Under the pieces are notes generated by a model that was not told the DNA's origin, made no database searches, and was given only the letters and a program-made list of their open reading frames with translations. DNA of 43,573 nucleotides from positions 1 through 43,573 of the forward strand of contig JAKSLN010000008.1 of the NCBI GenBank assembly GCA_024401165.1, written 5' to 3'. The translations under genes were made by a program, and so were the position numbers. How positions within the stretch are numbered: the stretch's first letter is position 1; each line of letters opens with the position of its first letter. The stretch is from Bacteroidaceae bacterium (GTDB lineage Bacteria; Bacteroidota; Bacteroidia; Bacteroidales; Bacteroidaceae). This document shows, piece after piece, positions 1 through 43,573 of the stretch.

Positions 1-2571
1 GGCAAGGGTGTAGCTACTGTATTTGAAGGCGAAGGGGATGCTAAGCACGATATCTATGCCGACCACGGAAAGGTTGAAGGTGAGACTAAGATTATCTATT
101 ATAATGATGGTACATTCAATGGTAACGTCTATGGTGGAGGCGCGTTAGGTTCTGTAATCCCCAAAACTACACCTGCCGATGGCTATACTACTGAAATTTA
201 TCTGGAAAAGGGTATTATCAACGGTCAGATATTTGGTGGCGGCTATGGTGAAAAGACCAATGTTGACAAGGCAAAGGTCGTAGGAAATACTTTCATTACC
301 ACTCGAGAGCGAGGTGCTGTGGCTGGAGAACTCAGTGGCGATATGAACCACATCTACGGAGGTGGCGATATGGCCATGGTGGACGGAAATACCAAGCTCG
401 ACTTTACTCGTGGCGAGTTCAATGGAGAAATCTTCGGCGGTGGTCATGGCGTAGAGTCTGAAGGGGATAACGAATATCTTGAATGGGGTAAAGTGACAGG
501 CTCCACAAATGTAGTCATTGATGGTGGAAGACTTGGACAGAACGATGATGATCCTGATCATAAGATCCGTATCTATGGCGGTGGCGCCCTCGGTCTTGTG
601 GGAACAGGTGTCGATGGCACATGTATAAATATTGAGGTGAGGAGCGGTACGCACTATGGCGAAGTCTTTGGTGGCTCGCTGGGTGAGGAGGGTCACATTA
701 ACAAGGCGAAAGTTGTAGGTAACAGTTTCATCCAGACGGTTGCTAATGCCAATAATGATAAATTAGATGGCGACATTACCTTCTATGGTGGTTGTAATCG
801 TGCTCAAGTAACCGGCAACTCCCAAGTAGTCATAAACCACGGTACATTTACCGGAGCTGTCTTTGGCGGTGGTAAGGGTGTGTCTGGCTTTGACGAGGAA
901 CATGCAGAAGACAATGTCTATGGTAAGATCTTTGGCAATGCCTCTGTACTTATTAAGGGAGGTGACAGCCGCGCGGATGTCTATGGTGGATGTGCGCTGG
1001 GTATTGTCGGAGGCAACACGACTGTTGATCTGGTTGGCGGTGCTGTACAGAATGTTTATGGTGGTGGTCTTGGAGAAATAGATGATCCAGACACTAACAC
1101 AATAGACGAAACTACAGCTGCTCTCGTAATGGGCGATGCAACCGTAACGCTGAATGGCAGCACGGTTGATGGCGCCACCAACGACTGTAAGGTATATGGT
1201 AGCATCTTCGGCTGTAACAACGTAAATGGTACGCCTAAGGGCAAGACAAAGGTACACATACTGAAAACTGTGGCTCGTACAGGTCAGGCATCTTCTGAAT
1301 ATCATGTTAAGGCTGTATATGGTGGTGGTAATAATGCTGCATACATTCCAACAGACTTGGAGAATGGTTCGACAGAAGTGCTTATAGAGAATTGTTATAA
1401 CTCAATAGAGTATGTCTATGGTGGTGGAAATGCAGCTCCGGTACCTGCCACAGACATAACCATTTATGGTGCTGATGCCATTGACTATGTCTTTGGAGGT
1501 GGTAATGGTAAGGGCACAAGCAAAGACCCTGCAGAGCCTGGTTATAATCCTGGCGCAGATGTAGGTTACAATGGATATTATTCCAAGACAGGCGATAGCA
1601 CTCCTATATACGGCAAGGGTACAGCGGACACAAAGATATATGGTGGTACTGTTCACAATGTCTATGGCGGTAGTAACACCCTTGGCTATATCCGTACAAA
1701 GGCTTATGTTACGGTTGAAGAAAATATTAGTCCAAACATACCTAATGCGACTCAGTGTGATTTGGACGTTACTAATATCTTTGCTGCGGGTAATGAGGCC
1801 GATATGTTCTGCGATGGTGTGATCAACATTGGCTGTGTAGAAAAGGATATGGATCAGATATTCGGTGGATCGAACAACGCTAATATCAAGGGTAACATCA
1901 CGATGAACCTCACAAACGGTAAGTTCAAACAAGTGTTTGGTGGTAACAACAAGGGTGGTAACATCGAAGGAACCATCACCGTGAACATTGATGAGACAGG
2001 ATGTAAGCCTGTTGAGATTGATGAACTTTATTGTTGTGGCAATCAGGCTGCTTATTCCGTATATGGATACAATTCGGATGGAACGCCAAAGGAAAGTGGC
2101 GAACGTGTGGCCGCAAAGGATCCAACCATCAACATCATTTCGTTTACCCGCATCGGAAGTATCTTCGGAGGAGGACTCGGAGCAAAGGCTGCGGTTTATG
2201 GCAACACTAACATCAATATCAATCCAATCCCTGGTAAGTTTGCGGCTGCCATGCCGACGAATGAGAAGTATGGGGTAACCAACAATAATGATGGCAATTC
2301 GCAAAGCGAGCAGGCACTGCCAGATAGCAAATGGTATACAACCACAAACTGTGGCATCATCGGCAACGTCTATGGTGGTGGCAGCGAGGCTATGGTATAT
2401 GGTAATACGAATATCACAATAGGTTCGGAAGCTCACAACTCACACGTTACGGGTGGTGCTGAGCTCATGGCAAAGACCTATGACGTTGGCGTGAATATCA
2501 CTGGTAACATATATGGTGGTGGTAAGAAAGCCAAGGTGACGGGTGATACGAACGTGAAGGTTGGAAAGTAA
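1..2571 (+). CDS. Giant glycine-rich [YF]GGG-repeat protein, 5' end outside window
   Basis: The frame is open from base 1 to the TAA at 2569-2571, so 856 residues are visible and the true start lies to the left. The visible part is almost entirely one degenerate repeat: a turn [YF]GGG, then A-x-V, then a G-N/D-T/S-x-V-x-I strand, then GG and the next [YF]GGG. About 20 copies are visible; some are weakened to YGGC, FGGS or FGCN. This pattern suggests a solenoid or beta-helix surface protein, which is inference from periodicity. It stops directly after a repeat (ends in TNVKVGK) with no sorting domain, unlike its neighbour. The next gene starts 10 bp later, in another frame and with its own signal peptide. 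I do not recognise a named family; function is probably extracellular (adhesin or matrix-like) but unproven. Confidence 0.85.
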   Translation, partial: GKGVATVFEGEGDAKHDIYADHGKVEGETKIIYYNDGTFNGNVYGGGALGSVIPKTTPADGYTTEIYLEKGIINGQIFGGGYGEKTNVDKAKVVGNTFITTRERGAVAGELSGDMNHIYGGGDMAMVDGNTKLDFTRGEFNGEIFGGGHGVESEGDNEYLEWGKVTGSTNVVIDGGRLGQNDDDPDHKIRIYGGGALGLVGTGVDGTCINIEVRSGTHYGEVFGGSLGEEGHINKAKVVGNSFIQTVANANNDKLDGDITFYGGCNRAQVTGNSQVVINHGTFTGAVFGGGKGVSGFDEEHAEDNVYGKIFGNASVLIKGGDSRADVYGGCALGIVGGNTTVDLVGGAVQNVYGGGLGEIDDPDTNTIDETTAALVMGDATVTLNGSTVDGATNDCKVYGSIFGCNNVNGTPKGKTKVHILKTVARTGQASSEYHVKAVYGGGNNAAYIPTDLENGSTEVLIENCYNSIEYVYGGGNAAPVPATDITIYGADAIDYVFGGGNGKGTSKDPAEPGYNPGADVGYNGYYSKTGDSTPIYGKGTADTKIYGGTVHNVYGGSNTLGYIRTKAYVTVEENISPNIPNATQCDLDVTNIFAAGNEADMFCDGVINIGCVEKDMDQIFGGSNNANIKGNITMNLTNGKFKQVFGGNNKGGNIEGTITVNIDETGCKPVEIDELYCCGNQAAYSVYGYNSDGTPKESGERVAAKDPTINIISFTRIGSIFGGGLGAKAAVYGNTNININPIPGKFAAAMPTNEKYGVTNNNDGNSQSEQALPDSKWYTTTNCGIIGNVYGGGSEAMVYGNTNITIGSEAHNSHVTGGAELMAKTYDVGVNITGNIYGGGKKAKVTGDTNVKVGK

Positions 2572-5500
2572 AGAAAAGACTATGAAGAATTTGCACAAGA
2601 TATTTCTACTGTTGTTGCTGCTCTTAGGGGGAGTGACAGGTACGACATACGCTCAAACTATCCGACTCGGAGGAGAGATCTTCGGAGGAGGAGAAGGTGA
2701 GCTGAAGGCCGATGGCACAGTGAATGCCTCTGCTGACGTAGGTGGCAACACAAATGTGACCATCTCGGCTGGTAAGTTCGTTGTTGAGCAATACGATGCG
2801 GATGATACTGCAGGCCCAAAGCCGTATTATACAGGACAACTGAAGAACGACCACAATGTTTTTGGCGGCGGCAATTTGGCGTGCGTGGTGACTGGCAATA
2901 CTAACGTGAATATGAATGCCTGCCTCCTTCCGGTAGAGTTCTTTGCTGTTACCCCGGGAAATGACCCACCAACTACGGCTACTAGTATGTATCGCCGTTG
3001 GGGTGAATATGTTGGTCGCATGGAAGGCATGGCTGCCGCTGGCGCACCAGTAGAGAAGGCTGTGCAAGGTTCCGTCTTTGGCGCTGGCTACGGTGTGCAT
3101 ACCAGCGTGTTGGGTACGACGAACGTCAACATCACAATGGGTAGCGAGGAGTTGATTAGCAGTACTGATGATATCTTGAAACGATACGGTTTTGCCAAAC
3201 GAGGTGGCGACCCGACGGGAACTACGCTTGCCTCCAAGTTCGTCATCACGGCTTTTGGCGGTGGTTATGACGGAACGGCCAATAATACGAACGTGCAGAT
3301 TTCTGGTTCGCCATTCCTGCAGAACGTCTTTGGAGGCGGTCTTGGATCGAAGGCTGGTGCGAATGCCAATGGCGGTTGTGCCAGCACCGTGGGAACTGTG
3401 ACTGGTAGTGCTAATGTGACTATCAATGGTGCTACTGTCTATGGCAGTGTGTATGGTGGTGGTGCAGGTATCTTCGGCGAGCAAGTGGTAGATATTCCTG
3501 GTCGTGGTACCGCCAAGATGCCATACTACAAGGCTGCCATGGTGATGAAGGATGCAGAGGTGGAAATCAATGGTGGTACACTCGTCTTCGGCAATGTGTA
3601 TGGTGGTGGTGACATTGCCAACACTGGTTGGTTTGAGGAAGGCTACCGTCCTTCGGTTGAGCATCAGGCATACGAGAACGAGAGCAAGGCGAAGCTTGAC
3701 CTCACCACTCACCTGCAGATGAAGGGTGGCAATGTGATGGGTAATATCTTTGCCGGTGGCAATGGCCGTAAGATGACAGAACTGGAGAAGGCAAACTTCA
3801 TCGGTGCCGTCATTGGTAATACCAGCGTGGTGCTTGGCAAACAGAATGGCAGTACATGGGATGCCGGTACCCGCGTATGGGGTTCGGTCTATGGTGGTGG
3901 TCAGAATGGTAGCGTATATAGCTGCGCTGTGATGGCTGCCAACAATGGCGGTGCGGCACGTACACTTGATGCTGGTTTGCTGGATGGATGCACGAACGTA
4001 GAGTTCAAGCATACGGACATCGGACAGGATATCTTTGGCGGTGGACTTGGCGCTGTGGAAATGGTGGATCATGACCATGATCCTGCAACTCCAGATCAGG
4101 AAGTCATCACCTCTGCCAATATCTCTGGCGGCACGTTTGTGTTCTTCAATCGTGGCAATCTTATCACAAATGTATATTGGGATCCGGTAGATTGTGTATT
4201 CAAGGAGCAGAACTGTGGTGAGCGTTTCCGTGATACAGAGAGCGACATTGCCCATAACCTCTATGGCGGTGGCAATGTGGCTTGTACCATCGGAACTAAG
4301 GTTGACGGACAGCTTGTCGCTAAGACTGGCAACACTACCATCTATATGCTTGGCGCACCAGTGGTAGATGCTGCATTCATGGGATCGCAGTATTATAAGG
4401 ATGCTCTGGCTATCTACGGCAAGCCACACTTCTCAGCCTTCGGTGCTGGTTATGGTAAGAATGCCGTGGTGCTTGGCAATGCTTATAGCGATATCGCGCT
4501 GACGGCCGCAGGATTCCATAGCGTCGTAGGAGGTGGCATGAATGGTCCTGTAGAGGGCGAGTGTATCACACACATCGCATGCGATGCGGAGAAGACGCGT
4601 ATCCACAATGTCTATGGTGGTGGATACTATGCGCCTGTGGGTGGCACACATCTTTATATTACTGAGGGACACATTCTGGAGAACGTCTTCGGTGGTGGCG
4701 TGATGGGTAATGTTGCTCCTACGAATGGTGACATGACGAAGTCTGTTGCCTCTACTATCATCGGATTGAAGAATGATGGTTCAAACTTGAGCAGTTACAT
4801 TGTCCATGGTACAGACGGTACTTCAACCGTTCGCGAATATGCTTACGCTAATCACCAGAACAAGATCATCATCGAAGGCAACGTCTATGGTGGTAACGAC
4901 GTGTCGGGTACAGTGAATGGTATTGCCGAACTCGCCATCTATGGTGGTGAGATGAAGCACGACGTCTATGGCGCTGGCAATGGTGACCACGACGGATACT
5001 ATGAGCCAGGCTATGGAGTGTATGACCGTGGCGACTGGGGAACGGACAACTACTACTATGTGGATCATAGCGCGGATGTCAGTACGGATGGTTCAAGCGT
5101 ACAAGGACCTAAAGGTGATACCTACGTTGGGCGTCCTCAAACCGTGGGTGGCGTGAAGCTTACACTTGCCGGCAATAGCACTACTGACCGTGTAAAGGTG
5201 CTTGGCCAGGTGTTCGGTGGTGGCAACTCTTGTACAATCGGCAAATGGAACCAATCTCTTCTGACAACTAAATATGCAGGCAATCCTCACCTCGTTCGTG
5301 ATGATCCGGATTACTTCCTTGGTGGCGGTAAACTATCTGTCACTTTAGGTTCGCACATCCGCATTGGTCGTACGCATGGTGAATTGGATGCCGCTTCGGC
5401 TCAGGACAAAGCTGATTATCTGCAGAACGTCTTCATCAATGGTCAGAATACAGCAGAGAATGTGTCTGGTCTCTATATGGGATGCTCTGGCCGACATCTG

Positions 5501-8500
5501 GCTACACAGACAACGGACATTGAAGACCATAACTATCATCATTATTATGACCGCGTGACAGCAAGGTACTGGCCTGGTTTTATTGTGTATAAGAATGAAG
5601 ATGGTCATACTAACGAACCGGTAGGACGTGCCGCAGGTCTTGCCACCTTCCGCGCGTACCTTAATAATATATTGATTAAGACCGATGACGTGTCGCTCAA
5701 CATCGCCGACGATGCAGAGGACATCTGGCTTGCCAACTTCGTGGGTGGCGGTTTCCGCGGTTCGATGAAGGCGGCAACCGCTGCGGGTCAGTTCCACTAT
5801 AAACTGAAGCGTGGTGTAACCGTAGGTCATGACGTGATTGGCGGTGCTTATAACACAGACGTGGTGTATCATATCTTCAAGACGACTGATGGACATAACT
5901 ATCCAGTAGTAGATGGACACTATCAGTACTTGACTGAGGTTGGTGACTTGAAGAGTAAAGATGAAGTTGATGATATCAATGACGCTGACTACCATCACCT
6001 TGAGAAAGACCCTCTTACAGGCGATGTTACCGGTATCATCCGCTTCTACTATAATGGAGGTATGTTATCGGAACTCCCCTACGAGACTGATCCAGCATCG
6101 AACACTCGTATCAATCGCATCTTTAATAATTATGTAGCGAAAGGTGGTTCCGATTCTAACAAGGACTTTGCTGGAGAAGACCAAAGCAGCGATATCGCCT
6201 TTAACAAGTACAGAACCGATGCTCTCGTCTATCTTGAACTTGAGAACAAACTCGAGACGGAGTATGTAGATGGTCATGTGCATGGTGGCAACGTCTTTGG
6301 CGGTTGCTTCTCTTCTGGTCGTGTAGAGGGTGATATTTGGACCGACTACCGTTGCTATCAGGAAGGTCAGCAGGCACAGAGTGAGGATTTCAACCTCTCG
6401 GTAACAAACTTCAATAAGGCAAAGAACTTCAACGATAACTTCGCTATGATGCTTTTCGGAGCTGGCTATGGTAGCAACACAACCATCCAGGGTTCTGCAT
6501 ACGTGCGTGTGCTGCATCAGGACCACGTAACACCAGGACGTGCATACGGTTATCCTCGTCTTTACAACATCTTCGGCGGTAGCTATGAGGGTAGGGTAGA
6601 GAAGAACACTAATGTCTATTTCAACCCGGGACTCTATGGCTATGTGGCTGGCGCTATCTATGGTGGTGGTTGTAACGGTTATGTCGGTGGCAAGACCTAT
6701 GTCGAATTGGCTGGTGGCTATGTGGATGAGTGCTATGGTGGTGCTCGTAATGCAAACATCGGTGGCGGTACGTCTGTATGGGCATACGATGGTACAAGCC
6801 GTTGGTGGGGAGAGGATTTCAATAAATCCGACGGTAATCCTGTAGATGAATCAACTGCCGAGAAGGCACCTCTCTTCATCGGTAAGATATACGGTGGTAC
6901 GGATATCTCGGGAAAGATATGCTACAGTGAGGATGGTAGTACTTATACCAAGGAGAATGGTTATCAGCCATTCTTCACCGCCTCTGAGTGGCCAAAGGAT
7001 CTCTACGTGAATGGCGTTGATAATAGTGAGGGCATGATCTATCTTGATTCGTATCTTCAGATTGGTGGTGTGGATCAGAGTAACCGTGGCTTCCCTATCA
7101 TCGGCGAGATATTTGCTGCAGGTAATGGTGAGAAGACGGCTGAGTTCTTCGGCGATGCCTACGATGACTCAAAGCTCCCTCACCAGAACACCGCCTTCAT
7201 GGAGGTGACCGATGGTAATGTGGTCTATGCGTTTGGTGGCGGCAACCGTGCTACGGTGACGAGTCAGAACTATATTCATGTGCGCTCGTATCTGGATGGA
7301 ACGCACACTATCTCTGGACTTGGTGGTCGTATGTACGAGGTCATGAAGAGCCGTGTGCTCAATGTGGCTGTTGACTGCTATGATGAGATTGGTGGTAACC
7401 TGAGTTTGAAAAATGCCAGCATCCAACGTCTCTTTGGTGGCAACAACATCGCCACGATGGACATCCAGCCTAAGTGGATGCTCAAATCAGGACGCATCAA
7501 CAACGTCTATTCGGGTGGTAACATGGGTGATATGACCTACTATAACCCTGATGGTGTGGCTGCAAGAACGGAGAAAAATGGTAACTGGACCTCTGGTATT
7601 GAAACTAATGCTGACGGCACCAATGCCAACTACAATCCCAAGGGACTTTCTATCACCATTGACCAGCCTCAGATTCATATCGTTTCGCTCTTCGGCGGTT
7701 GCCGTATGTCGAATGTCAATCCAACTCCTAAAACTGGTCAGGCGGAGTGGCCAACTGGAACAGAAGGAGAAGACTGCTATGGCGCCACGGTCAACATCAA
7801 GGATGGCTACATAGAGAATGTATATGGAGGTAATGACGTGAGCGGAAGTGTGGCTCACGGAACAAACGTGAACATCTCTGGTGCCGTATCTGGTAATGTG
7901 TATGGCTCAGGCAACGGCTTCTACCTCTATAAATATGATGAGAGAGAGACGCAGGTAACGGAGCATATCAGCGATGAGTATGGCATCTACTATACTGTGC
8001 CAAACCGAGGAGATGACACCAGTACTGGCGACACCCATAAGATTCTTACCATCAATGCTGTGCGCCCATCTGTAGAGAAGGCATTCCTTAACATCGCAGG
8101 TATTTCACCAAGGGATGCACAGGGAACAGTAGGAGACCCTGGTTATAAACCAGCCATTGCAAAGAAGGTGGCATACGTGAAGGGTAACGTATATTGCGGT
8201 GGAAATGCCTCAACGATTATCGGCTCTGGCGAGAATACCTTCACCAAGTTCAAGATCGGTTCATACGTTACGCTGAACGGTGTGTTCATGGGATCGGATG
8301 GTTTGGCATATACACAGAATGACCATATATCGCAGTTCGCAAAGATTAATGGCATTACGGATATGGGTGCAGCGACTTCATTCACTGATCCGGCTTGTGA
8401 TGATGCCAAACACAACCCGATCCTGCTCAATGCCTATATGATGGCGGTGGATATGAAGTCGCAGCCAAAGGACTTCAACCTCAACCTGCCACTCGTTGAG

Positions 8501-9980
8501 GCTCACATCGGTACTTACTGCGGTGGTGGTAACCGTGGTTCGATGCTGGTGGATAAGACGGTGACGCTGCCATTCCATCATGATATTGTCATCTATGATA
8601 AGATCGTAGGTGCGTGTCTGGATGCTACGGTATCGTACAACCAGAACGGTCAGATCATCAAGTCGTATGGCGGCTATACTCGTGCTCTTGATATTGCCCA
8701 CAATGGTACGAATGGCAACACAAAGATGAACCTCACCATCGCCTCGCAGTTTGCTCCGCTGATGATGGACGTTCCTGCTGACAAGGTTTCGACCACGGTC
8801 AACTCCCATGGTGAGACATTCGCTGAGGCAGAGGCTCATGACTTCCTCTATCCTCGAATGAATGGCAATACGTATGCGGAGTCTTCGGCTTACGTCACTG
8901 GTTGTAACATCTATGGCGGCTGCTATCAGTCTGGTGAGGTAGAGGGCGACATCATACTCAACGTGCACACTAATATGCTTCGTTATGTCAATAGTGATAA
9001 GCTTAAGGCAGCAATAGACAACAATCAGGCTTGCTTCAACGTGTATGGCGCTGGCTATGGTCAGGACTCTCACGTTTGGGGTAATGTCAAGATCAACGTG
9101 GAGCGAAATCTCGACACCAGTATCATGGGTACTGTAGGCGGAAGTACGCTGAGTACAGCCCTTGGCGAAAGACTTGGAGGATCTGGAGTTTGGAACATTC
9201 AGCATAGCACAACCGTAGCAGGGAATATGCTTGCTCTTACCAATGCCAACACCTATCCTTCGTTCAACAACATCTTCGGTGGTGGACGTAGCGGTCAGCT
9301 CATCGGTAACTCAGAGATACAGCTGAAGAACGGTCTCGTATTCTCCGATGTGGCAGGTGGTTGCTATGCTTCGGATATGTATGGTTCAACACAGATTGTT
9401 GTTGGTTATCCGGAGTATTATCAATGTAAAGCGAGTGGTGTTTATACTTTGACTCGTGGTGACAAGTGGAATATCGAAACCAAAGCACCACAGTATAAAG
9501 ATCGTGATGGACACCATGTAATTAAGACTTCGGTCAACTATCTGAAGGGAGACCTCGTTCCTGCCAATGTATGGGCTCAGATGAGCAGCGATGGACAAAG
9601 TAACTTCACCAAGATTGAGGCAACTCCTACTTCATGGGATGATGTCCACATCAAGGTAGGTGGCGGCATCTACGGTGGTGGTTACTCTCTGGCCAACAGT
9701 ACCTCTGGTTCTGCTGGCACCATCACTACACATAAGCTCAACTCAGGCAAGACCATTACAGATAATCGCAAACTCGACTTCGATGGACGCCATGGTATTG
9801 ATGTCGCGTCAACTAATGGCTATGGTGGCAACGCCAGCATTATGGTGGGAGATAATACCAATTTGATATCTTCTTTGACGGATGAGGCAAAAGACCATAT
9901 CCGTATCTCGACACTCAACCAGTCGGCAACGAATGTGTTGACGGGCGAGGGAGGTATTTATGGAGATGGTCACCTTACCT
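121..9980 (+). repeat. DNA-level [YF]GGG-coding repeat field
   Basis: Dozens of degenerate copies of a unit containing TATGGTGGTGG / TTTGGCGGTGG followed some 20-40 codons later by the next copy run through both giant genes. The copies are diverged enough that it is not a simple tandem array, but short exact matches are common, so slippage or recombination between copies, and assembly collapse, are possible. The same composition produces long meaningless open frames on the opposite strand. Confidence 0.75.
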
Positions 9981-12900
9981 TCTGCGAAGGTTTCCGTGCT
10001 GCAGACATTATCGGTTATGGTTATGCTGAGGGTACTCCAAAGAATCCGATTGCACTGAACACCTTCCAGCGACTGGATCTTCTTTCTGCAACTGACTGCT
10101 GTTTGAAGATGTACGGTTCGCAGGACTTTGCTACCGACCAGGTAGATGCCACCGTCTATAGTATGACGCGTGTCAGCGAGTTGCGCTTGAACTCGTCGAT
10201 TAGCAAAGATGCGAAGCTTGGTGAGTTGAGCAGTTCTGCAGACCAGTCTCAGCCAAATGCAAGCAGCGATGGCGCTCAATTTGATTCGAAACGACAGCGT
10301 AACTATCTTGCTTTCATGAACAATGTGTTATATCTTGGCTCAATCATCAGTGACGATGAGTTCACGGATAGTTTCCATGGAATAGATGGCACGAAGGGTA
10401 GCAATTCTTATATTGACGAGAAACGTAATTACATTTCTACATACAGCGCTGCTTCAGACAAAGATAACGAGGCTGTCAATCTCGCTTTCAAGAAGCGTAA
10501 TGTCGGTACAGCGCGTAATGCTGTTGGCATTGACAATGGTTATGCACTGCGTATCCAAAACCAGTACTACGACAGCGACAAGAAGGCACAGCGATACTAT
10601 GGTCCAGTGGTTGGTGTGGTAGAAGTCAAGCTGCTCTCGCTCCAACCAGGTGAGGGTGGTGGCTATGTGTATGCCGACAATATTCATGCTGATGAGAATA
10701 ACTTCCTTAATACCTCAGGTAACTTCGTCTTCCCGGGCGTTGTTAATACGGATACCAAAGTCGGAAATCAGTATATCGTCGATGATTGCTTCCTTGATCA
10801 CTTCGGTACGCAGTCTAATATTACGGCTAAAGATGGGGTTCTCGATGAAGCTCACTACTGGTATGTTGAGGGTAACCATTACTATTATAACACCACTCTT
10901 ACCGGTTATACATTCAATGCCCAACAGACGGTTTTCAATCTTGTTGATAATGATCCAAACATTCTGCTCTCTGGTTTGAAGAGTGGTAGTCCACTTAGGG
11001 TGCTGAGTGTGGAGTGGGATGAGACGAACCACTCTGCTGGTTATGGCTGCGTATTACACAATACCACACCAAACAAGATCGAAGACTATCAGTTCGACAT
11101 GATGGTAGATGGCGAGACGACTTGGAAAGATGCTATGACGCGTTATACATATAATTATCCGGAGCCTAGTCCGGAAAAGAAAGTAGCGGAGAAAGACAAC
11201 TTCAATCCTCAGTTCAACATTCGCTTGATAGACAAGGTCGATAATAGTGGTGACGACAACTACTATGGACATCTTGATGAACCTGAGAATGTCATAATCA
11301 AATTGAAGGGTATGAATGGTGGAACAGAATACTTCTATGACATTCGTCTGAAGATTGTCTATCTCGAAGGCCCTTCATATACAGGCGGTGTGAAGATCCT
11401 GAACTGTGCATTGCCTGGCGAGCGTATTGGCTTCACGTCAGAAGGTATCACAATCAAGACACACGAGACGATGCCAGTGACCGCTTACTCTTGGAAATTG
11501 CTTCCATTGAGCAGTAAAACCGACGGCAACTATATTTGGGATACAAATAATGGTACTACGCTCGAGAGGGGCGTCAACTACACCGTTAATCCTGATGGCT
11601 CAGTTGAGGGTTGGATTCCCGCATACTACAACGAGAACGAGTACAACATCTCGTATATCTTTACTGTAGCAGATCATGACTTCCCAGTACTTCCTAACCA
11701 GAATGTTGTAGAAAATCCTAAACAGGAGAACCGCATGGTTGTGGTGCACAACTATCACCGCATGAAGGATATCATATCTCGTGAGCTAGAATCTTCTGTC
11801 ATTGCGGGTGCGCGCGTATATATTGAAGATGTAGCGGATCTCACGGCATTCCAAAATTGGGTCAATAGCGAAAAGACCACGGAGGGTGTTGATTTCATCC
11901 TGCAGAATAATTTGACTTTGCCTGACGGATGGAACTTTAGCGAAAAGTTCAAAGGTACATTCCACGGTGATGGTTATGTGCTTACAGCTCCTTCTGGTGT
12001 AAGTACTATCTTTGGCGATAATCTTGATGGTAGGGTCTATAACCTCGGCCTCATTGGTGGTACAATCACTACAGTTGATGGCAATGCTGCCGATGAGCAT
12101 GGCGTGATTGCTACAGGCAACAGCGTCTTCAACTCTTACGAGTACAAGGCAGATGAACCATACTTCGCCTACGGCACCAATGCCTACGCACTCAGCCATC
12201 ACTTCACTCCAACGACTGATGGCTATGTGGAGAACTACTATGCTAATGGCGACTACCAGTACGCTGCTGTCGGCAAGACCACGGCATTGAGCTTCGATGG
12301 TACAAATCTGCGTACTGGTGCTCCGAACTATGGTAGTACGGATACTCACCACCTCATGTCTCACGATCATGACACCAAGCGATGGAACGAGACGAGCGAG
12401 GTGAACATCCCACTCTATAGTGCTACTGAGAATGCTACATACAATGGTGCTCATGATGCCTACGAGAACGATTACCTCTTCTTCGGACAGCACCTTGACA
12501 AGACCAATGCCGATGCATATCCTGTGCATATCAGCGGTGTTGCCAAAGGCGATGCCGTTGACGCTATGGGCATAAGCGCCAAGGGTGGTAACCGAGTGTA
12601 TAAGGCTACGGCTTACTATCAGGATGCCACTGAGGACAACTTCCTGTATAATAAGGATGCATGGGCATTGCACCCATTGCTCACGGCTATCGACTTCACA
12701 GAGATGGTGGTAGAGGGTGATGGTGCAACGACTATTCCTGCTACATTCAGCGTGGATAGCAACAAGGACTATGATGCTGATGGCACTCCGATTGCAGCAG
12801 GCACTTACACGAATGCCTCAAAGGGGCATGTCACTCAGAACCTGCTCGTCTATAACTCTGGCGAACCAGTCTTTGACAAGCATGATGCTGCCGGTATTGC

Positions 12901-14044
12901 CGAGAAGGATGTTGTCTATCACAACCTCGTGAAGAGCGATGCTACCTTTGCTACCAACTATCTCCACCTCGTAGATAAGCAGGAGTTCTGGTGTCCTATA
13001 GCATTCAATGTCAACACTCGCGCATGGTATGAGCGTTTGCCACATGCTTACCGCAATGTTCAGTCGCTTGGCTATGACAAGGGTTCGGCATGGGAAGGCA
13101 TCGTGCTGCCATTCACCGCGACAAAGGTTACGGCAAGCACCAATGGTGAGATAAGCCACTTCTACGAGACTGATGAACTGAACCATGAGTACTGGTTGCG
13201 CGGATTTACTTGCGTTGATGCGAGTGCTTCGCCTGTGGTAGCGGCAGCATTCATGCAGCCGGCGTCGGGTGCGGAGAATGGTTTCGCTGTTGATGCACAG
13301 GGTACATCTAAGATTCCCAGCTATCTCTATAAGAACACTTATTTTGCCAACATTCCGACTTACGATCGTTCGGAAAACTTCGGTAAGCATTATGATGACG
13401 CCCTTAATGGTGTAACTTTCCAAAACTATATCCCACTTACCGCCGGCGTTCCTTACATCGTGGCTTTCCCTGGCAACGACTTCTATGAGTTCTCTATGGA
13501 GGGTGATGGCAGTTACTCTACCTCTACCCACGATAAGCCGGGCAACGGACAGTGGGCAACCTTCGAGACGGGCGCAACAACAATCCCTGTCACATCAGCG
13601 GCAATGAAGACCACCGTGGGAGACTATGCTCATGTAGGCACCTTCCTCCATGCTGATTGGTCGAGCATCAAAAGTGGTGTTTCGTCATACGGCATCAACG
13701 ATGGTGGTTCGGCATTCGATGATGATGTGAAAACGGCAGTGCCATTCCGTACATATATGGCTACCGCAACTACTCCTGGCCGTGCTCATCGCATCAAGAT
13801 TGCCTATGGTGCGGAACCAGCAGTAGAAGAGGAAGATGACGTTGACGGACCTGCCTTCCAGATTCTCGTGGATGGTATGGACGTGACGGTTGAATCGACC
13901 TATGAACAGAGTGTTCCTGTGACTGTGCACACGGTTGCGGGTCAGTTAGTGCTTCGCCATGAGGCTAAACCGGGTACAACTCACTTCCGTTTGCCCAAGT
14001 CGGGTGTCTACATCATCGGTGGAAAACGTTACTTGGTGCGTTAA
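2582..14044 (+). CDS. Giant secreted glycine-rich repeat protein with T9SS-like C-terminal tail
   Basis: 3820 residues from the ATG at 2582, chosen because a signal peptide follows at once (MKNLHK, then a run of leucines, then TYAQ); the TTG 21 bp upstream in frame only adds polar residues. Residues about 30-2465 carry roughly 40 copies of the [YF]GGG / A-x-V / G-N-T-x-V-x-I repeat shared with the upstream gene, broken by longer insertions. Residues about 2465-3500 are non-repeat beta-rich sequence, with a stretch near 3060-3170 (FHGDGYVLT, VYNLGLIGGTI) resembling GLUG-type surface repeats. From about 3500 (WEGIVLPF) comes a Bacteroidetes surface-protein type C-terminal part. The last 60 residues (VHTVAGQLVLRHEA, then GVYIIGGKRYLVR) resemble a type A T9SS sorting domain. 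Probably exported to the cell surface as a long solenoid. Ligand and role unknown. Confidence 0.88.
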   Translation: MKNLHKIFLLLLLLLGGVTGTTYAQTIRLGGEIFGGGEGELKADGTVNASADVGGNTNVTISAGKFVVEQYDADDTAGPKPYYTGQLKNDHNVFGGGNLACVVTGNTNVNMNACLLPVEFFAVTPGNDPPTTATSMYRRWGEYVGRMEGMAAAGAPVEKAVQGSVFGAGYGVHTSVLGTTNVNITMGSEELISSTDDILKRYGFAKRGGDPTGTTLASKFVITAFGGGYDGTANNTNVQISGSPFLQNVFGGGLGSKAGANANGGCASTVGTVTGSANVTINGATVYGSVYGGGAGIFGEQVVDIPGRGTAKMPYYKAAMVMKDAEVEINGGTLVFGNVYGGGDIANTGWFEEGYRPSVEHQAYENESKAKLDLTTHLQMKGGNVMGNIFAGGNGRKMTELEKANFIGAVIGNTSVVLGKQNGSTWDAGTRVWGSVYGGGQNGSVYSCAVMAANNGGAARTLDAGLLDGCTNVEFKHTDIGQDIFGGGLGAVEMVDHDHDPATPDQEVITSANISGGTFVFFNRGNLITNVYWDPVDCVFKEQNCGERFRDTESDIAHNLYGGGNVACTIGTKVDGQLVAKTGNTTIYMLGAPVVDAAFMGSQYYKDALAIYGKPHFSAFGAGYGKNAVVLGNAYSDIALTAAGFHSVVGGGMNGPVEGECITHIACDAEKTRIHNVYGGGYYAPVGGTHLYITEGHILENVFGGGVMGNVAPTNGDMTKSVASTIIGLKNDGSNLSSYIVHGTDGTSTVREYAYANHQNKIIIEGNVYGGNDVSGTVNGIAELAIYGGEMKHDVYGAGNGDHDGYYEPGYGVYDRGDWGTDNYYYVDHSADVSTDGSSVQGPKGDTYVGRPQTVGGVKLTLAGNSTTDRVKVLGQVFGGGNSCTIGKWNQSLLTTKYAGNPHLVRDDPDYFLGGGKLSVTLGSHIRIGRTHGELDAASAQDKADYLQNVFINGQNTAENVSGLYMGCSGRHLATQTTDIEDHNYHHYYDRVTARYWPGFIVYKNEDGHTNEPVGRAAGLATFRAYLNNILIKTDDVSLNIADDAEDIWLANFVGGGFRGSMKAATAAGQFHYKLKRGVTVGHDVIGGAYNTDVVYHIFKTTDGHNYPVVDGHYQYLTEVGDLKSKDEVDDINDADYHHLEKDPLTGDVTGIIRFYYNGGMLSELPYETDPASNTRINRIFNNYVAKGGSDSNKDFAGEDQSSDIAFNKYRTDALVYLELENKLETEYVDGHVHGGNVFGGCFSSGRVEGDIWTDYRCYQEGQQAQSEDFNLSVTNFNKAKNFNDNFAMMLFGAGYGSNTTIQGSAYVRVLHQDHVTPGRAYGYPRLYNIFGGSYEGRVEKNTNVYFNPGLYGYVAGAIYGGGCNGYVGGKTYVELAGGYVDECYGGARNANIGGGTSVWAYDGTSRWWGEDFNKSDGNPVDESTAEKAPLFIGKIYGGTDISGKICYSEDGSTYTKENGYQPFFTASEWPKDLYVNGVDNSEGMIYLDSYLQIGGVDQSNRGFPIIGEIFAAGNGEKTAEFFGDAYDDSKLPHQNTAFMEVTDGNVVYAFGGGNRATVTSQNYIHVRSYLDGTHTISGLGGRMYEVMKSRVLNVAVDCYDEIGGNLSLKNASIQRLFGGNNIATMDIQPKWMLKSGRINNVYSGGNMGDMTYYNPDGVAARTEKNGNWTSGIETNADGTNANYNPKGLSITIDQPQIHIVSLFGGCRMSNVNPTPKTGQAEWPTGTEGEDCYGATVNIKDGYIENVYGGNDVSGSVAHGTNVNISGAVSGNVYGSGNGFYLYKYDERETQVTEHISDEYGIYYTVPNRGDDTSTGDTHKILTINAVRPSVEKAFLNIAGISPRDAQGTVGDPGYKPAIAKKVAYVKGNVYCGGNASTIIGSGENTFTKFKIGSYVTLNGVFMGSDGLAYTQNDHISQFAKINGITDMGAATSFTDPACDDAKHNPILLNAYMMAVDMKSQPKDFNLNLPLVEAHIGTYCGGGNRGSMLVDKTVTLPFHHDIVIYDKIVGACLDATVSYNQNGQIIKSYGGYTRALDIAHNGTNGNTKMNLTIASQFAPLMMDVPADKVSTTVNSHGETFAEAEAHDFLYPRMNGNTYAESSAYVTGCNIYGGCYQSGEVEGDIILNVHTNMLRYVNSDKLKAAIDNNQACFNVYGAGYGQDSHVWGNVKINVERNLDTSIMGTVGGSTLSTALGERLGGSGVWNIQHSTTVAGNMLALTNANTYPSFNNIFGGGRSGQLIGNSEIQLKNGLVFSDVAGGCYASDMYGSTQIVVGYPEYYQCKASGVYTLTRGDKWNIETKAPQYKDRDGHHVIKTSVNYLKGDLVPANVWAQMSSDGQSNFTKIEATPTSWDDVHIKVGGGIYGGGYSLANSTSGSAGTITTHKLNSGKTITDNRKLDFDGRHGIDVASTNGYGGNASIMVGDNTNLISSLTDEAKDHIRISTLNQSATNVLTGEGGIYGDGHLTFCEGFRAADIIGYGYAEGTPKNPIALNTFQRLDLLSATDCCLKMYGSQDFATDQVDATVYSMTRVSELRLNSSISKDAKLGELSSSADQSQPNASSDGAQFDSKRQRNYLAFMNNVLYLGSIISDDEFTDSFHGIDGTKGSNSYIDEKRNYISTYSAASDKDNEAVNLAFKKRNVGTARNAVGIDNGYALRIQNQYYDSDKKAQRYYGPVVGVVEVKLLSLQPGEGGGYVYADNIHADENNFLNTSGNFVFPGVVNTDTKVGNQYIVDDCFLDHFGTQSNITAKDGVLDEAHYWYVEGNHYYYNTTLTGYTFNAQQTVFNLVDNDPNILLSGLKSGSPLRVLSVEWDETNHSAGYGCVLHNTTPNKIEDYQFDMMVDGETTWKDAMTRYTYNYPEPSPEKKVAEKDNFNPQFNIRLIDKVDNSGDDNYYGHLDEPENVIIKLKGMNGGTEYFYDIRLKIVYLEGPSYTGGVKILNCALPGERIGFTSEGITIKTHETMPVTAYSWKLLPLSSKTDGNYIWDTNNGTTLERGVNYTVNPDGSVEGWIPAYYNENEYNISYIFTVADHDFPVLPNQNVVENPKQENRMVVVHNYHRMKDIISRELESSVIAGARVYIEDVADLTAFQNWVNSEKTTEGVDFILQNNLTLPDGWNFSEKFKGTFHGDGYVLTAPSGVSTIFGDNLDGRVYNLGLIGGTITTVDGNAADEHGVIATGNSVFNSYEYKADEPYFAYGTNAYALSHHFTPTTDGYVENYYANGDYQYAAVGKTTALSFDGTNLRTGAPNYGSTDTHHLMSHDHDTKRWNETSEVNIPLYSATENATYNGAHDAYENDYLFFGQHLDKTNADAYPVHISGVAKGDAVDAMGISAKGGNRVYKATAYYQDATEDNFLYNKDAWALHPLLTAIDFTEMVVEGDGATTIPATFSVDSNKDYDADGTPIAAGTYTNASKGHVTQNLLVYNSGEPVFDKHDAAGIAEKDVVYHNLVKSDATFATNYLHLVDKQEFWCPIAFNVNTRAWYERLPHAYRNVQSLGYDKGSAWEGIVLPFTATKVTASTNGEISHFYETDELNHEYWLRGFTCVDASASPVVAAAFMQPASGAENGFAVDAQGTSKIPSYLYKNTYFANIPTYDRSENFGKHYDDALNGVTFQNYIPLTAGVPYIVAFPGNDFYEFSMEGDGSYSTSTHDKPGNGQWATFETGATTIPVTSAAMKTTVGDYAHVGTFLHADWSSIKSGVSSYGINDGGSAFDDDVKTAVPFRTYMATATTPGRAHRIKIAYGAEPAVEEEDDVDGPAFQILVDGMDVTVESTYEQSVPVTVHTVAGQLVLRHEAKPGTTHFRLPKSGVYIIGGKRYLVR

Positions 14045-14101
14045 TGATTGGAACGACTCTGCATCGTCATTGTGCTGAGACACCCTCCGAAAAAATGCGA
14101 A

Positions 14102-14821
14102 TTATTTTGCGCTTTTTTGTGCTTGCTGGGCTGCCTTGGAACGCTGTTCCACGGTCATGCGTATGACTTTTATGTCCTCGATGGGGCGGTCAAAGGCATT
14201 TGTCTTGACTGTCTGTATCTTTTCGGCAACGTCCATGCCTTCAATGACTTGTCCAAAGATGGTGTACTTGCCATCGAGGTGGGGTGCACCACCGTATTGC
14301 TGGTAGTCTTCGAACATCTGAGCACTCATCTCAATGCCGTCGGCTTCTTGCTTGGAGCGAACTTCTCTCAGCGAGGAAGGACCGAACTTCTTGCCGGTGA
14401 CGATGTAGAACTGTGAACCGCTGCTTCGCTGTTCGGGGTTGACGTCGTCGCTTTCTCTGGCTGCTGCCAATGCTCCGCGAATGTGGTAGTACTCGGGAAT
14501 GAGAAACTCGGGTGCCAGGGTGTAGTCGACGTCTCCATCACCAAGCATCTGGTTAGGCACGGCTGTCTTGCTGTCGGGGTCGCCGCCCTGAATCATAAAC
14601 TTGTTGATGACGCGGTGGAAGAGGGTGCCGTCGTAGTGTCCACTCTCCACCAATTTGAGGAAGTTGTCGCGGTGGCGTGGCGCCTCGTCGAGCAGCGCCA
14701 CACGAATGTCGCCCATGGTGGTTTCTATGCGAACGATGCTGCGCTTGTCTTTCTTTTTTGCAAGGGCGGGGATGCAAAGTGTGGGAAGGAGAACAATGAG
14801 GAGAATGAGAAGGCGTTTCAT
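14102..14821 (-). CDS. Peptidyl-prolyl cis-trans isomerase, cyclophilin type, exported
   Basis: 239 residues. The N-terminus is a signal peptide (hydrophobic LLILLIVLLPTLCIPALA after MKR), so the enzyme acts in the periplasm or outer layers, where it should speed proline isomerisation during folding. The cyclophilin core is clear: VRIETTMGDIRVALL, TLFHRVINKFMIQGGDP (the FHRV/FMIQGGD active-site box), SSGSQFYIVTG and a late YTIFGQVIEGMDV. A segment between residues about 140 and 185 is longer than in the smallest bacterial cyclophilins. It is convergent with the giant repeat gene (57 bp apart) and divergent from mraZ. Its promoter shares a 12-bp element with the mraZ promoter. Gene-symbol level identity (ppiA versus ppiB) cannot be fixed from sequence alone. 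Confidence 0.93.
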   Translation of the reverse strand: MKRLLILLIVLLPTLCIPALAKKKDKRSIVRIETTMGDIRVALLDEAPRHRDNFLKLVESGHYDGTLFHRVINKFMIQGGDPDSKTAVPNQMLGDGDVDYTLAPEFLIPEYYHIRGALAAARESDDVNPEQRSSGSQFYIVTGKKFGPSSLREVRSKQEADGIEMSAQMFEDYQQYGGAPHLDGKYTIFGQVIEGMDVAEKIQTVKTNAFDRPIEDIKVIRMTVEQRSKAAQQAQKSAK

Positions 14822-14874
14822 AGGATGTAAAGTGTTAAAAGGTTTTTAATGCGTGCTTTTTGCTGATTTTGGTG

Positions 14875-14882
14875 CAAAGTTA
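14875..14882 (-). promoter_or_regulatory. Bacteroidetes -7 box of the isomerase gene (TAACTTTG)
   Basis: Reading the minus strand gives TAACTTTG, matching TAnnTTTG, about 53 bases before the isomerase ATG. A CTTG about 20 bases upstream (14903-14906) can serve as the -33 element. Confidence 0.6.
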
Positions 14883-14885
14883 GGG

Positions 14886-14897
14886 AAAATTCCCCAC
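14886..14897 (-). promoter_or_regulatory. GTGGGGAATTTT element in the isomerase promoter
   Basis: On the minus strand GTGGGGAATTTT lies between the -33 and -7 boxes of the isomerase promoter. The same 12-mer occurs on the plus strand at 15062-15073 just before the mraZ -7 box. It contains one TGGGG, the core of known MraZ boxes. Shared control by MraZ is inference. Confidence 0.4.
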
Positions 14898-15050
14898 TTC
14901 TGCAAGTCTCTGATAAAATAAGTGTTTTTGAATTACTTAACATTCATAAATACAGGTTAATGTGTGCTTCTTTCTGATACTGATAAAAGAGTTATGCACA
15001 AGGTTATGAACAGGGTGTTGAAAAATAATTTGAAAGTTTTTTGAAAAAAG

Positions 15051-15070
15051 TGTGGGGAATTGTGGGGAAT
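15051..15070 (+). promoter_or_regulatory. Tandem MraZ-box-like operator before mraZ
   Basis: An exact 10-bp tandem repeat (TGTGGGGAAT twice) gives two TGGGG cores, 15053-15057 and 15063-15067, separated by 5 bases. In characterised MraZ regulons the protein binds TGGGN cores repeated every 10 bp upstream of its own operon. Here the pair sits immediately upstream of the -7 box, where binding should block RNA polymerase, so autorepression of the cluster is likely. Confidence 0.6.
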
Positions 15071-15074
15071 TTTG

Positions 15075-15082
15075 TAATTTTG
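15075..15082 (+). promoter_or_regulatory. -7 box of the dcw cluster promoter (TAATTTTG)
   Basis: TAATTTTG matches the Bacteroidetes TAnnTTTG element and lies 32 bases before the mraZ ATG. The -33 box is weak (TGTG at 15051-15054, spacing 20), which fits a promoter overlapped by operator repeats. Confidence 0.6.
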
Positions 15083-15114
15083 CCATCGAATTCATTGATA
15101 ATGTGTAAACGTAT

Positions 15115-15576
15115 ATGCGATTCACGGGTAATTCAGATGCAAAAGCCGATGCGAAGGGCCGCGTTTTTCTGCCTGCCGCTTTCCGCAAGATCCTGCTCAC
15201 CGCTGGTGAGTCGGGACTGATTTTGCGTCGTGATGTCTTCCAGCAGTGTCTGGTCATCTACCCTTTGTCGGTGTGGGACAAACTTGTCGACAGTATCACA
15301 GAACGCACAAACCCCTTTGACCGTCAGGGACGAGAGAACCTCCGCCGCTTCGTTGCCGGTTCGGAGAGTTTGTCGCTGGATTCGGATGGCCGCATCCTGA
15401 TTCCCCGTCGATACCTGGAGGCTGCGGGCATTACTAATGAGGTTCGCTTCATCGGCATGGACAACACCATTGAGGTATGGAACCGTCAGGCTGCCGATGA
15501 CATGCTGGCCAACGACGCCGATCTGGGCGACAGTCTGGAAACAATGATGAACCCAACTGGTCTGCTGGGCTTATAA
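15115..15576 (+). CDS. mraZ: Transcriptional regulator MraZ
   Basis: 153 residues, the usual length. Two AbrB/SpoVT-like halves are visible, each with the MraZ signature: DAKGRVFLP near residues 12-20 and DSDGRILIP near 90-100 (DxxxR). MraZ is a ring-forming DNA-binding repressor that heads division/cell-wall clusters and binds TGGGN repeats in its own promoter; such a repeat pair is present here at 15051-15070. First gene of the cluster, 41 bp before rsmH. Confidence 0.97.
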   Translation: MRFTGNSDAKADAKGRVFLPAAFRKILLTAGESGLILRRDVFQQCLVIYPLSVWDKLVDSITERTNPFDRQGRENLRRFVAGSESLSLDSDGRILIPRRYLEAAGITNEVRFIGMDNTIEVWNRQAADDMLANDADLGDSLETMMNPTGLLGL

Positions 15577-15617
15577 TGCCAAAGAGTCCAATAGGACCAT
15601 AGGATTAATAGAAAAAG

Positions 15618-16577
15618 ATGAACTGTGAGACCTACCATAAACCCGTAATGTTGGCCGAGTGCCTCGAGGCTCTCGACATTCAGCAGGACGGCGTCTATGC
15701 CGACATGACGTTTGGCGGAGGTGGCCACAGCCGCGAAATCGTTGCCCGATTGGGAGAGGAGGGACATCTGTATGGTTTTGACCAGGATATGGATGCTTAT
15801 GCGACTTTCTCCAACGAAGGTAATGCTTTGTCAAGCGAGGCCGAGAAGTCTGTTTGCCTGGCAAAGGACAATCGGTTCACCTTTGTCCGCAGCAACTTCC
15901 GTTTCCTGAAAAACTGGATGATGTACTACGGAGTGGAGGGACTGGATGGCATCTTGGCCGACCTGGGCGTCAGCAGTCATCATTTCGACGAAGGAAGCAG
16001 AGGCTTCTCATTCCGCTACGATGCTCCGCTGGATATGCGCATGAACCAAGCTGCCCCTCTGACTGCCGCCAAGGTGGTGAACGAATACAGCGAGGAGCAA
16101 CTGGCCGATATCTTCTATCTTTATGGAGAGATGAAGAACAGTCGCAAACTGGCCAACATGCTGGTCAAGGCACGCCAGCAAAACGAGATTAAGACCACGG
16201 GTCAGTTGGCCGATTTGTTCCGCCCCTTGCTGGGACGTGACCGTGAGAAGAAGGACATGGCCAAGGTGTTTCAGGCGCTGCGCATTGAGGTCAATGGTGA
16301 GATGAAGGCCCTGCGCGAGATGTTGAACGGTGCCATTGAGGTGCTGAAGCCCGGAGGCCGTCTGGTGGTGATGACGTATCACTCGCTGGAAGACCGCATG
16401 GTGAAGAACATCATGAAGAGCGGCAACATCGAGGGCAAGACGGAGCAAGATTTCTTTGGTAACCTGCTCTCTCCTCTTCGACCTGTCAAGAAAGGAGTGG
16501 TGACTCCCACGGAGGCTGAGCAACAAGAAAATCCTCGCAGTCGCAGTGCCAAGTTGAGAATTGCAGAAAAGGTGTGA
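15618..16577 (+). CDS. rsmH: 16S rRNA (cytosine-1402-N4)-methyltransferase RsmH
   Basis: 319 residues, full length for the family. It transfers a methyl group from S-adenosylmethionine to N4 of C1402 in the ribosomal P site. The SAM-binding GGGGHS motif is at residues 33-38 after YADMTF; family blocks LADLGVSSHHFDEGSRGFSF, FQALRIEVN and MTYHSLEDRMVK are all present, and the C-terminus NPRSRSAKLRIAEK is typical. Also called mraW. Second gene of the dcw cluster; the start is the first ATG after mraZ and gives the normal N-terminus (HKPVMLAECLEAL). Confidence 0.98.
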   Translation: MNCETYHKPVMLAECLEALDIQQDGVYADMTFGGGGHSREIVARLGEEGHLYGFDQDMDAYATFSNEGNALSSEAEKSVCLAKDNRFTFVRSNFRFLKNWMMYYGVEGLDGILADLGVSSHHFDEGSRGFSFRYDAPLDMRMNQAAPLTAAKVVNEYSEEQLADIFYLYGEMKNSRKLANMLVKARQQNEIKTTGQLADLFRPLLGRDREKKDMAKVFQALRIEVNGEMKALREMLNGAIEVLKPGGRLVVMTYHSLEDRMVKNIMKSGNIEGKTEQDFFGNLLSPLRPVKKGVVTPTEAEQQENPRSRSAKLRIAEKV

Positions 16578-16619
16578 CTTCGAACGATAATTGTCAAATA
16601 GACAATATATATATAAATA

Positions 16620-17138
16620 ATGAGTAAACGAGGTAAGGACATAGCCAACCAACCGGACGAACTGGAACTTGAGCTCGACACGTCGATGGACCTGCAGGAA
16701 GAAGAGACCCTGGAGGCACAGGACGATGCACAAGACGAAGACCTGCCGGAAGGTTCGAAGAATCGTCGCCGAGGTTTGATGACATCGCTCCTCAACAATG
16801 AGGGTGAATCGAATGTCACCAACTTCAGAGACCTCTTCAGGAGCATTGACTTGAATGGCGAATGGTTCCGACGAAACCTCTTCTTCATCGTCCTCGTCAC
16901 CGGATGTCTGCTTCTCTTCGTCACCAACCGATATCAAGCTCAGTTGGAACAGATTGAGGAAGCCAACCTCAAGAACGAGTTGGCGGAGATGAAGTACAAA
17001 TGGCTGACCCGGTTCAGCGAACTCACCACCAGTACTCGACAGAGTCAGATAGAAGAACAGTTGCGGGAAAACGGAGAAACGGACCTCTCGCACAGCAAAC
17101 AACCACCTTTCCTGATAAGGGCCAAGAAGAATAAATAA
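16620..17138 (+). CDS. ftsL: FtsL-like bitopic division protein
   Basis: 172 residues. A long acidic cytoplasmic N-terminus (residues 1-50, rich in E and D) and a basic patch (KNRRR) precede one membrane helix at about 86-103 (LFFIVLVTGCLLLFV), then a leucine/glutamate-rich coiled coil (residues about 105-150). Topology, size and position between rsmH and the ftsI-type gene are those of Bacteroidetes FtsL, which forms the FtsQLB scaffold that activates FtsWI. Sequence identity in this family is low, so the call rests on topology and synteny. Only 4 bp separate it from the next gene. Confidence 0.85.
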   Translation: MSKRGKDIANQPDELELELDTSMDLQEEETLEAQDDAQDEDLPEGSKNRRRGLMTSLLNNEGESNVTNFRDLFRSIDLNGEWFRRNLFFIVLVTGCLLLFVTNRYQAQLEQIEEANLKNELAEMKYKWLTRFSELTTSTRQSQIEEQLRENGETDLSHSKQPPFLIRAKKNK

Positions 17139-17142
17139 GGAC

Positions 17143-19386
17143 ATGGCTACAGACAAGAACATAGGTAACGAAAAGACACCCCAGACGAACAAGACTGCGG
17201 GCAAGCCAAATGTGGGAACGGGACGTTTCCGCATCGTCTTTTTTGTAATGTGCCTTGTTGGAGCGGCCATCGTTTTCAAGGCTCTGCGAACAATGCTCGT
17301 GAAGCGCGACTATTGGGAAACCGTGCGTGAACGCTTCACCAAGACCAACATCATTGACCCTGCCGTGCGTGGCAATATCTACGACTGTAACTATCGTCTG
17401 CTGGTAGGTAGCGTGCCTGAGTACCGTCTGTGCATTGACTTCCGCGTCATCGACAAGGATACCATTGCCCAGCGCAAAGCGCAGGCTTGGCGCGACAGTG
17501 CCTTCGTGGCTGATTTGGACAGCATCGTCGATGGCCTGAACCTCATCTTCCCTAAGTATAGCAAGGCCTACTTCCGTGACCGGCTGGAGCGTGGCTTCAA
17601 GGGAAAGAAGAACGGATGGGGCATCTTGCCTCCCCACATGGCGACCTACATTGAGTATCAGCAGTGCAAGCAGCTGCCCCTCTTCCGTGAACGCTCGTAC
17701 AAGGGCGGGTTCCACGGAGACGAAGTGATGATGCGCAAAAAACCTTATGGCAGTCTGGCCAGCCGTACTCTCGGATCGCTTTACAAGGACTCGGACCGTG
17801 TTGCCAAGAACGGAATCGAGGAAGCATACGACAGCATCTTGCGCGGTGTGGACGGTGTTAAGCACAACACTAAAATAAGGAATGCGCGTGTAGACTTCAG
17901 CGACAAGGCAGCTATCGACGGCAACGACCTGATGTCGACCATCGACGTTGACATACAAGATGTGGCCGAGAAGGCATTGGTCAATCAGTTGAAGGAACTG
18001 GATGCTGAGATGGGCGTGGTTATCGTGATGGAAGCCAAGACCGGTGATGTAAAGGCCATGGTAAACATGACACGACTGGAGAATGGTTCGTATGCCGAGA
18101 TATACAACTATGCCGTTTCTGAATGCATGGAGCCCGGTTCTACCTTCAAAACCGCAAGCCTGATGGTTGCCTTGGAAGACAACCGGGTAGACACCGCCAA
18201 CATCATCGATGTGGGCAACGGAACCTACATGATGCATGGTCGTATGATGAAGGATGCCTCGCGAGGACTCGGACGTGCCTCTATCAAGCGCATCATGCAG
18301 AAGAGTTCGAATGTCGGCGTCAGTCGTATGATTGATGAGAGATATGGCAAAGACCCCAAGGCCTTTACCGACGGACTGCGTCGCGAGGGTGCCGGCATCC
18401 CCTTGGGTATCCCCTTGAAGGGAGCGCAGGAACCTCGCATGAAAACACCTGACGACAAGACCAACTGGTGGAACACCACGCTGCCCTGGATGAGCATTGG
18501 ATACGAGTCATTGCTTCCTCCCATCAGCACCTGTGCCTTCTACAACGGTATCGCCAACGATGGTGTGCTGGTTCGTCCCCGCTTTGTCAAGGCTGAGATG
18601 AAGGATGGTCAGGTGATTCGTGAATTCCCCATCGAGGTGCTTCGCCCAAAGATGTGTTCGGAAGGTACATTGAAGAAGATACGTGAGGTGTTGGAGAGTG
18701 TTGTCAGCGTCAAGGACGGTACGGGCAAGCGCGCTCGCTGCCATCTGTTTCGCGTTGCCGGCAAGACGGGTACGGCTCAGATTGCGGCCGGCAGATCGGG
18801 CTATCACTCAGGAACGACACGCTACTTTGTCAGCTTCTGTGGATTCTTCCCCTATGATGGCCCTAACCGCTATACCTGCTTTGTGGGAATCCGCAAGTGG
18901 GGATTGCCCGCATCGGGAGGAACGCACTGTGCTCCCATCTTTGCCCAGGTGGCTCAGGCCGTGATGGCAACTGGCATGAACCATCGCATCCCCGAGCATG
19001 CCCGCGACTCGAACGCTGTAATGCGTCCCACCGTACTGGCAGGCAATGAAGTAGAGACACGTCGTGTGCTGACTGATCTGGGTGTAAAATATGATGTCGT
19101 AGACACCGTGAAGAAGGACAAGCAGGCAGAGAACATGCTGTGGTGCCAGGTGGATACGGCGGACAGCAAGACTTCGCTTGTGCGCACCGCAGTCGAGAAA
19201 GGCAAGATGCCCAGCGTAATCGGCATGGGTGCCCGTGATGCTGTCCTGGCTCTGCACGAAGCTGGCGTCAAGGTGAAAATGAAAGGTGCTGGAAGGGTAG
19301 TGGAGCAGAGTATCGCTCCGGGTGTAGTCTTCAAGAAAGGTATAACTGTAGATTTGGTATTGAAGCAAAATACAAAGAAGAAATGA
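17143..19386 (+). CDS. ftsI: Division transpeptidase (class B PBP, FtsI/PBP3 type) with PASTA domain
   Basis: 747 residues. Basic cytoplasmic tail, one membrane anchor (residues about 28-48), the class B pedestal domain, then the transpeptidase with its three motifs: S333-T-F-K336 (nucleophile), S388-S-N390 and K541-T-G543. Residues from about 687 form one C-terminal PASTA domain ([20 protein letters not shown]). It cross-links septal peptidoglycan in the periplasm together with FtsW, encoded in the same cluster. Its TGA overlaps the murE ATG (ATGA), implying coupled translation. Position next to ftsL and murE supports the division role over the elongation (PBP2) role. Confidence 0.96.
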
Positions 19387-20870
19387 AACTTGAGCAACTG
19401 ATAGAGAACAATGCCCCCTTGCAACTTGTTGGCAAGAGCGAGGTGGACGTGACAGGCATTGAGATTGACTCTCGACGTGTCCAACCAGGATGCGCCTTTG
19501 TAGCCATGCGAGGCACACAAGTTGACGGTCATGCGTATATCCAGAAAGCTGTTGAACAGGGTGCGGCCGTGGTTGTTTGCGAGACGCTTCCCGATACGTT
19601 GGCAGAAGGCGTGACGTACGTACAGTATGCTAATACGGAGGATGTGGTCGGTCCGCTGGCAACTCATTTCTATGGCGATCCGACAAAGCGCATGAAGCTG
19701 ATTGGCGTGACCGGAACCAACGGCAAGACGACCATCGCCACCTTGCTCTATAAAATGTTCCTGAAGTTTGGCTACAAGTGTGGTCTGTGCAGTACCGTAT
19801 GTAACTATATAAATGAGGTGCCCGTTCCCACCGAATGTACCACGCCTGATCCCATTACACTGAACCGCCTGTTCGGACAGATGGCCGATGAAGGCTGCGA
19901 ATATGCTTTCATGGAGGTGAGCAGCCACAGCGTGGCTCAGAAGCGCATCGGTGGACTGACTTTCGCTGGTGGCATCTTCACCAATCTGACCCGTGACCAT
20001 CTGGACTACCATAAAACTTTCGAGAACTATCGCGATGCCAAGAAAGCCTTTTTTGACATGTTGCCCAAGGATGCCTTTGCCGTAACCAATGCCGATGACA
20101 AGAATGGCATGATCATGGTACAGAACACCAAGGCCACGGTAAAGACCTACTCGCTGCGTGCAGCAGCGGACTACAAGGCTAAGATCCTGGAGGAAGGCTT
20201 CGAGGGCATGAATCTCGAATTGGATGGTATGGAGACGTTCGTTCAGTTTGTGGGTCGCTTCAACGTGTCTAACTTGCTGGCCGTCTACGGTGCGGCAAGG
20301 ATGATGGCAGAACATCAGTCTACAGACAACGGACAGCGCATAGGGAAAGAAGACATCCTGATTGCCCTGAGCACGCTGAAGCCTGTCAACGGACGCTTTG
20401 AGAGCATCCGAAGCAAGGAAGGCGTGACCGCCATCGTTGATTATGCCCATACGCCCGATGCTCTGGTGAATGTGCTGACCACCATCAACGAGGTGCTGCA
20501 ACACAAGGGCGAGTGTTGGACCATTTGCGGTGCCGGCGGTAACCGTGATAAGGGTAAGCGTCCCCTCATGGCACAAGAGTCGGTGAAGCATAGCGACCGT
20601 GTCATCATCACCAGTGACAATCCCCGCAACGAGGAACCTCAGGACATCATCAACGACATGCTGGCAGGCCTCGATGACGAGCAGAAGCGCAAGGTGCTGA
20701 CCATCGTTGATCGCAGGGAAGCCATCCGCACGGCCTGCATGATGGCCAAACCTGGTGACGTCATCCTGATTGCTGGCAAAGGTCACGAGGACTACCAGAT
20801 CATCAAGGGGGTGAAGTATCACTTCGATGATCACGAGGTGGTACGTGAAGCGTTTGGGTTGGATTCATAG
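19383..20870 (+). CDS. murE: UDP-MurNAc-L-Ala-D-Glu: meso-diaminopimelate ligase
   Basis: 495 residues; three Mur ligase domains. The ATP loop [10 protein letters not shown] is at residues 108-117. The motif D412-N-P-R415 marks meso-diaminopimelate rather than lysine as the added third residue, in line with Gram-negative peptidoglycan. The start overlaps the ftsI stop by 4 bp. MurE works in the cytoplasm before MurF, whose gene is not in this cluster. Confidence 0.98.
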
Positions 20871-20949
20871 TTGTTCGACTACTGATTTAATTGCTCCATT
20901 TTACACTTCAATCTATTCTCTTTACATTTAAAATCCTACCCTTGACAAT

Positions 20950-22212
20950 ATGCTATACTATTTGTTCAGATATCTTGAAGATTTTGGAATCCCAGGTTCT
21001 CACCTATGGGCTTACATCTCGTTCCGTGGTTTATTGACGCTGGTTTTGTCGTTGATTATTTCTGCATGGTTTGGTGAGTACTTCATCAAATGGATGAAGT
21101 GTCACAATGCCAGTGAGACACAGCGCGACGCCAGCATTGATCCCTTTGGCGTGAATAAGGTTGATGTGCCCACGATGGGTGGTATCATTATCATCGTGGC
21201 AACGGTGGTGCCCTGTCTGCTGCTGGGACGATTGCGCAATATCTACATGTTGCTGATGCTGGGTACCATCTTGTTGCTGGGACTGTTGGGCTTCCTAGAC
21301 GATTATGTCAAGATGAAGCGTACGAAGGACGGCATCAAACCTCGTTTCAAACTGATTGGACAAGCTGGCCTGGGACTGGTTGTTGGTCTGACGTTGTGGC
21401 TCAGTCCAGATGCCGTTATCCAGGAGAATCACACAACGGTGAAGGCAAATCACGAAGTGGTGGTACACAATACGAAGAAGGTGAAGAGTACCGATACAAC
21501 CATTCCTTTTGTGAAGGATAACAACTTGAGTTACAGCGAGGCCATGTCCTTCATGGGTAAGTATAAGACGGCTGCCGGATGGATTTTGTTCGTCCTGGTA
21601 ACGACATTCATCGTGATGGCAGTGAGCAACGGTTCGAACCTGAACGATGGCATGGACGGCATGTGTGCCGGCAACTCTGCCATCATGGTTTTGACGCTGG
21701 GTGTCCTGGCCTATGTAAGCAGTCACACGGCGCTGGCATCTTATTTAAATATAATGTACATACCCGGTTCGGAGGAACTTGTGATTTTCTGCCTGGCATT
21801 TGTAGGCGCGCTGGTCGGTTTCTTGTGGTACAACAGCTATCCCGCTCAGGTGTTCATGGGTGATACCGGTTCGCTAGCCATTGGTGGCGTCATTGCCGTC
21901 ATGGCCGTCATTCTGCACAAGGAACTGTTGATTCCCCTGATCTGTTTCGTCTTCCTGGTTGAGAGCGTAAGCGTGATTCTGCAGACCAATGTGGCCCGAA
22001 TGGGTAACAAGCGTGGCGAGAAGTGGCGTGTGTTTAAGCGTGCTCCCATCCATGATACGTTCCGTGTGAAACCTGGTCAGCTGGCAAGTGACCTGAAAGT
22101 GTATTTCAACTGGCCTAAGGGGTGCTGGTTGGAGTCTAAGATTACAACCCGTTTCTGGATCGTCACCATCATCATGTGTGCGTTGGCAGTAGTGACATTG
22201 AAAATTCGATAA
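20950..22212 (+). CDS. mraY: Phospho-MurNAc-pentapeptide transferase MraY (lipid I synthesis)
   Basis: 420 residues, longer than the roughly 360 of E. coli because of an insertion of some 45 hydrophilic residues (about 155-205) between membrane helices, which I believe is common in Bacteroidetes. Catalytic motifs are intact: D117-D118 (FLDDYVKMKR), N230-L-N-D-G-M-D-G237 and FMGDTGSLAIGG. It attaches phospho-MurNAc-pentapeptide to undecaprenyl phosphate at the inner membrane, using the product of the Mur ligases. A 79-bp gap separates it from murE; no clear promoter was seen in it. Confidence 0.98.
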   Translation: MLYYLFRYLEDFGIPGSHLWAYISFRGLLTLVLSLIISAWFGEYFIKWMKCHNASETQRDASIDPFGVNKVDVPTMGGIIIIVATVVPCLLLGRLRNIYMLLMLGTILLLGLLGFLDDYVKMKRTKDGIKPRFKLIGQAGLGLVVGLTLWLSPDAVIQENHTTVKANHEVVVHNTKKVKSTDTTIPFVKDNNLSYSEAMSFMGKYKTAAGWILFVLVTTFIVMAVSNGSNLNDGMDGMCAGNSAIMVLTLGVLAYVSSHTALASYLNIMYIPGSEELVIFCLAFVGALVGFLWYNSYPAQVFMGDTGSLAIGGVIAVMAVILHKELLIPLICFVFLVESVSVILQTNVARMGNKRGEKWRVFKRAPIHDTFRVKPGQLASDLKVYFNWPKGCWLESKITTRFWIVTIIMCALAVVTLKIR

Positions 22213-22227
22213 GAAAAAAAGAAAGAT

Positions 22228-23565
22228 ATGAGCAAGAGAATTGTAGTTCTGGGAGCTGCAGAAAGCGGAGTCGGCGCTGCTGCCTTGGCCAAGGTCAAGG
22301 GATTTGATGTGTTTGTAAGCGACATGGGCAAGATCAAGGATAATTATAAGGACATCCTTGTCCAGTATGAGGTGGCATGGGAGGAAGGCCAGCATACCGA
22401 AGCACTCATCATGAATGCTGATGAGGTGGTGAAGAGTCCTGGCATCCCTGAGAATGCACCCATGGTGCTGAAACTGAAGGCTGCTGGCATCCCCATCGTC
22501 AGCGAGATTGAGTTCGCGGGTCGCTACACCCACGCCAAGATGGTATGCATTACCGGCAGCAACGGTAAGACAACGACTACGAGTCTAATCTACCATATTT
22601 TCAAGTCGGCCGGTTACAATGTTGGCCTGGCAGGCAATATTGGTCGTTCGTTGGCCTTGCAGATAGCTGAAGGCAAGACCTATGACTACTATGTGATTGA
22701 ATTGTCCAGCTTCCAGTTGGATAACATGTACAAGTTCCGTGCCAACATTGCCGTCCTGCTCAATATCACGCCCGACCACCTGGACCGCTATGACAACTGC
22801 ATGCAGAACTACACCGACTCAAAGATGCGCATCCTCCAGAACCAGACGGAGGAAGACTCTTTTGTGTACTGGGCAGACGATCCCATCGTGAAGGAGGAGT
22901 TGAAGAAGTATGGCATCAAGTCGCGCAAGTGTCCCTTCAGTATTCTGAGCAAGGAGGGTATGATCGGTTATATCTCGGAGGGTAAGTATGTCATCGAGTA
23001 TCCCACTCCCTTCAATATGGAGCAGGAAGAATTGTCGCTGCGTGGCAAACATAATATGTACAATTCGCTGGCTGCCGGCATCACGGCCCATCTGAGTGGA
23101 GTCTCTGATGAAAAGTTACGTGAGTGCTTGGGTGACTTCGAAGGCGTAGAACATCGTTTGCAGAAGGTGGCCCGCATCGGTGGGGTGCAGTATATCAACG
23201 ACTCGAAGGCAACAAACGTGGATGCCTGTTGGTATGCGTTGGACAGCATGACGACGCCCACCATCCTTATCATTGGAGGTAAGGACAAGGGTAACGACTA
23301 CAACGCCATCAAGGATCTGGTGAAGGAAAAGTGTGCTGGCATCGTTTACCTTGGTGCAGACAACCAAAAACTGCACGACTTTTTCGATGGCATGGGTATC
23401 CCCGTTGCCGACACGCACAGCATGAAGGATTGCGTAACTGCTTGCAAACAGATGGCAAAGCCCGGCTACACGGTGTTATTGAGTCCTTGCTGTGCAAGTT
23501 TTGATTTGTTCAAGAATATGGAGGACCGCGGTGAGCAGTTCTGCCACTATGTAAATGAGATCTGA
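22228..23565 (+). CDS. murD: UDP-MurNAc-L-Ala: D-glutamate ligase
   Basis: 445 residues. The N-terminal Rossmann-like part starts RIVVLGAAESGVGAAALA, the ATP loop ITGSNGKTTTT is at residues 108-118, and the central block NITPDHLDRYDN and C-terminal INDSKATNVDACWYAL are typical MurD. It adds D-Glu to UDP-MurNAc-L-Ala in the cytoplasm. The stop codon shares one base with the ftsW start (TGATG), so the two are probably translationally coupled. Confidence 0.98.
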   Translation: MSKRIVVLGAAESGVGAAALAKVKGFDVFVSDMGKIKDNYKDILVQYEVAWEEGQHTEALIMNADEVVKSPGIPENAPMVLKLKAAGIPIVSEIEFAGRYTHAKMVCITGSNGKTTTTSLIYHIFKSAGYNVGLAGNIGRSLALQIAEGKTYDYYVIELSSFQLDNMYKFRANIAVLLNITPDHLDRYDNCMQNYTDSKMRILQNQTEEDSFVYWADDPIVKEELKKYGIKSRKCPFSILSKEGMIGYISEGKYVIEYPTPFNMEQEELSLRGKHNMYNSLAAGITAHLSGVSDEKLRECLGDFEGVEHRLQKVARIGGVQYINDSKATNVDACWYALDSMTTPTILIIGGKDKGNDYNAIKDLVKEKCAGIVYLGADNQKLHDFFDGMGIPVADTHSMKDCVTACKQMAKPGYTVLLSPCCASFDLFKNMEDRGEQFCHYVNEI

Positions 23566-24797
23566 TGAATATGCAATTGCCCCATACAACATTCAAGTCG
23601 AAAGGCTGGCTGCAAGGTGACATGGCCGTGTGGATGATACTCATCCTCCTGTGCGCTATTTCGCTCATCGAGGTGTATAGTGCTTCAAGCCGAGACAGCT
23701 ATGCATCAGGACGCTACTGGGGACCGGTCCTTGACCATGGTTTTATGGTATTCTTTGGCCTTTTCATCGCCTGGATTACACACATTATGCCCTGCAAACT
23801 GTTTAAACTCATCTGCACCTTCCTCGTGCTTGTTTCCATTGGCATGCTGGTGTATGCCCTTTTTGCTGGACAACGCATCAATGGCGCAGGTCGTTGGATA
23901 TCGTTCTTTGGACGATCCATCCAACCCAGTGAGTTTGCTAAGCTTTCGACAATTGGTTTTGTGTCTTTCCTGTTGACCATGCGCAATAAGGAAACTGGCG
24001 AGGCTCACATGGGTGGCGTGAAGTTTGCATTGGGGTTGACGGCAGTCATGTGTCTGCTTATTGCCTCTGAAAACTTCTCGACAGCCGGCATGCTTTTTGT
24101 TGTCGTCATGGCGCTGCTATGGATCGGTAAAACACCGACGAAGGTTATCCTGTGGATTGTGCTCCCGTTGATCGCGATAGGCAGTATCGGTTTTGTGACA
24201 GCCAAGACGATGCCAATTGAGACGGCACGTGAAATAGGTCAGAACGTATCGGCGCTGCACCGTCTGCCCACTTGGGTAGGTCGTCTGCAGAAGGGCGGTA
24301 GTCTGCCTGAGGATCCCAAAGAGTATAATGTCAACGACAACCAACAGGTTGCTCACGCACAGATAGCCATCGCTACGAGCAATGTGGTGGGCAAGGGGCC
24401 CGGCAACAGTGTTGAGCGCGACTATCTGCCCATGGCATTCTCCGACTATATCTATGCCATCATCATAGAAGAGGGCGGTATCGAGATGGCAGCTCTCGTC
24501 CTGTTCCTATACCTATTTTTATTATATAGGGCTTGGCGAATTGCAGGTCGTTGTGCAACGAGATTCCCTGCCTATTTGGTCATGGGTCTTTCGCTCATGC
24601 TCGTGATGCAGGCTCTGATCAATATGGGTGTGGCTGTAGGTTTGTTGCCCGTGACCGGACAACCTCTTCCCTTGGTCAGCAAGGGGGGGACATCGACCAT
24701 CATCACCTGTGCATACATTGGCATGATACTGAGTGTGAGCCGTTCGGCTCGTAAGATTCCTGAGATGGAAGTCGTAGACTGCGAGAACGCAGAATAA
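23565..24797 (+). CDS. ftsW: Septal peptidoglycan polymerase FtsW (SEDS family)
   Basis: 410 residues with about ten hydrophobic segments. SEDS signatures are present: the AGRWISFFGRSIQPSEFAK block, the loop VERDYLPMAFSDYIYAIIIEEGG, and PLPLVSKGGTSTI. FtsW polymerises glycan strands from lipid II and works with the FtsI transpeptidase of the same cluster. The start ATG at 23565 overlaps the murD stop; a second ATG at 23571 is a possible alternative. The KGG codons form a G7 tract (24683-24689). Confidence 0.97.
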   Translation: MNMQLPHTTFKSKGWLQGDMAVWMILILLCAISLIEVYSASSRDSYASGRYWGPVLDHGFMVFFGLFIAWITHIMPCKLFKLICTFLVLVSIGMLVYALFAGQRINGAGRWISFFGRSIQPSEFAKLSTIGFVSFLLTMRNKETGEAHMGGVKFALGLTAVMCLLIASENFSTAGMLFVVVMALLWIGKTPTKVILWIVLPLIAIGSIGFVTAKTMPIETAREIGQNVSALHRLPTWVGRLQKGGSLPEDPKEYNVNDNQQVAHAQIAIATSNVVGKGPGNSVERDYLPMAFSDYIYAIIIEEGGIEMAALVLFLYLFLLYRAWRIAGRCATRFPAYLVMGLSLMLVMQALINMGVAVGLLPVTGQPLPLVSKGGTSTIITCAYIGMILSVSRSARKIPEMEVVDCENAE

Positions 24798-24808
24798 AAG
24801 AAGTAAAA

Positions 24809-25918
24809 ATGGAAGATTTGAGAATCATCATAAGCGGTGGCGGTACGGGAGGACACATCTTCCCTGCAGTGAGCATTGCCAATGCCATCAAGCAAATCAA
24901 ACCGAATGCAAAGATTCTGTTTGTTGGTGCGGAGGGGCGTATGGAGATGACGCGCGTGCCAGCAGCCGGATACGAAATAAAGGGGTTGCCTGTAAGAGGT
25001 TTGATTCGTCCTTTGTACAGCTTGAAGAACTTTGGCGTGATGCGTGACTTCTTCAAAAGCAAACGCATCGTCAAGAGCATCATCAAGGAATTTGCTCCTC
25101 AGGTGGTTGTGGGCGTGGGCGGTTATGCCAGCAGTCCAACCCTGAATGCCGCCCATTCGCTGGGCATACCTTGTCTCATCCAGGAGCAGAACTCCTTTGC
25201 CGGTGTCACAAACAAGTCGTTAGGCAAGAAGGCGGAGAAGATTTGTGTGGCTTATGAAGGCATGGAGCGTTTCTTCCCGAAAGATCGCATTGTGCTGACA
25301 GGCAACCCTGTTCGTCAGAATCTACTTCATGTGACTGAGAGCAAGGCAGAGTGTGCGGCAGCTTTCGGCATGAACATCGATTCACCCATCATTCTGCTCG
25401 TAGGCGGAAGTCTGGGGGCACGGACACTAAACGAGAGCGTACTGAACAACTTGCAGCAGATCGCCGATGCTCCCGTACAGTTCATTTGGCAAACAGGAAG
25501 CTACTACAAGCAGCAGATTGAAGAAAATCTGAAGGCAAATGGTAAACCTACCAATCTGTACGTCACCGATTTCGTGTCCCGTATGGACCAAGCCTATAAG
25601 GCGGCAGATCTGGTTATCAGTCGTGCAGGTGCTAGTAGCATCAGCGAACTTTGTTTGTTGGGCAAACCCTCCATTCTTGTGCCTTCTCCCAACGTGGCCG
25701 AAGACCATCAGACACACAATGCAATGGCACTTGTGAACAAGAATGCTGCATTGTATGTAAAGGATGTAGAGGCGCGTGAGAAACTCATTCCGTTAGCACT
25801 GCAGACGGTGACGGATGTGGCGAAGCTCCATCAACTCGGTGATAACGCCCTAGGAATGGCCTACCCCGATTCGGCAGAGGCTATTGCAGAGATGGTTTTG
25901 AAGTTGGCAAGAAGGTAG
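24809..25918 (+). CDS. murG: UDP-GlcNAc: lipid I GlcNAc transferase MurG (lipid II synthesis)
   Basis: 369 residues. GT-B fold with the glycine loop ISGGGTGGHIFPA (GGGTGGH at residues 10-16), GVGGYASSPTLNAA, IQEQNSFAGVTNK, the second loop LLVGGSLGART, and the C-domain SRAGASSISELCLLGKPSIL that binds UDP-GlcNAc. It converts lipid I to lipid II on the inner face of the membrane. It lies 11 bp after ftsW. Confidence 0.98.
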   Translation: MEDLRIIISGGGTGGHIFPAVSIANAIKQIKPNAKILFVGAEGRMEMTRVPAAGYEIKGLPVRGLIRPLYSLKNFGVMRDFFKSKRIVKSIIKEFAPQVVVGVGGYASSPTLNAAHSLGIPCLIQEQNSFAGVTNKSLGKKAEKICVAYEGMERFFPKDRIVLTGNPVRQNLLHVTESKAECAAAFGMNIDSPIILLVGGSLGARTLNESVLNNLQQIADAPVQFIWQTGSYYKQQIEENLKANGKPTNLYVTDFVSRMDQAYKAADLVISRAGASSISELCLLGKPSILVPSPNVAEDHQTHNAMALVNKNAALYVKDVEAREKLIPLALQTVTDVAKLHQLGDNALGMAYPDSAEAIAEMVLKLARR

Positions 25919-25989
25919 CTGGAGCGAAAAATGTTTGCTCTGGTATAGAAGAAAGATTACAAGACATAAATCATTAATCAAAGAAACTC

Positions 25990-27342
25990 GTGAAGGCAGT
26001 ATATTTTGTAGGTATCGGTGGCATAGGCATGAGCGCCATTGCCCGTTATTTCCTACACCAAGGACTGGTGGTAGGTGGGTATGACCGTACGCCCAGTGAA
26101 CTGACCCGTCGTCTGGAAGAGGAGGGCGCGCACATTCATTACGAAGAGAATGTTGACCTCATCCCCGAGGCATGTAAAGATAAACAGTCGACGCTCGTCA
26201 TCTACACGCCAGCAATCCCTGCAACACACCAAGAATTGGTGTTCTTCCGTGAAGGAGGTTTCGACATCCAGAAGCGTGCACAGGTGCTTGGCACCCTGAC
26301 GCGTGCCCATAAGGGACTCTGCGTGGCAGGTACCCACGGAAAGACCACGACGAGTAGCATGGCAGCTCACCTGTTGCATCAGAGCCATGTGGACTGCAAC
26401 GCCTTCCTTGGAGGCATCACTAAGAATTATGGCACCAACTACATCTTGAGCAACAAGAGTGACTACGTTGTAATTGAGGCCGATGAGTTCGACCGATCAT
26501 TTCATTGGCTTTCACCTTATGCAACCGTCATTACGGCAACGGACTCAGACCATCTGGACATTTATGGCACAGAGGAGGCGTACCTGGAGAGCTTTGCCCA
26601 CTATACTAGCCTTATTGTGGAGGGTGGTTATCTCATCTTGCACGAGGACTTGAAGATGCAACCGCGCACCGGAAACGGTGTGACAACCTATACTTATGCT
26701 CGTGAAAAGGGTGACTTCCATGCCGAGAACATCAAGATTGGTGGTGGTGAGATTACCTTTGACCTGGTTTCGCCTCTTGGCAACATCAAGGATATCCGCC
26801 TAGGTGTTCCTGTGAGCGTTAATATCGACAATGGCATTGCAGCAATGGCACTGGCGCAGATTGCCGGTGTTTCGACACCTGAAATCCGCGAGTCTATGGC
26901 ATCGTTCAGTGGTGTCGACCGCCGCTTCGACTTCCGCGTGAAGACGGATAAGATGGTCTATTTGAGTGACTATGCTCATCATCCGGAAGAGATTCGCCAG
27001 AGTATCCTCAGCATAAAGCAACTCTATGCGGACAAGCGTGTCAAGGCCATCTTTCAACCTCATCTATATACTCGCACGCGTGACTTTTACTGCGAGTTCG
27101 CCGATGCCTTGTCGCTGCTCGACGATGTTGCTATTGTGGATATTTATCCAGCCCGTGAACTTCCTATTGAGGGGGTGACAAGCGCATTGATCTATGACCG
27201 ACTGACGAGTGCGAAGCGTGAGATGATACGCAAGGACGAGATCCTCGACTGTGTGAAACGAGGCGGATATGATGTGCTTGTCACGCTTGGCGCCGGTGAC
27301 ATCGAGGACTTCTCGGATGAGATTGCGTCTATCCTGAAATAA
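25990..27342 (+). CDS. murC: UDP-MurNAc: L-alanine ligase
   Basis: 450 residues from a GTG start at 25990, the only codon giving the correct N-terminus (VYFVGIGGIGMSAIA follows the start). The ATP loop AGTHGKTTTSS covers residues 113-123; EADEFDRSF, TDSDHLDIYG and DYAHHPEEI are the family blocks. It commits UDP-MurNAc to peptide-stem synthesis in the cytoplasm. A 71-bp gap follows murG; no promoter match was found there. Confidence 0.97.
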   Translation: MKAVYFVGIGGIGMSAIARYFLHQGLVVGGYDRTPSELTRRLEEEGAHIHYEENVDLIPEACKDKQSTLVIYTPAIPATHQELVFFREGGFDIQKRAQVLGTLTRAHKGLCVAGTHGKTTTSSMAAHLLHQSHVDCNAFLGGITKNYGTNYILSNKSDYVVIEADEFDRSFHWLSPYATVITATDSDHLDIYGTEEAYLESFAHYTSLIVEGGYLILHEDLKMQPRTGNGVTTYTYAREKGDFHAENIKIGGGEITFDLVSPLGNIKDIRLGVPVSVNIDNGIAAMALAQIAGVSTPEIRESMASFSGVDRRFDFRVKTDKMVYLSDYAHHPEEIRQSILSIKQLYADKRVKAIFQPHLYTRTRDFYCEFADALSLLDDVAIVDIYPARELPIEGVTSALIYDRLTSAKREMIRKDEILDCVKRGGYDVLVTLGAGDIEDFSDEIASILK

Positions 27343-27374
27343 GCATTTTGCTCCCAGAAAAGTAAGATACGTTA

Positions 27375-28259
27375 ATGAAGACTGCGTTCAAAATACTCAT
27401 GATCCTGGTTGTGGCCGGCTTTCTTGTCTGGTCGTTTGGAGGTTTTGATAAAAAGGCCGATGACCGAACATGCAAGGATGTGAAGCTTGTCGTGGAAGAC
27501 AGCCTCTCGTTGGGTATGATCAACGATGAGGAGGTTCTTGCTATCATGAAGGCTAACAAGATGTCGTTCAAGGGCAAAAAACTGATCGATATCAATTTGG
27601 TTGAGATAGAGAGAACGCTGAGCAAGAGTCCCTATATCGATACAGTGACATGCTCATTCAATGCATCTGGCGTGTTGCTGATGAAGGTACTGCCCAAGAT
27701 TCCCGCTCTCTATGTCATCCCCAACCGTGGAGAACCATATTTCTTGGACCGAAAAGGTGCGGACATGCCTGTTGGCAACTTATCCGGCAATCTTTGTGTT
27801 GCAACGGGAGACATTTCGAAGAAGTTTGCCCACGAACGCCTGGCTTCTGTTGCTCGATGTCTGCAGGATAGTGCCTTCTGGCGTGCCCAGGTGCAGCAGA
27901 TAGATGTGGTAAACGATCACGATATCCGCATGTACACCCGCTTTGCTAATCATGTCATCCTATTAGGAGAAGCAAATGACCTGCCTGATCAGTTATGGCG
28001 TCTGCGTGTTTTCTATGCCAAGGGATTGACGGAGATTGGATGGGATAAATATGAAGCCATCGATGTTTCGTTTGCTGGAATCGTTATAGGTCGGAAACCC
28101 GATGATGGCAAACGGAATGCAGAGTTGGAACCTCTTTTGCTTCCCACCCAGGATGCCGTTCAATCACTCGATACTTTGAATGCGGTTCAGGGCATACAAT
28201 CTGCTCAACCGTCGGTTCCGACAACCTCAGCTTCAGCCCCAACACCCCAAAAACAGTAA
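27375..28259 (+). CDS. ftsQ: Cell division protein FtsQ
   Basis: 294 residues. Short cytoplasmic tail, one membrane helix (about residues 6-24), then a POTRA-like region (KLVVEDSLSLGMINDEEVLAIM, KSPYIDTVTCSFNASGVLLMKV) and the FtsQ beta domain; it ends in a Pro/Ser/Thr-rich tail. The protein joins FtsL in the FtsQLB complex. Overall identity to E. coli FtsQ is low; the call relies on topology, the POTRA pattern and the place between murC and ftsA. Confidence 0.92.
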   Translation: MKTAFKILMILVVAGFLVWSFGGFDKKADDRTCKDVKLVVEDSLSLGMINDEEVLAIMKANKMSFKGKKLIDINLVEIERTLSKSPYIDTVTCSFNASGVLLMKVLPKIPALYVIPNRGEPYFLDRKGADMPVGNLSGNLCVATGDISKKFAHERLASVARCLQDSAFWRAQVQQIDVVNDHDIRMYTRFANHVILLGEANDLPDQLWRLRVFYAKGLTEIGWDKYEAIDVSFAGIVIGRKPDDGKRNAELEPLLLPTQDAVQSLDTLNAVQGIQSAQPSVPTTSASAPTPQKQ

Positions 28260-28294
28260 ATAAATTGTCTATACATAATTAAATATAACACACC

Positions 28295-29623
28295 ATGGTA
28301 GCAGCAGAAAACAACATCATCGTTGCCTTTGAATTGGGCAGTTCTGCCATTCGGGGAGTCGCCGGAAAGCGAGAAGCTGACGGCAGCATCCAGATTCTGG
28401 CAGTTGAGCAGGAACGGATAAGCGGCAGCATTCGTCGTGGCACTGTTTACAACATTAACAAGACCACTAATGCCATAACCCGCATCAAGGATCGCCTGAA
28501 CGAACGTCTGGGCGTCTACATTACCCGTGCCTATGTTGGCATTGCAGGCCAATCGCTGCATACGGCTGGCAATAAGGTGATTCGTGCCTGCGAGACAAAG
28601 GAGAAGATGACGCAGGAGGTTGTAGACATGTTGATGGACGAGAACCGTGCCGTTGAATATCCCGATCGTGAGATTCTGGATGTGGCACCTCAGGAGTACC
28701 GTCTGGGCATCGACAGTACGGCAGACCCCATAGGCATTCAGGCTGATCGCATTGAAGGACGCTACCTCAACATTATCGCCAGAAAGAGTCTGCAAGAAGA
28801 CATCCGTACATGCATGCGTGATGCCGGATTGGATATTGTGGAACTGCTGATTACGCCACTTGAACTGGCAAAGGCTCTGCTCCCTGATACGGAGAAGCGT
28901 TCCGGCTGCGCCTTGGTTGACATCGGTGCAGAGACAACGACGGTAGCCATCTTCACCAAGAATATTCTTCGCCACCTTGTTACCTTGCCCTTGGGTGGCA
29001 ATAATGTGACAACCGACCTCGCCAACTTGAAGAAAATGGAAATGGACGAGGCTGAATCGGTAAAGTTGAAGTTTGGAGTGGCTCAAGTCTCTGCCGATAA
29101 AATGGACTCAAACCGCCAGATACACATCAGCAGCAATCGCAATATCAGCGAGGAAGAACTGCAGCGCATTACCAGTGCTCGCTACGATGAGATTATCGCC
29201 AATGTGTGGAACCAGATAGGTAAGGACAAATGGCAGAATGATCTCCTTTCTGGTGTGACGCTGACAGGTGGTGGCGCTGCCATGCAAGGACTTGCCGAGG
29301 CATTTGCCAAGATGAAGAATTTCGACCCTGCTAAGATTAAGATTGCCAAGCAGCTTCTGTCTAGTATGCAGTGTGTGCCTTCCGTTGATAATTCGACAAT
29401 TGGTTTCAATGCGGCCATTGCCTTGCTCATGTCTGCAACCGAAGGATGCGTGGGTGAGGCACCTGTACAGCCCGATCCGGAAGAAATCATTGAAGAGACT
29501 TTGTCTGAAGCAGCAGAAACCGTACAGGCAGAAGAGCGCGAAGAGAACCCCAAGTCCAAGAAGAGGGGCATCTTTGGGCGTCTAGTAGATTTCGCCAAAG
29601 GAATGGTTGAAGATGAGGAATAA
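28295..29623 (+). CDS. ftsA: Cell division protein FtsA (actin-like FtsZ membrane anchor)
   Basis: 442 residues. Actin-fold phosphate loop FELGSSAIRG near residues 12-21, the family blocks VDIGAETTTVAIF and GVTLTGGGAAMQGL, and a C-terminal amphipathic helix (FGRLVDFAKGMVEDEE) that would tether it to the membrane. Between them an acidic linker (residues about 390-425) is typical of Bacteroidetes. It links FtsZ filaments to the membrane and recruits later division proteins. Upstream of ftsZ by 30 bp. Confidence 0.98.
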   Translation: MVAAENNIIVAFELGSSAIRGVAGKREADGSIQILAVEQERISGSIRRGTVYNINKTTNAITRIKDRLNERLGVYITRAYVGIAGQSLHTAGNKVIRACETKEKMTQEVVDMLMDENRAVEYPDREILDVAPQEYRLGIDSTADPIGIQADRIEGRYLNIIARKSLQEDIRTCMRDAGLDIVELLITPLELAKALLPDTEKRSGCALVDIGAETTTVAIFTKNILRHLVTLPLGGNNVTTDLANLKKMEMDEAESVKLKFGVAQVSADKMDSNRQIHISSNRNISEEELQRITSARYDEIIANVWNQIGKDKWQNDLLSGVTLTGGGAAMQGLAEAFAKMKNFDPAKIKIAKQLLSSMQCVPSVDNSTIGFNAAIALLMSATEGCVGEAPVQPDPEEIIEETLSEAAETVQAEEREENPKSKKRGIFGRLVDFAKGMVEDEE

Positions 29624-29653
29624 TTACTACGAACCCGATAAAAGATACGACAT

Positions 29654-30940
29654 ATGGCTTTAGATTTTCAGCAGAACGGAGGTATTCAGTTTAACCTCAA
29701 TCCCAGTAATCCCAGCATTATCAAGGTGATTGGCGTGGGTGGTGGCGGTGGCAATGCCGTCAACCATATGTTCAATGAGGGCATCCACGATGTGACCTAT
29801 GTCTTGTGTAATACCGACAACAAGGCATTACAAGATTCACCCGTTCCCCACAAGCTCCAGCTTGGAAAGGATGGACTGGGAGCAGGTAACCGCCCTGCGA
29901 AGGCTCGTGAGGCGGCTATGGAGAGCATCGAGGAGATAAAAGATATGCTAAACGACGGCACTCGCATGGCCTTCATCACTGCGGGTATGGGTGGTGGTAC
30001 AGGCACGGGTGCTGCCCCCATCATCGCCCAGTGTGCCAAAGATGCAGGCATCCTAACCGTGGGAATTGTCACCATCCCCTTCAAGTTCGAAGGCAAAAAG
30101 AAGATTGTGCAGGCTTTAGAAGGAGTTGCTGAGATCAGCAAGCATGTGGATGCACTGCTGGTCATCAACAACGAGCGTTTGCGAGAGTTGTATCCCGAGT
30201 TGACTTTGCTCAATGCCTTTGCCAAGGCTGACGACACGCTTTCCATTGCGGCCAAGAGCATTGCTGAGATTATCACCATGCGTGGTAAGATTAACCTCGA
30301 CTTCCAGGATGTTACAACGGTCCTGAAAGAAGGTGGTGTGGCCATCATGAGTACGGGCTATGGCGAGGGAGAAGGCCGTGTTACCAAGGCAATCAAGGAG
30401 GCGCTCGACAGTCCTCTGCTTAACAACAATGACATCACTAATTCTCAGCGCATACTGATCAATATCAACTTTGGCACTGAAAGCAGCGACGATGAGGTGA
30501 CCATGGAGGAGATCAGCGAGGTGCATGAGTTCATGAACAACTTCCGCGACGATGTGGAGGTTAAGTGGGGTGTTGCCGTTGACGATTCGCTGGGCAATAA
30601 GGTCAAGATCACTTTGCTGGCAACTGGCTTTGGATTGAAGAACGTACCTGGCATGCCCAAGGAAAAGTGGGAACCAGAACCAGAAACGGAAGAGGCCAAC
30701 GAAGTGCTGATTGAACAATACTATGGTCGTGGAGATGGTTCAAACCTTTCACAGCGCCGCCCCAACTTGTACATCTTTGAGGATGACGAGATGGATGACA
30801 ATGACACGATTGCCATGGTGGAGAACACACCTACCTATCAACGTACGAAAGAAGACCTGAAGCGCATCAAGGGAAAGAACGCTCAAGGTGAAAGCAGCGA
30901 TAGCGAGGTTGTTGAGGAGAACAACCATATCACCTTCTGA
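29654..30940 (+). CDS. ftsZ: Cell division GTPase FtsZ
   Basis: 428 residues. The tubulin signature GGGTGTG is at residues 113-119; GVGGGGGNAVNHM near the N-terminus, the N-terminal T3 block CNTDNKAL and the synergy-loop NINFG segment are present. A variable linker leads to a C-terminal peptide around ENTPTYQRTKEDLKRIK, probably the FtsA-binding tail, followed by a further acidic extension ending HITF. FtsZ builds the Z ring. Last gene of the dcw cluster, followed by a hairpin shared with recO. Confidence 0.99.
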   Translation: MALDFQQNGGIQFNLNPSNPSIIKVIGVGGGGGNAVNHMFNEGIHDVTYVLCNTDNKALQDSPVPHKLQLGKDGLGAGNRPAKAREAAMESIEEIKDMLNDGTRMAFITAGMGGGTGTGAAPIIAQCAKDAGILTVGIVTIPFKFEGKKKIVQALEGVAEISKHVDALLVINNERLRELYPELTLLNAFAKADDTLSIAAKSIAEIITMRGKINLDFQDVTTVLKEGGVAIMSTGYGEGEGRVTKAIKEALDSPLLNNNDITNSQRILININFGTESSDDEVTMEEISEVHEFMNNFRDDVEVKWGVAVDDSLGNKVKITLLATGFGLKNVPGMPKEKWEPEPETEEANEVLIEQYYGRGDGSNLSQRRPNLYIFEDDEMDDNDTIAMVENTPTYQRTKEDLKRIKGKNAQGESSDSEVVEENNHITF

Positions 30941-30974
30941 AAAAAGAAAAAACAGTATAGAATCTCTATAAATT

Positions 30975-31020
30975 GTGGTTGGCGGGCACTCCTTAAGGGG
31001 AGTTGTCAGCCAACCACTTC
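30975..31020. terminator. Shared hairpin between convergent ftsZ and recO
   Basis: A 9-bp perfect stem (GTGGTTGGC at 30975-30983 with GCCAACCAC at 31009-31017) encloses a second stem (ACTCC at 30988-30992 with GGAGT at 30999-31003), followed on the + side by TTCTTTT. It lies 34 bases after the ftsZ stop. The right arm is inside the last codons of recO (Val-Val-Gly), so recO's end is part of the terminator. Confidence 0.75.
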
Positions 31021-31731
31021 TTTTAGAACATCCAGACTCTTGATCTCTGGGAAGTCTGGGATGTGGAGGCGGTAGTATCGGCAAAGCTGGTCCAATACGT
31101 AGTTGCGCTGTTGTCTGTTCATCTTAAAACGGCGCATCGTCTGGTAGTTCATTTTTAGGAAGCGAGGCACCCATTCTGCCTCTTCCCCTTTTAGATAGTG
31201 GGTGTGGATGGGGTGGAGCGCGCAAAATGAACCTTCCTGCAAGTCAAAAAAATGCATCTGGTCGCGATCCTCGCAGTTGGGCCAGAAACCTAGGTAGCGC
31301 GTCATCTTAATCAGGAATGCCAGATGAAAGTTGGCATAGTCGGATTCTGCAATGTCAAACCAGCAGAGCGAGTGCAGGAGGAACTTGAACAGGCGGTCGT
31401 TGTGGTCTTCGTTTCGCAAGGCGTAGTAAAGCACCTCGCCCAGAAACAGCGCAACCATACTCTTCAACGGCTCGTAGGGTAGGGATTGGTAGGGTTCGTA
31501 AACGTGCATGTCGCGGATGCGCTGCATGTTCTGCCGGGGACGGTAGTCCATGTCCAACTCAATGATGGAGAGAGGGCGCAGAAGTTGGGTCTTCACGCTC
31601 GACTTGTGAGATTTTGGCATCTTGACTAGGAAAGGCACTGTACCTCTGTTTTCTGTCAGGATGTCCACAATCAGACTATCGTCGTTGTAACGGAGTGAGT
31701 GAAGGACAATGCCGCGAGTCTTCTCGTACAT
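31006..31731 (-). CDS. recO: DNA repair protein RecO
   Basis: 241 residues from the ATG at 31731, matching family length; the N-terminus KTRGIVLHSLRYNDDSLIVDILTE is the OB-fold of RecO, followed by an alpha-helical C-domain. RecO helps RecR load RecA on SSB-coated single strands. An upstream ATG at 31776 would place the start inside the promoter's TAACTTTG, so it is rejected. Convergent with ftsZ. Confidence 0.93.
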   Translation of the reverse strand: MYEKTRGIVLHSLRYNDDSLIVDILTENRGTVPFLVKMPKSHKSSVKTQLLRPLSIIELDMDYRPRQNMQRIRDMHVYEPYQSLPYEPLKSMVALFLGEVLYYALRNEDHNDRLFKFLLHSLCWFDIAESDYANFHLAFLIKMTRYLGFWPNCEDRDQMHFFDLQEGSFCALHPIHTHYLKGEEAEWVPRFLKMNYQTMRRFKMNRQQRNYVLDQLCRYYRLHIPDFPEIKSLDVLKEVVG

Positions 31732-31773
31732 TATTTTAGTTGTTAGAAGAGCCTGTAACCTTTTATTTATTCG

Positions 31774-31781
31774 CAAAGTTA
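31774..31781 (-). promoter_or_regulatory. -7 box of recO (TAACTTTG)
   Basis: TAACTTTG on the minus strand, 43 bases before the recO ATG; no good -33 box was seen at the expected distance. Confidence 0.5.
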
Positions 31782-31854
31782 GTCAAAAAAAATTGGAAAC
31801 AGTTCGCTGGCGTGGTGAAAATGTGCTTTTTGAAACATTTTTTTGCTCAAATGT

Positions 31855-31885
31855 TTTGTCAGTTCGAAAAAACACCTTACCTTTG
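31855..31885 (+). promoter_or_regulatory. Promoter of tRNA-Glu / rpsT (TTTG-N19-TACCTTTG)
   Basis: TTTG at 31855-31858, 19-bp spacer, TACCTTTG at 31878-31885: the best match in the window to the Bacteroidetes housekeeping promoter. It lies 56 bases before the tRNA. Confidence 0.8.
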
Positions 31886-31940
31886 CACCCGCAAAACGAC
31901 ACCAGACTTTTTCATCTGTAAGTTGTTCTGCTTCCGGTAA

Positions 31941-32012
31941 GGTCCCTTCGTCTATCGGTTAGGACGAGAGATTTTCATTCTCTAAAGAGGAGTTCGACTC
32001 TCCTAGGGACTA
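31941..32012 (+). tRNA. tRNA-Glu (anticodon TTC)
   Basis: 72 bases fold into a full cloverleaf: acceptor GGTCCCT with AGGGACT (ending in a G-U pair), D stem GTCT/GGAC, anticodon stem AGAGA/TCTCT with loop TTTTCAT (anticodon TTC, Glu), T stem AGGAG/CTCCT with loop TTCGACT. CCA is not encoded. No terminator was seen before rpsT, 76 bp downstream. Confidence 0.97.
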
Positions 32013-32088
32013 CAATAATTTGGAGAAAGGTGCGAGGTCTAAGAGCCATACCACATCATACTCCGCAATACTTAAAACAATAAATAAA

Positions 32089-32343
32089 ATGGCAAATCAC
32101 AAATCATCACTCAAGAGAATCCGTCAGGAGGAGAAGAGAAGACTTCACAATCGTTACTACGCTAAGACCATGCGTAATGCTGTTCGTAAGTTGCGTGCAA
32201 CTAGCGACAAGGCTGCTGCTGTAGAGATGTATCCTTTGGTTCAGAAGACTCTCGACAAGCTCGCAAAGCGTAACATCATCCACAAGAACAAGGCTGCTAA
32301 CTTGAAGTCAAAGTTGGCTAAGCATATCGCAAAGCTCGGTTAA
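32089..32343 (+). CDS. rpsT: 30S ribosomal protein S20
   Basis: 84 residues, the usual size; [26 protein letters not shown] is the typical basic start, which fixes the ATG at 32089 although the frame is open further upstream. S20 is a primary binder of 16S rRNA in the small subunit. It seems to be transcribed together with the upstream tRNA-Glu and ends at a strong hairpin. Confidence 0.98.
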
Positions 32344-32371
32344 TTGTCAGCCAATCTTTGTGAGGGTAATA

Positions 32372-32402
32372 GAGAGAGTGCCGCAAGGTGCTCTCTTTTT
32401 TG
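32372..32402 (+). terminator. Rho-independent terminator after rpsT
   Basis: Stem GAGAGTGCC (32374-32382) with GGTGCTCTC (32387-32395), loop GCAA, then a run of T residues. Contains G-U pairs but is otherwise complete. Confidence 0.85.
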
Positions 32403-32512
32403 TTATGCCGCTAATTGCTGGCAAGTTGTGAGTTTTTCTGCAGCATTGCCTACTTTAGTCTTTTTCTACGAAAAAGAATTCTAAAATGTTTCTTGGTTTC
32501 CGCTTTTTTTTG

Positions 32513-32520
32513 TATCTTTG
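32513..32520 (+). promoter_or_regulatory. -7 box of gyrB (TATCTTTG)
   Basis: TATCTTTG, 29 bases before the gyrB ATG; a TTGG about 17 bases upstream may act as the -33 box. Confidence 0.6.
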
Positions 32521-32540
32521 CCCTCGAAAATATACAATAA

Positions 32541-34535
<1,995 letters not shown>

Positions 34536-34573
34536 ACTTTGCACTCAAAAGAGATATAAGAAAACATACAAAG

Positions 34574-34620
34574 AGAAGGGTTGAGAAGCGCTAGGTGCAG
34601 ATTCTTGATCCTTCTTTTTT
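34574..34620 (+). terminator. Rho-independent terminator after gyrB
   Basis: AGAAGGGTTGAGAA (34574-34587) can pair with TTCTTGATCCTTCT (34602-34615) through 14 positions including several G-U pairs, followed by a T run to 34620. Only 27 bases separate its end from the next start codon. Confidence 0.75.
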
Positions 34621-34647
34621 AAAATACCGATAATCTCGACCTGGACA

Positions 34648-36162
34648 ATGAAAAATATCAAGCGTTTTACCCTCCTTTCCTTTTCCCTCTTCTTATTATC
34701 GCTCCCTGCTTGGCCACAGCTTACCTATCTCGAACGCAGCACGCCCGAGGAGCAGGGACTTCAGTCCAAGGATGTTCTGGCCTATGTCGATTCGCTGATG
34801 AGTCAGTCAACGGCAGACATGCACGGCCTCATGATCCTTCGCAATGGAAAAGTTGTTGCGGAAAAGTATAACGAACCCTTTGCCGCACAGTACAGCCACA
34901 CACAATACTCGGCTTCCAAGACTTTCACTGCCGTTGCTGTAGGCATGGCGATCCAGGACAGTCTGCTTTCTTTGAACGATCACCTTGTTGATTTTGTCCC
35001 CGACATGTTGCCCGAGGTTGTCGACGACTCGCTTGCAGCCATTACGGTCGAGGATTTGTTGACCATGCGCTCGGGGTTCCCTGTCGATACTAACATGCGC
35101 ACCATATATCCCGACTGGATTCGCCAATACTTGTCCCATAGGTTGGTGGCGTTGCCCGGCACGCACTTTGCCTACGATAGCATCGACACCTATCTCCTCT
35201 CTGCCATTGTTCAGAAGGTTGAGGGTATCACCATTTTCGAACTCTTGAAGAATCGCCTTTTTACACCGATGGGCATTACCCAGGTTGCCTGGGAGGAGTC
35301 GCCCGAAGGCATCACTTGTGGCGGTTGGGGGCTTTATCTGCAGTTGGAGTCAATGGCAAAGTTCGGTCAGTTGCTTTTGCAACGTGGTCAGTGGAATGGT
35401 GAACAACTAGTTGATGCAGAATGGATTGACGCGATGACGACCTTGCGAGTTAGTCAGCCGAACGGACAGAAATACGGTTATCAGATATGGTTAACGGACT
35501 ATCCTGGAATGGTGCGATGTGACGGTGCGTGGGGACAGTATATCTATGTTATACCCGATCGTCAGATGGTGGTCGCTATGACCCAGTGTAAGCGTTCGGG
35601 CACACTCGACCACAAGGCAACTTGGAACCTCAGCCGCACATCCACGGTCGATGGTTCGGGACTGCCCGAGAGTCCTGATTACAAGGCGTTGAAGAATGCC
35701 CGTTATCGTTTCTCTCCGACGCGTGGAAAGGCAACGAGTCGCCATCTCCTGCCTGTCAGCGTTCGTCTGAGTAGCAATCCGTTGGAATGGGCGAGGGTAG
35801 ATTTTGACTTCAAGCGTCAGGGTAACCGCGAACCCGAACTCGTCCTGAAGGTCACGACCTCGAACAATGAAACCTTCGACCTTGTGTGCGGTTTTCAGAA
35901 GTGGACGCAGAACGAAATTAAAGGACTTCCGCTCAACCTGCGCACCTTCATCAATAATTTCAGCAACATCAAGCCCCCCTTCTATGCTGCCGCCAGTTAC
36001 GGCTGGACTTCGGAGGATGATCTCTATATCCGCTTGCATTATGTCAACTGGATTTCATCCTGTCGCCTCCATTTCCGCTTCAATGGCAATCGTGTGGAAC
36101 CCGACATCGTCCTGAGCAGCACCGACAAACGCCTTCGCTTCAACGCGACGGTCGTCAAGTGA
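34648..36162 (+). CDS. Exported serine hydrolase, beta-lactamase/PBP-fold family
   Basis: 504 residues. Signal peptide (KRFTLLSFSLFLLSLPAWPQ). The class C beta-lactamase-like motifs are visible: S88-A-S-K91 (nucleophile and base) and Y176-D-S178 in a typical context; a GAWGQYIYVIPD segment stands where the third motif loop is expected. Residues from about 340 form an extra beta-rich domain. Families of this type include carboxypeptidases, esterases and amide hydrolases, so the substrate cannot be named and antibiotic resistance should not be assumed. Stands alone between gyrB and the convergent sigma/anti-sigma pair. Confidence 0.88.
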   Translation: MKNIKRFTLLSFSLFLLSLPAWPQLTYLERSTPEEQGLQSKDVLAYVDSLMSQSTADMHGLMILRNGKVVAEKYNEPFAAQYSHTQYSASKTFTAVAVGMAIQDSLLSLNDHLVDFVPDMLPEVVDDSLAAITVEDLLTMRSGFPVDTNMRTIYPDWIRQYLSHRLVALPGTHFAYDSIDTYLLSAIVQKVEGITIFELLKNRLFTPMGITQVAWEESPEGITCGGWGLYLQLESMAKFGQLLLQRGQWNGEQLVDAEWIDAMTTLRVSQPNGQKYGYQIWLTDYPGMVRCDGAWGQYIYVIPDRQMVVAMTQCKRSGTLDHKATWNLSRTSTVDGSGLPESPDYKALKNARYRFSPTRGKATSRHLLPVSVRLSSNPLEWARVDFDFKRQGNREPELVLKVTTSNNETFDLVCGFQKWTQNEIKGLPLNLRTFINNFSNIKPPFYAAASYGWTSEDDLYIRLHYVNWISSCRLHFRFNGNRVEPDIVLSSTDKRLRFNATVVK

Positions 36163-36195
36163 TTGTTTTATTCATCGCTAAGTTTGTATCATCCT

Positions 36196-36244
36196 CCTTC
36201 GATGAAGGCAAAAAGCATAGAGGCGACCTCGCGGCCACCTCTAT
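36196..36244 (+). terminator. Possible hairpins after the serine hydrolase
   Basis: Two hairpins lie between the convergent genes: CCTTC-gat-GAAGG (36196-36208) and ATAGAGG / CCTCTAT (36217-36223 with 36238-36244). Neither is followed by a strong T run, so termination is uncertain. Confidence 0.4.
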
Positions 36245-36328
36245 TCTTCGTTAGCAAGTCGTATAGACTTCGTTTTGTTTTAGAATTAATACTAACAGTT
36301 ATAGAAAAAGCATAATCAAAAATGTTTC

Positions 36329-36829
36329 TTAGGGTTTCAACGCCTTCTCTGGCGCTTGATTTTCCATGAGCAGCGTGTCGTTTGCCTGCGATTCGATGAC
36401 TTGGTCAAAGGCTGTCTCAGGTGCGGCAGGCACTACTGCCGGAGGCAGCGTGACGACGTTCTCGCTTTGGTCTTGGTACATGGCCTGTTGTACGGCCAGA
36501 CTGATGCTCAACACCATAGCCACTGCTGCTGCTGCTTTGTAGAAGGGACGCAGTCTGTAGTCAAATTTCAGTCTCTTTGCTTTGACTGTGTGTACGGACG
36601 TGTCATCGCTCTTTATTTGCTTCAGGATACGCTGGTCAAACTCGTCTGGCAACTTGTCGTTTGCCGTTTCTTGCAGGCACTCGAACACTGTCTTGTAGCG
36701 TTGCAGATGCTCTGGCACTTCCTCTTGCGCAAAGAACTTGCGCAGTATGCTCTCTTCGAGGACCGTTGTCTCGCAGTCCCAGTAGCGTTGCAGCAGTTGC
36801 TCGATGTACTTATAGTCCATATTGCTCAT
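36329..36829 (-). CDS. Single-pass membrane protein, probable anti-sigma factor
   Basis: 166 residues. N-terminal cytoplasmic part of about 95 residues (YIEQLLQRYWDCETTVLEE-type helix often found in Bacteroidetes anti-sigma proteins), one membrane helix at about 97-117, and a short Pro/Ala-rich periplasmic tail. It overlaps the sigma gene by 20 bp, or 11 bp if the ATG at 36820 (MDYKYI) is used, which implies coupled translation. No FecR sensor domain is seen, so the signal is not the usual TonB-receptor type. Role inferred from position and topology. Confidence 0.75.
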   Translation of the reverse strand: MSNMDYKYIEQLLQRYWDCETTVLEESILRKFFAQEEVPEHLQRYKTVFECLQETANDKLPDEFDQRILKQIKSDDTSVHTVKAKRLKFDYRLRPFYKAAAAVAMVLSISLAVQQAMYQDQSENVVTLPPAVVPAAPETAFDQVIESQANDTLLMENQAPEKALKP

Positions 36830-37322
36830 ATTTAGCGATTTGCTCCCGCAGTTTTGCTCGTGCCCGATGCAGGTATACCTTCACTTGACTCTCGTTCAAC
36901 CTCAGGATTTCACCAATCTCACTATATGCCTTGCCTTCGTTGTCACGCAGTTGAATGATGCTGCGCTGTACTTCTGGCAAACCATCGATGAAGCGTCGAA
37001 GTGCGTCGATGCGCATCTTGGCGTCCAGTTCGTCGAGGGGCGTGGTGAAAGTCGTTGACGAGTCCATCTCCTCGTTCAGCCTCAGGTTGCTCTTCCGGGC
37101 TGCGCCGTTTCTGTCCAGGGCCAGGTTGCGGCAGATAGTCATGCAGAACGACTCTAATGACTGAATCTTGTCCCACTCTTCGCGACGCTCCCACATCTTG
37201 AGCAAGGTGTCTTGGACGATGTCCTCCGCTTCTTCCCTGTCCAGTGTGATTCGCAAGGCCAACCGGAACAACTTGTCCTTGAAGGGGAGTATTTCTTCGC
37301 GAAATATATGTTCTTTCATCAC
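36810..37322 (-). CDS. ECF-type RNA polymerase sigma factor (sigma-70 family)
   Basis: 170 residues. Region 2 at residues about 15-60 (FRLALRITLDREEAEDIVQD then LLKMW) and region 4 at about 115-160 (LPEVQRSIIQLRDNEGKAYSEI, then NESQVKVYLHRARAKLRE), with no regions 1 or 3: an ECF sigma. The first of two adjacent ATGs is taken as start. Downstream overlap with a membrane protein suggests a sigma/anti-sigma pair. No own TAnnTTTG promoter was found; it may be read from nadB, 79 bp upstream, through a strong hairpin in between. Confidence 0.93.
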   Translation of the reverse strand: MMKEHIFREEILPFKDKLFRLALRITLDREEAEDIVQDTLLKMWERREEWDKIQSLESFCMTICRNLALDRNGAARKSNLRLNEEMDSSTTFTTPLDELDAKMRIDALRRFIDGLPEVQRSIIQLRDNEGKAYSEIGEILRLNESQVKVYLHRARAKLREQIAKYEQYGL

Positions 37323-37340
37323 GCTCTATAAGGAAGACGA

Positions 37341-37368
37341 ATCTCCCCGTAAAATGTTACAGGGAGAT
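37341..37368 (-). promoter_or_regulatory. 12-bp hairpin in the leader of the sigma-factor gene
   Basis: On the minus strand ATCTCCCTGTAA pairs with TTACGGGGAGAT across a CATT loop, one G-U pair only. It ends 18 bases before the sigma-factor ATG and 33 bases after the nadB stop codon. On the opposite strand it is followed by a T7 run (37373-37379), so it would terminate + strand transcription. Its effect on the sigma mRNA is unknown. Confidence 0.6.
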
Positions 37369-37401
37369 GAAGTTTTTTTGAAAAAAGTTTCTCAGGCGTG
37401 A

Positions 37402-39003
37402 TTATTTCTGTAGTTTCGGGTTGTCTAGCGCATGCTTGGGATAGTCCACGGTGTAGTGAAGTCCACGGCTCTCCTTACGTTCAATGGCTTGGCGTGTAAT
37501 CAAATAGCCCACGTTGATCAGGTTGCGCAACTCGCAGATGTCCTTGGTCGGCTTCACACGCTTGAACAGATGTTCCGTCTCCTCGTATAGCAGGTCTAGG
37601 CGCTCCCACGCACGGTGCAGGCGCAGGTCGCTGCGCACGATGCCCACATATGTCGACATAATCTGGTTAACCTCCTTGGCATCCTGGGCAATGAGCACCT
37701 TCTCCTCGTTCGTCATCGTGCCTTCGTCGTTCCATTCGGGCACCTTGTCGTTGAACGAGTACTGATCGATGACCTCCAGCGAATGCTTCGCAGCCGCGTC
37801 GGCATATACCACCGCCTCGATGAGTGAATTGCTGGCCAGGCGGTTGCCGCCGTGCAGGCCCGTGCATGAGCACTCGCCCACGGCATAGAGTCTGCGTATG
37901 CTGCTCTGTCCGTCCAAGTCCACCTTGATGCCGCCGCACATATAGTGGGCGCAGGGTGCTACGGGGATGTATTCTTTCGTGATGTCGATGCCGATGCTCA
38001 GGCACTTGGCATATATGTTGGGGAAGTGGTGCTTCGTCTCCTCGGGATCCTTATGCGTCACGTCCAGGCACACGTGGTCCAGGCCGTGAATCTTCATTTC
38101 CTTATCGATGGCGCGGGCCACGATGTCGCGCGGTGCCAGCGACAGGCGCTCGTCATACTTCTGCATGAATTCTTCGCCGTTGGGCAGTCTCAGTATACCG
38201 CCGTAGCCGCGCATGGCTTCGGTGATGAGGTAGGCTGGATGGCGCTCGGCAGGGTTGTATAGAGCGGTGGGGTGGAACTGCACGAACTCCATGTCTTGCA
38301 CCTTGCCCTTGGCGCGGTACACCATGGCGATTCCGTCGCCCGTGGCAATGTTTGGGTTCGTTGTTGTGGCATACACGGCACCAGTGCCGCCCGTCGCCAT
38401 CAGCGTCACTTTGCTTAGGTACGTATCTATCTTGCCCGTCTCGGGGTTAAGGATGTAGGCGCCGAAACACTCAATGTCGGGCGTGCGTCGCGTCACGCGG
38501 ATGCCCATGTGGTGCTGCGTGATGATCTCCACGGCAAAGTGGTTCTCCAGTACGGTGATGTTTTGGTCCTTGCGAACTGCCTCCATCAGGCCGCGCTGAA
38601 TCTCGAATCCCGTGTCGTCGGCATGGTGGAGGATACGGAACTCGCAGTGGCCACCCTCGCGGTGCAGGTCGAAGTTGCCTTCGGCATCCTTGTCGAAGTT
38701 CACGCCCCACTTCACCAGGTCGGCAATGCCGGCCGGTCCGCCCTTTACCACTTGCTCCACGGCTGCCGGGTCGCTGATGAAGTCACCCGCTACCATGGTG
38801 TCCTGGATGTGCTTTTCGAAGTTGTCCACTTTTAGGTTCGTCACCGATGCAATGCCGCCCTGCGCTTTGGCCGTGTTGGCCTCGTCCAGCGTGGTCTTGC
38901 ACACCAGCGCCACCTTGCCTTTGCCGCTCTGGCTTACCTTCAATGCATAACTCATACCGGCCACTCCGCCGCCGATGATGAGAAAGTCGAATTTCCGTAT
39001 CAT
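37402..39003 (-). CDS. nadB: L-aspartate oxidase
   Basis: 533 residues. N-terminal FAD-binding GGGVAG (residues 11-16), AKAQGGIASV, the active-site region REGGHCEFRILHHADDTGFEI, QFHPTALYNPAERHPAYLITEAMRGYGGILR and CAHYMCGGIKVDLDGQSSI, all typical of NadB; the C-terminal helical domain is complete. It oxidises L-aspartate to iminoaspartate, the first step of NAD synthesis. nadA and nadC are not adjacent. The related succinate dehydrogenase flavoprotein is less likely, given the NadB-type blocks and length. Confidence 0.95.
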   Translation of the reverse strand: MIRKFDFLIIGGGVAGMSYALKVSQSGKGKVALVCKTTLDEANTAKAQGGIASVTNLKVDNFEKHIQDTMVAGDFISDPAAVEQVVKGGPAGIADLVKWGVNFDKDAEGNFDLHREGGHCEFRILHHADDTGFEIQRGLMEAVRKDQNITVLENHFAVEIITQHHMGIRVTRRTPDIECFGAYILNPETGKIDTYLSKVTLMATGGTGAVYATTTNPNIATGDGIAMVYRAKGKVQDMEFVQFHPTALYNPAERHPAYLITEAMRGYGGILRLPNGEEFMQKYDERLSLAPRDIVARAIDKEMKIHGLDHVCLDVTHKDPEETKHHFPNIYAKCLSIGIDITKEYIPVAPCAHYMCGGIKVDLDGQSSIRRLYAVGECSCTGLHGGNRLASNSLIEAVVYADAAAKHSLEVIDQYSFNDKVPEWNDEGTMTNEEKVLIAQDAKEVNQIMSTYVGIVRSDLRLHRAWERLDLLYEETEHLFKRVKPTKDICELRNLINVGYLITRQAIERKESRGLHYTVDYPKHALDNPKLQK

Positions 39004-39035
39004 GGTATATCTTTTGTTTTATTGTCTACGATGTG

Positions 39036-39043
39036 CAAATTTA
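39036..39043 (-). promoter_or_regulatory. -7 box of nadB (TAAATTTG)
   Basis: TAAATTTG on the minus strand, 32 bases before the nadB ATG. The -33 element is not clear. Confidence 0.5.
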
Positions 39044-39140
39044 CAAAATAAATACGAAAACACCCCCCATATCCGTCCACTTTTCTCCAAACCTTTTTCT
39101 CTTTTTGCATTTCTGCAGCAAATAATGCCGGGTTAGCGCT

Positions 39141-39268
39141 GAACTATGAACTATTTATCGTATCTTTGCACTGTGCACTATGAATTGCGAATTATGCACT
39201 ATGACTCCGAAGTTTGATGAACTTTAGCGAATAACTATGAACTATGCACTATGAATTATGAACTATTT
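39141..39268 (+). repeat. Short dispersed repeats in the dacB-like leader
   Basis: TGCACTATGAATT occurs exactly at 39174-39186 and 39245-39257, with a 10-base partial copy at 39195-39204; ATGAACTATTT occurs at 39146-39156 and again at 39258-39268, where it contains the start codon. The unit is roughly (A/G)NACTATGAA. The copies span the promoter and the whole leader. Confidence 0.75.
39161..39168 (+). promoter_or_regulatory. -7 box of the dacB-like gene (TATCTTTG)
   Basis: TATCTTTG, 89 bases before the ATG, which leaves a leader of about 80 bases made mostly of the short repeats. Confidence 0.55.
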
Positions 39269-40340
39269 GTCAAAAATTAAGTCCCTCCCCGCCATACTCC
39301 TCCTGTTCGCCACCCTTGGATGTGGAACCACCCGAAAAATACAGGAACACGTCGTTCCCTTCCTCGACACCCTGGTCAGCACCACTATCGAGCAGATTGA
39401 CGCTTCCCCCCTCTCCATCCTCCATCAGCCAACCGTTGTCCACCTTCCCTATCACAACAATACGGCCGCTGCCGCCACCCCCTCCACCTGGCAGCAGCAG
39501 CTCCAGCAGCGCCTCGATACGCTCTGCAACCAACCCCTTTTCTCCTACACCCGCCTTGCCCTGTGCGTCTACGACCTTACCGAGGACGCCATGCTCTACT
39601 CCGTCAACGCAGAGCAGCGCATGCGTCCCGCCAGCAACATGAAACTTGTCACCGCCATTACCGCCCTCGACCTCCTGGGTCCCGATCACGTCTACACACC
39701 CGTCGTCAAGTCACCCGGATGGGGATGGTGCTGGGACGACGAGGAGACCGGCATCACCGACTTCGGTTTTAAGGGCAAACGAAAGGCTCCCGACATGCTC
39801 TATGCCGAGAGTAAGCCCCGCCGCCTCGGTGACATCCTCATTCCTATGATGAAGCAAAGCGACAACATGCTGGCAGAAAGCATGTTCTGGCAACTACCCG
39901 ACACCGCCGTCGCCGAACCCACCCGCAAGGACTGTGCCGCCCCCGTGCAGGCGCTCATCCAGCGCCTTGGCCTCGAACCCTCCCTCTACACCATAGCAGA
40001 TGGAAGCGGTGTCTCCCTCTACAACTACCTCTCCGCCCAGCTCCTCCTTCGTCTTCTGCAGCACGCCTACCACACGTCACCCATCTATGCCGCCCTCTAT
40101 CCCTCGCTGCCTATTGCCGGTGTGGACGGCACGCTCCGTAACCGTATGAAGGACACCCCCGCACAAGGCAACGTCCATGCCAAGACCGGCACCGTGACCG
40201 GCGTCTCCACACTCTCCGGCTATTGCACCCATCCCTCCGGCCATCAGCTCTGCTTCAGCATCATCAACCAGGGCATCCCCTCGTCCAGCCTTGGCCGCAA
40301 CTTTCAAGACCAGGTCTGCGAGACGCTTACCACACGTTAA
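39258..40340 (+). CDS. dacB: PBP4-type D-alanyl-D-alanine carboxypeptidase/endopeptidase, short lipoprotein form
   Basis: 360 residues. Lipoprotein signal (LLLFATLGC, Cys22 as the lipid site). The S13 motifs are present: S126-N-M-K129, S201-D-N203 (KQSDNMLAE), the DGSG box at 248-251 and K309-T-G311. Only 75 residues separate SxxK from SxN, against about 240 in E. coli PBP4, so the two extra domains inserted there are nearly absent. It should trim or cut peptide cross-links in the periplasm. Upstream in-frame ATGs hit a stop, which fixes the start. The coding strand is strikingly rich in C and poor in G compared with neighbours. Confidence 0.87.
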   Translation: MNYLSKIKSLPAILLLFATLGCGTTRKIQEHVVPFLDTLVSTTIEQIDASPLSILHQPTVVHLPYHNNTAAAATPSTWQQQLQQRLDTLCNQPLFSYTRLALCVYDLTEDAMLYSVNAEQRMRPASNMKLVTAITALDLLGPDHVYTPVVKSPGWGWCWDDEETGITDFGFKGKRKAPDMLYAESKPRRLGDILIPMMKQSDNMLAESMFWQLPDTAVAEPTRKDCAAPVQALIQRLGLEPSLYTIADGSGVSLYNYLSAQLLLRLLQHAYHTSPIYAALYPSLPIAGVDGTLRNRMKDTPAQGNVHAKTGTVTGVSTLSGYCTHPSGHQLCFSIINQGIPSSSLGRNFQDQVCETLTTR

Positions 40341-40348
40341 GTAGTTTT

Positions 40349-41023
40349 TCAAGAGCAAAACTTTCCGTGGCAAAGACAGTCGCAATACGTTATTGAGGTT
40401 TCTTCTGACGAACTTACTGTTCGCATGTGTTCCACTTGAGTATGTCCAACAATTTGATGTACTCCTAGCAGCGAGTCATGGCACGTTTCATCAAGGTCTG
40501 CCCAGAAAATGCTGCCACATTCGCAATTGCCGCCTCTGCCATATCCTACCAAAAACATTGCCTTCATTTGTTCTTCTGTTGGATTGTTCAACTGGTCTGC
40601 AATACTCGGAGCACCTTCATTGGTATTGCCCTTGAAATATTTATCCCACCAAAGATTGCTCACTCCAGCATGAGTGAAGAGGGTATTACCATCCTGATAA
40701 GCAAACTGGAAAAGCTTACGCTCATCCTTAAAGAGAGCCTGCAAGAGTCTTGCAATGTCTTGGTTGTATCTTGTGCTAACAGGGAAGTCTTCATAGATAT
40801 AATGCATATCGTGGTTCCCTAGTAAGAGAATTATGTCATCCTTACGCTTTTGTTTCAACTCAATGATGTCAAGCATATTGGACAAAAGGTCGAAGTTGCT
40901 GATTTGGACGTATGGGTCGCAATAGTCACCAAGAAATACTATTTTGTCCGTAGGATGCTCCTCGACAATCTTTTTCCAGTTCTTGAGTCCGTGAATGTCG
41001 CCAATGGCAATCGTCTTCTTCAT
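40349..41023 (-). CDS. PPP-type metallophosphatase (calcineurin-like)
   Basis: 224 residues, no signal peptide. All metal-binding motifs are present: G8-D-I-H-G12, G32-D-Y-C-D36, G69-N-H-D72, H118 and G193-H-T195. The pattern GDIHG/GDxxD/GNHD resembles bacterial serine/threonine phosphatases and diadenosine-tetraphosphatase-like enzymes; the substrate could be a phosphoprotein or a nucleotide. It is 15 bp downstream of the ADP-ribosylglycohydrolase gene and last in the same-strand group, 8 bp from the convergent dacB end. Confidence 0.9.
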   Translation of the reverse strand: MKKTIAIGDIHGLKNWKKIVEEHPTDKIVFLGDYCDPYVQISNFDLLSNMLDIIELKQKRKDDIILLLGNHDMHYIYEDFPVSTRYNQDIARLLQALFKDERKLFQFAYQDGNTLFTHAGVSNLWWDKYFKGNTNEGAPSIADQLNNPTEEQMKAMFLVGYGRGGNCECGSIFWADLDETCHDSLLGVHQIVGHTQVEHMRTVSSSEETSITYCDCLCHGKFCS

Positions 41024-41038
41024 ATTTCGAATCGAGAA

Positions 41039-41824
41039 TTAATGATTGTACTTCTTTTCAAAATTCTCCAAGATGGTAAGCAAAGGAGCATCAAGCTTCT
41101 TATGTACAATGTCTCGTACATAGTCTGGAATGCCATAATAAGCCTCTGCTATTGATCCTGTTATAGCTGCTGCAGTGTCAGTGTCCTTGTTTGTGAGCAT
41201 TGAATACTGCAATGCCTGCTCGAAACTGTCGCTATAGAGGAAGCTGATGATAGCCTCCGGCACGGTGTCCTGACATGTGGCACCGAACTTATACTCGGCA
41301 TTGTAGATGTCCTCGAACGTACGGGTCATGTCGTAGTAATGATGATGGATGTACTGGCGTATCTCCTCCTTAGGATGTCTGGTGCGCGCCAAGAAGATGC
41401 ATGCCGTGACAGCCTCAGTGCCCTTGATGCCCTCGGGATGATCGTGTGTGGGCAGAGCACTCTCTTTGGCCAGACGCAGTGCATCTTCCAGCGTGTCTGC
41501 TGCCCAAGCGCACGCACAGCAACGCATAGGACCTCCATTGCCAAACGAGTTGTAAGGCTTTGCGTCGTCGCCCTCTTCGAGCCAATTGACGAACATCGTT
41601 CCGTAGCCACCCATCGGACGGTGGTAGATTGTGGCATACAGTCGCAAAGCCTTGCTTATGTCGCTGTTGTTCATAAGTGCATCTGCCACTGCCAGTGTGA
41701 GTATGGTGTCATCGGTAAATGTACTCTCTGGCTCGAGTAGTTGTTCGTGTGTCTCTTCACCGGTGATGCCGATGTTCTCGTGTGTTGAACCCAGAATGTC
41801 TCCGTAAATAGCTCCGTATAGCAT
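41039..41824 (-). CDS. ADP-ribosylglycohydrolase family protein (DraG/ARH type)
   Basis: 261 residues, cytoplasmic. Starts MLYGAIYGDILGS as in the family. Metal-binding motifs: T37-D-D39 (STFTDDTIL), and D214-T-D216 in NKDTDTAAAITGSIAEA; GNGGPMR and HDHPEGIKG are the other conserved loops. The family removes ADP-ribose from protein side chains, from other acceptors or from free derivatives, using two magnesium ions. The NKDTDT and GNGGPMR forms differ slightly from the common GGDTDT and GN(G/S)xxMR forms but keep the metal ligands. It sits between a metallopeptidase-like gene (67 bp) and a metallophosphatase (15 bp). Confidence 0.93.
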   Translation of the reverse strand: MLYGAIYGDILGSTHENIGITGEETHEQLLEPESTFTDDTILTLAVADALMNNSDISKALRLYATIYHRPMGGYGTMFVNWLEEGDDAKPYNSFGNGGPMRCCACAWAADTLEDALRLAKESALPTHDHPEGIKGTEAVTACIFLARTRHPKEEIRQYIHHHYYDMTRTFEDIYNAEYKFGATCQDTVPEAIISFLYSDSFEQALQYSMLTNKDTDTAAAITGSIAEAYYGIPDYVRDIVHKKLDAPLLTILENFEKKYNH

Positions 41825-41891
41825 TATTAAAATGGTTTAAAGGATGAATGATGTTGGTTCTTGGCCAAGGATGTTGGGTAATCCGCCAGGA

Positions 41892-42806
41892 CTACGCATA
41901 ATGCATAGTCTGGCGAATGGCATCAATGATCTCTGGATTCGGAATGTCCCTCAGCGTACCCAGAACTGCAATGACGAAGTTCTCTGCCAGTGCCTCTTCG
42001 GGGTTGGTCGTGTATCCAGTATTCCTTCCTATGTGTTCGTAGTATTCGTCACATCCTGCCGTGGGGTTTATGAAGGCCAGTTCGCCGCTCTCGTCGCGGA
42101 TGAACTCCAAGTTCTCGTCGATGGGGAGGAAGAAGGGACGGAATCTTTTATGGAAGTGACCTTGGCCATACATGTAAGAGAGGTCTGTCATTACAACAAC
42201 ATTCTGATAGCCTCTTCCTACCTTGAATTTTGCATGGCAAAGCTGATTGCAGACGTCGGGGTTGCTGACGAAGTGCAGCGTCCTTGTTTCTGGGTAGCAG
42301 AAGAACTTATCCTCAACGGTGAAACCAATGATGCTGTACACGGCTTTCTTATACTCCTGACAGTTGCGGGTCAAGACGTGGAACAGCTCGTGAACGAGAA
42401 GATGCTCCAGAAAACCGTCGTTGTTGAAAGCATTCTGATTGAGGTAAATGGTGTTGCCGCGAGTGTAGCCGTAGGCATCAATTTCCTCCTTTCCTGTAGT
42501 CTTGACAAGGTTAATCTGCTCTATGAGCGGTAATACCATACCTCTGCGTTTCAGTTCGCTGTCGATCTCGCAGAGCAGTAGCGACAGCTGAGCCTCCTCC
42601 TTCTCTGTGAAGTCCAGGATGGCCTCCTCGCAGAGTTTCAGGTAATCATCCAGCGTTGCGTCTCTCTTGTCGCAACGAAGGTTGAGGTCCTGCTGCGTCA
42701 AGTTGTCGATGTAAGAATCTCGCTGGGTGATGAGCTTCCTACCCTCCTCCTTCTTGGTGAATGTAAAGTTGATGTCCATCAGGTCGCATTTATTCCAATT
42801 GCTCAT
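41892..42806 (-). CDS. HExxH metallopeptidase-like protein, family not recognised
   Basis: 304 residues, no signal peptide or membrane segment. H139-E-L-F-H143 is preceded by hydrophobic residues (LEHLLVHELFHVL) as in zinc peptidases, and a NPEEALAENF segment about 130 residues later offers a third ligand (E271 or E275). Both features, in this order, suggest a zinc metallopeptidase or a relative; catalysis is not shown. The N-terminal 100 residues are helical and charged. Its partners are a NADAR gene 93 bp upstream and an ARH gene 67 bp downstream, so its target may be one of their substrates. Confidence 0.75.
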   Translation of the reverse strand: MSNWNKCDLMDINFTFTKKEEGRKLITQRDSYIDNLTQQDLNLRCDKRDATLDDYLKLCEEAILDFTEKEEAQLSLLLCEIDSELKRRGMVLPLIEQINLVKTTGKEEIDAYGYTRGNTIYLNQNAFNNDGFLEHLLVHELFHVLTRNCQEYKKAVYSIIGFTVEDKFFCYPETRTLHFVSNPDVCNQLCHAKFKVGRGYQNVVVMTDLSYMYGQGHFHKRFRPFFLPIDENLEFIRDESGELAFINPTAGCDEYYEHIGRNTGYTTNPEEALAENFVIAVLGTLRDIPNPEIIDAIRQTMHYA

Positions 42807-42863
42807 AAGTAGATAATGTTTATATATTTATGGATGTTAATTGTTTCAAACTTGTTTTGTTGG

Positions 42864-42885
42864 CCTGCCTCTATATTCAGGCAGG
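42864..42885. other. Perfect 7-bp inverted repeat between NADAR and metallopeptidase genes
   Basis: CCTGCCT (42864-42870) and AGGCAGG (42879-42885) with an 8-base loop. There is no T run on either side, so it is probably an mRNA processing or stability element rather than a terminator, if it has a role at all. Confidence 0.4.
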
Positions 42886-42899
42886 AGGGAGATGGGGAT

Positions 42900-43573
42900 C
42901 TACTCCTCGGAGAAGGTGATCTTCTGGCCGAGGATGTAGATGTTGGAGCGGTTCAAGAGTTCAATGTTGATGTGGGGCTTCGTGCCTTCTACGAGGCAAC
43001 GGCGGCTAATGGTAAGGATCTTGCCTACTGCGTTTCCCCCTTTGATGATGCCTTGTGGAGCCTGTTCTGAACAGGTTGAAGGGTCGGGGTAGGCTGCCCA
43101 AATGGGGTCGTTCTTGACAAGTTCAATGATGACTCTGTCTTGTGGGATGGAGAGGAGATGCTTGCGGAAGGCTTCGCTGTGAAGGCACTTCTGCCAAATG
43201 CACCAAAGCATCCAATCAAGGCGGAAGGTGGGGAAGTCGGGACGGATGTGCTTCTTGTGCTTTGTTTTCTTGTAACGCTTTGCGGCATAGCCACTTGTGG
43301 CTGTAAGAACATCCTTTTGGATGTCAAGGTGTTCGGGAGTGTTGTTGCTCCACTCACCTAAGAGGTAGAGATATTCTGTGGACTTCCAGGTGTGTCCGAG
43401 AACGGTGTGAGGGAAGCCTGAGGCCATGTTGCCTAAGTGTAGTTCGATGCCCTCACAAGTGTCGTGAGGCTTTGAGTAGTGAATGATGTGAAGTTGGGTG
43501 GGGTCGAGTGACTCCTGACGGTTGAGTGTTGACTCTGTGATGGTGAGGTTGTAAACCTCTTCGGGACTAAGGT
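42900..43573 (-). CDS. NADAR-domain protein (YbiA-like), 5' end outside window
   Basis: The frame stays open to the window edge, so 223 residues of an N-terminally incomplete protein are seen; the ATG at 43427 is internal because NADAR-like sequence (HIIHYSKPHD, EGIELHLGNMASGFPHT) precedes it. Family features follow in order: W-K-S-T-E-Y (the conserved Glu of the WxSxEHxxQ box), AKRYKK, RLDWMLWCIWQKC, LVKNDPIWA and GIIKGGNAVGKILTISRR (the GxNxLGxxLxxxR box). NADAR enzymes cleave N-glycosidic bonds of ADP-ribose or riboflavin-precursor type; some reverse ADP-ribosylation of guanine. First visible gene of the NADAR / peptidase / ARH / phosphatase group; its promoter must be outside. Confidence 0.85.
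   Translation of the reverse strand, partial: LSPEEVYNLTITESTLNRQESLDPTQLHIIHYSKPHDTCEGIELHLGNMASGFPHTVLGHTWKSTEYLYLLGEWSNNTPEHLDIQKDVLTATSGYAAKRYKKTKHKKHIRPDFPTFRLDWMLWCIWQKCLHSEAFRKHLLSIPQDRVIIELVKNDPIWAAYPDPSTCSEQAPQGIIKGGNAVGKILTISRRCLVEGTKPHINIELLNRSNIYILGQKITFSEE

Follow-up and report, generated by a model that had tools for sequence, protein, structure and literature searches.

Gene systems centered on the enzyme termed ARG, which we read as the ARH/DraG family of ADP-ribosylglycohydrolases, are predicted to undo ADP-ribosylation of foreign origin (PMC9503650, section 3.8). Slightly more than 55% of these systems include a phosphatase, with calcineurin-like enzymes among them, over 42% include a Nudix or WYL regulator, and they are often accompanied by peptide-binding chaperones and sometimes by a macro or NADAR protein, with no coupled transferase or sirtuin; the lineages named include actinobacteria, planctomycetes, and proteobacteria (PMC9503650). 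With that work, the combination of NADAR, ARH, and phosphatase is already largely in print. According to the consulted part of PMC11833690, tested NADARs reverse ADP-ribosylation of the guanosine base in RNA, and phosphate ends are the targets of enzymes of the ARH and macrodomain types. NADAR-domain defense proteins are named in the consulted part of PMC13092281 (DS32 does not appear in that part of the main text), and in Prevotella intermedia an ARH gene lies beside hmuY with a phosphoesterase elsewhere (PMC10434189, consulted in part). Searches of the openly licensed PMC literature did not point to the exact four-gene set described below.

The window, by which we mean the whole analyzed stretch of 43,573 nucleotides, is an entire contig (G000:C132) of a draft genome of 2.54 Mb in 153 contigs with a completeness of 80.7%. 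The genome appears to belong to Bacteroidales, the only close NADAR relative with a name being from a Bacteroidaceae MAG. Its right end carries four minus-strand genes in the ORF list, given here with a stem-loop between two of them and with the convergent flank:

42900..43571, minus strand: NADAR-fold protein, 223 codons, 5' side open at the contig end, recognized by profile matches

42864..42885, minus strand: stem-loop between the NADAR and peptidase genes (7 pairs, loop of 8), lacking a T run

41892..42806, minus strand: HExxH zincin-like protein, 304 aa, recognized by an eCIS_core match and an alignment with five relatives

41039..41824, minus strand: ARH/DraG-type ADP-ribosylglycohydrolase, 261 aa (PF03747, E 5.3e-33)

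40349..41023, minus strand: calcineurin-like phosphoesterase, 224 aa (PF00149, E 6.6e-10)

39258..40340, plus strand: PBP4/DacB-like D-Ala-D-Ala carboxypeptidase, convergent flank (PF02113, E 5.1e-58; PBP4 model 144.4 bits, cut-off 107.8)

The initial annotation had described the four genes as lying on one strand with gaps of 93 bp (NADAR-peptidase), 67 bp (peptidase-ARH), and 15 bp (ARH-phosphatase), and the ORF coordinates agree. The shortest of these gaps suggests that ARH and phosphatase likely belong to one transcription unit. Whether the NADAR and peptidase genes share that unit is uncertain because of the stem-loop in the 93-bp gap, even though it has no T run; the fold of 42807-42899 reaches -12.8 kcal/mol (z -2.15), and 7 of 200 shuffles were equally good. 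The role of NADAR as head of the group is unproven, since its frame runs off the contig end and nothing upstream is readable; the protein itself is almost entirely visible, as a paralog with 54% identity begins merely a few residues further upstream. The GC contents of the NADAR (0.516), peptidase (0.494), and ARH (0.499) genes are close to the mean of the other genes in the window (0.519), and that of the phosphatase gene, 0.428, falls below the other three.

Set beside the ARG systems, the locus shares an ARH core, a phosphatase immediately downstream (15 bp), and NADAR as an extra component (PMC9503650). It differs in that neither a Nudix or WYL regulator nor a chaperone is present in the visible part of the window, and the HExxH protein and the altered-site NADAR are peculiar to it. 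A Pfam scan found no ADP-ribosyltransferase or sirtuin among the four genes, the upstream side being off the contig. A check for a cognate transferase, made for DarT only (PF14487), gave no match in the source genome at its 80.7% completeness.

We read the locus, with a probability of about 0.5, as an accessory cassette at a variable site of the chromosome, standing beside an older nadB-dacB arrangement and having an ARH-phosphatase pair for ADP-ribose clean-up as its core. All enzymatic steps are inferred, as are transcription as one unit and a function in countering foreign ADP-ribosylation. The ARH enzyme would cleave ADP-ribose from modified macromolecules or from small ADP-ribosyl conjugates. 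The phosphoesterase would remove phosphate from what is released or from the end that has been cleaned, in line with the proposal for ARG-centered systems of other bacteria. The NADAR-fold protein, in which the phosphate-binding Lys is replaced by Glu, would most likely act on a different N-glycoside or bind without efficient ADP-ribose hydrolysis, and the zincin is probably a loosely linked neighbor.

The two core proteins look intact, with matches to PF03747 and PF00149 that exceed the Pfam cut-offs. In a 35-row alignment, ARH residues G8, D9, E16, D38, D39, H127, D214, D216, and T217 are among those common to at least 90% of the rows. The best solved relative of the ARH protein is the ARH3-like structure 6g1p (E 1.9e-14); with ARH3/DraG hydrolases it shares the family and the conserved acidic residues, although the sequence similarity is remote. 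In the phosphatase, D9, H11, and G12, then G32, D33, Y34, and D36, and further G69, N70, and H71, H118, A119, and G120, and G193 and H194 are common to at least 85% of the rows in a 32-row alignment; a search of PDB gave no match at E 0.1. The kept ARH residues and the ARH3-type structural relatives support the proposed core.

The initial annotation had suggested that the four genes form one module, which might be expected to stay together across Bacteroidales. Among 101 genomes (the source genome and 100 relatives), counts that include the source genome were 2 for NADAR, 2 for the peptidase, 18 for ARH, and 8 for the phosphatase; among 393 genomes of the order, again with the source included, they were 3 for NADAR (one a broken fragment), 5 for the peptidase, and 27 for the phosphatase, ARH having been counted in the 101 genomes rather than order-wide. 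Locus maps were drawn with a longest-ORF picker that may hide genes (PBP4 in L127 and nadB in L123), and a frame-free check of the four proteins against 209 loci was added. The exact set occurs in no other fetched neighborhood by this check, and NADAR or the peptidase accompanies another of the four nowhere in the 209 stretches except at the window's own loci. Wherever two or more of the four occur together outside the window, they are always ARH and phosphatase (G081, L101, L168, L169, L173, L185, and the phage stretch L202). The family searches, the locus maps, and the frame-free check together led us to reject a conserved operon of all four genes, and a joint function of the four is not supported by their conservation.

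At the dacB site itself, none of the four proteins was matched at E 1e-3 in 15 same-genus dacB stretches, which argues that the cassette is accessory there; nadB is visible in 11 of the 15. The window's own nadB, named from sequence reading rather than from a family scan, lies ~1.3 kb from the cassette. Among ARH stretches from other genomes of the order (17 stretches that cover 19 of the 21 other ARH places), NADAR was present in 0 and the phosphatase in 1, G081, where a one-strand array joins ARH to a zinc alcohol dehydrogenase gene and to the nearest relative of the phosphatase (49% identity). Conversely, phosphatase stretches from relatives, with 10 of the weakest places (E > 1e-6) left out, contained a distant ARH (24%) in 1 of 20 besides G081. 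That phosphatase relatives rarely accompany ARH and that none of these 17 ARH stretches holds NADAR weakens the cassette reading, as does the low phosphatase GC.

It is possible, though on balance doubtful, that there is no module at all and that four accessory genes with separate jobs have gathered at a variable site, their common ADP-ribose theme being partly coincidental. The lack of a second copy of the set among the 209 stretches, the patchiness of the families (3, 5, and 27 of 393 genomes for NADAR, peptidase, and phosphatase and 18 of 101 for ARH), the deviating GC of the phosphatase, and the stem-loop between NADAR and peptidase all fit this view; the pairing of ARH with a window-type phosphatase in G081 and in phage LR756501, together with the clustering of NADAR and ARH in three genera of another order, speaks against it. 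The same pairings support the ARH-phosphatase core that we prefer.

In the wider phylum the grouping has a basis beyond chance. PF08719 was matched in 33 of 340 phylum genomes at 37 places, of which 36 are covered by 35 fetched NADAR stretches. Within ~7 kb, 13 of the 35 contain ARH, 10 contain a phosphatase by family profile, and 8 contain both; all of the positive stretches are among the 20 from genera g210, g212, and g213 (L167-L186), which belong to the same class and another order that we would guess to be Flavobacteriales. The remaining 15 of the 35 have neither ARH nor phosphatase, which counts against the cassette reading, and neither is present in 5 of the 20 from the cluster genera. 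In 11 genomes of these three genera, chosen with some bias after the cluster maps had been viewed, 17 of 19 ARH places lie at most ~9 kb from NADAR and 2 do not; one of the 11 is without any ARH place. The module proposal therefore stands in part: NADAR, ARH, and a calcineurin-type phosphatase recur together in Bacteroidota, and the exact set of the window looks local.

The g210, g212, and g213 clusters resemble the window in that several hold NADAR, ARH, and a calcineurin-like phosphoesterase in one locus, but they are larger and include varying selections of NAMPT, KptA, macro, PARG, and NrtR. The Pfam-checked cluster in L173 encodes NAMPT, ARH, Metallophos, a 2OG-Fe(II) oxygenase, KptA, and NADAR, and further an adenylosuccinate-synthetase-like protein, a second ARH, a PRPP-synthetase-like protein, and NrtR. 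Other clusters of L167-L186 add PARG, macro, DUF4291, and a nucleoside-deoxyribosyltransferase-like protein, and cluster content differs among species of one genus. The macro, KptA, NAMPT, Nudix, and PRTase-CE tags on our maps follow motif patterns that we take to mark these families, with Pfam checks for selected proteins only. The NADAR-ARH clusters of this other order support the proposed core; the low identity of the large-cluster ARH (~21 to 26%) and phosphatase (~27 to 36%) to the window's proteins weakens the cassette reading.

Further support for the core comes from the window's own order, in which an NrtR-type Nudix-wHTH gene lies near ARH in at least 4 of the 17 ARH stretches, the four candidates that were scanned. 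It adjoins ARH in three same-genus stretches and is two genes away in G063, where the gene between them is, we presume from its motif, vWA-like. In two stretches from relatives of the window's genus (L034:4316-6211 and L043:4596-7004), ARH is fused to a HIRAN domain beside an NrtR-type Nudix regulator. These regulators were seen elsewhere; the absence of a Nudix/WYL regulator and of a chaperone from the visible part of the window weakens the cassette reading.

Phage records matched ARH in 8 cases and the phosphatase in 20, and two 735-kb records matched both. A window-type phosphatase was present in one of the six phage ARH stretches viewed (two of them by annotation only), a proportion that again weakens the cassette reading. 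That one is in the huge phage LR756501 (L202), where ARH, an intervening PRPP-synthetase-like gene, and the phosphatase lie on one strand within ~8 kb. In another huge phage, LR756500 (L209), ARH lies near NAPRTase, NUDIX, and a marginal phosphoesterase (26.5 bits, cut-off 27). Scans of viral contigs with NADAR and ARH found no relatives, and NADAR had one weak match in phages and one in plasmids.

The gene company in LR756500 and in the other-order clusters, in which ARH is joined to NAMPT or NAPRTase, NUDIX, and phosphoesterase-like genes, would also suit NAD salvage or repair, with the cassette recycling ADP-ribose or damaged NAD and standing close to nadB for functional reasons. We regard this as unlikely, since the nadB-dacB adjacency persists in relatives without the cassette, as seen in the dacB stretches above, and the convergent dacB gene sits between nadB and the cassette.

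The NADAR protein is a divergent member of its family. It scored 29.5 bits against PF08719, under the Pfam cut-off of 35.1, and 72.9 bits against the NCBIfam model NF053876 (NADAR family anti-phage protein, DS32_2), under the cut-off of 240, and the single sequence gave no match in PDB at E 1. A profile built from this protein and 13 other NADARs reaches the E. coli YbiA structure 2b3w (E 1.5e-40) and 8bau (E 4.2e-26), on which we base its family membership. In an active-site alignment of 40 rows (37 distinct), the ADP-ribose-site residues are kept, with E66 in 39 of 40 rows (one gap) and E150, D155, and W158 in all 40. Position 73, in contrast, is Glu in the window protein, its paralog, and a third relative (all three members of the clade) and Lys or Arg in the 34 other distinct rows.

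Glu73 stands seven positions from the first Glu and on that spacing corresponds to the Lys site (K50 of the P. nicotianae enzyme and K95 of the E. coli C7 enzyme) that is essential for efficient guanine-ADP-ribose hydrolysis and at which Arg is tolerated in vitro, according to the consulted part of PMC11543638. A second alignment (A1) again set the Glu against the Lys or Arg of the nearer NADAR rows and placed the Lys of the large-cluster NADARs where the window row has a two-column gap; whichever alignment is used, no Lys or Arg lies within 13 residues after Glu66. The window NADAR, its paralog, and the third relative group together as one clade with 100/100 support; its stem is long, and its position in the tree may suffer from long branches. 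With the NADAR of the DarT1-NADAR system (PMC11543638, consulted in part), the window protein shares the fold and the Glu, Asp, and Trp equivalents of the ADP-ribose site; it differs in having Glu (YbiA type) rather than Asp on the last strand, in addition to the Glu at the Lys site. The NADARs of the g210, g212, and g213 clusters form a distant clade that keeps the Lys.

The initial annotation had counted two enzymes able to remove ADP-ribose. The kept residues bear this out for ARH; for the NADAR protein we hold the claim back because of Glu73, and judging from the alignments its substrate has probably changed. This Lys-to-Glu change, shared by the window NADAR and two relatives, is, as far as sequence comparison goes, the new element of the locus, and it would make the Glu-type clade a clear case, open to testing, in which the presence of a NADAR gene need not imply that ADP-ribose is removed.

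The other two members of the clade differ in condition. The paralog (G000:C46:2876-3502; L029:2873-3520) is a second Glu-type NADAR of the same genome, 54% identical to the first, on a contig that bears SprA, with an upstream gene of 316 aa without significant Pfam match; a phage or plasmid origin of this copy was considered and rejected on account of SprA and the chromosomal look of the contig. The third (L004:8001-8576) comes from a Bacteroidaceae MAG; its frame is interrupted by a stop codon, and the gene may be decaying.

A toxin-antitoxin or phage-defense operon, with an ADP-ribosyltransferase or PRTase-CE partner of NADAR just past the contig end, we consider quite unlikely. It draws on the DS32_2 and PRTase-CE-linked NADARs, which supply the window's best-scoring NCBIfam model and its nearest tree branch, a branch in which a PRTase-CE gene lies directly upstream of NADAR in L047, L057, and L194 (Pfam). 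The upstream gene in L196 and L197 is, we take it from its motif, PRTase-CE as well. These NADARs carry Lys or Arg where the window clade has Glu, however, and the window score is far under the NF053876 cut-off. The gene upstream of the paralog is not PRTase-CE, a phage row (L058) has merely a 145-aa gene upstream, and DarT was not found in the 80.7%-complete source genome. PADLOC gave weak hits only on the window.

The HExxH protein is linked to the group only weakly. It scored 23.3 bits against eCIS_core, just above the cut-off of 22 and the sole match over a cut-off, with otherwise only short zincin matches in the Pfam scan; searches found no match in PDB at E 5 and none in plasmids. The window protein contains HELFH and PEEALAENF, HExxH being present in all six aligned rows and a PEE.[LM]A[DE][NH]F stretch, which may be the third zinc ligand region, in the four closest. 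Four of its five relatives start with an apparent export signal, judged by eye, and the window protein does not, so that it looks like a cytosolic offshoot of a mostly exported family. In the fetched stretches, the relatives are located apart from the NADAR, ARH, and phosphatase families, consistent with the loosely linked neighbor of our preferred reading. That the Glu-type NADAR clade instead recognizes a different ribosyl adduct, perhaps non-phosphorylated or positively charged, which together with ARH, phosphatase, and the cytosolic zincin it would remove as an undescribed adduct while the carrier protein is degraded, seems very improbable.

Several further observations concern the surroundings. 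The 205-kb plasmid of Prevotella sp. E2-28 (L205) carries two ARH genes beside an opposite-strand group of PP2C, vWA, kinase, and TerY-C genes. At the other end of the window, 1-2571 and 2561-14044 are adjacent, very long repeat-rich frames with many FGGG/YGGG-like motifs, the second encoding 3827 aa with a signal-like start. Beside nadB lie a gene that appears by eye to be sigma-factor-like (36810-37322) and its likely partner (36329-36829); L122 and L124 contain the sigma-like gene at 66% identity.
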